Shown here: piece by piece, positions 1 to 56,545 of the stretch
Layout of the letters: each line of letters opens with the position of its first letter
Position numbering within the stretch: position 1 is the stretch's first letter
From: Flammeovirgaceae bacterium
Lineage (GTDB): Bacteria > Bacteroidota > Bacteroidia > Cytophagales > Cyclobacteriaceae
NCBI GenBank assembly: GCA_021298015.1
Contig: JAJTGY010000027.1
Location: 1-56,545, forward strand
Direction of reading: 5' to 3'
DNA: 56,545 nucleotides
Notes under the pieces: generated by a model
Databases searched by the model: none
The model's input: the letters and a program-made list of their open reading frames with translations, nothing else
What the model was told of the DNA's origin: nothing
Position numbers and translations under genes: made by a program

Positions 1-138
1 TATCTACTTTCTTGCAGATTTCTTCAACGCAAGAATGCCTGTTTTATGCGTAAACAAACTAAAATAAGGTTTTTAAGGGACGACTATCTACTCAACGATA
101 AACCCATTTCTGATTGGCAAGGAAAGAGACGCGATTAG
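1..138 (+). other. open frame at window edge, possible 3' end of a gene
   Basis: One forward frame stays open from base 1 to a TAG at 136-138 (45 codons, ending DWQGKRRD). Another forward frame is open to a TAA at about 65. Neither resembles a family I know, so this may be the tail of a gene that starts outside the window or chance. Nothing else is visible between here and the ahcY terminator. Confidence 0.2.
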
Positions 139-182
139 GTGGAGCTTTCCTACATTGTCACCTCCTCCAAGCAGACAGCACA

Positions 183-215
183 AAAAAAACCCGGACTCAT
201 CGCCCGGGTTTTTTG
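183..215 (-). terminator. intrinsic terminator after ahcY
   Basis: A perfect GC-rich stem (CCCGG / CCGGG extended by flanking A/T pairs, with a CTCATCG-type loop) is flanked by an A run on the left and a T run on the right. Read on the minus strand it lies about 20 bases after the ahcY stop and ends in a U tract. Because both sides are A/T runs it could work in both directions. Confidence 0.8.
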
Positions 216-233
216 TTTCCAGCTATATGAAAA

Positions 234-1538
234 TCAATAGCGGTAGTAGTCGGGCTTGAACGGCCCTTTTACCTCCACCCCAATGTATTTGGCTTGCTCG
301 CCCGAGAGTTCTTCCAACTCCACCCCAATCTTCTTCAGGTGCAGGCGCGCCACCTTCTCATCCAAATGCTTGGGCAGCATGTACACTTTATTCTCGTACT
401 TGCCCGAGTTCGTCCATAGTTCCAATTGCGCCAGCGTCTGGTTGGTAAACGAATTACTCATCACAAACGAAGGGTGACCGGTGGCACAGCCGAGGTTCAC
501 CAGGCGGCCTTCGGCCAGCAACAAAATCTGGTTGCCATTCTTAAGCGTAATCAAATCCACCTGCGGCTTAATGGTATCCCACGTGCCGTTACTGCGCAGC
601 CACGCTACGTCAATTTCATTATCAAAGTGACCAATGTTACATACGATGGTCTTGTCTTTCATTTTTTCAAAATGCTTCGCCTGTACAATGCCGAAGTTGC
701 CGGTGGCGGTCACCACAATGTCGGCTTCTTTTACGGCATCGTCCATGCGCTTCACGGCAAAGCCATCCATGGCGGCCTGCAGCGCACAAATCGGATCGAT
801 CTCCGTTACAATCACGCGGGCACCCGCGCCCCGCAGCGAAGCGGCCGAGCCTTTACCCACATCACCATAACCCGCCACTACGGCTACTTTACCGGCCATC
901 ATCACATCGGTAGCCCTGCGAATGGCATCTACCAGCGACTCCTTACAGCCGTACTTGTTATCGAACTTCGATTTGGTTACTGAATCGTTGATGTTAATAG
1001 CCGGCAACGGCAGTTTGCCGTTGTGCTGGCGTTCAATAAGGCGGTGTACACCCGTGGTGGTTTCCTCCGAAATGCCTTTGATAGCGGGCACCAACTCCGG
1101 GAAACGATCCAGCACCATGTTGGTGAGGTCACCCCCATCATCCAAAATCATGTTGAGCGGCTTGCCGCCTTCAAACGCGTGCAAGGTCTGCTCAATACAC
1201 CAATCAAACTCCTGCTCGTTCATGCCCTTCCAGGCAAACACGGGAATGCCGGCTTTGGCAATGGCCGCTGCGGCATGATCCTGCGTGGAGAAAATATTGC
1301 AAGACGACCACGTTACTTCAGCGCCCAGTTCTTTCAGGGTTTCGATCAATACTGCGGTTTGAATGGTCATGTGCAGGCAACCGGCAATGCGGGCACCCTT
1401 CAACGGCTTTTGCTTTCCGAATTCTTCGCGGATGGCCATCAGACCGGGCATCTCGGCCTCGGCTAATGTGATTTCCTTGCGGCCCCACTCGGCCAGTGAA
1501 ATGTCTTTTACCTTGTACTTGAGCTTCTCGGCAACCAT
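234..1538 (-). CDS. ahcY: adenosylhomocysteinase
   Basis: S-adenosyl-L-homocysteine hydrolase, cytoplasmic, NAD-dependent; it splits SAH into adenosine and homocysteine in the activated methyl cycle. The 434-residue protein has the family's usual length. Visible signatures are the [11 protein letters not shown] substrate-binding segment, the [13 protein letters not shown]-binding loop near residue 220, [11 protein letters not shown], and the characteristic C-terminal KPDYYRY. I start it at the ATG at 1538 (MVAEKLKYK). The upstream in-frame TTG at 1568 is rejected because it is part of a promoter -7 box. It is monocistronic, with its own promoter and terminator. I see no SAH riboswitch-like structure in the short leader. 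Confidence 0.97.
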
Positions 1539-1565
1539 TAGTGTGATGTTTGATTTTTCAGCTGG

Positions 1566-1573
1566 CAAAGGTA
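1566..1573 (-). promoter_or_regulatory. Bacteroidota -7 promoter box of ahcY
   Basis: On the minus strand the sequence reads TACCTTTG, an exact match to TAnnTTTG. Transcription would start about 6-8 bases downstream, leaving a roughly 20-base leader before the ATG at 1538. The -33 TTG is not convincing. Confidence 0.55.
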
Positions 1574-1671
1574 CGATAAAGCGCGGTATTGGCGGTGAAC
1601 CCTGCGAAAATAGCCCTTAAACAACGAACTTTGGCAACCGGGCCGGTGTTGCCCATTTTATTTCAGGGGCG

Positions 1672-2322
1672 ATGGAAAAACCAAAGATTAAACTGGATAT
1701 CGTATCGGATGTGGTGTGCCCGTGGTGCTACATCGGCAAGAGGCGCGTGGAGAAAGCCATGGCCGAACTGGCAGATGAATTTGATTTTGAAGTGCGCTAC
1801 CTGCCGTTTGAACTCAACCCGATCATTCCGGCTACCGGTGTAAACCAAAAGGAGTACCTCACGGCCAAATTCGGGGGCCCCGCGCAGTATGAAAAAATTA
1901 CCCGGCACGTAACGGACGTAGCCGCGGGCGAAGGGCTGGCCTTTGATTTCGAGAGGCAACACGTGGCGCCCAACACGCGCCAGGCCCACCGCCTGATCTG
2001 GCTGGCCGGACGTGAAGGCGCACAGGCACGCGTGAAGGAGGCGCTGATGAAGGCCTACTTTGAACAAGGAGTTGACCTGAGCCAGGCCGAAAACCTGGCG
2101 GCCATTGCCACGGGTGCCGGGTTACCCGCGGAACGCGTGAAAAATTTCCTGAACACCGATGAAGGGGCACGGGAGGTAGCTGCCCTGGAAGCCATCCATC
2201 CGCAAAGGGGAATTACGGCCGTACCGTTTTATATCGTCAATGACCGCGTGGGAATTTCGGGCGCCCAGACTCCCGATGTTTTTGTGCGCGCGTTCCGGGA
2301 GATTAGTGCGCAGAAAGCCTAA
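1672..2322 (+). CDS. DsbA-family (FrnE-like) oxidoreductase
   Basis: Thioredoxin-fold protein of the DsbA/FrnE group (216 residues). The active site CPWC is at residues 16-19 straight after the first strand, and a cis-proline segment AVPFYIV is near residue 183, with the helical insertion (APNTRQAHRLIW) typical of FrnE. There is no signal peptide, so it acts in the cytoplasm, probably as a thiol-disulfide oxidoreductase or isomerase; the substrate is unknown. It is divergent from ahcY, with about 130 bases between the two starts. The ATG at 1672 is the only sensible start. Confidence 0.9.
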   Translation: MEKPKIKLDIVSDVVCPWCYIGKRRVEKAMAELADEFDFEVRYLPFELNPIIPATGVNQKEYLTAKFGGPAQYEKITRHVTDVAAGEGLAFDFERQHVAPNTRQAHRLIWLAGREGAQARVKEALMKAYFEQGVDLSQAENLAAIATGAGLPAERVKNFLNTDEGAREVAALEAIHPQRGITAVPFYIVNDRVGISGAQTPDVFVRAFREISAQKA

Positions 2323-2643
2323 CCCGAAAAAGTCATCCGTATTCTGAGCGGATGTTGAACCCCAATCATCGGTAACACACGCGCGTGTTATGCTTCACCA
2401 AAGGAACTCATAACAAAAGAGAAGCGAAGAATCCCCCGTTAGGCGTTCGCGTGTTTCGAAAAGGGGATTCTTCCCTTGCCTGTAGAGATGAATCAGGGTA
2501 TCTCTAAAAACCTTATCAAAATTCACCGTCATTCCAGTCCCGCAAAAGCGGCCTGCCAGTATCTGCCCCGGTGTACTCCGAATGAGATGCCGGGACTAGC
2601 CCGGCATGAAGTCTCTTAATAAAGGATTTTTTTTGAGATGGCT
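2323..2643. other. gene-free spacer with palindromic elements
   Basis: 321 bases without a supportable gene. It holds the inverted repeat at 2426-2473 and a short GC-rich palindrome near 2590-2613 (TGCCGGG...CCCGGCA). Convergent genes lie on either side, so some of these hairpins may help terminate transcription, though no clean U tract follows them. Confidence 0.6.
2426..2473. repeat. inverted repeat GAAGAATCCCC / GGGGATTCTTC
   Basis: Two perfect 11-base arms (2426-2436 and 2463-2473) enclose a 26-base loop. It looks like a dispersed extragenic palindrome rather than a factor-independent terminator, because no T run follows. Confidence 0.6.
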
Positions 2644-3927
2644 CTACTTCAAATCCGCATCCTTAATCACGGCCGTCAGGACGCTGGTCTTGCCGTTATC
2701 CATGCGTGTCCAGATGGGTGTGATGATGCCTTTGTGCGCTGAAATGTTATTGTAGTCACCGAAAAACCGGGTGGGGTCGGGCACAAACGGGCTCTCGCTG
2801 ATCTTCACTTCTTTAAAGCTGGAACCGCCATCGCGTGAGTAGGCCAGGTAGACATCCGTGCGGTTGTCATCGTAGTCGCGCCTGTCGTAGTACACAATAT
2901 AAATGTAGCCGGTAGCCTGGTCGACCGTCATCCAGGGAAAGAACTGATGTTTGCCCACACCATCTTTATTGATTCGCAGGGGTTGCGACCAGTTGTCGCC
3001 ATAATTGGTAGAGCGGATGAGCCAGATGTCCGTATCCTCGGCTCCGTTCTTCTGATCGGCATAGCAGATGTACAAACTTCCGCCAAACCGCGAAGGGCTG
3101 TTATCAATACCCAGCACCGGTAATCCATTGGCACGTTTCAGTCCGGGTATGGTCATGTTCCACCCTCCATATTGATGGGCAATGGCCAGATCGTTATTGA
3201 GCCAACGGTTACCGCCATCATAGGAACGATCAAACACGATGTAGCCCTTGGAGGCCCACGCCACAAAAATCTTTCCGTCCGGGTTAATCACCGGCACGGC
3301 ACCTTCTACCGTTTCATCATCATCCAGGCAATTGCCCGATACGCCATTGATGCGTTTGGGCCTGCTCCATTTCTTCCCGCCATTGTCGGAGAAGCTGATC
3401 AGGATGTTGGACTTGCAGGTGGTGTCAGTGGCACCATATTTGTCGAACTCCGTCCAGCTCACAGCCATGAACTGCTTTTTCGGATGTACGCCCGGCCAGG
3501 GTTTGTCTTGATCTTTGGTCGGATTGTGACCAATGCTTTCGCCTTCATCCCAGCTTTTGCCTTTGTCGGTTGACTGGTTGACGACAATTCGATCGAGCCA
3601 GGCCTCATTCTGGCGACCTTCGTTACTGGGGTCGCTCAGGTGAAAAAAGAAGACATCGCCTTTGGCATCGAAAATGATGGCGGGGTCGCCCTTTACACCA
3701 AACGGGGAGGTCAGCCGCGTGTCGCGCCAGCTAATGCCGCCATCCAGCGAATAAATGGCGCGGTCGACTGCCACTCCGGCCACAATGTTTTTCGGGTCGC
3801 GGGGGTTAATCGCAATACTGGGCTCCAGCGGTGGGTATAGTCCCTCCTTCTCTACCGCAATGGTAATGTTCCGGAATTGGGCCCATGATGATTGGGCGAA
3901 CAGCATCAATACAATCAACTTCTTCAT
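2644..3927 (-). CDS. secreted sialidase-like (BNR repeat) protein
   Basis: A 427-residue protein with a clear signal peptide (MKKLIVLMLFAQSSWA). At least six Asp-box/BNR-type motifs are spread along it (SLDGGISW, STDKGKSW, SDNGGKKW, SYDGGNRW, STNYGDNW, SRDGGSSF), which form the turns of a six-bladed propeller. That supports an exo-sialidase or BNR-propeller fold, exported to periplasm or surface. I do not see the arginine triad clearly enough to call it a true sialidase; such propellers are also found in non-enzymatic or other hydrolytic proteins. The next minus-strand gene downstream is ahcY, far away, so this is probably the last gene of its unit. Confidence 0.8.
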   Translation of the reverse strand: MKKLIVLMLFAQSSWAQFRNITIAVEKEGLYPPLEPSIAINPRDPKNIVAGVAVDRAIYSLDGGISWRDTRLTSPFGVKGDPAIIFDAKGDVFFFHLSDPSNEGRQNEAWLDRIVVNQSTDKGKSWDEGESIGHNPTKDQDKPWPGVHPKKQFMAVSWTEFDKYGATDTTCKSNILISFSDNGGKKWSRPKRINGVSGNCLDDDETVEGAVPVINPDGKIFVAWASKGYIVFDRSYDGGNRWLNNDLAIAHQYGGWNMTIPGLKRANGLPVLGIDNSPSRFGGSLYICYADQKNGAEDTDIWLIRSTNYGDNWSQPLRINKDGVGKHQFFPWMTVDQATGYIYIVYYDRRDYDDNRTDVYLAYSRDGGSSFKEVKISESPFVPDPTRFFGDYNNISAHKGIITPIWTRMDNGKTSVLTAVIKDADLK

Positions 3928-3951
3928 ACCGGTGGCGAATTACGGCAAGCG

Positions 3952-4626
3952 TTACAAATATTTCAAGCTACGCAACACGGCCACCCAATGCTTGTAGCCG
4001 GCCGCGGTCAGGTGCAGGCCATCATAGGTATAGGCGGCCTTCAGGTTACCCTGGTCATCGGTAAACTTGCTGTGCAGATCGATATACGTGCCGCCCAATG
4101 CGGTTACGTGCCTGGCCAGTTGGGCGTTAATCGTCAGGATATGGTCGGCCTTGTTAAACCGCTGGGGAAATTGCTCCACAGTCGGGTTGACCGGCAGCAG
4201 GCTTTGCACATAGATTTTGGTTTGGGGAGAACCTTTGTGCACGGCATACACAATCGACAAAATGTTTTGTAAGACAATCTCATCGGGAATGCCCTTCGAC
4301 AAATCGTTAATGCCGATCATGAGAAAGAGTTTGGCCGGCTTCAGGGCGATGATGTCGGGCAGCCGTTGCTGCACACCAAAGGTGATATCACCCGAAATGC
4401 CGCGGTTAATCACCGAAGAGTCGCCCAGCAGTTTTTTCCAGTTGCCGCTTTCGGTAATCGAATTACCTAAAAAAACCGTTTTGCCCTTCACCACCGGCTG
4501 AGACTTAAATTCGGCCACCCGCTTTTGATAGTGTTCGGGCTGGTTAGGAATGGTATCCCACGTGCGTTGCTGCGCATACCCGCTCCAGGCGCTAAACCAC
4601 AACAGCAACGTCAGCCAGCGGTTCAT
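3952..4626 (-). CDS. SGNH/GDSL-family esterase or acylhydrolase, secreted
   Basis: 224 residues with a signal peptide ending near SGYAQQ. All four SGNH blocks are visible: block I GNSITESG (nucleophile Ser), block II Gly in RGISGD, block III Asn in IGINDL, and block V DGLHLTAAGY with the catalytic Asp and His. This resembles sialate O-acetylesterase or platelet-activating-factor-acetylhydrolase-type secreted esterases. It lies 3 bases after the deoxyhypusine-synthase-like gene and 24 bases before the sialidase-like gene on the same strand, so the three may be co-transcribed. Pairing with a sialidase-like propeller hints at glycan de-O-acetylation (inference). Confidence 0.88.
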   Translation of the reverse strand: MNRWLTLLLWFSAWSGYAQQRTWDTIPNQPEHYQKRVAEFKSQPVVKGKTVFLGNSITESGNWKKLLGDSSVINRGISGDITFGVQQRLPDIIALKPAKLFLMIGINDLSKGIPDEIVLQNILSIVYAVHKGSPQTKIYVQSLLPVNPTVEQFPQRFNKADHILTINAQLARHVTALGGTYIDLHSKFTDDQGNLKAAYTYDGLHLTAAGYKHWVAVLRSLKYL

Positions 4627-4629
4627 GGC

Positions 4630-5607
4630 TTACATCCCCAGCACGTAGGCAAAAATCAGCGGGGCCACAATGGTGGCATCGCTTTCCACGATATACTTCG
4701 GAGTATCGATGCTCAACTTGCCCCAGGTGATTTTCTCGTTGGGTACGGCACCGGAGTACGAACCATAGCTCGTAGTGCTGTCGCTGATCTGGCAGAAGTA
4801 GCTCCAGAACGGTACGTTGTCGCGTTCCAGGTCCTGGTGCAACATGGGCACTACGCAAATCGGGAAGTCACCGGCAATACCTCCGCCAATCTGAAAGAAG
4901 CCGATGCCTTCTGATCCTGAATTTTTAGTATACCAATCCGCCAGCCACACCATATATTCAATACCGCTCTTCATGGTGGAGGCTTTCAGTTCACCGGTTA
5001 CGCAATAAGAGGCGAAGATGTTGCCCATGGTGGAGTCTTCCCAGCCGGGTACAACCATCGGCAAGTTCTTTTCGGCCGCGGCAATCATCCAGCTATTCTT
5101 CGGGTCAATTTCGTAGTACTGCTTCAAATCGCCACTCAGAATCATGCGGTACATAAACTCGTGCGGGAACAGGCGCTCGCCTTTGTCTTCGGCATCTTTC
5201 CACACCTTATATAAGTGAGCCTGAAGTCTGCGGAACGCCTCTTCTTCGGGGATGCAGGTATCGGTCACGCGGTTGAGGTGATTCTGCAGGAGATCCCACT
5301 CCTGCTCGGGTGTCAGGTTGCGGTAGTTGGGTATGCGTCTGTAATGTGAGTGCGCCACCAGGTTCATGATATCTTCTTCCAGGTTGGCACCCGTGCAGCT
5401 GATGATGTGCACTTTGTTCTGGCGGATCATTTCGGCAAAGCTGATGCCGAGTTCCCCGGTGCTCATGGCGCCTGCCAATGACACGAGCATCTTTTTTCCT
5501 TCGGCCAGATGTTTGCGGTAGCCTTTGGCGGCATCCACCAGGGCGGCTGCGTTAAAATGGAGGTAGTTTTTTTCGATAAAGGCAGAGATAGGGCCGGTCT
5601 GGCTCAT
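4630..5607 (-). CDS. deoxyhypusine synthase family protein
   Basis: 325 residues from the ATG at 5607 (MSQTGPISAFIEKNY); an upstream in-frame start at 5661 is less likely. It matches the deoxyhypusine synthase fold family in the segments SLAGAMSTGELG, ISCTGANLEED and IGGGIAGDFPICVVPML. The family transfers the aminobutyl group of spermidine to a lysine in eukaryotes and archaea. Bacteria have no eIF5A, so bacterial members are thought to act on polyamines, for example in homospermidine formation. The polyamine genes at 7.3-11.3 kb fit that view. The active-site lysine is not assigned with confidence. It is cytoplasmic and heads the minus-strand unit with the SGNH hydrolase. Confidence 0.9.
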   Translation of the reverse strand: MSQTGPISAFIEKNYLHFNAAALVDAAKGYRKHLAEGKKMLVSLAGAMSTGELGISFAEMIRQNKVHIISCTGANLEEDIMNLVAHSHYRRIPNYRNLTPEQEWDLLQNHLNRVTDTCIPEEEAFRRLQAHLYKVWKDAEDKGERLFPHEFMYRMILSGDLKQYYEIDPKNSWMIAAAEKNLPMVVPGWEDSTMGNIFASYCVTGELKASTMKSGIEYMVWLADWYTKNSGSEGIGFFQIGGGIAGDFPICVVPMLHQDLERDNVPFWSYFCQISDSTTSYGSYSGAVPNEKITWGKLSIDTPKYIVESDATIVAPLIFAYVLGM

Positions 5608-5818
5608 ACGTGGTGTGTTAAAATACGGGTGCGAAATTACGCAATAGGCTTGGTGTTGCAAGGCGAAGACTCACGGGCAACATTTGAGAATAAGGTCTGG
5701 TGTTTGAACCGGGCCCAATGGGAAATCAGCATTTCGCGGATGCCAATCCTTTGTACAGACTCACATTAAGAACGCTTCCGTAAAATATAGTAACTTTCTT
5801 ACCTGCAAACACGAAGCC

Positions 5819-6493
5819 ATGGCCGAGGTCAACTGGAAAAAAGCGATTCAACCGCTGCTGAAAAAGTACAAAAGTAAAAAACACCCGTTAGACTATCAGA
5901 ATTTCTACCAGCTCGTGGTCATGGTGGTGTTGGGTGCGCAGGAATCGGACCGCCACATAAATCAAGTAGTGCCTCCTTTTTTTGAAGCCTTCCAGGATAT
6001 GCCGGCACTAGCGAAAGCTGATGAAGCTATGCTCCACAGGTACTTGCGTGGGGTGCGGAACTTTGCTAATAAAACACGTTGGTTACTCGCCTTGGCCAAC
6101 GCAGTCAAAGACAACCATAGCATACCCACTGCGCTGAACGCGCTCACGGCCTTGCCCGGCATTGGTCGAAAATCTGCGAATGTCATTCTGCACGAGATGG
6201 GATTACCGGCCGAGGGCATCATCGTTGACCTGCACGTGGTGCGGGTGGCACCCCGGCTCGGCATAGCCAGTGGCAATGACCCGAAGAAACTGGAGAAGCA
6301 ACTGATGGAGGCCATTGCCCCAGCCGATTGGGGTGAAGCCGGGATGGCCATTTCATTCCTGGGGCGCGAGACCTGCCGGCCCACCCAACCGAAGTGTGAC
6401 GAATGCGTGATGAACACCGTGTGCGCGTTTCATCGCTCCTCAGCCGGATCAAAAAAGAACGAAAAGGGAAAACAAAAGGCCAAAAAGAAATAA
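5819..6493 (+). CDS. nth: endonuclease III (DNA glycosylase/AP lyase)
   Basis: HhH-GPD DNA glycosylase that removes oxidised pyrimidines in base excision repair. 224 residues: helix-hairpin-helix LPGIGRKSAN (residues 112-121) with the catalytic Lys118, Asp137 in VDLHVVR, and a complete 4Fe-4S cluster motif C186-x6-C193-x2-C196-x5-C202. The C-terminal 20 residues are a lysine-rich tail (KKNEKGKQKAKKK), longer than in E. coli Nth, which probably adds non-specific DNA contact. It is divergent from the deoxyhypusine-synthase-like gene and followed at once by a REP hairpin. Confidence 0.95.
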   Translation: MAEVNWKKAIQPLLKKYKSKKHPLDYQNFYQLVVMVVLGAQESDRHINQVVPPFFEAFQDMPALAKADEAMLHRYLRGVRNFANKTRWLLALANAVKDNHSIPTALNALTALPGIGRKSANVILHEMGLPAEGIIVDLHVVRVAPRLGIASGNDPKKLEKQLMEAIAPADWGEAGMAISFLGRETCRPTQPKCDECVMNTVCAFHRSSAGSKKNEKGKQKAKKK

Positions 6494-6507
6494 GCACCAA
6501 GTGTTCT

Positions 6508-6527
6508 GTCAGGTCGAAAGACCTGAC
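6508..6527. repeat. REP hairpin R1
   Basis: Perfect 8-bp stem GTCAGGTC / GACCTGAC with GAAA loop, 14 bases after nth. A further half arm (GACCTGACAG) lies at 6541-6550. It is the left end of a ~129-base direct repeat whose second copy starts at 7262. Confidence 0.85.
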
Positions 6528-6559
6528 CACAAAAAGAAAAGACCTGACAGCAAAAAGGA

Positions 6560-6636
6560 AACTTGTTACTCAGCCAGTACAGGCCGGTCGATGATCGACT
6601 TGGCCGTGGCCTCGAGAATTTCGAACGCACTCTCAG
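6560..6636 (-). pseudogene. duplicated 3' end of the arginase/agmatinase gene
   Basis: 77 bases that match 7313-7389, the last 23 codons and stop of the intact arginase-family gene, with only 4 mismatches. In the reading frame all four differences are silent (GAA/GAG, AGC/AGT, GCA/GCG, CTG/CTC). The similarity also runs on downstream into the R1/R3 REP region. It is cut off exactly where REP R2 begins. Because all changes are synonymous, the fragment most likely came from a functional, diverged allele rather than decaying in place. Confidence 0.85.
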
Positions 6637-6644
6637 TGTTGCCA

Positions 6645-6662
6645 TCAGGTCTTTCGACCTGA
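6645..6662. repeat. REP hairpin R2, adjacent to RAYT stop
   Basis: Stem TCAGGTC / GACCTGA with loop TTTC; it is the reverse complement of R1 and R3. It lies 10 bases beyond the stop codon of the RAYT gene, so R2 and R3 frame the gene in inverted orientation, as at known RAYT loci. Confidence 0.85.
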
Positions 6663-6672
6663 CGGTGATAAA

Positions 6673-7221
6673 CTAAAAGAACTCGCGAAAATCGGTCACC
6701 TGGCAGGGGCCCTGTCGCGCAGACTCATAGTATCTGGCGCTCGAAAACTCATAGTCCTCAGGCGTCACAGCAAGCTTCCAATGCTCTTGCAATGGATTGT
6801 AGTGGATATAGTCCAACTTCACTTTCAAAATCCTGCTATTGTTCAGGATTACATCGTCAAATCGGTCTTCCCAAACTTTAAACACTTGCTTTTTGTCGGG
6901 AACCCTCAAGCGCTCTAAAAAGCTAGTTTGCCCCAGTCGTTCAATCTCCTGCCGTATCCGGACAGCCGTGAATTTCTTTAAATCCCTCATCCAGTCAGAC
7001 AGTTGGTTTGTCTCAGGAAAAAATAAGATCAAATGAATATGGTTGGGCATGATGACGTACCCTAAAACATGACTTTTGTACTTCGCATTGAGAAAGTCAA
7101 TACTGGTGCAGACTATTTTCTTGCATTGGTCACTTGCCAGGGCGAGATACCATTTGTAACAAGTGGTAGTGACGAAAAAGCAATCTGCTTCAGGAAAAAG
7201 CAAGCGACCGCGTAACCCCAT
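6673..7221 (-). CDS. REP-associated tyrosine transposase (RAYT, IS200-like Y1 family)
   Basis: 182 residues of the Y1/HUH transposase superfamily. The metal-binding HIH is at residues 61-63 in IMPNHIHLIL, the WEDRFDD segment is near 117-123, and the catalytic tyrosine is Tyr138 in LDYIHYNP, the usual RAYT arrangement. RAYTs nick single-stranded REP hairpins and are thought to spread REPs. Here REP copies R2 and R3 flank it at 10 and 39 bases in inverted orientation, and related hairpins recur at 39.6-41 kb, so this is a plausible source enzyme. The gene looks intact, with ATG at 7221. Confidence 0.93.
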   Translation of the reverse strand: MGLRGRLLFPEADCFFVTTTCYKWYLALASDQCKKIVCTSIDFLNAKYKSHVLGYVIMPNHIHLILFFPETNQLSDWMRDLKKFTAVRIRQEIERLGQTSFLERLRVPDKKQVFKVWEDRFDDVILNNSRILKVKLDYIHYNPLQEHWKLAVTPEDYEFSSARYYESARQGPCQVTDFREFF

Positions 7222-7260
7222 GGACGAAGGTAAAACTTATTACACAAATCCCGGGAATCT

Positions 7261-7284
7261 CTGTCAGGTCGAAAGACCTGACAG
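7261..7284. repeat. REP hairpin R3, upstream of RAYT and downstream of arginase
   Basis: Perfect 10-bp stem CTGTCAGGTC / GACCTGACAG with GAAA loop. It lies 34 bases after the arginase stop codon and 39 bases before the RAYT start, and could also end arginase transcripts. Confidence 0.85.
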
Positions 7285-7318
7285 CAGAAAGAAAAGACCA
7301 TACCGCAAAGAGAACTTG

Positions 7319-8281
7319 TTACTCAGCCAGTACAGGCCGGTCGATGATCGACTTGGCCGTGGCCTCCAGAATTTCGAATGCGCTTTCAGCCATGCGATTC
7401 TCGGTATCCAGAGTCGGGTTCACCTCAACGATCTCCCAGGCGCACACTTTCGGATCTTTTGCCAGCTCGGCACTGAGGCGCTTCGCTTCATCTACCGTGA
7501 GGCCATTGGGCACCGGTGTACCCGTGCCGGTGGACACGCGACTGTCGATGCTGTCCACATCAAACGACACGTAAATCAATTCGCAGTGATCCAGCATCTG
7601 AAGCACTTTCGAGGCGGTAACTTCAGGCCCGGCCTTCTTCACATCCTCCGTCTCCACAAAGTTGATGTTGTACTTGTTTATCAGGTAGTTCTCCGGCTTT
7701 TCGAAATCACGCACTGCGATGTACACGATATCTTCCGGCTGAAGTTTCGGGCTAGGACCGCCCACGATTTTCAGCTCTTCCCAGTACTCAATGGTTTCAC
7801 CGCGTGGATCGTTCACCTTGCACTCGAGGTTGTCAAGTCCGCAGGCCATCGCCAGCGGCATGCCGTGCATATTGCCCGAGGGCGTGGTGTAGGGCGTATG
7901 GATATCCGCGTGGGCGTCAATCCAAACCACGCCCAGCCGCTTCTTGGGGTAAGCCTTTCGAATGCCCGCGATGGTGCCAAATGCCGTGCTGTGGTCGCCT
8001 GAAATAATCAACGGGAAAAAGTCATCAAACAACTGCTCGTACACCTCCAGGCAAACCCGCTCTTCCATAATCAGTACGCCATCAATAAACTTCGCGTACG
8101 CGTGCTTGGCCCCATCGAACAGGAGTTCGTTCACATGCTCCACTTCAATGGAGTCGTGCTGCTTAAAAAAGTCCGACTTCAAATCAAGGCTTGCAATTTT
8201 AATCGCCTCCACGCCCAGGCTGGCCCCGCGGGTACCTGCCCCGATCTCCGACTTTACCTCGATGATTTTTAACTCTTTCAT
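7319..8281 (-). CDS. arginase/agmatinase/formimidoylglutamase family hydrolase
   Basis: Ureohydrolase with a dinuclear manganese site: GDHS (95-98), DAHADIH (from 122) and SFDVDSID (239-246) carry all the expected ligands. 320 residues from the ATG at 8281; a TTG two codons upstream is rejected. It hydrolyses a guanidino substrate to urea. It is divergent from the arginine decarboxylase gene, so agmatine to putrescine (agmatinase) is the attractive assignment; many Bacteroidota homologues are nevertheless annotated as arginase, and sequence alone does not settle it. Its last 23 codons exist as a second copy at 6560-6636. Confidence 0.92.
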   Translation of the reverse strand: MKELKIIEVKSEIGAGTRGASLGVEAIKIASLDLKSDFFKQHDSIEVEHVNELLFDGAKHAYAKFIDGVLIMEERVCLEVYEQLFDDFFPLIISGDHSTAFGTIAGIRKAYPKKRLGVVWIDAHADIHTPYTTPSGNMHGMPLAMACGLDNLECKVNDPRGETIEYWEELKIVGGPSPKLQPEDIVYIAVRDFEKPENYLINKYNINFVETEDVKKAGPEVTASKVLQMLDHCELIYVSFDVDSIDSRVSTGTGTPVPNGLTVDEAKRLSAELAKDPKVCAWEIVEVNPTLDTENRMAESAFEILEATAKSIIDRPVLAE

Positions 8282-8523
8282 AAACAACAGAAACTTAATC
8301 TAGGATGAAAAAAACGAATTGAACCTAACGTAAAAACCCCCGCGAACGGTTACTTATAAGTCGGGCCATCCGGCCATGCCGGCCTGGCTGACAACATCTT
8401 GAATATGTGGAGGTTGGTTCAACATCACCCTGCGGTAATTCTTTGCAAAGATGGCAAAATAATGTGAATATTGCCGTTTATTATCAGACCCAACAAACAA
8501 CCACTAACTGACCTTTTGCCGAA

Positions 8524-9969
8524 ATGAAGAGCTACCGCGAGCTAATCGAACAGACGTTTGAGTTTCCGCAGCGCGAATTCAAAGTGCGCGATCACGAACT
8601 GCTGTTCAACGATGTTCCATTAATGGATATCATTAAGCAGTATGGTACGCCTTTGAAAGTCACCTACCTGCCGCGGATCAGTGAAAACATACGGTTCGCC
8701 CAGGCCACGTTTAAAAACGCGATGGAGCGTTTCAAGTACAACGGCAATTACACCTATTGCTACTGCACCAAATCGTCCCATTTTGACTTTGTGCTGGAGG
8801 AAGCGCTGCGCAACGATGTGCATATCGAAACATCATCGGCTTTCGACATTCCGATCATACGAACGCTCTTCGAGCGGGGCAAAATTTCGAAACAAACGTT
8901 TATCCTCTGCAACGGTTACAAAATGCCGCAGTACCGCGAGTATATCACCGGGCTGCTCAACGATGGTTTCAATTGCGTTCCGATTCTCGACAACCTGAGC
9001 GAGATTGACACCTACGAAAAGAACGTAAACGTGCCGTACCAGGTGGGTATTCGCGTAGCGGCCGATGAAGAACCCAAGTTTGAATTTTACACCTCACGCC
9101 TGGGCATCCGCTACAGCGACATTACCACGCTTTATAAAGAGAAGATTCAACCCAGCAGCAAGGCTACGCTCAAGATGCTGCACTTCTTCATTAACACGGG
9201 TATTAAGGATACGGCTTACTATTGGAGTGAACTGAGCCGTTTCATTTTTAAGTACTGCGAACTGAAGAAAGTCTGCGACTCGCTGGATTCGATTGATATC
9301 GGTGGCGGCTTTCCCATCAAAACGTCCCTTACATTCCACTACGACTATAAATACATGATCGAACAGATCGTGGAAAACATCAAGTGGATTTGTGAGAAGA
9401 ACAACGTGCCGGTACCCAACATTTTCACCGAGTTTGGCAGCTTCACGGTGGGCGAAAGTGGCGCCACGCTCTACTCGGTAGTTGATCAGAAACTTCAAAA
9501 CGATAAAGAGTTGTGGTACATGATCGATGGATCATTCATCACGCACTTGCCGGATGTGTGGGGACTCAACCAGAAATACATTCTGCTTTCGGTCAACCGC
9601 TGGGACGACCCCTACCACAAAGTCAATATCGGTGGGCTCACCTGCGACAGCCACGATTACTACAATTCGGAGGCCCATACGGGCGAGGTGTTCCTGCCCA
9701 TGATCACGGATGACGAGCCCCTGTACATCGGTTTTTTCCATACCGGTGCTTACCAGGAGTCGTTGGGCGGTTACGGTGGCATTCAACACTGTCTGATCCC
9801 GGCACCGAAACACGTGCTCATCAACCGCAACGAAGACGGAGAGATCACTACCGAACTATTCGCATCGCAGCAAAGCAGCGATAGCATGATGAAAGTGCTC
9901 GGATACGAAGGCGCAGATACCGGGGTAGCGTCCAACAAGCCGGCACACGCTCCTATTTCAGTCGACTGA
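8524..9969 (+). CDS. speA: arginine decarboxylase (PLP fold III, Bacteroidota type)
   Basis: 481 residues of the alanine-racemase-fold decarboxylases. The PLP lysine is Lys83 in YCYCTKSSHF, the phosphate-binding loop is DIGGGFP (258-264), and EFGSFTVGESG and the active-site Cys-Asp-Ser at 374-376 (GLTCDSHDYY) follow. The N-terminal pattern and length match the Flavobacterium/Bacteroides arginine decarboxylases rather than the longer E. coli SpeA. It would make agmatine from arginine, the first step toward putrescine. It is cytoplasmic, followed 6 bases later by an amino-acid permease and divergent from a ureohydrolase, which together form a polyamine locus. The gene symbol is by functional analogy. 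Confidence 0.88.
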   Translation: MKSYRELIEQTFEFPQREFKVRDHELLFNDVPLMDIIKQYGTPLKVTYLPRISENIRFAQATFKNAMERFKYNGNYTYCYCTKSSHFDFVLEEALRNDVHIETSSAFDIPIIRTLFERGKISKQTFILCNGYKMPQYREYITGLLNDGFNCVPILDNLSEIDTYEKNVNVPYQVGIRVAADEEPKFEFYTSRLGIRYSDITTLYKEKIQPSSKATLKMLHFFINTGIKDTAYYWSELSRFIFKYCELKKVCDSLDSIDIGGGFPIKTSLTFHYDYKYMIEQIVENIKWICEKNNVPVPNIFTEFGSFTVGESGATLYSVVDQKLQNDKELWYMIDGSFITHLPDVWGLNQKYILLSVNRWDDPYHKVNIGGLTCDSHDYYNSEAHTGEVFLPMITDDEPLYIGFFHTGAYQESLGGYGGIQHCLIPAPKHVLINRNEDGEITTELFASQQSSDSMMKVLGYEGADTGVASNKPAHAPISVD

Positions 9970-9975
9970 TTTCAT

Positions 9976-11271
9976 TTGCCGAATACTAAAAACTACACGC
10001 TCACGGTAGCCACTGCGTTGGTTATGGCCAACATGGTGGGCACCGGGGTTTTCACTTCGCTGGGCTACCAGGTGGGTCCCTTGCCTTCGGGTTTTGTCAT
10101 ACTGGTATTGTGGTTTGTGGGCGGTGTCGTAGCATTAAGCGGTGCCCTGGCCTATGCTGAGATTGCTTCTACGTTGAAAAAATCGGGAGGCGAATACACG
10201 ATGCTGACCGAGCTGGCTCATCCCTCAATCGGATTTTTGGCAGGTTGGACCAGCTTTATTGCGGGTTTTGCCGGAGCCATCTCGGCCGTGGCCATTGCCA
10301 TTGGCGAATACGCTACGGAACTGACCGGCTTCCCGGTCAAAGTCATTGCGATCGCAGCGGTCATCATCGTCACTATCATCCATTGGTTTGGCGTTCGCTC
10401 GGGTGGTATGGCTCAAAATCTGCTGACATCCCTCAAGATTTCCCTCATCGGCTTTTTTTGCCTCGCCCCTTTTTTCATCGAATACTCCGCACCCGAAAAC
10501 GTCCGCTTTGTGCCTCAAGCCGGAGATCTTGACCTCATCCTCTCGGTTGGTTTTGCCACATCACTCGTCTTTGTGGTGTACGCCTACACCGGATGGAATG
10601 CAGCCTCTTACATTGCCGGAAACCTGGAGAACCCCGGGCGCAACCTGCCCCGGGCGCTTCTGATCGGTACGCTCGCGGTGGTTGTCATCTACCTTGCCCT
10701 CAACGCTATGTTTCTGTCGGTTGGCGGATTTGAAGAGTTAAAAGGTCGGAATGACATCGGCAACGTAGTGGCGTTTAAGCTATTTGGATCGACCGCTGGA
10801 AAAGTATTTGCCGGGCTCTTCAGCTTCGCCCTGCTGTCCACACTAAGTGCCATGACGGTGGCAGGCCCCCGCGTGACGGAGGCAATGGGAAACGACTACC
10901 CCGCGTTACGCACACTGTCGAAGAGAAATACATTCGACATGCCGGTGGTTGCCATTGGCGTGCAGTCCGGGTGGGCCATTTTTCTCATTCTCGTCAGCTC
11001 ATTCACGGAAATCATCAGCTACATTTCGGTTTCGTTGTCGATGTTTTCCATGTTTGCCACGTGGACTGCCTTTCGCCTTCGGAAAAAATATGAACCGGTT
11101 GACCGTGCCTTTTCCATGCCGTGGTTCCCGCTGCCGATTGTCGTGTTTACCATCGCCACGGGTTGGATGATGTATTTCGTATTCACCAATCAATCCTTCA
11201 TCCTATGGTACGTAGTGGGCAGCCTGCTGCCCGGACTGTTCATCTATTGGGTTGTCGCACGCAAAAGATGA
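9976..11271 (+). CDS. APC-family amino acid/polyamine permease
   Basis: 431 residues with about 12 predicted membrane helices. The first helix carries the APC signature MANMVGTGVFTSLGY, and the GALAYAEIA segment follows. The start is a TTG 6 bases after the arginine decarboxylase stop; no ATG gives a full first helix, so I accept TTG. The position suggests import of arginine or exchange of agmatine or putrescine (inference). The stop overlaps the start of the next gene by four bases (ATGA), which implies translational coupling. Confidence 0.88.
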   Translation: MPNTKNYTLTVATALVMANMVGTGVFTSLGYQVGPLPSGFVILVLWFVGGVVALSGALAYAEIASTLKKSGGEYTMLTELAHPSIGFLAGWTSFIAGFAGAISAVAIAIGEYATELTGFPVKVIAIAAVIIVTIIHWFGVRSGGMAQNLLTSLKISLIGFFCLAPFFIEYSAPENVRFVPQAGDLDLILSVGFATSLVFVVYAYTGWNAASYIAGNLENPGRNLPRALLIGTLAVVVIYLALNAMFLSVGGFEELKGRNDIGNVVAFKLFGSTAGKVFAGLFSFALLSTLSAMTVAGPRVTEAMGNDYPALRTLSKRNTFDMPVVAIGVQSGWAIFLILVSSFTEIISYISVSLSMFSMFATWTAFRLRKKYEPVDRAFSMPWFPLPIVVFTIATGWMMYFVFTNQSFILWYVVGSLLPGLFIYWVVARKR

Positions 11272-12491
11272 GAGCGTTCCTGTACATCGGTTTGCTGTTG
11301 ATGGGGTTTGCCTGCCAGCCCGTGCGTGAGGAGGGTAACCGCGCCACCTACGACACGATGACGCACCCGGTGGCCACCGACACGCTTACCGTAGCTGAAC
11401 CTGAGCCTGCGCCTGCGCCCGCCACTCCGGTTGTAGATACGGCATTGCTGCGGCTGAGTCGCTTCTATGCCGGTCTCCCGCAGTACGACTCGAACCATTA
11501 CGCGCCACTGGAACGAGAGAACGCCTGGCTGGATTTCCATTATGCCATGCAACTCAACTGGGAATTGATGGACAGCCTGCGCCTGCGCAAAATGAGCGCC
11601 TGGCAAAAAGAAACCCTCGCACCCGCCTATGGCAACTCGCAGGTTGTTTTTTACCCGTTCTCCGGACCTGACTTCCTGCACATGCACCGCCTGTTTCCCG
11701 ATGCGAGCGAATACATCATGGCGGCACTTGAACCGATCGTTGAACTCCCGCAGCCCGATACGCTGTCGGCCTCCGTGCGGGAGAAATTATTTGACAGCCT
11801 CACCGTTTCGTTGCGCGATGTATTCGGCAAAAGCTATTTCATCACCAGCCATATGCGTAAGGATATGAAACAAATTCAGGGTGTTTTACCCCTGATGTAT
11901 TTCTTCAGTGTGCGCGAAGGGTTTGACGTTATTCAACAGGATTTCCTTTACCTCGATTCCAGCCCCCGCGAGGTAGTCATTCCGCATCATCAGCTTCATT
12001 GGCATACCACCCCGGGCGTGCGGTTGGTCTTGCATCAACCGACAACAGGCGCAGTCAAAACCGTGTATTACTTCAGTATCAGTTTGTCGAATGCCGGTTT
12101 GCGCGACCGCCCGGAGTTTGTTCGCTTTCTGGACAGCCGGGGGTCGTACAATACGTTCATCAAATCAGCTTCCTACCTCATGCACACGAAGGATTTCACC
12201 CGCATTCGCGATCTGTTGATGGAATCATCGGCAGCGCTGCTGCAGGATGATACCGGTATTCCCTATCGGTCATTCCGCGACCGTTTGGATCAGGAACTTT
12301 CGTTGTTTGGTGAATATGCGCGACCCGTACAGTCATTTGGCGAGGAGGTATACCAGGCGGCACTGGACTCGTTGTACCGCGTACAGACTGCTCAACCCCT
12401 TCCCTTTTCGTTGGGCTACCATTGGAAGACCCGGAAGCAGAACTACATGCTGATTAACCGCAGAAAAGCTTCTGTTGGTCGAACATTATAG
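11268..12491 (+). CDS. lipoprotein of unknown function
   Basis: 407 residues starting at the ATG that overlaps the permease stop. The signal peptide ends in a lipobox (LLMGFAC, Cys16), so the protein is a lipoprotein. After it comes a Glu/Pro/Ala-rich linker ([11 protein letters not shown]) and a globular region with many aromatic residues. I recognise no family. It ends by overlapping the 3' end of the convergent GTPase gene by 6 bases. Co-transcription with the permease is likely from the 4-base overlap. Confidence 0.8.
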
Positions 12492-13700
12492 TGGCCAACG
12501 ATCAGCAAAGTGGCTGCCCGATTTGAAATCCACAATTTCGGATTCGGTGAGTAAACAGGTCTGCAGCCGGGCCGTAACAAGAGCCTCGTCCAGCGCTTGA
12601 CCGATGAAAACCAATTCATTGAGCCGATCGCCCCAATCCGAGCTCCACTTCTTTTGCAGTTCTTTCTGGTTGGCCAAAAAATCGCGGCTCTTTCTGCGGT
12701 CGGCCTCCGGAACCGATGCCCACCATTTACCGTACACTTCCGCCTGGGTGGAGCCGCCCGCCTGGCCCCACAGCAGCGCATGATCGGGGCGGGACGCCAG
12801 CCAGAAAATTCCTTTACTGCGAATGATGTTCGTTGGAAATTCCGACTGGATAAAGTTCCAGAGCCGCTCCGGATGAAACGGGCGATGATCGCGAAAAACG
12901 AACGAGTTAATGCCGTATTCCTCCGTCTCCGGGGTATGCACGCCATTGAGTTCTTTTATCCAACCAGCCGACTGTGATGCCTTGCCGTAGTCGAACGTGC
13001 CGGTGTTGAGAATTTCACGCGGGGACACGCGGCCAAATGTTGATTTAATCAACCGGGCTTCCGGATTCAGCTTGCGGAGCGTAGCTTCCAGAAATTGCAA
13101 ATCAGTCTCGGAAACCAAATCGGTTTTGTTGAGGACAATAACATTGGCAAACTCAACCTGATCGGTTAACAAATTGACAATGGTTCTTTTGTCTTCGGCA
13201 TCATCCGTGAGTTTCCTACGCTGAAGAGTATCGGCACTTCCAAAATCTTTGAAGAAATTCAGGGCATCGACTACCGTAACCATAGTATCGAGGCGGGTAA
13301 TCTGTGTGAGGTCATACAGATCCTCGCCTGTCACGAAACTGAAGGTCTGCGCTACCGGAATCGGTTCCGAAATTCCTGTACTTTCGATCAGCAGGTAATC
13401 GAACTTATTCTGGTGAGCGAGCTTTTTCACCTCGTTGATCAGATCTTCGCGCAACGTGCAGCAAATGCAACCGTTGCTGAGCTCCACCAGCTTTTCCTCG
13501 GTACGGCTTAGCTTTACTTCATTCCTTACCCATTGGGCATCAATGTTGACTTCACTCATGTCGTTGACAATGAGTGCAACCCGAAGTCCTTCCCGGTTGT
13601 GAAGTACGTGATTAAGCAGGGTGGTCTTGCCGGCTCCCAAAAATCCGCTAAGCACGGTAACGGGGAGCTTCTTGGTTTTCCGTTTGAAGATATTTTCCAT
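12486..13700 (-). CDS. COG0523 G3E GTPase, zinc metallochaperone type (YciC/ZagA-like)
   Basis: 404 residues. Walker [10 protein letters not shown] (19-27), the metal-binding CxCC (Cys78, Cys80, Cys81 in GCICCTL), ESTGISEP (Walker B region), NKTD (191-194) and a C-terminal CobW_C-type domain. NDMSEVNID near residue 46 is typical of the YciC/ZagA branch linked to zinc shortage. It is cytoplasmic and would hand zinc to client enzymes using GTP. It is the last gene of the three-gene unit driven by the palindrome-overlapped promoter at 14647-14687, with a His-rich lipoprotein just upstream. Confidence 0.93.
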
Positions 13701-13703
13701 GAC

Positions 13704-14099
13704 TTATCGTTGGCGTTGAATGCGCAGGCGTAAAGCCTCAATTTCTCTTTTGAGCTCTTGCTGAATGTCCAGCATTTCACCGGCACTGACGTTGGGCGCA
13801 GGCGTGTGGTGATGGTGTTCGCCATCGTGATGATGATGCTCATCCTCGTAACCGGGTACCTCCACTACGTCTTCGTGCCATTCTTCCAGTTCCGCCAGCC
13901 AAACCCGAACGGAGTCCGCTCTCGGTGCGCTGGTGGCCTGATCCGCATAGGCCTTCAACTGTTGTTCGAATTCCTCAGCCACAGCCATTGCCTCCTGATG
14001 CAGGGCAAAGGCACGGTCCAGCGTCTTTTTATCCTGATCGGCCCGGCAACCGGCCAGGGTCAATAGAGCAACCGCCATGATGAAATATCTCATGATCAT
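13704..14099 (-). CDS. histidine-rich lipoprotein, likely metal binding
   Basis: 131 residues with a lipobox LTLAGC (Cys18). The core is helical and Glu-rich. A cluster DEHHHHDGEHHHH lies near residues 85-97, followed by a C-terminal heptad-like helix (LDIQQELKREIEALRL). His-rich loops like this bind zinc in periplasmic zinc chaperones. The start at 14099 shares its last base with the stop of the upstream gene, and its stop is 3 bases from the GTPase gene, so the three are one operon. A role as periplasmic zinc buffer is inference. Confidence 0.82.
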   Translation of the reverse strand: MIMRYFIMAVALLTLAGCRADQDKKTLDRAFALHQEAMAVAEEFEQQLKAYADQATSAPRADSVRVWLAELEEWHEDVVEVPGYEDEHHHHDGEHHHHTPAPNVSAGEMLDIQQELKREIEALRLRIQRQR

Positions 14100-14533
14100 C
14101 AGTTAATGATTTCAGCCTCTTCGAGAATGAAATTCATGTGATTGATGTCGGTATTGTTCAAACGCAGTTTGCCTTTTACCACAATCACCTGGTCGACTTT
14201 CAATTTGGGCGGCTTGCTGGTGAGGTAGACTTCGGCCACCGATTCGGGCCCTGCCCCACCGCAGAAAAAGCAGGCCGCGTAGGGGTACTTCGAGACGATC
14301 AAGGCATTGTCAGGCAACTCGAAGGGCATGTAGTGACCCCGGATGATGAGTTGCTTGCCTTCTTTGGCCCGAATAGACGAGTCGAAATTCGGCACGAGAT
14401 AGTATTCATCATACTCTTTGAAGAATGTGGATTTAAATGCAACCCGCGCAAAAGCAGCCCATCCGTCTTCGGGAGGCTGTTGGTCAAAACCCGCCAGCGC
14501 CAGGGCAACCAATAGAAAAAGAAATATTCTCAT
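14099..14533 (-). CDS. secreted OB-like protein (DUF3299-like), zinc-operon member
   Basis: 144 residues from the ATG at 14533, with a signal peptide (MRIFLFLLVALALAG) but no lipobox. The body (RGHYMPFEL...KYPYAACFFCGGAGPESVAEV...VVKGKLRLN) resembles DUF3299-type small periplasmic proteins, with a Cys88-x2-Cys91 pair that could bind metal. An upstream in-frame start at 14668 is rejected because it lies between the promoter -33 and -7 elements. It heads a three-gene unit with the His-rich lipoprotein and the COG0523 GTPase. The family name is a resemblance, not a firm assignment. Confidence 0.75.
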   Translation of the reverse strand: MRIFLFLLVALALAGFDQQPPEDGWAAFARVAFKSTFFKEYDEYYLVPNFDSSIRAKEGKQLIIRGHYMPFELPDNALIVSKYPYAACFFCGGAGPESVAEVYLTSKPPKLKVDQVIVVKGKLRLNNTDINHMNFILEEAEIIN

Positions 14534-14646
14534 AATGAAGTGCGAAAGAGGAGCTGTGCAGATCAACTTCGCGGTACGTTCAGGAGAATCTACCAAACCC
14601 AACTGAAGCGAACCCAGCTCCTCCGTATCCTCGACCGAATTCTGTA

Positions 14647-14654
14647 CAAAGATA
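14647..14654 (-). promoter_or_regulatory. -7 box of the zinc-chaperone operon
   Basis: On the minus strand TATCTTTG matches TAnnTTTG exactly. A -33 TTG lies 19 bases upstream, inside the palindrome at 14671-14687. The leader to the ATG at 14533 is about 105 bases. Confidence 0.7.
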
Positions 14655-14670
14655 GCGCATAAAAACATTA

Positions 14671-14687
14671 TTGCAACATTGTTGCAT
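14671..14687. promoter_or_regulatory. palindromic operator, Zur-like candidate (site 1)
   Basis: TGCAACATTGTTGCA is a perfect palindrome apart from the centre. The same core occurs at 20548-20564. It covers the -33 element of the minus-strand promoter at 14647, so binding would block transcription. The genes under it (COG0523 GTPase, His-rich lipoprotein) point to a Fur-family zinc repressor; the identity of the regulator is inference. Confidence 0.7.
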
Positions 14688-14710
14688 AAAGAAATCTAAA
14701 GGGTAACCGC

Positions 14711-15991
14711 CTAACGATTAAACGGATACGGGCTCACCCACCTGAACTTTCGGGTTTTCAACAACATGCTGTCGGTAGCAAAACGTTTGGTGGTGAGGTG
14801 TACCGTGTCCGTGTTCCATGTGCCCTGCCACCGCAGCTCTTCGGGCGACTTCACCTCGTAGCTTAGCGTAATTCGCTGCAACGTGTCGTTTGCCAGATGG
14901 CCGCTTACCTGTCGGTTCAGCGTGTCCCACGCAATCTGGTACTGCAACCGGGTGCCGCTTACCTGCTCAATCCACAATCGTTCCGGCCGGAAGTCATCAA
15001 CCACCAGCTTGCGCCAGTAAGTGCGATAGGCGCTCGCAATACTATCCGTACTTGCCGGGTGCGAAAACTGCACCACATCGTGCACCCCGCCAAGCGCTGA
15101 CGTTTGCTTGAGATTATCGGTGTATTCTTTTTGTGCCAGCGCGGCCGATAACATGGAGTAGAACACAAACCCTACCAGCAAAAACTTCACGACCTGCGCA
15201 CCCCAGAACCACGCTTTCTTTTCAAACAACGGACGCTGATCCATCGGCTCGGTGGGCCGATTGCGAAAGAAGAGATTAACCAACGGCTTTCCGTACACCA
15301 CGGCCAGCCCGATTGAGAACAACAGGTAGTGGGTGGATGCCAGTTTCACCGGCACATCAAAGCAGTAGTTAAGCATCACCACGTTGGTCATCACACCCAC
15401 CAGCACCAGCGCGCCCAGCAGTGTCGTGCGCCTGAACAACAACAACACCGCGCCCAGTACTTCAGCCACTCCCCCGAAGATTTGATACGCAGTACTGTAG
15501 CCCATAAAGTTCCACAGCAAACCCATCGGAGAGCTGTCGCCATACATTTGCACCAGCACGCGCGCAGAAGGTTCATTGAACTGCGTGGGCACGATTTTGA
15601 ACAATCCGTACGAAAGCAGAATCAACGCCAGGTAATAGCGGGTATACGTAATCAGTAGCTTTTTCAGCCACGGGTAGTCTGCGCGTTTGCGATCCACGGC
15701 CGACCAGATGATGGCAACAATTATGGCCAGCGTAAGTTTGGTGATCCACAGCAGCCAATACAACAGCATATCGCCACTGCCGGTTTCCTCGGTGGGCACC
15801 GCGTCTACCCCCCAGGCGATTTTGCCGTACCACAAGGCGAGGTCTTGCAACGCACTGCCGATGGGATGGATGAGCGTGGGTGCGCCTGGTATGTAGTAAA
15901 ACGGAAAAGCAAAGCCGTACAACAAAATGTAGGCAAACAAAAAGCGGAACAGCAGGGTGTTCCACGATAAACCGGATTGCGATGGTTCCAT
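14711..15991 (-). CDS. DoxX-like integral membrane protein
   Basis: 426 residues: an N-terminal half with about eight hydrophobic helices, including a DoxX-type core (YYLALILLSYGLFKIVPTQF...GGVAEVLGAVLLLFRRTTLLGAL), and a C-terminal soluble domain of about 130 residues after a last helix near 285-300 (FLLVGFVFYSMLSAALA). The soluble part probably faces the periplasm. The function is unknown; DoxX proteins are linked to redox and membrane complexes. It sits 7 bases after the small secreted protein, at the end of the ABC-exporter cluster. Confidence 0.8.
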   Translation of the reverse strand: MEPSQSGLSWNTLLFRFLFAYILLYGFAFPFYYIPGAPTLIHPIGSALQDLALWYGKIAWGVDAVPTEETGSGDMLLYWLLWITKLTLAIIVAIIWSAVDRKRADYPWLKKLLITYTRYYLALILLSYGLFKIVPTQFNEPSARVLVQMYGDSSPMGLLWNFMGYSTAYQIFGGVAEVLGAVLLLFRRTTLLGALVLVGVMTNVVMLNYCFDVPVKLASTHYLLFSIGLAVVYGKPLVNLFFRNRPTEPMDQRPLFEKKAWFWGAQVVKFLLVGFVFYSMLSAALAQKEYTDNLKQTSALGGVHDVVQFSHPASTDSIASAYRTYWRKLVVDDFRPERLWIEQVSGTRLQYQIAWDTLNRQVSGHLANDTLQRITLSYEVKSPEELRWQGTWNTDTVHLTTKRFATDSMLLKTRKFRWVSPYPFNR

Positions 15992-15998
15992 ACAAAAG

Positions 15999-16295
15999 TT
16001 AAAATTGTTTTAAATAGGCAATTTTCAACACGCCCTGCTGATCCACTACACGGCTGGTGAGCTGCGTTCCACGATTCAAAACATCCGGGCGATCATTTTT
16101 CACCACCAAAAATAGAAACGACAGCCGCTTGTACTCCCATTGCACCCACGTGTTCAATGTATTTCGTTTGGCGGCTGTGGTGTATTGATTAAAACCGGGT
16201 GCAAGAATGGGTGGACTAAACGTTGCCTGAGCTTGTACAAAATAAAACGACATCACCGCGAACAGCGGGAGCAGTTTTATTGCCAAACGGTTCAT
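15999..16295 (-). CDS. small secreted protein in ABC/DUF1826 cluster
   Basis: 98 residues starting MNRLAIKLLPLFAVMSFYF, with a signal peptide cut near VQAQA. The start at 16295 overlaps the DUF1826 stop by four bases (ATGA), which decides against the longer upstream frame. I recognise no family. It is unlike a lipoprotein (no lipobox), has one predicted beta-rich segment and no cysteine. Position implies a periplasmic partner of the DoxX-like protein. Confidence 0.7.
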   Translation of the reverse strand: MNRLAIKLLPLFAVMSFYFVQAQATFSPPILAPGFNQYTTAAKRNTLNTWVQWEYKRLSFLFLVVKNDRPDVLNRGTQLTSRVVDQQGVLKIAYLKQF

Positions 16296-16957
16296 GCGTC
16301 CAGTCTCAGCAGCAGTCGCTTTTCCTTTTGGGCGGAGACCGGTGGCGAACGGTGAACGATTCCCTTGCCGTAGTTGGCAGCCGATGCTTCTCCTTTCAAA
16401 ATGGCTACATCGAATTGCCGCAGGCGGTTTACCCGGCTCCATTCGCGGATGATCTCATCGTTGGTGCCGCCCATCAGTTTCTTCCGGTTGACGTTGTCGT
16501 CCGGTGTCCATTCCGTGCCTGGCCCGTAATACGTACAAAGCAGCCTCAGATCGTATCGATCAGTATGAAATCGCTCACAGGCATCATCGCTAACCACTTT
16601 CAAAATCAACTTGACTTTCGACCGGCAGGTGATTTGGATGAAGGCCCGGGTGATCGTGGCCAGATCGAGCACAAATTCTTTTGCGATGGCAGAATCTCCC
16701 CCGACACGGGTTAGCTGGGCGTCCAGTACAGCCTCAACGGTGCCAACTGAAACCACGTAATCAATACCCGAAAAATCAATTTGGATCAGTTGCTCGGAGA
16801 ACCAACGGATACCCGCTGTCACGGCACGCGGCATGAAGACCAGATTAACGTCCGGCTGATGAATCAAATGCCACTCCTGCCAGTCGCCCACTTGACACTG
16901 CCGGCCATGCGTTGTCTTTTGCGCTACCGCAAACCAATTGTTCAGGAGGCTAACCAT
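16292..16957 (-). CDS. DUF1826 domain protein
   Basis: 221 residues with the DUF1826 hallmarks: CERFHTDRYDLRLLCTY (a Cys-x3-His pair), GPGTEWTPD, FDVAILKGE and the terminal HRSPPVSAQKEKRLLLRLD. DUF1826 genes are repeatedly found beside COG0523 zinc GTPases, including in this window. The cytoplasmic protein has conserved Cys/His residues that could coordinate metal; its reaction is not known. It overlaps the upstream permease gene by 16 bases and the downstream small gene by 4, so translation is coupled. Confidence 0.88.
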   Translation of the reverse strand: MVSLLNNWFAVAQKTTHGRQCQVGDWQEWHLIHQPDVNLVFMPRAVTAGIRWFSEQLIQIDFSGIDYVVSVGTVEAVLDAQLTRVGGDSAIAKEFVLDLATITRAFIQITCRSKVKLILKVVSDDACERFHTDRYDLRLLCTYYGPGTEWTPDDNVNRKKLMGGTNDEIIREWSRVNRLRQFDVAILKGEASAANYGKGIVHRSPPVSAQKEKRLLLRLDA

Positions 16958-18369
16958 CGCTCGGCCGAACTTGTCTGGTATACACGGAAACTAACGCCAA
17001 GAACCACCGCAGCAAACACGACTATCAGCAGCAAATCGATGGCCCAAACCGGTTGAACGCGGCTTTGATAGCGCGGCTCGGGAAGCTGATCTAAATCGGA
17101 GGCTTGCAGCAGTTCATTGGCAAACATGCGGGGAATGAAGTAATTCCGCCAGGTCTCATTGAACTCAATCACCTGATGGCGAAAATCCGTGTAGTGGGCC
17201 GTGGATGTACCCGCCAGATCATTTAACCCGTCCTGAAACAAGATAGCCGGAGACAACACTTTGAATCGATCTACCCATTCCTGTTGCTGGGCTAATGCAC
17301 CATCGTACTCGTCCAGCACTGGTTGCACCGCCTTCTTCAGAACATCGACCGAAGCAAAATACTTCAGCCAGAACTGATACTGGTTAGCTACAGTTGAGTC
17401 CTGTTGACCGAGTTCCGGATGATCGCGGTAGTAGCTGGTCAGAATTTCGCTCGCCCTTTTTTCGGCATCCGCTTCAGCCACCCGGTAGTTGTGAATCATA
17501 TTGATGCGGGAAGGAACAGGGTAAACCGCATTCGCCAATTGACTGACGATGGAAGGCACAAGTAGCACCAACACCACCCAGACGGAAACCAGCACAATCG
17601 CATTTTGCCCCGAAGACCATCCAAAAAGACTGACCAGGAAGGAAACGGCAAACCAAAACAAGACATAAACGCAGATCAACAACAGCAGCCAAAATAACCC
17701 GGTAGACATGGCAATACCGTGCCAGGCCAGAACGATGAGTAGTGTGGCCGCGATGAGCCCGACTACAACAGCATAGCGAAGCGCCAGTTTGGCCACAAGC
17801 CAACTGAACAACGAAACTGGCTGCGATAAGGTAAGCCGTAAAGAACCCGACTCCTTATCGGATGACAGCAGATTATAGCTGAATGCCAGCACCAACAACG
17901 GCAACAGGTACACGCAGACAAATGCCAGATCAAATGAGCCGAAAAGCAATTGCACCGGATTGGCCAGTTCTGAAAAACCAAGAGAATAGACTTCTCCGTA
18001 CAGTTTCGGTTTGGCAAAATGGGTAAACAAATCGCTCTGCCCGGTTGCCACAAACGCCAACGGCTGGGCATCCATGGCCACCACTTTACCCATGCGCTGA
18101 CCGTACGTGCTGAGTAGGCGCGGATTACGCCTGGCCTCGCCATATTGCCTAAGGCCCCGTGCCACCGAATCAATTTCTCCTCTTCGCTTCGACTCGGCTT
18201 GCCGCAACTCTCCACGGGCCTTTGCGATTGACGCCTGCCGTTCCAAAACTTTCTCCTGGCCATTGCGAATGGCAAAAAACAGTAAACCAAAAAAGATCAG
18301 CGAGAGCACGACCACCCACCGGTCGCGCCAGACCGAGACCCATTCGTACTTGACGTGTAAGCGAAACAT
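16942..18369 (-). CDS. ABC-2 type transporter permease (DUF3526-like)
   Basis: 475 residues. One N-terminal helix is followed by a long extracytoplasmic domain (about 45-150), then a cluster of helices with the segment YNLLSSDKESGSLRLTLSQP, which marks ABC-2 permeases of the NosY/DUF3526 type, another soluble stretch and a final helix. It pairs with the upstream permease (18379-19806), which has the same length and layout, so the pump is probably a heterodimer. Such NosFY-like exporters serve metal-enzyme assembly or lipoprotein handling; the substrate here is unknown. Confidence 0.88.
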   Translation of the reverse strand: MFRLHVKYEWVSVWRDRWVVVLSLIFFGLLFFAIRNGQEKVLERQASIAKARGELRQAESKRRGEIDSVARGLRQYGEARRNPRLLSTYGQRMGKVVAMDAQPLAFVATGQSDLFTHFAKPKLYGEVYSLGFSELANPVQLLFGSFDLAFVCVYLLPLLVLAFSYNLLSSDKESGSLRLTLSQPVSLFSWLVAKLALRYAVVVGLIAATLLIVLAWHGIAMSTGLFWLLLLICVYVLFWFAVSFLVSLFGWSSGQNAIVLVSVWVVLVLLVPSIVSQLANAVYPVPSRINMIHNYRVAEADAEKRASEILTSYYRDHPELGQQDSTVANQYQFWLKYFASVDVLKKAVQPVLDEYDGALAQQQEWVDRFKVLSPAILFQDGLNDLAGTSTAHYTDFRHQVIEFNETWRNYFIPRMFANELLQASDLDQLPEPRYQSRVQPVWAIDLLLIVVFAAVVLGVSFRVYQTSSAERWLAS

Positions 18370-18378
18370 ACGGGGGAA

Positions 18379-19806
18379 TTAAAAGACTTTCATTTGACGA
18401 ACGGCAACGAGCATGCCCACTCCGGACAAAACCCACCACGCCAGCAAAACCAAAAAATGGCCTGCATTCGCCTCTACTATCGATTGGTACCGAACGGGCT
18501 CATAGGCAAAATCCGGCACGGCACGCCACAACTTTTCATCGGCCCTGTAGTCCCACTGGCCGGTGCGCGAGTTATCTACCATATCGCCATTCAGCCTGCC
18601 CACCAGCATAAGCCGGTACTTTTCAGCTTCATCGGCAAAGTGCCAATGTGCGTGGTAGTCGGTGCGGCACAGGGCCATGGATAGAAACCGGGCCGGCAAA
18701 AAAGGAGAAAGCGCAGCAGACGTGCGGTACACCTTCGATTGCTTCTGATAAATTTCTTTCAAAACCTGATAATGCTTGAAGTAGATTTCGGCCTCATGCT
18801 CCTCTCCTTTCTGCATCAGGTAACCGTCCCAATTGAAAGGCAACTTCTTCACGCTGTCGACACCATACTTCTGCAGTGTTTCGGCTTCCAACTTTTTCGA
18901 CTCGGCATTCCAGGGATCATGACCGTTCAGCCCATTCGTTTTGTCTTCCGCTATTTGTTCCTCAAATTCAAGTTGAGTCGGATACGGATAGAGTGCATCC
19001 GCCACCACCGATGTCGCCTTAGGCATGCCGAGGCACGAGAGAATCCATATACCCAAAAGCAAAACAAAAGCGAGGCTTGATTTGCGCACCGATGCCGATA
19101 CTAAAATGGATACATTGATAAATACGCCATAATACAGGAGATAGACTAACGCCAGCAGGATCAGCGGCCACCAACTAAAGAGCCCAAAGTCTTCGAGGTT
19201 TGCCAGCAGAACACCACCGACCAAAAACACCAGCCCTGTGAGCACCGCTACCGGTGTAAACACGGCCAGCCATTTGCCTGAAGCCAGTTTCCAGGGAGAT
19301 ATTCCCTGGCTCATCATCACCCGCAAGGTACCGCTCTCGCGTTCGCGACTTACCGAGTTGAACGCAATCAGAATGATAAACAGCGGCACCATGAACATCA
19401 AAATGAAATCTGGCGACAGATCGCCAAAGCGCGATAGGGCCGTTTGATCCTGCGCAGCCATGTACTGGGCATCGTTCCGTTTATGGGCTTCCAGATAGAT
19501 GCTCACACCCGAATACTTGTCTACCCCATTATCGAGCAACGACATCGGGTATTTCGGCTTAAAGGCATAGGTGCCATAGTGCGCAGCCGAATGCGGATTC
19601 TTCGAACCCTGACTGACCCATTCACTTCGCGCATTTCTGCGGGCTGCTTCGTGTTGTTCGTTTACCTGCCGGTAATACTGACGACCGACCCCGATGGCCG
19701 TCACCACCAGAATCGCCACCGTAAGCAAGGCCACCCTGAATCTTCCTTCACGAAAAATTTCCAGCAATTCCTTTCGAACGATTTCCCTGATCATAGGCAA
19801 TGTCAA
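18379..19806 (-). CDS. ABC-2 type transporter permease
   Basis: 475 residues with N-terminal helix, large extracytoplasmic loop (about 45-120), five to six helices and a C-terminal helix. The segment FNSVSRERESGTLRVMMSQG is the ABC-2 permease signature and aligns with SDKESGSLRLTLSQP in the next gene, so the two are paralogues. It overlaps the ATPase gene by 4 bases (ATGA) and lies 9 bases before the second permease. Confidence 0.9.
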   Translation of the reverse strand: MTLPMIREIVRKELLEIFREGRFRVALLTVAILVVTAIGVGRQYYRQVNEQHEAARRNARSEWVSQGSKNPHSAAHYGTYAFKPKYPMSLLDNGVDKYSGVSIYLEAHKRNDAQYMAAQDQTALSRFGDLSPDFILMFMVPLFIILIAFNSVSRERESGTLRVMMSQGISPWKLASGKWLAVFTPVAVLTGLVFLVGGVLLANLEDFGLFSWWPLILLALVYLLYYGVFINVSILVSASVRKSSLAFVLLLGIWILSCLGMPKATSVVADALYPYPTQLEFEEQIAEDKTNGLNGHDPWNAESKKLEAETLQKYGVDSVKKLPFNWDGYLMQKGEEHEAEIYFKHYQVLKEIYQKQSKVYRTSAALSPFLPARFLSMALCRTDYHAHWHFADEAEKYRLMLVGRLNGDMVDNSRTGQWDYRADEKLWRAVPDFAYEPVRYQSIVEANAGHFLVLLAWWVLSGVGMLVAVRQMKVF

Positions 19807-20501
19807 TTCATGTGTTTCAAATACAACCGCTCCAGGTCCTGGTGATTGATCTGGTCGGTGGTCATAGACTCCACCAGGTTGCCCTCCTTCATAATGCCAA
19901 TGTGGGTACCGGTTTCGATGGCGCGAAATAAATCGTGCGTGGCCATAAGGGTGGCAACGCCCAACTCACTGAGTTTCTTCAGCAGCGCAGCAAACTCATT
20001 GCTGGCTTTTGGGTCAAGACCGGAGGTCGGTTCGTCCAGCAAAAGAACATCTGCCTTTTTTGCCAACGCAATGGCTACACCTACCTTTTGGCGCATACCC
20101 TTGGAGTAGGTGGACACGCGCTGGTGGTGGGCCACCTCCTGCAGCCCTGCTTCGTTCAAGTAGTTCGTCAACTCGGCTGATGGATATTTTCGCCCAGCCA
20201 GTGCAGAGAAATAGTGAAGATTCTCAACCCCGGTGAGGTTGGGGTACAGCATGAGGTTTTCAGGAATGTACGCCAGCATTTTTTTGGTGGCCAACGGTTG
20301 CTGAGCCGTATCCACCTGGTTGATCAAGGCCTGTCCGGAGGTTGGTGATATGAAATTGAGAAACAAGTTGATCGTTGTGGTTTTGCCCGCACCATTGGCG
20401 CCAAGAAGGCAAAAGATATCGCCTTTGTTCACCTTGAAGCTGACACCCTTAAGGGCGGAAACTCCATTATACGACTTCGAGAGATTGACCGCTTCCAGCA
20501 T
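19803..20501 (-). CDS. ABC transporter ATP-binding protein
   Basis: 232 residues from the ATG at 20501 (MLEAVNLSKSY). Walker A GANGAGKTT (34-42), Q-loop region, signature YSKGMRQK, Walker B VLLLDEPTSGLDP and the switch His in MATHDLFR are all intact. An in-frame TTG at 20525 is rejected because it is part of the promoter -7 box TACATTTG. It is the first gene of the minus-strand cluster that runs to the DoxX-like gene and powers the two ABC-2 permeases. Confidence 0.95.
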   Translation of the reverse strand: MLEAVNLSKSYNGVSALKGVSFKVNKGDIFCLLGANGAGKTTTINLFLNFISPTSGQALINQVDTAQQPLATKKMLAYIPENLMLYPNLTGVENLHYFSALAGRKYPSAELTNYLNEAGLQEVAHHQRVSTYSKGMRQKVGVAIALAKKADVLLLDEPTSGLDPKASNEFAALLKKLSELGVATLMATHDLFRAIETGTHIGIMKEGNLVESMTTDQINHQDLERLYLKHMN

Positions 20502-20522
20502 CCGTTGTTTGATTAATGAGGT

Positions 20523-20530
20523 CAAATGTA
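20523..20530 (-). promoter_or_regulatory. -7 box of the ABC-exporter operon
   Basis: On the minus strand TACATTTG matches TAnnTTTG exactly. A -33 TTG lies 20 bases upstream, inside the palindrome at 20546-20566. The leader would be only about 15 bases. Confidence 0.7.
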
Positions 20531-20545
20531 GGACCTGTATTCATT

Positions 20546-20566
20546 AATTGCAACATTGTTGCAATT
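20546..20566. promoter_or_regulatory. palindromic operator, Zur-like candidate (site 2)
   Basis: A 21-base palindrome with core TTGCAACATTGTTGCAA and only the three central bases unpaired. It overlaps the -33 element of the ABC operon promoter, just as site 1 does for the chaperone operon, so one repressor could control both units. Confidence 0.75.
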
Positions 20567-20582
20567 ACAAAGGTGACGAATT

Positions 20583-20718
20583 CTACCCGATCGGCCTTAC
20601 CATCACTTTGTCAATCTTCACGCCATCCATATCCAGCACTTCCAACTGTAGTCCCTTCCACTGAATTTTCTCACCGGTGCGGGGAATATGGGCAAGCCGA
20701 TGGAGAATGAGGGGGCAA
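20583..20718 (-). pseudogene. C-terminal fragment of a CorC/HlyC-type CBS transporter gene
   Basis: On the minus strand a frame ending at the TAG at 20583-20585 reads LHRLAHIPRTGEKIQW, then LEVLDMDGVKIDKVMV, the unmistakable end of the CorC_HlyC domain of hemolysin-family/CNNM proteins. Everything upstream of about 20718 is missing; another truncated gene has been joined there. It is a gene tail of about 45 codons, not expressed as such. Confidence 0.75.
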
Positions 20719-20860
20719 TAAAAAAGCCTAAGTTTTTTGTGCTCATTGGGTTTCCGCTTCCAAAAAGTGTTTCTGCTTCGTTATTGTCTTGTGCAAACAG
20801 GCTTACTTGAAACATGGTCAAGCAAGTGAAAACAAATGCTGAGATGCCTTTCTTATTCAT
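20700..20860 (-). pseudogene. N-terminal fragment of a secreted (beta-barrel-like) protein
   Basis: From the ATG at 20860 there is a good signal peptide (MNKKGISAFVFTCLTMFQ...FAQ) followed by about 30 residues (GFFIAPSFSIGLP) like the first strand of an outer-membrane barrel. The frame then runs out of register into the CorC tail and stops at 20618. The joint lies near 20695-20720. This is a recombination scar: the head of one gene fused to the tail of another. Confidence 0.6.
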
Positions 20861-20881
20861 TTTTATTGTTGCTTTAAGTGA

Positions 20882-21116
20882 TTACTGTTTTTGAAATTGT
20901 ACTATGTCGCCATCGTCTTCAAAGCGAATTGTGGTAGCATTTTGAGAAACGAAGTACCAGTCGTCTGAAAAGTTCAAAAAGAAGACTATTGGTTGGAAAT
21001 GTCATTCGTAATTCAGTTCTGTTATCGTTACGAAAAACCAAGCAAGTTCCATTTACTATTTCACTGGTTTGAGTTGCTCTGACTGTACCATTTTCATTGA
21101 ATACTAACAGGGCAAA
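20882..21116 (-). pseudogene. frameshifted 3' fragment of an unknown gene
   Basis: Minus-strand coding-like sequence. One frame reads NGTVRATQTSEIVNGTCLVF and on to MTFPTN; after a shift near 20985 the neighbouring frame continues LNFSDDWYFVSQN, then TTIRFEDDGDIVQF, to a TAA at 20882-20884. The two parts make one sensible C-terminus only if a one-base shift is allowed. There is no start. The family is not recognised. 21117-21226 holds nothing I can identify. Confidence 0.5.
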
Positions 21117-21226
21117 GCATAAAAATCAATTTCCTCATATCTTCTCATTTCAAACTAGTCGAAACAGCTGTAGTGTTTTAAAATTGCCATTTCGCAGGTG
21201 TCTTTTTGGTTGCTATTACTGCCAAC

Positions 21227-22648
21227 TTACCGCCACCCGCCACCCAGCGCCCGGTACACCTGAATCAGGCTTTGGTGTTGTTTTTTGCGTGCCTCCACTA
21301 AATCCACCCGGGCATCCAGTGCGTTTTGCTGCGTGAGCAGTACTTCCAGGTAGTTGGCCCGCCCGGTGCGATACAGTTCGTTGGCGGTAGCAATTGCGCG
21401 GGTCAATACTTCGGCTTCCTGCCGTTTTTGGGTGTACATCCGATTTAAGTTTTCATAGCGGTTCAATTCGTTAAACACTTCGGTGTACGCCCCCACGATG
21501 CTCCGCTGATAATTCAGTAAAGCCTCCAGCTGATACGCACTCGCACCCTTGAACCGGGCCTTAATGGCGTTTCGATTTAACAGCGGTGCCCAAAGCCCGC
21601 CCAGCAAATTGAAAGCAAACGACTCCGGTGTTTGAAACAACAAATCGGTGCGGTAGGATTGAAAACCAACACCAGCCAAAACATTCAGTTGCGGATAGAA
21701 AGCTGCGCGCGCAGCCCGCACATCGGCCTTGGCGGCAAGTAACTCCAGTTCAGCCGAACGGAGATCGGGGCGGTTTCTCAGCAACTGCACGGGTGTGCCG
21801 GCAGCAAATGTCGGGCGTGGGTCTTGTTCGAGTGTGGCCGTGCTCCGCGGGATGGGCTGCGGAAACCGGCCCAATAAAAAGTTAATCCGGCTTTCGTTCT
21901 CAATGATGAACTGGCGGGTTTGAATCTCCAGCGCACGCGTGTTGAGAAGTTGCGCTTCAAATTGGTTAACGGCAAGTTCGTTGGCTACCGCATTTTCTTT
22001 TTGAATGGTAACCACACGCAACGCATCTTCCTGAAGTTTTACCGTAGCCGTGATAATCTCCAGTTCGAGATCAAATGCCAACAGCTCATAATACGCAGCG
22101 GCCACTTCCGCCACGAGGTTGGTGATCACAAACTGCCGCGCCTCGGTAGACGCCAGCACCCGTGCCACTGCCGCCCGCTTTTGATTACGCAGTTTGCCGG
22201 AGATATCCACCTCCCAACTGCTTTGCAGGCCAACGAAATAATCCGGCAAGTTGGTGGGCACCACTTCTCCGGGACGGATGTCCGTGCTGGCGTTGCCCGC
22301 ACCGTCCATCGTGTATAACCCAAACCTGCGGATGCCGGCCGTGCCTCCGCCCGTTACGTTCGGCAACAGTTGGCCCCGGGCTGCGAGCACACCCGCCCGC
22401 GCTTGTTCGATGCGTTGGGCTGCCATACGCACATCAAAGTTGTTCGTGAGGGCTTCATCCAGTAAAGCCATCAACAATGAGTCGGTCACCAGCGCGCGCC
22501 ACGGCAGGCTTGCGAGGTTGGTGGTGTCGGCCAACGCGGGCGAGAACCGATCCGGTAACGGCAGCGATTCTTCTGCGGTTGTATCGCGTGTAACCCGGCA
22601 GCCAGTGGCCAGCGACAGCGTGATGATGAAAAAGATAATGCGTTTCAT
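21227..22648 (-). CDS. TolC/NodT-family outer membrane factor of RND pump
   Basis: 473 residues, lipoprotein (lipobox SLATGC, Cys17). It has the two tandem OEP repeats: long heptad helices around RMAAQRIEQARAGVLAARGQL and the second repeat RSAELELLAAKADVRAARAAFYPQLN, with GVGF / LLTQQNALDARVDLVEARKK near the C-terminus. It forms the outer-membrane channel for the pump encoded just upstream, 5 bases after the RND stop. Its length matches NodT-family factors. Confidence 0.93.
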   Translation of the reverse strand: MKRIIFFIITLSLATGCRVTRDTTAEESLPLPDRFSPALADTTNLASLPWRALVTDSLLMALLDEALTNNFDVRMAAQRIEQARAGVLAARGQLLPNVTGGGTAGIRRFGLYTMDGAGNASTDIRPGEVVPTNLPDYFVGLQSSWEVDISGKLRNQKRAAVARVLASTEARQFVITNLVAEVAAAYYELLAFDLELEIITATVKLQEDALRVVTIQKENAVANELAVNQFEAQLLNTRALEIQTRQFIIENESRINFLLGRFPQPIPRSTATLEQDPRPTFAAGTPVQLLRNRPDLRSAELELLAAKADVRAARAAFYPQLNVLAGVGFQSYRTDLLFQTPESFAFNLLGGLWAPLLNRNAIKARFKGASAYQLEALLNYQRSIVGAYTEVFNELNRYENLNRMYTQKRQEAEVLTRAIATANELYRTGRANYLEVLLTQQNALDARVDLVEARKKQHQSLIQVYRALGGGWR

Positions 22649-22653
22649 TTTTA

Positions 22654-25600
22654 TCAGATCGTTTCCGTATAAGGTGTTTCAGGCAGGCGGCTGGATCTGT
22701 TCATCCGGTCAGTCAAGGATGCAAAAACAACGTATAATCCGGGAATAATAATTACTCCGAAGACCGTTCCGAATAACATTCCCCCGGCCGCAGCCGTACC
22801 GATCGTTCGATTGCCGATAGATCCGGCACCGGTCGCCATCATGAGAGGCAACAGCCCACCAATAAATGCGAAAGATGTCATCAGAATAGGGCGCAAACGA
22901 ATTTTGGAGCCCTCCAGGGCGGCCTCCACCACACCTATTCCCTGGCTGTGTTTTTGCGCAGCAAACTCAACAATCAAAATGGCATTTTTTCCAAGTATGC
23001 CAATGAGCATCAGCATCGCGATTTGTGCATAGATATTGTTCTCCAAACCCAATACACTCAGTAAGAAAAACGCACCGAAAATACCGGTGGGCAAAGAGAG
23101 GATTACAGGCAAAGGCAGCAAAAAACTTTCATACTGGCCGGCCAAAATCAAATAGATAAACAAAAGGCAAACCAGAAAAATGATAATGCCTTCGTTCCCG
23201 GCAGTAGCTTCATCGCGCGAAATCCCGGCCCAATCGATATCGTAACCTCGTGGCAGTTTTTCTTTGGCTGTTTGCTGCACTACATTCAGCACGGTTCCGC
23301 TGCTTACACCCGGTTTCCCTTCTCCATTCAATTCGGCTGACGGAAACATATTGTAGCGGGTAAGTTGATCAACTCCATAGGTCTTTTCCATCGTTACAAA
23401 AGCGGAAAGGGAAACCATTTCGCCTTTGTCGTTCTTGGCGTACAGATTCAATAGATCTTCGGGCTTTGCCCTGTACTCGGGCGAAGCCTGCACCATCACT
23501 TTATACATCTGTCCGAAGCGGATAAAATTGGTCGCGTACTCACTTCCTAAAAGCGTTTGTAGCGATCCCATAGCATTGTTAATCGTAACGCCTTTCTGGG
23601 CTGCTTTGTCGATATCGATATGCAAGGTGTACTGTGGAAAACTTGCATCAAAAATGGTGAAGGCACTGGCAATTTCAGGTTGAGCTTTCAAGTCCGAAAT
23701 GAACTGTCTCACCACTTCTTCCATTTTCTTAAAATCACCACTTCCTGTCTTGTCCAGCAACCGCAATTCAAAACCGCTGGCATTTCCATAGCCGGGAACA
23801 GCCGGTGGTGGAAAAAATTCAATCTGCGCATCTTTGAGATAAGAGGTCTTTTCCTCCAAGGCAGCAATCACATCTTCAACAGAAACCTCGCGGTCTTGCC
23901 ACGGCTCTAGGTTGATGAGCGCAGTGCCATACGTAGCACCAGTTCCGTCAGAAAGAATATTGGTACCGGCAAGTGTCGAAACACTTTCAACGCCTTCGAG
24001 ATTCTGTGCCTCCCGCTGAATGGCATTCACCACTTCCTTGGTACGCTCAAGCGTAGCGCCTGAAGGTGTTGTGACACTGGCATAAAATGTTCCCTGATCT
24101 TCATTGGGAATAAAGCCCGTAGGCAAAACCTTTGCTAAAATTCCAGTCGCTGCACAAAATGCAAACAGGACACCAAATGTTACCAATCTACGGCTCACAA
24201 TTTTCGAAAGCAGATTTTGGTATCTACTCTCTCCCCGTTCGTACCAACTATTGAAACGGTTAAAAAATTTTGAAAAGCCAGTCTTCTTCTCCTCCCCATA
24301 ATGATTTTTTAGAAGCAACGCGCATAACGCTGGCGTTAGGGTCAAGGCAACCACGCCCGACAACACAATGGCGATGGCCATGGTAAGCGAGAACTGGCGG
24401 TAAAAAATCCCGGAAGGCCCGCCCATAAAAGCTACGGGAACAAACACAGCCGACATCACCAACGTAATGGCAACAATGGCTCCCGTGATTTCTTTCATCG
24501 CCTCTTCAGTCGCTTCTAGCGGTGAAATTTTTGAACGCTCCATCTTGGCATGCACGGCTTCTACTACTACAATAGCGTTATCCACCACAATACCAATGGC
24601 TAACACCAAAGCAAAAAGCGTAATGAGGTTGAGGGAGAATCCAAGAAATTGCATAAAGAAAAACGTACCAACTAGAGAAACGGGTACGGCTAGTGCAGGA
24701 ATCAATGTAGAGCGCCCATCTTGCAAAAAAATATACACCACAAATGTTACCAGGATCAAAGCTTCGATAAATGTTTTAACTACTTCGCGTACCGAAGCAT
24801 CCATAAAGCGAGAAATATCATAACTCACTTCGTAGTCCATTCCTTTGAGGAACATGGTTTCTTTAAGTTCTGCAAGTCGGGATTTTACATCATAAATAAC
24901 GGCTCTCGCATTTGAACCTGGTAGCTGTTTAATCATAATTGCCGCGCCCGAACTACCATTGAATTTTGATTCTACATCAAAATACGTAGTTCCAAACTCT
25001 ACATCGGCCACGTCCCGGACTCGAAGAATTCGCCCATCTTCTGTCGATTTCAGTGGAATATTTTCATACTCCTCTTCGGTATTAAACTTACCGGTGTATT
25101 TGATAGTGTATTGCAGCGCCTGTGCCTTTTTATCGCTGCTTTCACCGATTTTTCCTGGGGCTGCTTCGATGTTTTGTTCTTCCAGTGCATTCAATACATC
25201 ATCGGTTGAAATGGCATAGGCTAACATTTTGTCGGGCTTCAGCCAAATACGCATGGCATATTGCTTAGCGCCTAACATATTGCAGTAACCAACGCCTTTT
25301 ATTCTTCGCAACTGAGGGATGATATTCATCTCGGTAAAGTTGTAGACGAACTTTTCATCCAGTGATGTATCGGAACTGTATACATTTAGATACATCAACA
25401 TGGCGTTTTCCTCCTTCGCTATCTTTACCCCATTCTTAACAACTTCGGGCGGCAATTCTCCCATAACTGCACTCACGCGATTTTGCACGTTTACCCCAGC
25501 CGCATCAGGATCAGTTCCGGTTTCAAACAAAATCTGAACTACACCCACACCATCATTTCCGGCATCGCTACTCATGTACTTCATGCCGGGCACACCATTT

Positions 25601-25806
25601 ATGGCACGCTCCAGCGGAACTATGGCTGCTTTGGTTACCGTTTCCGCATTGGCTCCGGTGTATTCAACTGTTACGTTTACCTCCGGGGGAGCGATACTCG
25701 GGAAAAGTGACATGGGCAATTGCATCAACGACAAAATGCCCAGAAATAGAATAATCAGCGATATAACAACCGCAAGTATGGGGCGATGAATAATCTGCGC
25801 TATCAT
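22654..25806 (-). CDS. HAE1-type RND efflux permease (AcrB/MexB-like)
   Basis: 1050 residues, full length, inner-membrane proton/drug antiporter. N-terminal helix, PN1/PN2 porter domains, helices 2-6 with GIVVDNAIVVVEAV, PC1/PC2, and the last helices with ILGKNAILIVEF. Lys940 matches AcrB Lys940. The proton-relay pair Asp407-Asp408 of AcrB is here Asp409-Asn410, so the second aspartate is replaced. Substrates cannot be read from sequence. It forms an operon with the adaptor (6 bases upstream) and outer-membrane factor (5 bases downstream). Confidence 0.95.
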   Translation of the reverse strand: MIAQIIHRPILAVVISLIILFLGILSLMQLPMSLFPSIAPPEVNVTVEYTGANAETVTKAAIVPLERAINGVPGMKYMSSDAGNDGVGVVQILFETGTDPDAAGVNVQNRVSAVMGELPPEVVKNGVKIAKEENAMLMYLNVYSSDTSLDEKFVYNFTEMNIIPQLRRIKGVGYCNMLGAKQYAMRIWLKPDKMLAYAISTDDVLNALEEQNIEAAPGKIGESSDKKAQALQYTIKYTGKFNTEEEYENIPLKSTEDGRILRVRDVADVEFGTTYFDVESKFNGSSGAAIMIKQLPGSNARAVIYDVKSRLAELKETMFLKGMDYEVSYDISRFMDASVREVVKTFIEALILVTFVVYIFLQDGRSTLIPALAVPVSLVGTFFFMQFLGFSLNLITLFALVLAIGIVVDNAIVVVEAVHAKMERSKISPLEATEEAMKEITGAIVAITLVMSAVFVPVAFMGGPSGIFYRQFSLTMAIAIVLSGVVALTLTPALCALLLKNHYGEEKKTGFSKFFNRFNSWYERGESRYQNLLSKIVSRRLVTFGVLFAFCAATGILAKVLPTGFIPNEDQGTFYASVTTPSGATLERTKEVVNAIQREAQNLEGVESVSTLAGTNILSDGTGATYGTALINLEPWQDREVSVEDVIAALEEKTSYLKDAQIEFFPPPAVPGYGNASGFELRLLDKTGSGDFKKMEEVVRQFISDLKAQPEIASAFTIFDASFPQYTLHIDIDKAAQKGVTINNAMGSLQTLLGSEYATNFIRFGQMYKVMVQASPEYRAKPEDLLNLYAKNDKGEMVSLSAFVTMEKTYGVDQLTRYNMFPSAELNGEGKPGVSSGTVLNVVQQTAKEKLPRGYDIDWAGISRDEATAGNEGIIIFLVCLLFIYLILAGQYESFLLPLPVILSLPTGIFGAFFLLSVLGLENNIYAQIAMLMLIGILGKNAILIVEFAAQKHSQGIGVVEAALEGSKIRLRPILMTSFAFIGGLLPLMMATGAGSIGNRTIGTAAAGGMLFGTVFGVIIIPGLYVVFASLTDRMNRSSRLPETPYTETI

Positions 25807-25812
25807 TTTCTT

Positions 25813-26943
25813 TTACTTTTGGGTGTTCATGCGTGTAGAAAATGAAATAACCTGCGGGATAATGGGATCACCCTCTTTCAGTTTTTGTATGCCTTCGTAA
25901 ACAAATTGGTCGTTTGGACTAAGTCCAGAACTGATGACGTATACTTGTGGCAATCTGAACGAGGGGACAATTTTTCGTTGCTGAACTTTATTCCCTTCCG
26001 TGACAACGAAAACATAAATATTTTCCTGCACCTCAAAAGTTGACTTTTGTGGTACGAGCATCGCACTCTTGAGTGTTTTTGAAAATATGATTTTTCCACT
26101 TCCACCATGCTTTAACAGCTGGGTTGGGTTAGGAAACCTGGCCCGAAAAGCAATGTTACCGGTACTGCTGTCAAATTCGCTTTCGGCCGTTTCCACCTGC
26201 CCCGTAAAGGGATAAACCTGACCGTTGGCCAGCAGCAATTGCACTTCCTTCGGCTTGCCTTCGCTGGAGGTGGATAAATAATCCAGGTATTCGCGCTCAG
26301 AGACATTGAAATACGCCAACATCTGGTTGTTGTTGGAGATCGTGGTGAGCAGCGAACCCTCAGTAATGAGGCTACCGGCTTTATTCGGAATGCGGTTGAT
26401 GTAGCCCGCAAACGGGGCGCGAATTTGGGCGAACGAAAGTTCCAGCCGTGCGTTAGCTTCGTGGGCGCGGGCTTCTGCCGTGCGGGCTTTCAGCGCCTCC
26501 ACTTTCGCCTGCGCCAGCTCCAGTTCGCTCTGCGATACAATGTTTTTCTCCACCAGTGCGCGGGTGTTTTTTAATTCTACTTCGGCCGCTTTGGTTTCGG
26601 CCACAGCGCTGGCCACGGCTGCCTCGGCTTGCAGCACTTCCTGTTCATATTGCTTGCGGCTGATGGTGAATAGCGGCTGACCGGCAGCTACAAACTCACC
26701 TTCATCTACGTGAATAGTTTCCAGATAGCCGCCCGCCTTGGCGCGTATCTCCGTATTCTGCACGGATTGGATGTCGGCCACGTACTCGCGCAGGTACACC
26801 GTGTCTTTGATCAGGGGTCGAATCACCTGAAAGGTTTCGGGACTTGCTGTGCTTTCCTGGCGGGGCGTGCAGCGTTGCCCGAATAAAAGCAACGTCAGCG
26901 CCATGATACCATGGCTGCTGACACGTGAAAAATTCACTGTCAT
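25813..26943 (-). CDS. RND periplasmic adaptor (membrane fusion protein)
   Basis: 376 residues from the ATG at 26943 (MTVNFSRVSSHG); a longer frame begins at 27006. The lipobox (LLLFGQRC) implies an inner-membrane lipoprotein. Order of parts: lipoyl half-motif (IRAKAGGYLETIHVDEGEFV), alpha-helical hairpin with heptads (VASAVAETKAAEVELKNTRALV), second lipoyl half (IRAPFAGYINRIPNKAGSLI), beta-barrel and membrane-proximal domain. It links the RND pump to the TolC-like factor. First gene of the operon. Confidence 0.93.
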   Translation of the reverse strand: MTVNFSRVSSHGIMALTLLLFGQRCTPRQESTASPETFQVIRPLIKDTVYLREYVADIQSVQNTEIRAKAGGYLETIHVDEGEFVAAGQPLFTISRKQYEQEVLQAEAAVASAVAETKAAEVELKNTRALVEKNIVSQSELELAQAKVEALKARTAEARAHEANARLELSFAQIRAPFAGYINRIPNKAGSLITEGSLLTTISNNNQMLAYFNVSEREYLDYLSTSSEGKPKEVQLLLANGQVYPFTGQVETAESEFDSSTGNIAFRARFPNPTQLLKHGGSGKIIFSKTLKSAMLVPQKSTFEVQENIYVFVVTEGNKVQQRKIVPSFRLPQVYVISSGLSPNDQFVYEGIQKLKEGDPIIPQVISFSTRMNTQK

Positions 26944-27013
26944 AAATGAGATAAGCAGTTTGATTATAGAAAAGAAAAGAATGCGCATGCGCAGGGCATG
27001 CGGCAAGAGCGGG

Positions 27014-27397
27014 TCAGCCTCGTGGTGGGGGCCCGTCTATTTCCACCAGTACACGCGGGGCTTTGGTGGTCACGAAATCGGCAAATCGCTGATCAAGGGG
27101 ATCGCCCTGCGGTTTGATGACTAATGCGGTAGCCGGTTCCAGGTAACACTTTTTAAAGTCCAACGCCCCGCCTTCCTCCTGGTCGTGTTCTTCATGTTCT
27201 TCCACCGCGTTGTCAATCCCGGCAAGGGCTTCCAGCGCAAATTCGTAGAAGCTTTCAATATCGTTAAAAGCCAGGTCTTCTGCTACAAAGTCGGGTTGGG
27301 CATCGCGTGAGTCGATACTGAAGTTGAACAAATACACCGCCATCACCAGACAAAACGGGCGGCTGACAAGTCGAAGAAGTGAAAATAGGCGGCTCAT
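27014..27397 (-). CDS. small secreted acidic protein beside RND operons
   Basis: 127 residues from ATG 27397 (MSRLFSLLRLVSRPF), with a hydrophobic export segment. The middle is strongly acidic with His (AVEEHEEHDQEEGG), then a Cys-containing tail. It lies 70 bases before the adaptor gene's ATG on the same strand. Small His/Asp/Glu-rich proteins often accompany metal pumps in this phylum, so periplasmic metal binding is possible, but I know no named family. Confidence 0.6.
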   Translation of the reverse strand: MSRLFSLLRLVSRPFCLVMAVYLFNFSIDSRDAQPDFVAEDLAFNDIESFYEFALEALAGIDNAVEEHEEHDQEEGGALDFKKCYLEPATALVIKPQGDPLDQRFADFVTTKAPRVLVEIDGPPPRG

Positions 27398-27512
27398 TTT
27401 CGGCTGCAAAACTAAACAACGTGATTGATATCAACCAACACCCATTTAAACCCTATTGTTTTGCGCGATCGATTGCTTTTCTTTTCTGAGAGTTATCCTG
27501 TAGCTTTATACC

Positions 27513-27881
27513 GTGAAAAAGCAAGTCGCCCTTGTCCTGCTCTGCCTGCATCTGTTGTCGGGCACCGAACTGCATGAGTTATGGCGACTGCCGATCTTGA
27601 TTTCCCACTATTTTGAACACAACAGTAACGGCCTTTCAACATCCTTCAGCCAGTTCATTGCCCTCCATTATTTCGAAACAGAAGCCCATGACGACCGGGA
27701 TATGGAATTGCCCTTCAAGCAACACGATTCCTGCCTGGCTTCGGTAGTGATGGCCGTGCTCCCTTCGTTTCCGTTACCGCAAAATCCTCCCGTGGCCACC
27801 ACCGGTGGCTACCAGCATTTCGATCAAAACCTGCCACTCAATTTCTACCGGGCTGACATCTGGCAGCCGCCCCGTGCTTAA
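27513..27881 (+). CDS. small conserved protein preceding the metal RND system
   Basis: 122 residues with a GTG start at 27513; no ATG gives the N-terminal hydrophobic segment (ALVLLCLHLLSG). Features: TELHELWRLPILISHYFEHN and HYFETEAHDDRDMELPFK, a pattern I associate with small proteins next to Bacteroidota CusA/CzcA genes. Several His and Asp residues could bind metal. It is followed 73 bases later by the CzcA-TolC gene on the same strand, and is divergent from the acidic protein. Function unknown. Confidence 0.65.
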   Translation: MKKQVALVLLCLHLLSGTELHELWRLPILISHYFEHNSNGLSTSFSQFIALHYFETEAHDDRDMELPFKQHDSCLASVVMAVLPSFPLPQNPPVATTGGYQHFDQNLPLNFYRADIWQPPRA

Positions 27882-27954
27882 GCCGTAGTTCTTTTTTACT
27901 CGGTCGGCACACTGTGCCCGGCTGCTTTTTCTTTCATTCTACGACTTTGCTTTT

Positions 27955-30900
27955 ATGATTAATCAGATCATTCTCTATTCTATACGTCACAAGCTGGTAG
28001 TGGGGCTGCTCGTGCTGGCGCTCATTGTCTGGGGTGTGTATTCCTTCACCCGCCTGCCGATTGATGCCGTGCCCGACATCACCGATAACCAGGTGCAAAT
28101 TATTACCGTGGCCGGCTCCCAATCGGCTCTTGACATCGAACGGCTCGTCACGTTTCCGGTGGAACAAACGATGGCCACCATACCGGGGCTGGACCACATG
28201 CGCAGTTTCTCGCGCTCCGGGCTTTCGCTGGTCACGCTCGTTTTCCAGGAACACGTGGATGTGTACTGGGCCCGGCAGCAGGTGAACGAGCGGCTGGTGA
28301 CTGCAAAAGAATCAATACCGGCCGGTATTGGAAATCCTTCGCTGGCACCCGTCACCACCGGCCTCGGTGAAATCTATCAATACGTGTTGCGCCCGAAAAA
28401 AGGATATGAAAACCGGTACTCCGCCATGGAACTGCGCACCATTCAGGATTGGATTGTGCGCAGGCAACTGCTGGGCACACCGGGTGTAGCCGATGTGGCA
28501 AGCTTTGGCGGCTACCTGAAGGAATACGAAGTGGCCATTGACCCCGACAAATTGCGCAGCTACAACATCAGCCTGACCGAAGTGTTGGAAGCGCTTCGCC
28601 AGAACAACCAGAATACCGGAGGGGCTTACATCGAGCGAATGCCGCAATCCTTCTTTATCCGCAGTGAAGGCCTGGTCGGCTCCCTGGAGGATCTGAAATC
28701 TACTCTGGTGAAATCCACTTCGGAAGGCATGCCCATCCTGCTGCGTGACATTGCCGAAGTGCAGTGGGGCCATGCCGTGCGTTACGGGGCGATGGCTTAC
28801 AACCAGGAAGGGGAAGTAGTGGGGGCTGTGACGATGATGCTGAAAGGCGACAACTCCAGCGCGGTGGTGAACCGGGTGAAAGAGCGCATTCGACAGATTG
28901 AAAAGAACTTGCCGGAGGGCGTAACAATTGAACCGTTTCTGGATCGCAGTGAGCTGGTTACGCGTGCCATTAACACGGTGGAAAAAAACCTGACCGAGGG
29001 TGCGCTCATTGTCATCTTCATTCTTGTTCTGTTTCTGGGCAACCTCCGCGCGGGCCTGATTGTGGCATCGGTGATTCCGTTATCCCTCCTCTTTGCCATC
29101 GGTATGATGCAAACCTTCGGGGTGTCAGGTAATCTCATGAGCCTCGGTGCCATCGACTTCGGATTGATCGTGGATGGCGCGGTGATTATTGTCGAGGCCA
29201 CCATGCATCACCTTGGCCTGCGCAAGTCCGTGCAACGACTTACGCAAGCTGAGATGGATGACGAAGTCTACAAATCCGGGTCGCAGATTCTCACCTCGGC
29301 AGCATTTGGCGAAATGATTATCCTGATTGTTTACCTGCCGCTGCTGACGCTCATAGGCATCGAAGGCAAAATGTTTCGGCCCATGGCCGAGACCGTGGCG
29401 TTTGCTATCGGTGGTGCCTTTCTGTTATCACTCACCTACGTACCGGTGGCCAGTTCCCTCTTCCTTGGCCGCGGAAAAATTACGTCCCTGAAAATTTCAG
29501 ACAAGTTGATGGCTTTGTTTTATAGCTCGTATGCTCCGGTGCTGGCGTTCTGCCTGCGGTTCAAGAAAACGGTTGTGGCCGTTTCACTTGGATTTGTGAT
29601 CCTGGCGGGCGGTATCTTCTTCTCCATGGGCGGTGAGTTTTTACCCACCTTGGAAGAAGGTGACTTTGCTGTGCAAACGCGGGTGCTGTTAGGCAGCAGC
29701 CTCAACCACACGGTGGAAGTGTCGCAGAAAGCAGCCGGTGTGTTGCTCCGCGAATTCCCGGACGAAGTAATAAAAGTGGTAACGAAAGCCGGATCCTCTG
29801 AAATCCCCACCGACCCGATGCCGCTGGAAGAGTCTGACATGATGGTGATCTTACGCGATCGTAAGGAATGGAAAAAAGCGAAAACCCGCGAAGAGTTGGC
29901 GGAAAAAATGGGCGAGGCACTGGACGTCATTCCGGATGCCAACTTCGGATTTCAGCAGCCCATTCAAATGCGCTTTAACGAACTGATGACCGGTGTGCGG
30001 CAGGACGTGGCCATCAAAATCTATGGCGAAAATCTGGACGAACTGAGCCGGCTGGCCGAGGCGGTGGGTAAACTAACCGAGCAAGTAGAAGGCGCGCAGG
30101 ATGTTTATGTAGAGCAGATCAGCGGCCGGCCGCAAGTCGTAGTTAAAATTAACCGCGATGCGCTGGCCCGCCACGCACTGAATGTTTCGGATGTAAACGA
30201 AGCGCTCAATACCGCATTTGCCGGGCAAACAGCGGGGATGGTGTTTGAGGGTGAAAAGCGGTTTAGCCTGGTCGTTCGCCTGCGGCAAGAAAACCGAAAA
30301 CAGGTAGACGACATTGGCAACTTGTTTGTCACCAACCCCGCGGGCGAACAAATTCCGTTGCGCCAGTTGGCAGACGTTCAACTCGTGATGGGCCCCAACC
30401 AGATTCAACGCGAAGACGCGAAGCGCAGGATCGTTGTAGGTTTCAATGTCCGCGGCCGCGATGTGCAGAGCATCGTAGAAGAAATCCACACGTTGATCGA
30501 TCAAAAGATCGACTTCCCTGCCGGATACTACGTTACCTATGGCGGGCAATTCGAAAATTTACAGGAAGCGCAGCAGCGCCTGGCTGTAGCCGTGCCGGCA
30601 GCCCTGCTCCTCATCTTTATCATGTTGTTTTTTGCGTTCAATTCGATCAAGCAAGCGCTATTGATTTATTCGGCCATTCCGCTGGCTGCCGTGGGCGGAG
30701 TGTTCGCGTTGCTGCTGCGCGGCATGCCGTTCAGCATCTCCGCGGGTGTTGGATTCATTGCGTTGTTTGGTGTGGCCGTACTGAATGGTATCGTGTTAAT
30801 CGGTGAGTTCAACCGGCTGCGGCTGAAGGAAGGGCTTACGGATCTGACCGACATCGTGTGGAAGGGCACATCCACCCGGTTCCGCCCCGTGTTGATGACG

Positions 30901-32301
30901 GCAGCCGTGGCCTCGCTCGGTTTTTTGCCCATGGCCCTGGCGCAAAGCGCAGGCGCTGAAGTGCAGCGGCCATTGGCTACCGTGGTGATCGGAGGTTTGA
31001 TTACATCCACCTTCCTTACCCTGGTAGTACTACCGTGCTTATATATCCTGTTTGATAAAATCCAACTCCGAATGAAACCTTCCGCATCACTCTTCGCAGG
31101 TCTGCTCATGCTGGGTACTGCTTTGGCCGCCCAGGGCCAGGACTTACCCGCACTGCTGGAGCGCGCCCGGCAAGAAAACAACCTGATCAAGGCCGCTCAA
31201 CTGGAAATTGATGTTCAAAAAGAGCTGAAGCGAACAAGCTCGGACATCGGCAAGACATCGGTGATGTACATGCGCGGGCAGTACAACAGCTTCTACCGCA
31301 ACGACAACAACCTGACGGTGATGCAAACCCTGCCCTTCCCTACAGCCCTGAGTGCACAACGCAAACTGGCCGAGGAGCGCATTTCGGGTAGCCTGCTTCA
31401 AAAGCAGGTGAGCGAAAATGAACTGGCCTACCAGGTGAAACAGGCCTACTACCAGCTCTGGTACCTGAGGGAGTATCGGGCGTTGCTTGGATTTCAGGAT
31501 TCGCTTTACAGCGAATTTGCCCGCGCAGCTGATCTTCGTTACCGGACGGGCGAGACGCGCATGCTGGAAAAAACAACCGCCAGCACACAGGCCCTTGAAG
31601 TGCAAAACCAACTGCGCCAACTGGAGTATGACGAACAATCGTGGTTAGCTGTGCTGCGCTCATTCCTTCACGATCCGGGTGCAAACCCGGTATTCTCCGG
31701 CAACTTACCCACGCGCCAGACCGATACCACCAATGCGTTTGGCAACAACCCTCAATTGGCCCTTCAGCAACAAGCGGTTGCCGTGGCCGATCAGGAAAAA
31801 CGCGTGTTGAAAAACCAGGCCCTCCCCGACCTGACGATTGGCTATTTCAATCAAACCCTGATTGGTATACCGCTGGCCGAGGCTGGAAGCACGGCATCCA
31901 CGACCGATCGGTTTCAGGGTTTCTCCGTTGGCTTGCATATTCCGCTGTGGTTTGTACCGCAAACGGCCCGGATCAAATCGGCCGAAGTGGGCCGCGAACG
32001 ACAGCAAGCCTTGCTCGGCTGGCAGCAGCAACAGCTGCGGGGCGCATGGCAACACGCTGTTCAGCAATACGAAAAATACAAGAGCAGTGTCAACTATTAC
32101 CGATCCTCGGCCTTGCCCAATGCCGACATCATTCGCTCACAGGCCGACAAGGCCTATAAAGCGGGTGAAGTGGGTTATCTGGAATACTTGCTGGCCCTGC
32201 GGCAAAGTCTCCAGATTCGCGAAGCCTATTTGAAAGACCTGAATCAATTCAATCAGTCGGCCATTTACCTTGACTACCTGGCCGGTAACACACAACCCTA
32301 A
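27955..32301 (+). CDS. CzcA-type heavy-metal RND permease fused to a TolC-type outer membrane factor
   Basis: 1448 residues. Residues 1 to about 1035 are a complete HME-RND permease. DFGLIVDGAVIIVE supplies Asp401, Asp407 and Glu414, the charged trio of divalent-cation pumps (CzcA Asp402/Asp408/Glu415), and QPIQMRFNELMTGVRQDV is CzcA-like; the methionine triad of Cu/Ag pumps is not evident. From Met1040 a signal-peptide-like stretch (SLFAGLLMLGTALAAQGQ) leads into a TolC-like domain of about 400 residues with paired OEP repeats. This fusion is common in Bacteroidota. Predicted export of Zn/Co/Cd. The adaptor follows 12 bases downstream. Confidence 0.94.
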   Translation: MINQIILYSIRHKLVVGLLVLALIVWGVYSFTRLPIDAVPDITDNQVQIITVAGSQSALDIERLVTFPVEQTMATIPGLDHMRSFSRSGLSLVTLVFQEHVDVYWARQQVNERLVTAKESIPAGIGNPSLAPVTTGLGEIYQYVLRPKKGYENRYSAMELRTIQDWIVRRQLLGTPGVADVASFGGYLKEYEVAIDPDKLRSYNISLTEVLEALRQNNQNTGGAYIERMPQSFFIRSEGLVGSLEDLKSTLVKSTSEGMPILLRDIAEVQWGHAVRYGAMAYNQEGEVVGAVTMMLKGDNSSAVVNRVKERIRQIEKNLPEGVTIEPFLDRSELVTRAINTVEKNLTEGALIVIFILVLFLGNLRAGLIVASVIPLSLLFAIGMMQTFGVSGNLMSLGAIDFGLIVDGAVIIVEATMHHLGLRKSVQRLTQAEMDDEVYKSGSQILTSAAFGEMIILIVYLPLLTLIGIEGKMFRPMAETVAFAIGGAFLLSLTYVPVASSLFLGRGKITSLKISDKLMALFYSSYAPVLAFCLRFKKTVVAVSLGFVILAGGIFFSMGGEFLPTLEEGDFAVQTRVLLGSSLNHTVEVSQKAAGVLLREFPDEVIKVVTKAGSSEIPTDPMPLEESDMMVILRDRKEWKKAKTREELAEKMGEALDVIPDANFGFQQPIQMRFNELMTGVRQDVAIKIYGENLDELSRLAEAVGKLTEQVEGAQDVYVEQISGRPQVVVKINRDALARHALNVSDVNEALNTAFAGQTAGMVFEGEKRFSLVVRLRQENRKQVDDIGNLFVTNPAGEQIPLRQLADVQLVMGPNQIQREDAKRRIVVGFNVRGRDVQSIVEEIHTLIDQKIDFPAGYYVTYGGQFENLQEAQQRLAVAVPAALLLIFIMLFFAFNSIKQALLIYSAIPLAAVGGVFALLLRGMPFSISAGVGFIALFGVAVLNGIVLIGEFNRLRLKEGLTDLTDIVWKGTSTRFRPVLMTAAVASLGFLPMALAQSAGAEVQRPLATVVIGGLITSTFLTLVVLPCLYILFDKIQLRMKPSASLFAGLLMLGTALAAQGQDLPALLERARQENNLIKAAQLEIDVQKELKRTSSDIGKTSVMYMRGQYNSFYRNDNNLTVMQTLPFPTALSAQRKLAEERISGSLLQKQVSENELAYQVKQAYYQLWYLREYRALLGFQDSLYSEFARAADLRYRTGETRMLEKTTASTQALEVQNQLRQLEYDEQSWLAVLRSFLHDPGANPVFSGNLPTRQTDTTNAFGNNPQLALQQQAVAVADQEKRVLKNQALPDLTIGYFNQTLIGIPLAEAGSTASTTDRFQGFSVGLHIPLWFVPQTARIKSAEVGRERQQALLGWQQQQLRGAWQHAVQQYEKYKSSVNYYRSSALPNADIIRSQADKAYKAGEVGYLEYLLALRQSLQIREAYLKDLNQFNQSAIYLDYLAGNTQP

Positions 32302-32313
32302 GCATTTGACATC

Positions 32314-33438
32314 ATGAAAAAAATAATATCAATCGCACTGGTCGCCCTCTCCTGTCAATCACCCGACACCCGGCAAGAGCCTGAAGTGGTAGCCCATGTA
32401 CCCAATCGAATTGCGCTCACGGCCGCACAGCGCCAAGAAGCTGCCATCGAGGTAGGCCGGCTGGAGACACGCACGATCAGCCAGAGCCTGGTGGCCAACG
32501 GTAAACTGGATGTGCCCCCCCAGCAGATGGTGAGCATATCGTTGCCCATCGGGGGATTTTTGAAATCCACTGACTTGCTGCAAGGCAGTCGGGTGAAGAA
32601 AGGTCAGGTGCTCGCCAACGTAGAAAGCCTCGACTACGTGCAGTTGCAACAGGACTACCGCGAAGCCGTGAGCCAGTACGACTATGCCCACGCGGATTTT
32701 CTCCGGCAGTCGGAGCTTGCCCGCGAAAACGTAAACGCACAAAAAACGCTGCAGCAGGCTAAACGAGAAAACGATTTATGGGAAACCAAGGTAGCCGGGC
32801 TGCGCGAAAAACTGCACTTGCTCAATATCTCGCCTGCCGAGGTGGAGCGAGGCGTGATCACGCGAAGAATTGAACTGCGGTCACCACTAAATGGCTTCGT
32901 TACGCACATCAACGGAAACATCGGCAAGTTTATTCCCGCAGGCGAACCGCTTTTCGAGTTGATCGACACTGAGCACCTGCACGTGGAGCTAACCGTTTTT
33001 GAAAAAGATCTCCCCTTTGTTCACACCGGGCAGCAGGTGAAATTCACCCTGGCCAACGAAACCCGCGAGCGTGAGGCCGAAGTGTATCTGATCGGCCGCG
33101 AGATCATGCCCGATCGCACCGTGCGCATTCACTGCCACCAGAAAAAGGATGACCCGGCCCTGGTGCCCGGCATGTTTGTGCGCGCCCGCATCGAATCAGA
33201 ACCGCGCCAGCTCACCTGCATCGCAGAGCAGGCAGTAGTCAGTTACGAAAACAAGAACGTGTTGTTTGTAGCCCTGTCCGACCTGGAGTTTGAACTCGTA
33301 GAAGTCGAAACAGGCCCGGCCGAAGCCGGTTGCCGCGTGGTGTACCTGCCGGAGAAGTTTGATGCCGCCACCGCCAACATTGTGGTAGCCGGTGCCTACA
33401 CGCTTTTATCGAAAATGAAGAACCAGGAAGAAGACTGA
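32314..33438 (+). CDS. CzcB/CusB-type RND periplasmic adaptor
   Basis: 374 residues, lipoprotein (lipobox LVALSC, Cys14). Lipoyl half motif (SLPIGGFLKSTDLLQGSRV), long helical hairpin (YREAVSQYDYAHADFLRQSE), second lipoyl half (IELRSPLNGFVTHINGNIGKF), beta-barrel and membrane-proximal domains. It is the partner of the fused permease just upstream and forms a two-gene efflux operon. It ends 1 base from the convergent DUF1801 gene. Confidence 0.93.
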   Translation: MKKIISIALVALSCQSPDTRQEPEVVAHVPNRIALTAAQRQEAAIEVGRLETRTISQSLVANGKLDVPPQQMVSISLPIGGFLKSTDLLQGSRVKKGQVLANVESLDYVQLQQDYREAVSQYDYAHADFLRQSELARENVNAQKTLQQAKRENDLWETKVAGLREKLHLLNISPAEVERGVITRRIELRSPLNGFVTHINGNIGKFIPAGEPLFELIDTEHLHVELTVFEKDLPFVHTGQQVKFTLANETREREAEVYLIGREIMPDRTVRIHCHQKKDDPALVPGMFVRARIESEPRQLTCIAEQAVVSYENKNVLFVALSDLEFELVEVETGPAEAGCRVVYLPEKFDAATANIVVAGAYTLLSKMKNQEED

Positions 33439-33439
33439 T

Positions 33440-33856
33440 CTACCGCCTGCGGCTTCGGGCTGGCCGCGTGCGTGGTTTTTGAATTCCCACAAAGTTTTTC
33501 TTTTTGGTCAGGTTAATCCTGACGGCTTCGCGCAGGTAGTATTGAATCTTGCGGAGCGGAAACTCCTTGTCTTCTTCGAAGAGCAACTTCTTGACATTCG
33601 TGGTGTCGTGAACAAACAGCCCGTATTTGTCGTCAATCAGGAAACCTTCTACTAACCCGAGCGCAATCTTGCCGTACTGGCGGTCGTAGTTGATGTAGCA
33701 CAGCAAACCATTTTTCGAGTAGAAGGGCACCCGCCACTTGAATGATTCTTCCACACCGGGCACCGAACTGAACACGATCTCCCGCAGGGCTTCCATGGCC
33801 TGACGCCTCGGTTCGGGCTGATCAAAAAGAAAGTTGTCCACGGCCGGGCTGCGCAT
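33440..33856 (-). CDS. DUF1801 (YdhG-like) protein
   Basis: 138 residues from ATG 33856 (MRSPAVDNFLFDQ). The pattern REIVFSSVPGVEESFKWRVPFY...YINYDRQYGKIALGLVEG is the DUF1801 core, a small cytoplasmic alpha/beta fold of unknown activity. The C-terminus is Arg-rich (RTRPARSRRR). It is convergent with the metal adaptor gene and divergent from the TonB receptor gene. Confidence 0.8.
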   Translation of the reverse strand: MRSPAVDNFLFDQPEPRRQAMEALREIVFSSVPGVEESFKWRVPFYSKNGLLCYINYDRQYGKIALGLVEGFLIDDKYGLFVHDTTNVKKLLFEEDKEFPLRKIQYYLREAVRINLTKKKNFVGIQKPRTRPARSRRR

Positions 33857-33939
33857 AGCCCCAATATACGCACCGATACGTCTCCTTTCAGTTTTTAACG
33901 TCAACTGAATTTTTTTTTAGGTTGATCTAAATTTTTGAT

Positions 33940-33947
33940 TAAGTTTG
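33940..33947 (+). promoter_or_regulatory. -7 box of the TonB-dependent receptor gene
   Basis: TAAGTTTG is a perfect TAnnTTTG. A TTG at 33922-33924 is a poorly spaced -33 (15 bases). The predicted start site falls within a few bases of the ATG at 33954, implying a nearly leaderless message. The in-frame TTG at 33945 belongs to this box and is not a start. Confidence 0.55.
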
Positions 33948-33953
33948 CAGCCT

Positions 33954-36368
33954 ATGCGCTGGCTGATCTGGGTTGGGGTTCTGAGGGCAACGGTAGGATT
34001 TTCACAAATGGAGATTCGGGGGGTGATTACCCACCGCGACACCGGGTTACCTATTTCCGGGGCCAACATCGTTTTGGTTGACCAGCAAAATGGCACCTCC
34101 TCCGATAGCGAAGGCCGATACCGGTTCGGCAACCTCCCGCGCGGGGTGCACACGCTGGAGTATAAATACGTGGGTCACAAGACCGAGATTATTCAGGTCA
34201 ACCTTACCGCAGATACTACGCTGAATGTAACGCTCGAAGATGCCGTGATGTCGCTGGACGAAGTGATTGTGTCCGGTTCGGCACAGCGCGTGATGGTTCG
34301 CGAAAGCCCGATACCGGTGCAAACCCTGAACGCGGCTCAATGGATGATGACAGGCAGTACCAACCTGGTGGATGCCGTATCGCGCCTGCCCGGCATGTCG
34401 CAAATCCAAACCGGCCCCGCGCTGGCCAAACCGGTGATTCGCGGGCTCGCCTTCAACCGGGTGATCACCATGCACGATGGCATTCGCCAGGAAGACAACC
34501 AGTGGGGCGAAGAACACTCGTTGCAAATCGATGAATACTCGATCGATCGGTATGAAATCATACGCGGTGCCGGCAGTCTGATGTATGGATCAGACGGTCT
34601 CGGTGGCGTGGTGTCAATCTTATCGCCCCGCTCACCCGAAGTCGGTGTTGTGCGTGGCAACGTGCTGTCCACCTATCAAACCAACAGCGGGCTCTACGGC
34701 TTCTCGGGGTTCGTCAATGGCAATGCCAACGGCAAGCTCTTCATGCTCAGGGCCAGTCAGAAAAATTCCGGTAACTACCGAAACGCTTACGATGGGCGCG
34801 TGTACGGGTCAAACTTCCGGGAAAACCTGAACCTGAACGGCATGTTGGGAATTCAGAAAAAATGGGGCTACTCCAAGCTTTCCTTCCTGAAATGGCAGCA
34901 GCAGATCAACATCATTGACGGCACGCGTGACAGCAACGGGGCTTTCACCCGCACGCAGTTGACTAACGGTCAGGAAGAAATGGTCACCGTGTCCAACGAT
35001 GAACTCGCCCAGCGCTCGATTAACCCCGCCAACTCGCAGGATCTATCGAACTACAAAATCGCCTCGAATAACCTGTTGAATATCGGAGCGGGTGCGCTGG
35101 CGTTTAATGTTGGCTACAGTGAAAATCACCGGAGGGAGTTTGCCAACCTTGAGCAACCCGGCCAGCCCGACCTATATTTTTTCCTTCAAACCTTGTTTTA
35201 CGACTTGCGCTATCACTTTCCGGAACGCAATCACTGGGAGATTACGATAGGCACCAACGGCATGCGGCAGCAGTTGACCAACCGCGGCAATGAAGTGCTG
35301 TATCCCAACTACCATTTATTCGACAACGGAGTATTCCTGTTTGCCAAGAAAAAAATCGATCGCCTTTCATTGTCCGGAGGCCTGCGCCACGATGTGCGTT
35401 CACTCCACATCGATAAGCTATACCTTGATGCGGACGGCCGCTTCCAGTCCCAACCGGCCAATGCCGTGACGATTGTCTTTCCCGGCTTCAATCAAACCTA
35501 CCTCAATTTCACCGGGAGCTTTGGAGCGGTGTATAACCTCCGCGATCATCTGTACCTGAAAGCGAATGTCGCCCGCGGATTTCGGGCGCCTTCCGTGCCG
35601 GAGATATCCAGCAATGGCGAGCATGCCGGTACCTTCCGCTATGAAATCGGAAACATCAACCAACAATCGGAAACCTCGCTGCAAACAGACGTGGGCATAA
35701 CGTATGAGCGCCCCCAGTTTTTTGCCGATGTCACCCTGTTCAACAACCGGATTGATCAATACACCTATTCGGAAAAAGTGAATACCGCACGCGGAGCCGA
35801 TAGCCTGATCAATGGCGTGCCGGTGTTTCGCTACACGCAGGGCAACGCGAACCTCCAGGGGCTGGAAGCATCGCTGACCATCAACCCGGCCGCAGCCCGC
35901 TGGCTGGAGCTTTCATCCCAATACTCGGTAGTGCTGGCCGAAAACCTCAGCGCGCGGACGCCTGACGAACGATACCTGCCCTTTATGCCGGCTGCCCGCA
36001 CGATTACACGGCTCAAACTAAGTAAAGCAAATTGGGGAAGCCGGATTCAGAATGCCTCGTGGTTTGTGGAGTGGGAACATCACGCTGATCAGGAGCGATT
36101 TCTGGCCGCCTTCAACACCGAAACCCGCACACCGGGCTATTCCCTGATTAACTCGGGCCTCGCGCTGGATGTGCTCAACACCAGCCGAAAGACGTTGTTC
36201 TCCCTTTACGTCACCGCCAACAATGTGTTCGATATTGCCTTTCAAAGTCACCAGAGCCGGCTGAAGTACCTGGATGTCAATCCGGCCACCGGCCGACCCG
36301 GGGTATTCAACATGGGGCGCAACATCAGCATTCGCCTGATGGTACCGTTGGAGTGGCGCATCAAATAG
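33954..36368 (+). CDS. TonB-dependent receptor with carboxypeptidase-regulatory-like N-domain
   Basis: 804 residues starting MRWLIWVGVLRATVG, with a signal peptide ending near GFSQ. Then comes a CarboxypepD_reg-like domain (IRGVITHRDTGLPISGANIV, about residues 20-95), the plug (SGSAQRVMVRESPIPVQTL...PVIRGLAFNRVITMHDGIRQ, about 110-230) and a 22-strand beta-barrel to the C-terminal Leu/Lys. It is an outer-membrane importer of scarce ligands. The next genes are not SusD-like, so a metal or siderophore ligand is more likely than glycans; proximity to the CzcA system fits but proves nothing. Confidence 0.93.
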   Translation: MRWLIWVGVLRATVGFSQMEIRGVITHRDTGLPISGANIVLVDQQNGTSSDSEGRYRFGNLPRGVHTLEYKYVGHKTEIIQVNLTADTTLNVTLEDAVMSLDEVIVSGSAQRVMVRESPIPVQTLNAAQWMMTGSTNLVDAVSRLPGMSQIQTGPALAKPVIRGLAFNRVITMHDGIRQEDNQWGEEHSLQIDEYSIDRYEIIRGAGSLMYGSDGLGGVVSILSPRSPEVGVVRGNVLSTYQTNSGLYGFSGFVNGNANGKLFMLRASQKNSGNYRNAYDGRVYGSNFRENLNLNGMLGIQKKWGYSKLSFLKWQQQINIIDGTRDSNGAFTRTQLTNGQEEMVTVSNDELAQRSINPANSQDLSNYKIASNNLLNIGAGALAFNVGYSENHRREFANLEQPGQPDLYFFLQTLFYDLRYHFPERNHWEITIGTNGMRQQLTNRGNEVLYPNYHLFDNGVFLFAKKKIDRLSLSGGLRHDVRSLHIDKLYLDADGRFQSQPANAVTIVFPGFNQTYLNFTGSFGAVYNLRDHLYLKANVARGFRAPSVPEISSNGEHAGTFRYEIGNINQQSETSLQTDVGITYERPQFFADVTLFNNRIDQYTYSEKVNTARGADSLINGVPVFRYTQGNANLQGLEASLTINPAAARWLELSSQYSVVLAENLSARTPDERYLPFMPAARTITRLKLSKANWGSRIQNASWFVEWEHHADQERFLAAFNTETRTPGYSLINSGLALDVLNTSRKTLFSLYVTANNVFDIAFQSHQSRLKYLDVNPATGRPGVFNMGRNISIRLMVPLEWRIK

Positions 36369-36436
36369 GAAAGCCCCAGGTTATGGGGTGATCCGTACGC
36401 CATCACATTTCAGTTTCCAATTCCCGGCAATTTTTT

Positions 36437-36444
36437 TAGCTTTA
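36437..36444 (+). promoter_or_regulatory. -7-like box before the amidohydrolase gene
   Basis: TAGCTTTA is one base off TAnnTTTG and lies 17 bases before the ATG. A TTTC about 20 bases further up could serve as -33. Confidence 0.35.
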
Positions 36445-36460
36445 AAAAATCCTAAACCTG

Positions 36461-38038
36461 ATGAAGCGTACGATCCTGGTTTTTTCGCTGCTGGCGAGCA
36501 TTACCCTTCACGCCCAGATCCAGAAAGCTCCCGAAGTAAAAGAAGGCGATGGGCCTCACGTGCAACTGATCATTCGAGGTATCACCTTGATCGATGGCAC
36601 CGGAGCCCCGCCCCAAGGCCCCATCGATATTGAGGTACGCGGCAACCGCATCACTAAAATCGAGACCGTAGGCTACCCGGGCGTGCCCATCAACCCGGAA
36701 CGCAGGCCCAAATTGGAAGCCGGAGGAAAAGAACTGAACTGCGAAGGCATGTACCTGATGCCGGGCTTTGTGGACATGCATGGACACATTGGCGGCTCTG
36801 CGCAGGCGCCTTATGCCGAATACGTATTTAAACTATGGATGGCCCACGGCATTACCACCGTGCGCGACCCCGCTTGTGGTAACGGGCTGGATTGGGTACT
36901 GGACCAGAAGAAAAAGAGTGCCGCCAATCAGATCACCGCGCCCCGCATTCACGCCTATAATGTTTTCGGAGCTGGCGCAAAAGAAAAAATTACGACTGCC
37001 GAACAAGCCCGTGCGTGGGTAAACGAAAACAAACTGAAGGGCGCAGACGGCATTAAGTTTTTTGGTGCCGCCCCGGCCGTGATGGACGCGGCCCTGCGCG
37101 AAAACAAACGCATCGGTCTGCGCTCGGCCTGCCATCATGCCCAACTTGATGTTGCCCGGTGGAACGTGGTGAAATCAGCCGAGGCCGGGCTCACCTCCAT
37201 GGAACATTGGTACGGCTTGCCCGAAGCCTTGTTTGCCGATCGCACCATTCAGGATTATCCGCTTGACTACAATTACCAAAACGAGCAGCACCGTTTCGAA
37301 AATGCGGGAAAGTTGTGGAAGCAGGCAGCCCCGCCCTTCAGCGAACACTGGAATGCAGTGATGAACAAGTTGCTGGCCCTGGATTTCACGCTGGACCCCA
37401 CATTCAATATTTATGAAGCCAGCCGTGATCTGCACAAAGCCCGCAGAGCCGAGTGGCACGAAGAATACACGCTACCCCAGTTGTGGTCGTTTTTCCAACC
37501 CAACCGCAGAGCCCATGGATCGTACTGGTTCAACTGGGGAACCGAACAAGAAGTGGAATGGAAAACGAATTACCAACTGTGGATGGCATTCGTAAAAGAA
37601 TACAAAAACCGCGGGGGTCGCGTGACAACGGGCTCCGATTCAGGTTTCATCTTTCAGACATATGGGTTCGCCTACATCCGCGAACTGGAACTGCTGCGCG
37701 AATGTGGATTCCATCCCCTGGAAATTATTCGCTCTGCCACATTGTTTGGCGCACAAGCGCTGGGCGTGGAAAAAGATCTCGGCTCGGTGGAAGTGGGCAA
37801 GCTGGCGGACTTTATCATCATCGACCAGAATCCGTTGCAAAACCTTCAAGTGCTTTACGGCACGGGCGCGGTCAAATTATCAGACGATAATAAACCCGAG
37901 CGTGTGGGTGGGGTGAACTATACGGTGAAAGATGGCATTGTGTACGATGCCAAAAAACTGCTGGCCGATGTGAAAAAACTGGTAGCGGCCGAAAAAGCCA
38001 AAACCGGATTTGTGATCAAGCAACCCGGAATGGAGTAG
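36461..38038 (+). CDS. secreted amidohydrolase (imidazolonepropionase/prolidase-like)
   Basis: 525 residues with a signal peptide (MKRTILVFSLLASITLHAQ). Metal-dependent amidohydrolase superfamily: start of the barrel GITLIDGTGAP, metal motif HxH (His107, His109 in FVDMHGHIGG), further His in SACHHAQLD, and the Asp in TTGSDSGF, followed by the end motif LGSVEVGKLADFIIIDQNPL. Such exported enzymes cleave peptides or cyclic amides in the periplasm; the substrate is unknown. The lipoprotein gene follows 3 bases later in the same unit. Confidence 0.9.
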   Translation: MKRTILVFSLLASITLHAQIQKAPEVKEGDGPHVQLIIRGITLIDGTGAPPQGPIDIEVRGNRITKIETVGYPGVPINPERRPKLEAGGKELNCEGMYLMPGFVDMHGHIGGSAQAPYAEYVFKLWMAHGITTVRDPACGNGLDWVLDQKKKSAANQITAPRIHAYNVFGAGAKEKITTAEQARAWVNENKLKGADGIKFFGAAPAVMDAALRENKRIGLRSACHHAQLDVARWNVVKSAEAGLTSMEHWYGLPEALFADRTIQDYPLDYNYQNEQHRFENAGKLWKQAAPPFSEHWNAVMNKLLALDFTLDPTFNIYEASRDLHKARRAEWHEEYTLPQLWSFFQPNRRAHGSYWFNWGTEQEVEWKTNYQLWMAFVKEYKNRGGRVTTGSDSGFIFQTYGFAYIRELELLRECGFHPLEIIRSATLFGAQALGVEKDLGSVEVGKLADFIIIDQNPLQNLQVLYGTGAVKLSDDNKPERVGGVNYTVKDGIVYDAKKLLADVKKLVAAEKAKTGFVIKQPGME

Positions 38039-38041
38039 GCC

Positions 38042-38968
38042 ATGTATCGATCATTTGCTTTTCTCGCGCTGACGCTGGTCGCGTGCTCGCCCAAATCCGA
38101 AACTGAGAAGTCCATTGCCCTCACCGGGCTTACCGGGATAACGTACCCCGTGCCGGACTTTTCAGCCGCTACGCAAGCCAAACTCGACAGCAACCTGCGG
38201 GTAGCCGTTGAAAATTTTGAAGCGGCACCTTCTGAAGATACCTACATCTGGCTGGGGCGAAGACTCGCCTACCTCTACCAATACGACAGCGCTATTGCCT
38301 TGTTCACGACTGCGTTGGAAAAATACCCCAACTCCTTTCGGCTGCTGCGCCACCGCGGGCACCGTTACATCACCATCCGCAAGTTCGACCTCGCCATTGA
38401 AGACCTCACGCGGGCGAGCGAGTTGATGAAAGGCGCTCCGCTTGAAATTGAACCAGACGGCCAGCCCAACAAACTCAACATTCCGCTGTCGACCACGCAA
38501 TTCAACGTTTGGTACCATCTCGGCCTGGCCCACTACCTGAAAGGTGAATTTGAGATGGCGTTGGAAGCGTACCGTCAATGCCTGGCCGTTTGTGAAAACG
38601 ATGACTCGGTAATTGCCACGGCCGACTGGCTGTACATGACCTTGCGAAGGCTACAACGAAATGAGGAGGCCTCGCAATTGCTGGCTTCGCTGAAAAAGGA
38701 GCCCGTCATTATTGAAAATGACTCGTACCTTAAACGCATCGCTTTGTACAAGGGCGAACTGGCGCCCGAGCAGATTTTGAATGTGTCGGACTCTACTGCG
38801 GACCGCGACCTCACGCTGGCCACGCAGGGCTACGGTGTTGGCCATTGGTATTTGTGCGCGGGCGACACCATCAAAGCCAAAGAGATCTTTCGCCAGGTGC
38901 TGGCGGGCCGCCACTTTGCCGCATTCGGCTTCATTGCTGCCGAAGCAGATTTGGCGAGGTTGGAGTAA
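38042..38968 (+). CDS. TPR-containing lipoprotein
   Basis: 308 residues with a lipobox (ALTLVAC, Cys15). At least three TPR-like helix pairs: TYIWLGRRLAYLYQYDSAIALFTTALEKYPN, LLRHRGHRYITIRKFDLAIEDLTRA, and VWYHLGLAHYLKGEFEMALEAYRQCL. It is a periplasmic or membrane-anchored scaffold. The 3-base spacing indicates co-translation with the amidohydrolase, so the two may work as a pair (inference). Confidence 0.85.
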   Translation: MYRSFAFLALTLVACSPKSETEKSIALTGLTGITYPVPDFSAATQAKLDSNLRVAVENFEAAPSEDTYIWLGRRLAYLYQYDSAIALFTTALEKYPNSFRLLRHRGHRYITIRKFDLAIEDLTRASELMKGAPLEIEPDGQPNKLNIPLSTTQFNVWYHLGLAHYLKGEFEMALEAYRQCLAVCENDDSVIATADWLYMTLRRLQRNEEASQLLASLKKEPVIIENDSYLKRIALYKGELAPEQILNVSDSTADRDLTLATQGYGVGHWYLCAGDTIKAKEIFRQVLAGRHFAAFGFIAAEADLARLE

Positions 38969-39010
38969 CTCTCTCAAAAAACATGGTGTTCCACCTTGCA
39001 GTACACGTTG

Positions 39011-39556
39011 TTAGCGTGCATTTTTCTTAACTAGAACTAAATTCGGTTGAGGTATGCAGTCGGTCGCCTCCTCTATTTTATGAGTATATACAATTCGTGC
39101 TATGTCCTTATCCAACGAAATTCTGATTTGCAATGAATAGGTTTCTTCTTCCGCCACATATTCAGAAGCCGGGTAGGATTCACCGTTTTCATCCTCGTCT
39201 GACTCAGGGTCCATGTCGGAGTAGTTGTCTTTTGCTGTACCCCAGTAGTTAGTATCGCAAATATCGTCTTGAGACAAGAGTCGAAATTCAATTGAGTCAT
39301 TTGTTAACCACGTGACACCAAGCCTTTGTTTGAGTTGTTGATCCGTGTTCTCAAATTCGAATATCATTTCAAACTTGTCAAAATCTTTAGCCAATTGGCT
39401 ATTGTGATTTGATACTTCATTTTCAATTTTGTTGACAATGCTAGTAGTATCATTGTTTAAACTGTCTGTTGTCAAAACATCTTCCTGATTCGATGTCGGT
39501 TTGCAACAGAACGTCCCAGCTGCCAGAATTAGAATAATAATTCTTCGTTGTATCAT
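39011..39556 (-). CDS. lipoprotein of unknown function
   Basis: 181 residues with a lipobox (LAAGTFC, Cys17). After a Ser/Thr/Asn-rich linker there is an acidic region (MDPESDEDENGES) and a mostly beta C-terminal part. I recognise no family. It is more AT-rich than the genes on its left and is bounded on its upstream side by the REP/BIME cluster at 39577, so it may belong to the variable stretch 39-41 kb. Confidence 0.65.
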   Translation of the reverse strand: MIQRRIIILILAAGTFCCKPTSNQEDVLTTDSLNNDTTSIVNKIENEVSNHNSQLAKDFDKFEMIFEFENTDQQLKQRLGVTWLTNDSIEFRLLSQDDICDTNYWGTAKDNYSDMDPESDEDENGESYPASEYVAEEETYSLQIRISLDKDIARIVYTHKIEEATDCIPQPNLVLVKKNAR

Positions 39557-39576
39557 TTCAAATTCTTTGTAATGCC

Positions 39577-39678
39577 GTCAGGTCTTCCGGCCTGACAGGC
39601 TTCAAACCACAAAAATAAACCAGAAAAACTCACGAAAGTGACTGTCTTGCACCGCTGTCAGGTCGAAAGACCTGACAG
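39577..39678. repeat. composite REP pair (BIME 1: R4 + R5)
   Basis: Two hairpins in opposite sense: R4 (39577-39596, GTCAGG / CCTGAC) and R5 (39655-39678, CTGTCAGGTC / GACCTGACAG, GAAA loop). The 58-base spacer contains ACCAGAAAAACTCACGAAAG, then TGACTGTCTT, and is nearly the same in BIME 2 at 40858-40958. The spacer also resembles the 3' end of the RAYT gene next to R2. Confidence 0.8.
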
Positions 39679-39711
39679 CTTCTGAAATATTGGTATCTAG
39701 TAAATACCTTT

Positions 39712-39957
39712 TCAAAGCCGCTCCGTATTCCGGTCAAAATATCGACTTCGTTTTAGCTCAGCAATCATCTCATCAGCCGACTTCTTTGTTTTGAATGCTC
39801 CAAATAAATCGCTGAGCATCTTGTCGCTTGATTTCTTAGGGCGTTTTAGTGAATTTGAAAGCTTTGAAATCAAATTAAGCCTGTTATCTGGACTTAAACT
39901 TTTCAAAAGCTCGAGATAGCTGTCGATCAAATCAAAATTCAGACTTGTGGCTTTCAT
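39712..39957 (-). CDS. orphan antitoxin-like protein
   Basis: 81 residues from the ATG at 39957 (MKATSLNFDLIDSYLELLKSL); other in-frame ATGs lie at 39963 and 39990. The pattern LLKSLSPDNRLNLISKLSNSL ... LFGAFKTKKSADEMIAELKRSRYFDRN is that of small proteins usually found just before a PIN-domain (VapC-type) toxin in this phylum. Here no PIN gene follows; the downstream side is BIME 1. It may be the remnant of a lost toxin-antitoxin pair, or act on a toxin elsewhere. Confidence 0.65.
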   Translation of the reverse strand: MKATSLNFDLIDSYLELLKSLSPDNRLNLISKLSNSLKRPKKSSDKMLSDLFGAFKTKKSADEMIAELKRSRYFDRNTERL

Positions 39958-40022
39958 ATTCATTAAACACTCAAAAATAGCTTTTTTCAATGTAATTCAT
40001 CTGGTGAAGTGATTCTCCTAAT

Positions 40023-40048
40023 GCCGTCAGGTCTTCCGACCTGACGGC
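40023..40048. repeat. REP hairpin R6
   Basis: Perfect 11-bp stem GCCGTCAGGTC / GACCTGACGGC with loop TTCC, between the orphan antitoxin and the DUF3368 gene. The interval 40049-40140 holds nothing else I can name. Confidence 0.85.
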
Positions 40049-40140
40049 AAAAAAAACCGAAATAGTTATCGTTTGGTGGGGACGTCTGAACAAGATCCGA
40101 CCCTATCGTTACGCAAACGGTGTTAACTCTCCAGAGGCCA

Positions 40141-40599
40141 TCACATTTCATTCGCCTTTTGCAGTACTCGTTTCTCAAGTTCCGCGTTTAGTCTAAAGTC
40201 AGTGCTTTTTATTTTATGTAGAATCGGTTTTATTGATTCTACGTGTCCGTTGAGTTTGGCTGAAATAAGCACTCCCAGTGTTCCGGTAATCCTCACACCC
40301 AACTGTTCTGCATACCTTCTTCCCTTGTAATCGTCTATAATTAACAAGCAGTTGGAATGTTCAATAGCAAATGCGATTGCGCTGGCTTCTCCCTTATCAA
40401 GAGAAGCCTCCAGAATTTTTTGATAGGTCGTGTTGGTCGGCCTTACTATCGAACACCAGTCAGGCAATTCCTTTCTGAACTCGTCAGCAATTTCAGGTGT
40501 AATCAGGACTTGTCCAAAGAGCCTACGTAAGATTTCCAGCTCTCCCACTTTGTCCAAAAGGATTAAACAACTGGTGTCAGAGACTGTGACGCTTCGCAT
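40141..40599 (-). CDS. DUF3368 (PIN-like) toxin
   Basis: 152 residues from the ATG at 40599 (MRSVTVSDTSCLILLDK). PIN-fold acidic residues: Asp8 in VSDTS, Glu in DEFRKELPDW, Glu in LDKGEASAIAFA, and Asp-Asp in LLIIDDYKGRR. DUF3368 proteins act as the presumed ribonuclease partner of UPF0175 antitoxins. The start lies 23 bases inside the upstream UPF0175 gene. The Asp/Glu set looks complete, so the toxin should be active. Confidence 0.85.
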   Translation of the reverse strand: MRSVTVSDTSCLILLDKVGELEILRRLFGQVLITPEIADEFRKELPDWCSIVRPTNTTYQKILEASLDKGEASAIAFAIEHSNCLLIIDDYKGRRYAEQLGVRITGTLGVLISAKLNGHVESIKPILHKIKSTDFRLNAELEKRVLQKANEM

Positions 40600-40819
40600 T
40601 GTCAACGTCCCGATCAAGATCAGCAGATGGATGATTGAAAACAGAAACACCGTAGGTCCCTAACACTTCCATAAAAGCTCTTTTTGACAGACCCACTAGT
40701 TCAGCAGCTTGTCCAAGTGTCAACTTACCCTTTTCATACAATCTTGACGCTATTACCATTAAGGCTTCTTTGTCGTCAAAGTCTACCGTATCGGGTATGT
40801 TAATGGTTATCGTTTTCAT
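40577..40819 (-). CDS. UPF0175-family antitoxin
   Basis: 80 residues. An N-terminal strand (MKTITINIPDTV) is followed by a helix-turn-helix-like region (KGKLTLGQAAELVGLSKRAFMEVLGTYGV), the standard UPF0175 layout. It probably binds both the DUF3368 toxin and its own promoter. First gene of the pair, with a 23-base overlap. Confidence 0.87.
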   Translation of the reverse strand: MKTITINIPDTVDFDDKEALMVIASRLYEKGKLTLGQAAELVGLSKRAFMEVLGTYGVSVFNHPSADLDRDVDNAKRHSL

Positions 40820-40857
40820 GCCCCAAAACTACGACTTTTATTCCCACTTTTTATGCC

Positions 40858-40958
40858 GTCAGGTCTTCCGACCTGACGAGCTCTACATAACAAAACTAGA
40901 CCAGAAAAAATCAGAAAGTGACTGTCTTACACCTCTGTCAGGTCGAAAAACCTGACAG
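40858..40958. repeat. composite REP pair (BIME 2: R7 + R8)
   Basis: R7 (about 40857-40878, CGTCAGGTC / GACCTGACG, loop TTCC) and R8 (40935-40958, CTGTCAGGTC with one loop-side mismatch / CCTGACAG). The spacer matches that of BIME 1 (GACCAGAAAAA, CAGAAAGTGACTGTCTTA). BIMEs 1 and 2 bracket the whole toxin-antitoxin stretch. Confidence 0.8.
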
Positions 40959-40989
40959 CAAAAAAAATCATCAATCGGTAAAATCAACA

Positions 40990-41337
40990 TTAATTCCCCC
41001 GCTTCGCGCCATACCCTTCTTTCTGCAGAATGACCACCAGCTTGTCGCGCACATCGCCCTGAATGATCACCTCTCCGCCTTTCACCGAGCCGCCCGTGCC
41101 GCATTTCGATTTCAGGAGTTTGCCCAGCGCCTCCAGGTCATCGGCCTTGCCCACAAACCCCTTCACCAACGTAACCTGTTTGCCCGCCCGGTTACTCTTG
41201 TCCAACTGCACAATCAACCGCTGGCTGCCGGGCGGCAGCGTATCCGATTCGCTCTCCTGCTGGTATTGAAACGAGAAGTCGCTGTTGGTGGAGTAGACCA
41301 CCCCTTCGCGCTTCTTCCAGTCATTCTTCTTGCTCAT
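40990..41337 (-). CDS. SUI1/YciH-family translation factor
   Basis: 115 residues. The eIF1/SUI1 fold is recognised from QRLIVQLDKSNRAGKQVTLVKGFVG, then LEALGKLLKSKCGTGGSVKG and GEVIIQGDVRDKLVVILQKEG. It probably binds the small ribosomal subunit and tunes start-site fidelity, as proposed for YciH. It is cytoplasmic, 3 bases after the J-domain gene. Confidence 0.92.
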   Translation of the reverse strand: MSKKNDWKKREGVVYSTNSDFSFQYQQESESDTLPPGSQRLIVQLDKSNRAGKQVTLVKGFVGKADDLEALGKLLKSKCGTGGSVKGGEVIIQGDVRDKLVVILQKEGYGAKRGN

Positions 41338-41340
41338 GTA

Positions 41341-42132
41341 TCAGATAAAATTAACCACAATTAAAGCCAGTGTGAGCAGCAGCATGAAAAAATTCACGGC
41401 CCCCATATTGAAACGCAGCTCAAAACCTTTCCGCCAAAACACGCCCAGGCACGAGGTGATCAATAGAATCACCGGGGCAAATAAAAAGTTTCCATAAATG
41501 GTACCCCACACCCGTGTCTTGTAATTCGTGCGCTCATTTTCCATCGACAGCGGAATGCCCAGCCACGCAGACGAATACAAATACACCTGGCCCTGGTTGC
41601 GGGCCATGGCGCGGGCTTGTTCCTCCGTCATCTTGTACACTTTCCCGTTCTCCATTTTCACACGGCCGCTGGCATCAAACATAATGTCGGCTTCCACAAT
41701 GCGGTGTTCCACCCGCTCGGGCGGCAAAAACAGATCGAGCGCCAGAAAAAGGGAGACCACCAGCGTAAACCGCGAAGCCGCTACGGCATAGTGAACATTT
41801 TCGCGCATGAAGGCGAGCTGGCGTTCGCGTTCCGGATCTTTGTAACGCACCTCTCCATGCGCGCCCGTGGGCGTTGGCCCGCTGCGCTTGCGCCTCGGTC
41901 TCGGCACATGAGCCGACACCGGATCTTCGCGCAGCATTTGATCGTACATCGTCTTTTTCAGCGGATCACTCAACACCTGGTAGGCCTCGTGAATCTCGCG
42001 AAATCGCTCAACGGCCGAAGCCGAGGGGTTTTTGTCCGGATGGTAAAGCAATGCCAGCTTGCGGAATGCCTGCTTGATTTCCTCGCCTGAGGCATTCGTA
42101 CTTACATTCAGGATGGAATAATAATCGCGCAC
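41341..42132 (-). CDS. membrane-anchored J-domain protein
   Basis: 263 residues. A complete J domain at residues 1-66 with His31-Pro32-Asp33 ([14 protein letters not shown]); then a basic Pro/Arg linker ([13 protein letters not shown]) and three hydrophobic helices (about 118-135, 208-225, 238-260). It should recruit DnaK to the inner membrane; no zinc-finger or substrate domain of DnaJ is present. Confidence 0.9.
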
Positions 42133-42173
42133 CGCACTAAAGGTAGCGAATTGCCCGATTACCCCCGAAATGC

Positions 42174-42199
42174 AAAAACCCCGCGTTTGCGGGGTTTTA
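42174..42199 (-). terminator. intrinsic terminator after the UspA gene
   Basis: Stem AACCCCGC / GCGGGGTT with a GTTT-type loop, with A run on the left and T run on the right. It lies 20 bases after the UspA stop and before the J-domain gene start. It may be bidirectional. Confidence 0.85.
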
Positions 42200-42218
42200 C
42201 ATTAGCACTGAAATCAAA

Positions 42219-43073
42219 TCAATGACGGACGGAGAACGTCAGCACGGGCAAACGCTTCGCCTTCGATACCACACTTTCGGCTACACTGCCGGCCAGCAAG
42301 TGCGCCAACCCGGTGCGGCCATGGGTGGCCATGGCAATCAGGTCCGCTCCCACCGTTTGCGAAAACCGCAGAATCCCCTCCTCCACTGACAAATCGTTGT
42401 AGGTATTGATGGAATAATTCTTCAGCCCGAGGTTCTTGGCAAACTTCTCCATGTAGTCCATCACAATGTGGTCGGGTTGGAAATCACCCGGGGTATTGAT
42501 GCGCACGAGATTGATGGTAGAATCGTACAACTGCTGCGTGCGCTTGATGATGCGTGAGAAAACTTCTTCATCCTTCGCCATGGACGTGGCATACACGATG
42601 CTTTTAAAATTGGTGGTCACCGGTTTGTTGTGCACGGTGAGTACCGGGCATCTTGATCTGCGTACGACCTTTTCGGTGTTCGACCCAACCAATATTTCTT
42701 CCGCTTTCGAATGTCCTGCCGTACCCATCACCACCAGGTCTACTTTATGCTCGGTAACAATGGCTTGAATGCCATGGTAGGCGTTACCCAGGCGCAACTC
42801 GCCTTCTACCCGTATGTCGCTGTACTTCGGATCTTGAACTGCTTTTTCCAACTGCTTCTTGCTGCGCTCAATCAGCTTCATAGTAAAAAAGCGGTCCTGC
42901 ATGTCAGCACCGCGTGCTGCTTCACCCTCCACGTTAAAGGTACCGCTGTCGGCAGCCTCGACCACGTGCAACATGATGACTTTTGCTTTCGACATCAGCG
43001 CGATGTCGTGGGCCACATCCATGGCCAGTCCTGCATTTTTGGAAAAATCGGTAGGAACCAGAATCGTTTTCAT
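42219..43073 (-). CDS. universal stress protein, tandem UspA domains
   Basis: 284 residues made of two Usp domains. The first ends with the ATP-binding motif GTAGHSKAEEILVGSNTEKVVRRSRCPVL (G-x2-G-x9-GS), the second with THGRTGLAHLLAGSVAESVVSKAKRLPVL. Start IL(V)PTDFSKNA is typical. Cytoplasmic; role in energy or oxygen stress in related bacteria. The position next to the cbb3 oxidase operon fits a respiratory-stress link. A possible -7 box TACTTTTA is at 43105-43112. Confidence 0.92.
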   Translation of the reverse strand: MKTILVPTDFSKNAGLAMDVAHDIALMSKAKVIMLHVVEAADSGTFNVEGEAARGADMQDRFFTMKLIERSKKQLEKAVQDPKYSDIRVEGELRLGNAYHGIQAIVTEHKVDLVVMGTAGHSKAEEILVGSNTEKVVRRSRCPVLTVHNKPVTTNFKSIVYATSMAKDEEVFSRIIKRTQQLYDSTINLVRINTPGDFQPDHIVMDYMEKFAKNLGLKNYSINTYNDLSVEEGILRFSQTVGADLIAMATHGRTGLAHLLAGSVAESVVSKAKRLPVLTFSVRH

Positions 43074-43140
43074 GAGTTAGGGGTTTAACTGCTTCTGACG
43101 CGGGTAAAAGTAGCAAAAACGACCCCACATAAACAATGAC

Positions 43141-43827
43141 TTACGGCAGACACACCGGCACTTCACCCGGATCGGCCACCGCGTGGCCGTGCGGGTTGCC
43201 CACGCCTTGTATGCCTCTGCCTATCAGTAAGATAGCCGACAACACCAGGGCGATCGCCAGCGCATGGGCTCTCACCCACACCAATCGGTTGGCCAAGCGG
43301 TCGAACAAAGCGATCAATCCGACCATGACCGGCCAGGTTCCCAATCCAAATAAAATCATAAAAAGAGCACCCTCACGGGCACCCGGTAACACAAACGTGT
43401 AGGTGAGCGCCATCAGGGTGAGCCCGCACGGCAACAGCCCGTTGAGCATACCCAGAACAAAGGTGGCGGCATAGCTTTTCCGGGAGAGAAAGTGAGCAAA
43501 AGGTTTTTTGATCTGGGTGGTTAACCACTGGGCGACCGTGCTGATACCCGGCACCTGAATTTTTCTCCACCACCCCAACGCAATCAGTAACAAACCCAAC
43601 CCGAGAGCTAGTGAAATTACCTGCTGGTAAGCCGCCAGATTAAAAACCGATCCGGCTGATGCGGCCAGGGCACCGAGCAGCGCATACACCAGCACACGGC
43701 CCGAATTGTACACCACTTTTGTAAAGGCGAACGGCTGCACACGGGCCACAGCCAGCATGAGCGGGCTGCACATGCCGGCACAATGCAGGCTGCCGGCCAA
43801 ACCCAATATCGCAGCGGTGTACCACAT
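43141..43827 (-). CDS. SafE/TauE-family membrane protein of cbb3 operon
   Basis: 228 residues from ATG 43827 (MWYTAAILGLAGSLHCAGMCSPL), about six helices. The first helix holds HCAGMCSP, a Cys-x3-Cys with a His, as in the UreH-like/SafE proteins found at the end of Bacteroidota cco operons. It likely helps copper supply or cytochrome maturation for cbb3 oxidase (inference); 'sulfite exporter' is only the family label. The start shares one base with the ccoH stop. Confidence 0.87.
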   Translation of the reverse strand: MWYTAAILGLAGSLHCAGMCSPLMLAVARVQPFAFTKVVYNSGRVLVYALLGALAASAGSVFNLAAYQQVISLALGLGLLLIALGWWRKIQVPGISTVAQWLTTQIKKPFAHFLSRKSYAATFVLGMLNGLLPCGLTLMALTYTFVLPGAREGALFMILFGLGTWPVMVGLIALFDRLANRLVWVRAHALAIALVLSAILLIGRGIQGVGNPHGHAVADPGEVPVCLP

Positions 43828-44255
43828 CAGATCACCATTAGCTTTTCGGTATGGTATTCTTTGCCATTCATCGTGAAAGTGACGCTTACGCGATACAAAC
43901 CCGGTTGCCATTGCCGCAACTGAAACTGTACCTCGGATGCCGCGGGCGTCTGAAACTGAAATGTTTCATCGAGGCGGGCATCGGACGGGCGCTGAATTTG
44001 TATTGAACCCGAGGTGATGTCGCTGTAAAACGGCAGCGACAGGCTGACTTCACCGGAAGCAAAACGAATGTCCGGTTTCTGCGGCAGGTTGAGGTAGTTT
44101 TGCTGCCGCTCCATTTTCTCGCTGTGCTTCAACTCCTGCTGATAATAATCACGTGAGATGAGATTGACATCTTCGCGCACACAAATGACCACCAGCGTGG
44201 CAATGAAGGCCGCAAAGAGCACAAACGATACGGTAATCCATTTTCCTGCATTCAT
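43827..44255 (-). CDS. ccoH: FixH/CcoH family cbb3 assembly protein
   Basis: 142 residues: one N-terminal membrane helix (ITVSFVLFAAFIATLVVIC), the RDYYQQELKHSEKMERQQNY segment characteristic of FixH, then a periplasmic beta domain. It stabilises the assembling cbb3 oxidase. It lies 3 bases after ccoG. Confidence 0.9.
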   Translation of the reverse strand: MNAGKWITVSFVLFAAFIATLVVICVREDVNLISRDYYQQELKHSEKMERQQNYLNLPQKPDIRFASGEVSLSLPFYSDITSGSIQIQRPSDARLDETFQFQTPAASEVQFQLRQWQPGLYRVSVTFTMNGKEYHTEKLMVI

Positions 44256-44258
44256 AGC

Positions 44259-45695
44259 TTATGATTTTTTCAGTTTCATGGGGCCAACGAAACGCGCTTT
44301 GGCCGTTACAATTTTTTTATCGCCCCGGTAGATGCCGAACTGCAGCACCGTGCGCGTTTCCGAAAGTTCACTTTCCGGAATGTTCACCATAAAATTACGC
44401 TTCAGAATTCCTTCGTGTGGCACCACCACCGGGTCGGCCCCGATTTTCATCAGCGTGGCCGCTGTGGGCCCTTCCAGCCGAACGTCCAGCGGCATGTCGT
44501 CAAACGTCTTATTCAAAAACTCAATGGTGTACAGATTTGAAATCTGGCCGTCTTCCAATCGGGTGTACAAGGTGCCGGGCGCTTTCAAAATCGTGGTCTC
44601 AATATCTGCGCGGGTAAAAATAAAGTAGCTGAGCACCGACACCAGTATGGTCAGCACCGCGGCATAGCCCATAATGCGGGGTGTCACCAGGCGTGTTTTC
44701 CCCTTCTCAATGGAGTTGAATGACGCATAGCGGATGAGTCCCTTCGGCCGATCCACCTTCACCATTACCTCATCGCAGGCATCCATGCAGGCCGTGCAGT
44801 TGACACACTCCAGTTGCGTGCCGTTGCGAATATCAATGCCCGTGGGGCACACGTGCACGCAAAGCTTGCAGTCGATGCAGTCACCTTTCTTCTCTGTTTC
44901 CACCGCGTGCTTCTTGATTTTCCCGCGGGGCTCACCGCGAATCCAGTCGTAGGCTACCACAATCGAATCTTTCACCAGCAGCACGCCTTGCAGGCGGCCA
45001 TATGGGCAAACGACAATGCAGGCCTGCTCGCGAAACCAGGCAAACACGCCATAAAAAATTCCCGTGAAAATGAGCAGACCGATAAACCCGCTCATGTGTG
45101 CCGTAGGTGGCTGGCTTACAATGTCCACCACCTGATCAACCCCGATCAGGTATGCCATGGCCGTGTGCGCAATGAGAACTGCGATGGCCACAAAAATCAG
45201 TTGCTTGCCCGCTTTCTTTACAATCTTGGCGCCCGTCCACGGGGCCTGATTCAGTCTGCGCTGCTCATTCGCATCGCCTTCAATCCAGTACTCGATTTTG
45301 CGGTAGACCATTTCCATGAAAATGGTTTGCGGGCAAGCCCACCCGCACCACAGCCGCCCGAAGGCCACGGTGAACAAAATGACAAAGACGAACAGCGTAA
45401 TGAGCGTGAGCGCCAGCAGAAAAAAATCCTGAGGCCAGAACACGTGCCCCAGGATGATAAACTTGCGCTCGAAAAAATTCAGCAGCAACAACGGACGGCC
45501 GCCCACCTGGAGGAACGGCCCGCCAAAGAACAAGGCCAAAAGAATCACCGTCACCCAAATTCTGCGGATGTGAAAGGGTCCCGAAGGTTTTTTGGGATAC
45601 ACCCACACCCGTTTGCCTTCGGCATCTACCGTGGCGATGGTGTCTCGAAACTCTTCATCAAACTGATAGAGGTTGTCCTGTCCTGCGTTACTCAT
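44259..45695 (-). CDS. ccoG: cbb3 oxidase accessory protein CcoG (RdxA/FixG)
   Basis: 478 residues with five membrane helices. CGWACPQTIFMEMVYRKIE is followed by two 4Fe-4S ferredoxin motifs, CIDCKLCVHVCPTG and CVNCTACMDACDEVM, and a C-terminal periplasmic immunoglobulin-like domain. CcoG is a cupric reductase needed to load copper into cbb3 oxidase. The start overlaps the ccoP stop by 4 bases. Confidence 0.95.
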   Translation of the reverse strand: MSNAGQDNLYQFDEEFRDTIATVDAEGKRVWVYPKKPSGPFHIRRIWVTVILLALFFGGPFLQVGGRPLLLLNFFERKFIILGHVFWPQDFFLLALTLITLFVFVILFTVAFGRLWCGWACPQTIFMEMVYRKIEYWIEGDANEQRRLNQAPWTGAKIVKKAGKQLIFVAIAVLIAHTAMAYLIGVDQVVDIVSQPPTAHMSGFIGLLIFTGIFYGVFAWFREQACIVVCPYGRLQGVLLVKDSIVVAYDWIRGEPRGKIKKHAVETEKKGDCIDCKLCVHVCPTGIDIRNGTQLECVNCTACMDACDEVMVKVDRPKGLIRYASFNSIEKGKTRLVTPRIMGYAAVLTILVSVLSYFIFTRADIETTILKAPGTLYTRLEDGQISNLYTIEFLNKTFDDMPLDVRLEGPTAATLMKIGADPVVVPHEGILKRNFMVNIPESELSETRTVLQFGIYRGDKKIVTAKARFVGPMKLKKS

Positions 45696-46591
45696 TTGAT
45701 CATGGCCTGTACTTTCACACTATCACTGCTCGCCCCTCCGGGTTCGTACAAATTTCCTTCCGGTGCTTTGGCCTTGGCAGGCGTGGTGCCTTGCAACGTC
45801 AGCACGTAGCTGGATACGTTTTGCATCATCTGCGGACTGAGCACCGAGCCCCAGGCCACCATGTTGGTGCCCGTTACACCATTCTTCACCACGGTAAACA
45901 CGTTGTTGATCGAGCCACCGTGCTTCCAGTACTTGTCCGTCAGGTTGGGCCCGATGTCGCCACCGCCATCGGCCAGGTGACAGGCCGCGCAGTTTTCAAC
46001 GTATATTTTCTTGCCGTCTGCCAGCAGGGCCGGGTCGGCTACGGCTGTCACGGTTTTTTCATCTACCGGGTTGGCCGCCTGAAATTTCCTGAAATTCTCC
46101 TGCGCCACCTTCACTTCGGTGAGGTATTCCTGATCTTGCAGCGGCCACGTGTCCACGATGTGGTAGAACACCAGGTAAACGGCCGCAAAACCGATGGTGG
46201 CATAGAACAACCACTTCCACCACGGGGGCAGGTGATTATCCAGTTCGCGAATGCCATCGTAGTTGTGGTCCATAATTACCGTGGCTTCATTTTCCACCGG
46301 CACGGCATCGGTTGCCGTGTTCATGAACTTCGCCCACCACGAAGGCTCGGGCACATACGGTATGCCTTTGGCTGCGGCCTGCTTGCGCGCCTCTTCGTTT
46401 GTCAAAATTTGAAGCACCTGCAGCATGTATACCGCCACCACAATCACCAGCAGGGCCACTATAAACAACAGCGCCACGGCCAGGTAGAACGGAATCATGG
46501 GATCGGTGGCCACGCTGGTCGCACCGGCATCCTGAGCAACCAGGCCCAGCGGGGCAAGTAATACGGTTACTATTGAAACAAGTTTACGCAT
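45692..46591 (-). CDS. ccoP: cbb3 cytochrome c oxidase subunit III (CcoP), single heme
   Basis: 299 residues. A signal or first helix, a second helix (DPMIPFYLAVALLFIVALLVI), the WWKWLFYATIGFAAVYLVFYH helix seen in CcoP, then a single cytochrome c domain with CAACH at 201-205 and a Met in NMVAWGSVL. Proteobacterial CcoP has two heme-c motifs; I find only one here. It passes electrons to CcoO/CcoN. It is 3 bases after the small CcoQ-like gene. Confidence 0.92.
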   Translation of the reverse strand: MRKLVSIVTVLLAPLGLVAQDAGATSVATDPMIPFYLAVALLFIVALLVIVVAVYMLQVLQILTNEEARKQAAAKGIPYVPEPSWWAKFMNTATDAVPVENEATVIMDHNYDGIRELDNHLPPWWKWLFYATIGFAAVYLVFYHIVDTWPLQDQEYLTEVKVAQENFRKFQAANPVDEKTVTAVADPALLADGKKIYVENCAACHLADGGGDIGPNLTDKYWKHGGSINNVFTVVKNGVTGTNMVAWGSVLSPQMMQNVSSYVLTLQGTTPAKAKAPEGNLYEPGGASSDSVKVQAMIK

Positions 46592-46594
46592 GGT

Positions 46595-46789
46595 TCAAAG
46601 GTTTGAGGTTTGGTCAATCGAATCGAGGTTGGAATCTTCCAGCGGTTTGCGCCCCATCATGTCCGTATACGGTTTATCAATGGTGAAAAACCACCACAGC
46701 ATGAGCAGGAAAAACAAAAAGAAGATGACAAAGGAGATCACCGGCCAGATGGCCACGTTATCGATGCTCTGAAGAATATTCTTATACAT
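46595..46789 (-). CDS. ccoQ: CcoQ-like small cbb3 subunit
   Basis: 64 residues: one membrane helix (WPVISFVIFFLFFLLMLWWFF) followed by a short polar tail (TIDKPYTDMM). Size and position between ccoNO and ccoP identify it as the CcoQ/FixQ-type subunit that stabilises the complex. Confidence 0.85.
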   Translation of the reverse strand: MYKNILQSIDNVAIWPVISFVIFFLFFLLMLWWFFTIDKPYTDMMGRKPLEDSNLDSIDQTSNL

Positions 46790-46796
46790 ACATCAA

Positions 46797-48938
46797 TCAG
46801 TTACCGGTGGCTACGTCTTCTTTCACTTTCACATCGCGGCCCAGGCGTTGCAGATACGCGATCAACGCCACGATCTCGGCATCTCCGCTCACCTCATACC
46901 CTTCCAACTTCAGATTTTCGGTAATGCGGCCCGCTTGCTTTTCCAGATCGGCAATGGCCTGCTCTTCGTAGCCTTCCGGATACGGCACACCCAACGTGCG
47001 CATGGCACTGATCTTGGCGGGCGTAGTTGATTTATCAATGCTTTGCTCGTACAGCCATTTGTAGGCCGGCATAATGGAGCCGTTGGAAATTTCGCCCGGC
47101 TCATAGAAGTGGCGGTAGTGCCAGCTATCGGCATACTTGCCCCCAATGCGGTGCAAATCCGGCCCCGAACGTTTCGAACCCCACAGGAACGGGTGATCAT
47201 ATACATACTCGCCCGCCTTCGAATACTCCCCGTCTTTCGGGTCGTAGCGCTGCACTTCGCTGCGGAACGGACGAATCATCTGCGAGTGACAACTCACGCA
47301 ACCTTCGCGGATGTAAATATCGCGGCCCTGCAGTTCCAATGGCGTATACGGCTTCACGGAAGCAATGGTGGGCACATTCGATTTAATTAAGAAGGACGGC
47401 ACCATTTCAATGGCACCCCCAATGATGATGGCGATAAAAGCAAGAATGGTGAACAACACCGGTTTGTGCTCCAGGGCGCGGTGCCAGTAGCCACCGGGCG
47501 CCTCCTGCGTCTTCATCAGCGGAGCCACGTCCACTTCTTCGTTGGCCATAAACTTTCCGCTGTAGGCCGTCTTCACTAAGTTGTAGGCCATCAGGAACAC
47601 GCCCACCAGGTAGAGGAAACCACCCAAGGCCCGAATCATATAGAAGGGCATGATCTTGGTCGAAGTCTCCAGGAAGTTCTGATACACCAGGTAACCTTCA
47701 GGGGTGAACTCTTTCCACATCAGGCTCTGCATCACCCCTGCGATGTACATGGGCAGGGCGTAGAGAATAATGCCGAGCGTGCCCGACCAGAAGTGCACAT
47801 TAGCCAACTGGGTGGAGTACAACCTGGTGCCCCACATTTTGGGCACCAGCCAGTAGAACATACCGAAGATGAGGAAGCCGTTCCAGCCCAAACCGCCCAC
47901 GTGCACGTGCGCGATAATCCAATCCGTAAAGTGCGCAATGGCGTTTACGTTTTTCAGCGACAGCAGCGGACCTTCCAGGGTGGCCATACCATAGGCCGTG
48001 ACGGCCACCACCATAAATTTCAAAACCGGATCTTCACGCACACGGTCCCACGCGCCACGCAACGTGAGCAAGCCGTTGAGCATGCCACCCCAGCTCGGGG
48101 CAATCAGCATCACCGAAAACACCACGCCCAGCGACTGCGCCCAATCGGGCAACGCGCTGTACAACAAGTGGTGCGGGCCGGCCCATATATAAATAAAGAT
48201 CAAGGACCAGAAGTGGATCACCGACAGGCGGTACGAATACACCGGGCGGTTGGCCGCCTTCGGCAAGAAGTAATACATAATGCCCAGGAACGGGGTGGTG
48301 AGGAAAAACGCCACTGCATTGTGGCCATACCACCACTGCACCAGCGCATCCTGAACACCGGCATAGAACGAATAGCTCTTGAACAGCGACACCGGCAACT
48401 CGAAAGAGTTCACCACGTGCAGCACGGCCACGGTAATAAACGTGGAGATGTAAAACCAGATGGCCACATACATGTGGTTCTCCCTGCGCTTGATAATCGT
48501 GCCGATCATGTTGATACCAAACACCACCCACACCAGCGTAATGGCGATGTCAATGGGCCACTCCAGCTCGGAGTATTCTTTGGAGGTGGTAATACCCAGC
48601 GGCAGCGTAATGGCCGCGGCCAGAATGATCAGTTGCCAGCCCCAGAAGTGCGTCCAGCTGAGGGCATCGCTGAACATGCGCGCCTTGAGCAACCGCTGCA
48701 TGCTGTAGTACACCCCGGCAAACATGGCATTGCCCACAAAGGCAAAAATCACCGCGTTGGTGTGCAGCGGGCGAATGCGCCCGAAGGTGGTGTATTGAAA
48801 ATCAAAGTTGAACAGTGGATAAAACAACTGAATGGCAATCAGCAAGCCCACCGTCATGCCCACAATGCCGAAGATGACAGTGGCAATCATGAAAGCCTTG
48901 ACAATCTTATTGTCGTATTGGATGCGTTCGAGTTCCAT
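46797..48938 (-). CDS. ccoN: cbb3 cytochrome c oxidase, fused subunits I and II (CcoN-CcoO)
   Basis: 713 residues. Residues 1-480 are CcoN, with 12 helices, metal ligands including WWYGHNAVAFF and the CuB pair in GPHHLLYSALPDW, and HVHVGGLGWNGF. A helix then leads to CcoO (about 500-713), which binds one heme c at CVSCH (547-551) and has the Met ligand in GSIMPAYKW. It is the catalytic unit of high-affinity oxygen respiration in the inner membrane. The fusion is usual in Bacteroidota. First gene of ccoNO-Q-P-G-H-safE; spacings of 3-8 bases or overlaps show one operon. Confidence 0.96.
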   Translation of the reverse strand: MELERIQYDNKIVKAFMIATVIFGIVGMTVGLLIAIQLFYPLFNFDFQYTTFGRIRPLHTNAVIFAFVGNAMFAGVYYSMQRLLKARMFSDALSWTHFWGWQLIILAAAITLPLGITTSKEYSELEWPIDIAITLVWVVFGINMIGTIIKRRENHMYVAIWFYISTFITVAVLHVVNSFELPVSLFKSYSFYAGVQDALVQWWYGHNAVAFFLTTPFLGIMYYFLPKAANRPVYSYRLSVIHFWSLIFIYIWAGPHHLLYSALPDWAQSLGVVFSVMLIAPSWGGMLNGLLTLRGAWDRVREDPVLKFMVVAVTAYGMATLEGPLLSLKNVNAIAHFTDWIIAHVHVGGLGWNGFLIFGMFYWLVPKMWGTRLYSTQLANVHFWSGTLGIILYALPMYIAGVMQSLMWKEFTPEGYLVYQNFLETSTKIMPFYMIRALGGFLYLVGVFLMAYNLVKTAYSGKFMANEEVDVAPLMKTQEAPGGYWHRALEHKPVLFTILAFIAIIIGGAIEMVPSFLIKSNVPTIASVKPYTPLELQGRDIYIREGCVSCHSQMIRPFRSEVQRYDPKDGEYSKAGEYVYDHPFLWGSKRSGPDLHRIGGKYADSWHYRHFYEPGEISNGSIMPAYKWLYEQSIDKSTTPAKISAMRTLGVPYPEGYEEQAIADLEKQAGRITENLKLEGYEVSGDAEIVALIAYLQRLGRDVKVKEDVATGN

Positions 48939-48966
48939 GCGCTAGGTTTTGGTTTTTTTTCGAGCC

Positions 48967-48974
48967 TAAAAGTA
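48967..48974 (-). promoter_or_regulatory. -7-like box of the cco operon
   Basis: On the minus strand TACTTTTA, one base off TAnnTTTG; the same octamer stands before the uspA gene. The leader to ATG 48938 would be about 25 bases. Confidence 0.4.
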
Positions 48975-49019
48975 GACCCGCTCAAATCGCACCCGAATGA
49001 GGTTTCTTAGGCTAAATCC

Positions 49020-49031
49020 TGACTTTTGTCA
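49020..49031. promoter_or_regulatory. possible Crp/Fnr-family site upstream of cco operon
   Basis: TGAC-TTTT-GTCA is a perfect palindrome centred about 60 bases before the predicted start site, the place of a class I activator. Oxygen control of cbb3 oxidase by Fnr-type regulators is established elsewhere; the match here is suggestive only. Confidence 0.35.
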
Positions 49032-49100
49032 TGTTTTAATTGAGCCTGCACCACAGGGGGTGGCAACAGGTTGAAGAAGAATACGCGCAGCGTTGCACCA

Positions 49101-49577
49101 TCAGGCAAAAAAACTGGCCACCAGGTGCCAGCCCATCACGGCCGTAACGGCCAGCTTCAATACCGTGCCCAGTAAAAATCCCACCAGCGAACCCAGGGCC
49201 GACTTCAGCGCCACCTCCGAGTTTTGGTTATTCATCAACTCGGCCGCCATCGCCCCGAAAAACGGACCGATCACCAACCCCCACGGGCCCAGGAACAAAC
49301 CCACCAGGAGGCCCACCGTGGCCCCCCACATGCCCGCGCGCGTGCCGCCCAGCTTTTTCGTACTGTACACGGGAATCCAGTAATCCAGCAGCGTAACCAC
49401 CAGCGCAACGGCCAGCCACACCAGAATAAAACGCGTTGTAAAGGGCGGCTCCGCCCGCAACTGCTGCACCAGCAGCGCCAAAAAACCCAGCGGTGGGCCC
49501 GGCAACGCAGGCAAAAAGCAGCCCAGCACACCCAGCACCAACAACAGCCCGCCCACCACCATCCACAGTATTTCCAT
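49101..49577 (-). CDS. DUF456 membrane protein
   Basis: 158 residues, four to five helices, very Gly/Leu-rich. MEILWMVVGGLLLVLGVLGCFLPALPGPPLGFLALLV and GATVGLLVGLFLGPWGLVIGPFFGAMAAEL are the two halves of the DUF456 pattern. Function unknown. It is divergent from the SnoaL-like gene and 120 bases upstream of (and on the same strand as) the cco operon. Confidence 0.9.
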   Translation of the reverse strand: MEILWMVVGGLLLVLGVLGCFLPALPGPPLGFLALLVQQLRAEPPFTTRFILVWLAVALVVTLLDYWIPVYSTKKLGGTRAGMWGATVGLLVGLFLGPWGLVIGPFFGAMAAELMNNQNSEVALKSALGSLVGFLLGTVLKLAVTAVMGWHLVASFFA

Positions 49578-49648
49578 AGCGGAAAAATAGATTTTTCAAC
49601 CGTCTTGTCCATATTCGTGCACCCAACGGTACTGGGCAAACAACCCCC

Positions 49649-50134
49649 ATGCATATGAAAACCTGCATGTTCGCACTTCGCTATTCCGCCAAAAGCCTGC
49701 AACTCCTGCCCCATGCCCTGGTCGTAGTGTTGGGCACCCTGGCGGCCTGCAACACCTCGCCCACCCCGGAAGCGGAAAACGAAAAAATCGTGCGCAGTAT
49801 GTTTGCTGCGTTTAACCGGCACCACTGGAAAGCCATGGCCGAACACTACGTGGACTCCGCTTATTTTCTCGACCCCGCCTTTGGCCCCGACTACGTGCAG
49901 CAAACCCATGCCGAAATCGTGATCAAATACAACGAGATGCAATCCCTGTTTCCCGATCTGCACGATGAGGTGGTTACCCTCGTAGCCAGCGGCAACCGCG
50001 TGGCCGTAGAGTTTGTAGCCACCGGCACCCAGCCCGATGGCGCCACCTTTCGGCTGCCCATCAGTTCCGTGCTCACCATCGAAAACGGAAAGATTGTGCG
50101 GGACGCCACCTACTACAACAACTGCCCGATGTAA
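49649..50134 (+). CDS. SnoaL/NTF2-like lipoprotein
   Basis: 161 residues. An N-terminal export segment with lipobox (LGTLAAC), then an NTF2-like fold of about 120 residues: VRSMFAAFNRHHWKAMAEHYVDSAYFLDP, ...EIVIKYNEMQSLFPDLHDEVVTL...VAVEFVATGTQPDGATFRLPISSVLTIENGKIVRDATYYNN. This is the SnoaL-like polyketide-cyclase family, mostly small-ligand binding. The ATG at 49655 is an equally good start. Confidence 0.85.
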   Translation: MHMKTCMFALRYSAKSLQLLPHALVVVLGTLAACNTSPTPEAENEKIVRSMFAAFNRHHWKAMAEHYVDSAYFLDPAFGPDYVQQTHAEIVIKYNEMQSLFPDLHDEVVTLVASGNRVAVEFVATGTQPDGATFRLPISSVLTIENGKIVRDATYYNNCPM

Positions 50135-50159
50135 TTTTTTTTATCTCTCTTTTTCGGGG

Positions 50160-50275
50160 GCATGTTGGCGCGAGGCGCGCCACCACCGGGCCTTCCACTG
50201 CTACTCCTCGCCCCCACCGCACGGGCCCACGCGGCTGCGGGGTATCCGTTGCAGTCCCTTGCCCGGGCGTTAAAC
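50160..50275. repeat. GC-rich extragenic element after the SnoaL gene
   Basis: Very GC-rich non-coding stretch with the palindrome TGGCGCG / CGCGCCA at 50167-50183. On the minus strand it reads GTTTAACGCCC, GGGACTGCAACGGATA, CCCCGCAGCCGCG, a word order I associate with dispersed extragenic elements in this phylum. No gene is supportable. Confidence 0.4.
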
Positions 50276-50287
50276 ATCAAAAGCCGC

Positions 50288-50326
50288 ATGTTTAGTTTGG
50301 TCACGCGGGCTACCTAAACATTTTTT
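50288..50326 (+). terminator. terminator-like hairpin before the integrase region
   Basis: Perfect 8-bp stem ATGTTTAG / CTAAACAT followed by a T run. It separates the SnoaL gene from the recombinase gene. Confidence 0.55.
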
Positions 50327-50400
50327 GCATTTCCACCCCATCAAAATTGGTTGCAATCGTTTATATTCGTTTGCCGAACGTATAGAGCCGGACGTTGTGC

Positions 50401-51483
50401 ATGAGCACCAAGACCAAAAATAGCATTCAGCCCGCCACACACCGCAATCAGTCAGTCATCTTCATTCGTTTTCCGTTTGATGACAACGAAAATACCCGGA
50501 TAAAAAAATGGCCCGATGTGCGCTGGAGCCAAACCCAACGAGCCTGGTATGTACCTGACACGTTGGCCAATCGGAAAAAACTCGGGTTGCTTAGCCACTC
50601 GGGTAAAGAGGCCTATCACCGAATTGACCCGATTAATCAACCTGCGCTGGACAGCCTGCTTCAAACGCTAACATTGAAAGGCTATAGTGCTAACACTACC
50701 AAAGTGTATCGGCAGGAGTTTATCCAACTGCTGGCCTTGCTTGATACAAAACCTGTTTCAACCCTTACGGTTGACGAATTAAAAAGATATTTTGCCTATT
50801 GTCTCAATCATCTAAAGCTGAGCGAACACACGCTCCACAGCCGAATTAACGCGGTCAAGTTCTACTTTGAACAAGTATTGCAACGCGACAAATTCTTGTT
50901 CAGAATACCTCGGCCGAAGAAGCCCCTGCTCCTTCCCAAAGTTATCAGCGAAGAAAAAATACTAAACGGATTGCTAAGCGTAAGGAACCTGAAACACAAA
51001 GCCATGCTGTTTACTGCTTACAGCGCGGGCCTGCGGGTAAGTGAGGTGGTGATGTTAAAGGTGACTGATATTGACAGCGACCGCATGCAAATACGAGTAG
51101 CTGCAGCCAAAGGCAAAAAAGATCGAATGGTAACCTTGGCCAGGGCAACATTACTAATACTGCGCGAATACGTGCGGGAGTATAAACCAAAAAAGTATCT
51201 TTTTGAAGGGCAGAATTGTGGTGAACCCTACAGCACGCGCAGTGCGCAAAGCGTATTTAATCGGGTGTTCAAAAAAATGGCGCTTCCACCCACTATTAGC
51301 TTTCACAGCCTTCGCCATAGTTATGCTACGCATCTTTTGGAAAATGGCACTGATATACGCTACATTCAAGAACTGCTGGGGCACAACGACATAAAAACCA
51401 CGCTACGCTATACGCATGTGAGTAATAAAGAGTTGGGCAAAATAGAAAGCCCGCTTGATAAACTTATGGGAATGAGGAGCTGA
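50401..51483 (+). CDS. tyrosine recombinase of the cassette array (non-IntI)
   Basis: 360 residues from ATG 50401. All catalytic residues are present: Arg212 (SAGLRVSEV), a beta-hairpin Lys in AAAKGKKDR, His302-x2-Arg305 (SFHSLRHSYATH), His328 (LLGHNDIKTT) and Tyr337 (LRYTHVS). The C-terminus ESPLDKL is Xer/IntI-like, but the 30-residue insertion that defines IntI is missing: about 60 residues of ordinary XerD-like sequence separate KGKKDR from HSLRH. An extra N-terminal domain of about 80 residues (VIFIRFPFDDNENTRIKKW, then RAWYVPDT) precedes the SAM-like core-binding domain. It lies directly before the cassettes, in the same direction. Confidence 0.92.
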   Translation: MSTKTKNSIQPATHRNQSVIFIRFPFDDNENTRIKKWPDVRWSQTQRAWYVPDTLANRKKLGLLSHSGKEAYHRIDPINQPALDSLLQTLTLKGYSANTTKVYRQEFIQLLALLDTKPVSTLTVDELKRYFAYCLNHLKLSEHTLHSRINAVKFYFEQVLQRDKFLFRIPRPKKPLLLPKVISEEKILNGLLSVRNLKHKAMLFTAYSAGLRVSEVVMLKVTDIDSDRMQIRVAAAKGKKDRMVTLARATLLILREYVREYKPKKYLFEGQNCGEPYSTRSAQSVFNRVFKKMALPPTISFHSLRHSYATHLLENGTDIRYIQELLGHNDIKTTLRYTHVSNKELGKIESPLDKLMGMRS

Positions 51484-51606
51484 AACAGCTGGTTGTATTG
51501 CCGCAATCGCCTAAGCGATTGCAGATTTCGTATTGTCGCTGATAATGAACTGATTAGGCAAACTACGGCCGTTGGGGTAGGTTAGAAACATGCGTATATT
51601 TGAGAG
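51484..51606 (+). other. candidate primary attachment region (attI-like)
   Basis: 123 bases between the recombinase stop and the first cassette. It holds a perfect hairpin at 51503-51522 (GCAATCGC-CTAA-GCGATTGC) and, near its end, AGAAACA 10 bases or so before the GTTGTGC at 51606-51612. The latter recalls the right arm of sites A-C but has no left arm. If the array behaves like an integron, this is where new cassettes would enter. Confidence 0.45.
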
Positions 51607-51623
51607 TTGTGCGCAATCTTTTC
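51606..51623 (+). repeat. cassette 1 left terminal inverted repeat
   Basis: GTTGTGCGCAATCTTTTC matches the reverse complement of 52176-52193 at 17 of 18 positions. The right copy stands at the base of hairpin site A. Confidence 0.8.
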
Positions 51624-51639
51624 GGGACAAATTTGACCA

Positions 51640-52176
51640 ATGATTAAAAGACCAGACGGACTAGCAAGAATCTATCAGAACGGACTACTTCTTCTTGGGA
51701 TCATGTTGATTGCATTCTCAATTAATGAACTTCGGACTCTTTGGACTCCAAAATCAAGTTTAGTTCCTCTAACTGGTACACTACGGACAGCGGACATCTA
51801 TACAACGACAGTAGAGGATAGAAAGGGACACAAAAGTCAAAAGACTGAATTAATTTTCTATTTGAACGAGTTCGATAAAAAATTTGGACTTGTTGAGAAT
51901 ATAGGACAAGACTACTACTCAAAGGACTACGGGGACTTGCTTCGCAAATTGTGGAAAGGGAAAAATATAACAGTTTATGTCAAGGACACTGAGAAAGATT
52001 TCCATGAACCAAAAGTATTTCAAATTGACAGGGACGATTTAACAATTCTGGACTTTGAGACTGTCAAATCCAAAAATAGGTGGCTGACCGCGTTCATGTT
52101 ATTTATGGGACTAGCATCAATAGTTTTGTTTATATGGTTCAGATATCCCGACAAATTGAAAAAAGTATTCGAGTAG
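51640..52176 (+). CDS. cassette 1 protein, two-helix membrane protein of unknown function
   Basis: 178 residues. A membrane helix near residues 15-28 (LLLLGIMLIAFSI), a soluble region of about 110 residues (PLTGTLRTADIYTTTVEDRKGHKSQKTELIFYL...), and a second helix (WLTAFMLFMGLASIVLFIWF). The layout recalls DUF3592-type proteins but the match is loose. The gene fills its cassette exactly: it starts 34 bases after the cassette edge and its stop codon overlaps the first base of the right terminal repeat. It is AT-rich and has no neighbour in the cassette. Confidence 0.75.
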   Translation: MIKRPDGLARIYQNGLLLLGIMLIAFSINELRTLWTPKSSLVPLTGTLRTADIYTTTVEDRKGHKSQKTELIFYLNEFDKKFGLVENIGQDYYSKDYGDLLRKLWKGKNITVYVKDTEKDFHEPKVFQIDRDDLTILDFETVKSKNRWLTAFMLFMGLASIVLFIWFRYPDKLKKVFE

Positions 52177-52186
52177 AAAAGACTGC

Positions 52187-52317
52187 GCACAACAGTATGT
52201 TTCTGCAATGGTGCCGTGACGAGTTGGTATAAAGTTTTATCTTCGTTCTACCTTTTCGTTTCGTGGGACAGGACGCGGCTTCGAAAAGGCACCACTGCAG
52301 AAACACAAACGTTGTGC
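52187..52317 (+). repeat. attC-like hairpin site A
   Basis: 131 bases. Outer boxes GCACAAC (52187-52193) and GTTGTGC (52311-52317); inner arms TGTTTCTGCA (52198-52207) with TGCAGAAACA (52296-52305), and GGTGCC with GGCACC. Short unpaired stretches lie between boxes, and a loop of about 72 bases (TAAAGTTTTATCTTCGTT ... ACAGGACGCGGCTTCG) is conserved among sites A-C. Two box pairs, extrahelical bases and a GTT at the right box reproduce attC architecture. Confidence 0.88.
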
Positions 52318-52609
52318 ACCAGGCGCGGGACGCGTCTCCGTAGACGGGACGCGGCAGACGACACAACGCTCGACTTCGCAGACGGTGAAGCAAAATCAAA
52401 ACAACATCAGGACGACAATTATTTCCCGCGGACAGAACGTGGTCACTTTATCACTTTTTCGCACCGCGACACATCGCAGCGGACGACTTGAAAAGGCAAA
52501 ACTGAACACGACCCTACGTTTTTCTAACAGTGGACTCGGACTCGTCAATGAAAGATAACAGACGACTTGCGACAAGTCGTGAACTAATTGACGGTTGACG
52601 CGCCCGAGT
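52318..52609. other. cassette 2 body, no recognisable gene
   Basis: About 290 bases. Frames that cross it are short, run into the hairpin sites and look like no protein. Ends still match as terminal repeats (GTTGTGCAC at 52311, GTGCACAAC at 52608-52616). It could be a non-coding cassette, an RNA or promoter cassette, or a decayed gene. Confidence 0.5.
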
Positions 52610-52746
52610 GCACAACACAATGTTTCTGCTATGGTGCGGTGACGTGTTGCCAAAAGTTTATATCTTCGTTCCACGTTTGGTTTCGGGGACAGGACGCGGC
52701 TTCGCGGCTTCGGAAGCGCACCACAGCAGAAACACACACGTTGGTA
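52610..52746 (+). repeat. attC-like hairpin site B
   Basis: 137 bases. Left box GCACAAC (52610-52616), arms TGTTTCTGCT / AGCAGAAACA and GGTGCG / CGCACC, right box GTTGGTA (52740-52746). Left and right boxes agree only in the GTTG/CAAC part; the remaining bases of the right box belong to cassette 3. The compensated changes in the arms (GCT/AGC, GCG/CGC) show that the stem is kept by selection. Confidence 0.88.
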
Positions 52747-52758
52747 GCAATAGGGCCC
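52740..52758 (+). repeat. cassette 3 left terminal inverted repeat
   Basis: GTTGGTAGCAATAGGGCCC pairs with 55419-55437 at 17 of 19 positions, although the two ends are 2.7 kb apart. This private match shows that both ends belong to one unit. Confidence 0.85.
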
Positions 52759-52939
52759 GGACAAATTTGTGTTTCAAAAAACAACGGAAGACAATTTTCA
52801 AACAAAAATTTCCCACGTGGACAAGTGAACGGCTTCGCAGATAACTTTGACTTTGAAAAATTAGACGTGGACAGACTAAAAAATAATACAGCCGACCCTT
52901 CGCATTTTTAAGAAGATTGTGCTTCGACTTCCCTGCGCA
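52759..52939. other. leader of cassette 3, no recognisable gene
   Basis: AT-rich sequence with one forward frame that stays open to a TAA at 52909-52911 but begins inside hairpin site B and resembles nothing known. Nothing else supportable until the hairpin at 52940. 53001-53107 is likewise AT-rich leader before the methyltransferase. Confidence 0.4.
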
Positions 52940-53000
52940 TTTGGCACATGCCATAGCCGCGCAAACCCACCGCGAGCCCAAAGCTATGGCAAGAGCCAAA
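52940..53000 (+). repeat. second-family attC-like hairpin (D)
   Basis: Boxes TTTGGC (52940-52945) / GCCAAA (52995-53000) and GCCATAGC (52950-52957) / GCTATGGC (52983-52990), with four unpaired bases on each side between box pairs and a 25-base loop. Same two-box design as sites A-C, but unrelated sequence. It lies before the restriction-modification genes. Confidence 0.65.
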
Positions 53001-53107
53001 CCCAACCCACGTGAACATTTAATTAAGAGATAGAACCTAAACATAACCCACCAGAACCGCCAAAAAAGTCGTTTATTTTATTAAATTTGGCCAAATCCTT
53101 TGGACAG

Positions 53108-54085
53108 ATGGAAAAAATTAAATTCATAGACTTGTTTTGTGGAATTGGTGGGTTTAGAGTTGCAATGGATGAATCCTGCCGTGAGAATGATTTGATTCCT
53201 GAATGTGTTTTCTCATCTGACATTGACCCATATTGCCAAGACAGTTATGAGGCGAATTTCGGCCATCGACCACATGGTGACATAACCAAGGTTGACGAAA
53301 AAGATATACCAGACCACGATATTTTATTTGCGGGATTTCCATGCCAGCCTTTCAGTATTATCGGTCAAATGCAGGGCTTCAACGATATTAGAGGAACACT
53401 TTTCTTTGATATTGTTAGAATCATAAAGCATAAAAAACCGAAAGCGTTTGTGCTCGAAAATGTAAAACAACTTGTTGGACATGATGGAGGTAAAACGTTG
53501 AAGACAATCATTAATACTCTTCAAAAGAAATTGGGTTATCATGTTCAATATGCTGTGCTAAATGCACTCGACTATGGCCTTCCCCAAAAAAGAGAAAGAG
53601 TTATAATTGTTGGACACAGAGACCCAATACTTTTTAGCTATCCATCACCCATTAGACCCTTCAAACCTCTTTCTCAAATTTTAGAAAAGAAGGTTGATAA
53701 AAAGCATTATGCTTCGGACTATATAGTTGAAAAGAGAAAACAAAAGCATAAGTCAGCTTATAAACTTTCCATATGGCACGAGAATAAGGCGGGCAATATT
53801 TGCTCTTATCCATACTCGTGTGCATTGAGAGCTGGAGCATCTTATAACTATTTGCTAGTAAATGGTGAAAGGAGACTGACTCCTAGAGAAATGTTTAGGT
53901 TGCAGGGCTTTCCAGATTCGTACAAGATAGTGGTCAATGATGGTCAGGCAAGGAAGCAAGCAGGAAACGCGGTACCAGTAAATTTGGTAAAAGCTGTTAT
54001 TCTAAAGCTAATACCATATGTTGCAACTTCTCTTGATATGACATCAGTATTAAGAGAATACGAAGTGAGTTATAATAGACGCTAA
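53108..54085 (+). CDS. DNA cytosine-5 methyltransferase
   Basis: 325 residues from ATG 53108 (MEKIKFIDLFCGIGGFR). Motif I FCGIGGFRVAMD, motif IV with catalytic Cys79 (GFPCQPFS), motif VI (VLENVKQL), motif VIII (QKRERVIIVG), then the target-recognition region, motif IX (LTPREMFRLQGFPDSY) and motif X (QAGNAVPVNLVKAV). A longer TTG start at 53087 is rejected. It protects the host from the endonuclease encoded next. The stop shares a base with the next ATG (TAATG). Strongly AT-rich. Confidence 0.95.
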   Translation: MEKIKFIDLFCGIGGFRVAMDESCRENDLIPECVFSSDIDPYCQDSYEANFGHRPHGDITKVDEKDIPDHDILFAGFPCQPFSIIGQMQGFNDIRGTLFFDIVRIIKHKKPKAFVLENVKQLVGHDGGKTLKTIINTLQKKLGYHVQYAVLNALDYGLPQKRERVIIVGHRDPILFSYPSPIRPFKPLSQILEKKVDKKHYASDYIVEKRKQKHKSAYKLSIWHENKAGNICSYPYSCALRAGASYNYLLVNGERRLTPREMFRLQGFPDSYKIVVNDGQARKQAGNAVPVNLVKAVILKLIPYVATSLDMTSVLREYEVSYNRR

Positions 54086-54834
54086 TGAGCAAGAAGTCTC
54101 CGAAATTAAGGACAGTAAATAAATCCTTACCGCCATATCCATTAAATGAATTTCCAAAAGAGTTCCCTTACATTCTCGGAAGAGAACTTGTGTATTTACT
54201 AGCATCTAAAGGGAAGCCAATTCTAGAGGGTCCTGAATGGGAATCAATATTTGCAACTTGTATTGGCGCAGAATGGAATCCGTCAAATGTTGGACTAGAC
54301 GATGTAATTTTAGGGAATACAGCATGGGGAGCTAAAACGGTTAAAGCAACGAATCCATCTAAGCAAAAAAAGGTTCGTTTAATTTCAGGTCGTAATTCAC
54401 CAGTATATTCATTCGGTGACAAGATTGACACAAATGCAGACCCTAATTTAGTAGGCAAGTCAATATTAGAAATATGGAATGAGCGTGTCTCTTCAATTAG
54501 AGAGAAATTTCAAAATCTTAGGACGGTTGTTCTTGTCAAGTCAAACGACCTTACCGAGGTTGTAGTTTTTGAATTTGATACAATTCGATATGACCCTGAG
54601 CTATTCGCATGGGAATGGAACAAAAATTCAAACTTAGAAGGAATAGAAAAGTCCAGTACTGAGCATAGATTTACATGGCAACCACATGGTTCTCAATTCA
54701 CAATTATTGAGGACGTACCAGAGCAAGGATTGGTAATCAAAATTAAACAACCACCCATTCTTGATAAAGCAAAAATTTTAACAACACTCGGATTCGATAA
54801 ATCTTGGGTAACCATTACTCAGAAAAATGGCTGA
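54085..54834 (+). CDS. probable type II restriction endonuclease
   Basis: 249 residues, no export signal. Candidate catalytic segment GLDDVILGNTAWGAKTVK (Asp cluster followed by a GAK lysine, near residues 72-89), then ISGRNSPVYSFGD and VGKSILEIWNERVSSI. The PD-(D/E)xK assignment is plausible but not certain; I cannot name the isoschizomer. The context is strong: it sits between and overlaps both a C5 methyltransferase (1 base) and a Vsr gene (8 bases), the classic type II order. Confidence 0.75.
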   Translation: MSKKSPKLRTVNKSLPPYPLNEFPKEFPYILGRELVYLLASKGKPILEGPEWESIFATCIGAEWNPSNVGLDDVILGNTAWGAKTVKATNPSKQKKVRLISGRNSPVYSFGDKIDTNADPNLVGKSILEIWNERVSSIREKFQNLRTVVLVKSNDLTEVVVFEFDTIRYDPELFAWEWNKNSNLEGIEKSSTEHRFTWQPHGSQFTIIEDVPEQGLVIKIKQPPILDKAKILTTLGFDKSWVTITQKNG

Positions 54835-55231
54835 TACGTTCTCAAAAGAAGAACGTTCTAGAATAATGCGACAGGTAAAAAGTAGTCGCAATAAATCAAC
54901 AGAAATCGTACTGACAAACTTTTTCAGAGAGAACAAAATTCTTGGTTGGAGAAGAAACTACAAACTTACGGGGAAGCCAGATTTTACTTTCTTGAACAAT
55001 CGTGTTGTTGTTTTTGTAGATGGTTGCTTTTGGCATGGACATAATTGCAGGAACACAAAACCAAGCAGTAACAAAGAATATTGGACTAATAAAATAAAGA
55101 GAAATAAACAGCGTGACAAAGTGGTAACTCAAACCTTGACCGAAAAAGGGTGGACTGTTTGTAGAATTTGGGAATGCGAACTTAAAAAGTCAAGTAAGTT
55201 GCAAAAACTAAAATTGTTTTTCAAAGAGTAA
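54827..55231 (+). CDS. vsr: very short patch repair endonuclease
   Basis: 134 residues. N-terminal MADTFSKEERSRIMRQVKSS, catalytic Asp in GKPDFTF, metal/zinc and His region VFVDGCFWHGHNC, and RIWECEL near the C-terminus. Vsr nicks T:G mismatches formed by deamination of 5-methylcytosine, so it guards the sites of the linked methyltransferase. It overlaps the endonuclease gene by 8 bases, so the three genes are translationally coupled. Confidence 0.93.
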   Translation: MADTFSKEERSRIMRQVKSSRNKSTEIVLTNFFRENKILGWRRNYKLTGKPDFTFLNNRVVVFVDGCFWHGHNCRNTKPSSNKEYWTNKIKRNKQRDKVVTQTLTEKGWTVCRIWECELKKSSKLQKLKLFFKE

Positions 55232-55238
55232 GCAATTC

Positions 55239-55297
55239 GCACACACATTGTCTGGCCGCACTTACAACCCACAACCAAAGCCAGCCAATAAGTGTGC
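55239..55297 (+). repeat. third-family attC-like hairpin (E)
   Basis: Arms 55239-55256 and 55280-55297 pair at 15 of 18 positions with internal mismatches; loop 23 bases. It starts 8 bases after the vsr stop, as an attC lies after its cassette gene. Its sequence is unlike sites A-C or D. With D it brackets the restriction-modification module inside cassette 3. 55298-55418 shows no gene. Confidence 0.6.
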
Positions 55298-55418
55298 TTA
55301 GTTTTGTGTAAGTGGACAAAGTAGTAAGTGAAAAATGCCCCATCGCACGACTGACAATAAAGATTGGTATAAGATAAGCGGGTGACGAAAGACAAGGCTA
55401 CGAATGGAATGTGGAGAA

Positions 55419-55437
55419 GGGCCCTACAGCTACCAAC
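55419..55437 (+). repeat. cassette 3 right terminal inverted repeat
   Basis: Reverse complement of 52740-52758 with two central mismatches. It ends in TACCAAC, the left box of site C. Confidence 0.85.
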
Positions 55438-55560
55438 AAAATGTTTCTGCAATGGTGCCGTGACGAGTTGGTTTAAAGTTTTATCTTCGTTCCACGTTGG
55501 GTTTCGTGTGACAGGGCGCGGCTTCGAAATGGCACCACTGCAGAAACACAAACGTTGTAG
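55431..55560 (+). repeat. attC-like hairpin site C
   Basis: 130 bases. Left box TACCAAC (55431-55437), arms TGTTTCTGCA / TGCAGAAACA and GGTGCC / GGCACC, conserved loop as in A and B, right box GTTGTAG (55554-55560). The outer boxes mismatch beyond GTTG because the right box already belongs to cassette 4. Confidence 0.88.
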
Positions 55561-55579
55561 GTAAGCATGCCGGACAAAA

Positions 55580-56452
55580 ATGAGACTACAAATAATCATA
55601 TGGACACTGTTGACAATTTGCATTCAAGCAAACGGACAGAAAAAGGAACGAACTGAAGAACAAAAGCTGTTTGACAAAGCGATTGAATTACACGAAGACG
55701 AGGAACTAGATTCTGCATTAATTGTATTTAGACAATTTAGGACACAATATCCAAATTCTGAATTATCACCAAGAGTTCATTACAACATCGGATATATCCT
55801 AAATGAGCAAGGAAAAAGAGATGAAGCAAAAATCGTTTTTAAAGAAATCCTTGCAAGTAACTATAATGAAAAAGACCCAGGCGGACGTGGACTAATGGGG
55901 CCACAATATGCCCTTTATAAACATTTCAGTTGTGAGCAATTGGCTGACATCTACATAACTGAAAAGAATCATGTTGAAGCGGAAAAATATGTACGACTGT
56001 TTGACAAAAAATATCCTTACGAACACTTTTGTGGAAATGAATTGACAGCTTACAAAATCTTTAAGTCAGGAAGTTACGCTAAAGTATATGACGGACAAGG
56101 AAAAACAGATGAAGCCATAAAACAACTTATTCCCCATATATTCAACACCGGTCTTGCCGACAATGACGAATTAATCAAAGACCTAATTGTTTTACTTGAC
56201 AAGAGATACAAAACTGATGAGATAAAGGGAGAATTAATTAAGTCTATATCGACATTAAAAATTACTGACTCGAAAAAAAGAGGAGAAATAGCAACAATAG
56301 AACTTTATGGTTTTAAAATTAATGTGGACGAGAACGGACTATTTGACCTTAATAATCCGGACTTTGAAATGAATACCAAACTCGAAGGACAAGAGAAGTA
56401 TCTTAAAGTCATATGGACAAATGAATTGTTTGAACAATATAACGTGGAGTAG
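55580..56452 (+). CDS. cassette 4 TPR-repeat secreted protein
   Basis: 290 residues with a signal peptide (MRLQIIIWTLLTICIQANGQ). TPR-like pairs: KLFDKAIELHEDEELDSALIVFRQFRTQYPN, RVHYNIGYILNEQGKRDEAKIVFKEIL, and CEQLADIYITEKNHVEAEKYVRLFDKKYP. The C-terminal 110 residues are not recognised. It is AT-rich and starts 20 bases after the right box of site C. The stop codon lies in GAGTAGGCA, a 9-mer repeated 12 bases on at the end of the group II intron, so the original C-terminus may have been altered. Confidence 0.8.
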   Translation: MRLQIIIWTLLTICIQANGQKKERTEEQKLFDKAIELHEDEELDSALIVFRQFRTQYPNSELSPRVHYNIGYILNEQGKRDEAKIVFKEILASNYNEKDPGGRGLMGPQYALYKHFSCEQLADIYITEKNHVEAEKYVRLFDKKYPYEHFCGNELTAYKIFKSGSYAKVYDGQGKTDEAIKQLIPHIFNTGLADNDELIKDLIVLLDKRYKTDEIKGELIKSISTLKITDSKKRGEIATIELYGFKINVDENGLFDLNNPDFEMNTKLEGQEKYLKVIWTNELFEQYNVE

Positions 56453-56455
56453 GCA

Positions 56456-56545
56456 ATCGAGTAGGCAAAGGGGAGTTTCACCCCTAAGCCTCTCACAGAA
56501 CCGTGCTTGATAGTCTCCCATCACCCGGCTCTTCGTATCCCTCCA
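56456..56545 (-). mobile_element. 3' end of a group II intron (domains V and VI), partial
   Basis: On the minus strand 56531-56498 is a 34-base domain V: GAGCCG at its start, GGTTC at its end, a GAGA-type tetraloop in the middle. Domain VI follows, with stem AGGC / GCCT and a bulged A in GCCTACTCGAT. The intron would end near 56456; its body and any reverse transcriptase lie beyond the window. Orientation is opposite to the cassettes. The exact 3' splice point is uncertain because GAGTAGGCA occurs twice (56447-56455 and 56459-56467). Confidence 0.82.

What the first reader, a model, noticed from the sequence alone, without database searches (positions are those of the whole stretch)
50401..56545. 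Integron-like gene-cassette system with a non-IntI recombinase
A tyrosine recombinase gene is followed in the same direction by single-gene, gene-less and multi-gene units separated by three ~130-base imperfect hairpins (52187-52317, 52610-52746, 55431-55560). The hairpins share attC architecture: two pairs of inverted boxes, unpaired bases between them, a GTT at the right outer box. Their sequence is not the attC consensus: the boxes are GCACAAC/GTTGTGC and the inner arms TGTTTCTGCA/TGCAGAAACA, with a long conserved loop. Gene 1 fits between two sites with 34 bases before and none after. I know of no described integron class with this site.
Basis: partly seen in the sequence, partly recalled or inferred. 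Interest (0 to 1): 0.95.

Follow-up and report, generated by a model that had tools for sequence, protein, structure and literature searches.

The report
Integron-like system without integron integrase
Many Bacteroidota bacteria carry rows of gene cassettes, each ending in a DNA hairpin, beside a recombinase that lacks the extra domain of integron integrases and that likely moves the cassettes by recombining those hairpins, so nature seems to have built integrons in a second way.

Summary
The window has a 360-aa Xer-type tyrosine recombinase, an attI-like site, and cassettes bounded by three hairpin sites of one build: AAC-N4-stem (18 positions, one mismatch)-loop-stem-N5-CGTT. Each of the three complete cassettes has a start complementary to its own far end, as integron cassettes do, but over more bases. 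A covariance model found 95 sites in 40 of 80 loci around relatives of the recombinase (22 of the 95 trained it); 94 point away from it. CGTATAT stands 13 nt before the first cassette in 21 of 37 loci and before none of 64 distal cassettes. One apparently gene-less cassette occurs six times in three species, 91% identical inside and 31-34% outside, ending at C|GTT. The recombinase lacks the IntI additional domain (59 residues where IntI has 100) and lies outside the IntI clade; IntI passes its cut-off in 1 of 37 genomes of the class, the new sites occur in 29 of 37. I found no description in the open-access library searched. Recombination and its strand are inferred; no assay was possible. Verdict: a new, widespread integron variant on another recombinase lineage.

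The parts
50401..51483 (+). Tyrosine recombinase, 360 aa; catalytic domain about 50983-51429, SAM-like core-binding domain about 50647-50889
   Evidence: PF00589 8e-36, PF13495 6e-12; TIGR02249 166 bits against cut-off 265; AlphaFold mean pLDDT 84.7, pTM 0.57, best Foldseek hit IntI4 2a3v
50422..50583 (+). Extra N-terminal beta-beta-alpha-beta-beta-alpha domain (residues 8-61) with a conserved W-S-x-x-x-x-x-W-Y motif; predicted nucleic-acid binding (inferred)
   Evidence: weak DUF5710 matches in 10 of 16 family members; first-ranked but non-significant Foldseek hit SMARCAL1 HARP domain 4o66 (E 0.42)
51590..51608 (+). attI-like site ATGCGTATATTTGAGAG|TT
   Evidence: CGTATAT fixed 13 nt before the first cassette start in 21 of 37 loci, about 0.05 expected, absent at 64 distal starts
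51607..52311 (+). Cassette 1: one ORF (51640-52176, 178 aa, no Pfam, NCBIfam or PADLOC match)
   Evidence: start complementary to own end, 17 of 18
52191..52313 (+). attC-like site A; inner stem 52198-52215 with 52288-52305
52312..52740 (+). Cassette 2, apparently gene-less (only mechanical ORFs overlapping the sites); six copies in three species
52614..52742 (+). attC-like site B
52741..55554 (+). Cassette 3, three genes: C5 cytosine methyltransferase 53108-54085, 249-aa protein 54085-54834 (no Pfam, NCBIfam or PADLOC match; perhaps the cognate restriction enzyme, inferred), Vsr endonuclease 54827-55231
   Evidence: start complementary to own end, 16 of 18
55435..55556 (+). attC-like site C
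55555..56455 (+). Cassette 4, cut by the intron and contig end: TPR protein 55580-56452
56456..56533 (-). 3' part of a group II intron, opposite strand, where the fourth site would be expected
   Evidence: RF00029 56 bits, E 3e-9

Best explanation
This is an integron-like platform in which a Xer-type tyrosine recombinase without the IntI additional domain (50401-51483) is predicted to insert circular gene cassettes at the adjacent attI-like site (51590-51608) and to recombine them at attC-like hairpins (A, B, C) whose cassette boundary is C|GTT. SHOWN by sequence comparison: recombinase, attI-like motif and same-strand array are linked in many genomes; cassettes mostly carry a same-strand gene; start and own end of a cassette are complementary; a cassette has moved as an exact unit between neighbours and species. 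INFERRED: this enzyme catalyses the moves; its substrate is one folded strand, probably the bottom one, where the conserved A.C mismatches become G.T pairs; it recognises the shape of the hairpin (AAC/GTT, the unpaired 4+5 or 3+6 spacer, the two mismatch positions), perhaps with its extra N-terminal domain in place of the I2 helix. A further prediction: a free circular cassette has the complete long stem (own start pairs with own end), whereas in the array the outer stem is split between neighbours, so integration should be favoured over excision.
For: Site build and covariation: 33 sites, 93.5% of cells paired, all 17 inner-stem pairs with changes on both sides, slid controls 36-44% (22 of the 33 come from other genomes by a scanner that asks for a stem, so this count leans to the structure). 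The A of the A.C mismatch, not asked for, stands in 72 of 76 sites; C precedes GTT in 103 of 104 (the model had learned it). Orientation: 94 of 95 sites point away from the recombinase, in 40 of 80 loci, 24 with the array downstream of the gene and 15 upstream. Cassette logic: 64 cassettes, mean start-to-own-end score 7.0 against 1.4 for other pairs, best of 5000 permutations 2.3. attI: exact CGTATAT upstream of the first cassette in 22 of 37 loci, 21 at the same offset, 0.05 expected, 0 of 64 distal starts. ORFs: 54 cassettes same strand, 2 opposite, 8 without an ORF of 80 aa. Movement: six copies of cassette 2 in three species, inside 0.85-0.97 identical, 100-nt flanks mean 0.34 (highest 0.51) and 0.31 (highest 0.37). 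Not IntI: 58-61 residues between the K motif and the HxLRH box in 76 of 80 relatives (4 not measurable), 59 here, 100 in 18 of 20 IntI (2 not measurable); IntI one clade, SH-aLRT 99, without it. Circular junction folds 7.6 kcal/mol better than the array junction on average, better in 39 of 45. Linked also on a plasmid, five same-strand sites.
Against: 40 of 80 loci have no site found: in 39 of them the DNA held ends within 4 kb of the recombinase on one side, but 27 of these have 7.9 kb or more on the other side without a site, and L073 has 10 kb on both sides. In 29 relatives, close recombinases (E<=1e-60) occur in 17 and sites in 25: 16 have both, 9 have sites without a close recombinase, 1 the reverse. 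In 15 of 37 loci the exact attI motif is missing. Self-match is under 6 points in 17 of 64 cassettes, 0-1 in the three of L030, where a site may have been missed. Fold energies differ little between strands (bottom better in 49 of 76 whole sites, 57 of 76 for the arms alone), so strand choice is weakly supported. No biochemical data.
Confidence: 0.86

Rival explanations
1. The cassettes are real and moved by this recombinase, but on ordinary double-stranded DNA at the CGTT core; the hairpin serves another purpose, such as ending transcription between cassettes.
For: Xer-type enzymes act on double-stranded DNA (established knowledge) and this one lacks the I2 helix; the attI-like site looks like a two-armed double-stranded core (my reading); strand fold energies differ little.
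Against: The boxes next to the crossover vary except C, GTT and one A, so a core read by sequence is thin; the inner stem covaries in 17 of 17 pairs with a near-fixed span and mismatch; own start pairs with own end over about 12-18 nt.
Confidence: 0.1
2. A canonical integron or CALIN: an IntI elsewhere in the genome moves these cassettes.
For: Integrons and CALINs are known in the phylum (PMC9024848, PMC8618304; passages read). A broken paralogue on contig C15 of this genome groups beside IntI in the tree (SH-aLRT 80), but it lacks the middle of the catalytic domain and has the N-terminal domain of the new family.
Against: No protein of the genome passes the IntI cut-off (best E 9.6e-24); 29 of 37 genomes of the class have the sites, 1 of 37 has IntI and that one has no sites at 1e-5; 4 of 104 sites fit GTTRRRY and 0 fit both box consensuses; of 22 listed sites in IntI-bearing genomes 12 lie within 25 kb of the non-IntI type and 1 near IntI.
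Confidence: 0.02
3. The hairpins are REP- or MITE-like intergenic repeats that spread by a transposase, and the recombinase is incidental.
For: Repeated palindromes between genes; some singletons (5 of 16 in this genome).
Against: Orientation 94 of 95, start-to-own-end matching, attI motif, and cassettes that move with exact ends at C|GTT are not expected.
Confidence: 0.01
4. An invertible-segment or shufflon system that flips genes.
For: Tyrosine recombinases of Bacteroidota drive inversions (recalled).
Against: Sites of an array share one orientation and so do the cassette genes: 94 of 95 sites; ORFs 54 same strand, 2 opposite.
Confidence: 0.01

Closest known systems
Integrons (IntI / attI / attC; class 1-3 and sedentary chromosomal integrons)
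   Same: Tyrosine recombinase beside an attI-like site and a same-strand array of mostly single-gene, sometimes gene-less or multi-gene, cassettes; sites are imperfect palindromes with two box pairs and an unpaired spacer; boundary at GTT; start of a cassette complementary to its own end
   Different: Recombinase has no IntI additional domain and lies outside the IntI clade; box consensus GTTRRRY/RYYYAAC not met; inner stem 17-18 positions with a conserved A.C mismatch and no clear extrahelical bases; own-end complementarity extends to 12-18 nt; attI is a conserved CGTATAT motif; extra N-terminal domain
XerC/XerD-dif and elements such as CTXphi that use host XerCD
   Same: Same recombinase superfamily, no I2 domain; CTXphi integrates as a single-stranded hairpin through host XerCD (PMC4792948, PMC7790495; passages read)
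   Different: Own dedicated recombinase outside the XerC/D clade, cassette arrays, attI-like site
CALIN elements
   Same: The C27 array of this genome has no recombinase relative on its contig
   Different: Sites do not fit the attC boxes and no IntI passes the cut-off in the genome
Bacteroidota tyrosine recombinases named 'integrase/recombinase XerD' or 'site-specific tyrosine recombinase/integron integrase'
   Same: The protein family itself, names as given by sources
   Different: Names match generic models (NF040815 bears the second name; 186 of 220 bits here); they imply no site or array

Membership tests
Integron | IntI recombinase with the IntI-specific additional domain (I2) | tested here: not met
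   59 residues between K motif and HxLRH box against 100 in 18 of 20 IntI; HMM matches split around the domain; 166 of 265 bits; outside IntI clade
Integron | attC box consensus RYYYAAC / GTTRRRY (consensus recalled) | tested here: not met
   GTTRRRY 4 of 104, RYYYAAC 7 of 104, both 0
Integron | attC architecture: imperfect palindrome, two box pairs, unpaired central spacer | tested here: met
Integron | Extrahelical bases that fix the strand | tested here: inconclusive
   Only a conserved A.C mismatch and an unequal spacer (4/5 or 3/6); arms fold better on the bottom strand in 57 of 76
Integron | attI beside the recombinase gene | tested here: met
   Conserved motif at the first cassette start in 22 of 37 loci; insertion there not shown by assay
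Integron | Array of same-strand cassettes | tested here: met
   94 of 95 sites in one polarity; ORFs 54 same, 2 opposite, 8 none
Integron | Cassettes move as exact units | tested here: met
   Six copies of cassette 2 in three species, by comparison only
Integron | Recombination of folded bottom strand by the enzyme | not testable with these tools
   needs an assay
Integron | Cassette promoter Pc and SOS control | not tested
   no call made
XerC/XerD-dif | Member of the XerC/D clade | tested here: not met
   13 Xer rows form one side of a branch, SH-aLRT 100, without it (rooted there); TIGR02224 170 of 335 and TIGR02225 165 of 330 bits

The most novel reading that the evidence does not exclude
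A second, IntI-independent kind of integron runs through the Bacteroidota: a Xer-type recombinase with a HARP-like N-terminal domain instead of the I2 helix captures circular cassettes by recombining one folded strand of a hairpin at a double-stranded attI, and each cassette carries its own closing stem that makes insertion favoured over loss.
Probability: 0.55. Interest if true: 0.97.

Novelty: new variant of a known kind. Interest (0 to 1): 0.93.

Why it matters
[quoted passage not shown] A hairpin-cassette system on a recombinase without that domain would give a living test case for how single-strand cassette capture can work or arise. Detection that asks for the IntI-specific domain (PMC9668308, PMC9024848, passages read) would pass over these recombinases; R1 sites occur in 29 of 37 genomes of the class sampled, two or more in 26.
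Full report
WHAT IS THERE. The window is one whole contig (C85) of a 3.61 Mb, 115-contig genome. Its right end holds a 360-aa tyrosine recombinase (50401-51483) and, in the same direction, three copies of a hairpin site: A 52191-52313, B 52614-52742, C 55435-55556, measured from AAC to GTT. A simple scanner (AAC, 3-6 nt, stem, loop, stem, 3-6 nt, GTT) finds the three sites, all with spacers 4 and 5 and an 18-position stem with one mismatch; five shuffles of window 40001-56545 gave none.

CASSETTE LOGIC. In integrons the start of a cassette is complementary to its own left box, because both come from one circular site (established knowledge). Here the start of cassette 1 (51606) matches the reverse complement of the bases before site A in 17 of 18 places and the start of cassette 3 (52740) those before site C in 16 of 18 (inverted repeats I10 and I13). 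Cassette 2 matches its own end best too.

THE REST OF THE GENOME. A DNA search with site A gave 13 matches, 9 of them on one strand of contig C27, two of those partial; the covariance model gave 16 sites at E<=0.001: 3 on C85, 8 on C27 and 5 single ones on other contigs. The C27 array (read) starts after a half site (CACAAACACAAACG|TT); no relative of the recombinase was found on C27, so that array resembles a CALIN. Its cassettes carry, among others, a DUF433/DUF5615 pair, a TPR protein, an Lcl_C protein, a polysaccharide deacetylase, and PadR with a MacB/FtsX permease.

RELATIVES. The recombinase belongs to a large family (all 8000 scored candidates under E 0.001). One scan of genome contigs with an alignment of 16 relatives kept the best 80 of 553 loci, itself a capped list. 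With the scanner, sites of the same build but unrelated stem sequence appeared beside some of them, mostly with spacers 3 and 6 and a span near 121 (42 raw scanner hits on the + strand against 4 in one shuffle of each locus). Thirty-three sites (11 of this genome, 22 of others) were aligned: 93.5% of pair cells are standard pairs, all 17 inner pairs change on both sides somewhere, slid controls give 36-44%. The 22 were chosen by a scanner that asks for a stem, so this count leans towards the structure; the conserved A.C mismatch was not asked for, and its A is present in 72 of 76 sites.

ORIENTATION. The covariance model R1 found 107 sites at E<=0.1 in 84 sources. In the 80 loci there are 95 (22 of them in the model), in 40 loci: 68 to the right on the plus strand, 26 to the left on the minus strand, 1 left-plus with E 0.04; 24 loci have the array downstream of the gene, 15 upstream. 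So all but one weak hit point away from the recombinase, whichever way its gene faces. Forty loci have no site. In 39 of them the DNA held ends within 4 kb of the recombinase on one side; 27 of these have 7.9 kb or more on the other side without a site, and L073 has 10 kb on both.

START AND END OF CASSETTES. For 64 neighbouring site pairs the start-to-own-end score averages 7.0, other pairings 1.4, the best of 5000 permutations 2.3; start and end within one site score 1.8. Seventeen of the 64 score under 6. In the 47 pairs scoring 6 or more, positions 1-6 after GTT match in 46-47 of 47, and position 8 is A in 47 of 47 while it matches in 1. Over 104 sites, C precedes GTT in 103, A stands at position 8 in 96, and GTTRRRY fits 4. 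The site is therefore C|GTT-N7-A, not the canonical box.

attI. The start of the first cassette was located only by its match to its own end. Upstream of it stands CGTATAT in 22 of 37 loci with a match of 6 or more, 21 of them at exactly -13; 0.05 would be expected, and none of 64 distal starts has it. In the window it reads ATGCGTATATTTGAGAG|TT at 51590-51608.

MOVEMENT. The inside of cassette 2 was searched in 62 genomes of the genus: 7 match at E<=0.001, among them two copies in this genome, three in G216 and one in G173 over its whole length; the other four genomes match in part or at 68%. The six full copies, aligned with their surroundings, agree from CGTT to CGTT (0.85-0.97, mean 0.91) and differ outside (100-nt flanks on average 0.34 left, highest 0.51, and 0.31 right, highest 0.37), so they stand beside different neighbours. 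This shows exact movement by comparison; it does not show which enzyme did it.

NOT IntI. The family lacks the stretch that holds the IntI additional domain: 58-61 residues between the K motif and HxLRH in 76 of 80 relatives (4 not measurable with my patterns), 59 here, 100 in 18 of 20 IntI (2 not measurable); only 3 of 22 Xer could be measured, at 62. HMM matches to TIGR02249 and to IntI4 2a3v break at that place. In a tree of 62 rows (quick search, LG+G4, rooted on Xer) IntI form one clade (SH-aLRT 99), XerC/D another (100), and the window's protein lies in a third group with its 28 relatives (93). A broken paralogue of this genome (C15) falls beside IntI (80), but it lacks the middle of the catalytic domain and carries the N-terminal domain of the new family. 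In genomes with IntI, of 22 listed R1 hits 12 lie within 25 kb of the non-IntI type and 1 near IntI (only rows listed, whose lists are truncated).

RELATIVES OF THE GENUS AND ORDER. Of 29 genomes, 25 have R1 sites at 0.001, up to 48 in one, and 17 a recombinase at 1e-60; 16 have both, 9 only sites, 1 only the recombinase. Fifteen genomes reached through the loci all have sites, 4 to 34 each.

HOW IT LIKELY WORKS. Predicted: the recombinase binds the folded strand at the AAC/GTT box and at the inner stem on both sides of the unpaired spacer, cuts at C|GTT or CG|TT, and joins it to attI. The bottom strand is more likely, since both conserved A.C mismatches turn into G.T there; arms alone fold better on it in 57 of 76, whole sites in 49 of 76, which is weak support. 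The circular junction folds better than the array junction in 39 of 45 cassettes, by 7.6 kcal/mol on average, hence the prediction that insertion is favoured. AlphaFold gives the recombinase fold with an extra N-terminal domain (pTM 0.57); the nearest solved structure by Foldseek is IntI4. The domain's likeness to HARP is a lead only. At least one relative has this domain twice (P0044, my reading).

KNOWN OR NEW. Works like: an integron. Member of: not of the IntI/attC family as defined, since two defining features were tested and not met. Passages read state that the extra domain distinguishes IntI, and that in Bacteroidetes only In0 had been found before one complete integron in Salinibacter ruber (PMC9024848). 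I saw no description of this system in nine integron searches of an open-access library; preprints and most subscription papers were not searched. It is also on a plasmid: in Chryseobacterium sp. SNU WT5 the relative (42% identical) is annotated 'site-specific tyrosine recombinase/integron integrase' and five R1 sites follow on the same strand.

Noticed in passing
window 56456-56533 (-); L191 18738-20054: A group II intron lies on the opposite strand where the fourth site is expected; the Chryseobacterium plasmid array also holds an opposite-strand group II intron (ltrA), like the attC-targeting introns known from integrons (the last point recalled).
   Followed up: partly
window 53108-55231: Cassette 3 carries a C5 methyltransferase, an unknown 249-aa protein and a Vsr nickase: likely a whole restriction-modification system as one cassette.
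   Followed up: partly
L020 about 10865 (C27): The C27 array begins at a half site (CACAAACACAAACG|TT) without a recombinase relative on the contig, possibly an off-target insertion point.
   Followed up: no
L034, L089, L102, L063: Other size classes of the site occur: about 185-193 nt beside the 124-nt class in L034, L089 and L102, and 84 with about 190 nt in L063. Where the added length lies was not checked.
   Followed up: no
L063 7426-12882: Near-identical cassettes (starts GCACGCCATGCCTTGGAC) repeat in one array of Agriterribacter humi, suggesting recent cassette duplication.
   Followed up: no
P0044: This relative carries the N-terminal W-S-x-x-x-x-x-W domain in two tandem copies.
   Followed up: no
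L020 8131-8785 (-): A cassette holds a DUF433/DUF5615 gene pair, a toxin-antitoxin-like arrangement.
   Followed up: no
L005 (G000 C15): A shortened paralogue of the recombinase in this genome keeps the N-terminal domain and the HxLRH end but lacks the middle of the catalytic domain.
   Followed up: partly
L182, L183, L184 (congeners): Congeners with recombinases 36-41% identical have other sequences than CGTATAT before the first cassette, so attI seems to differ between subfamilies.
   Followed up: no
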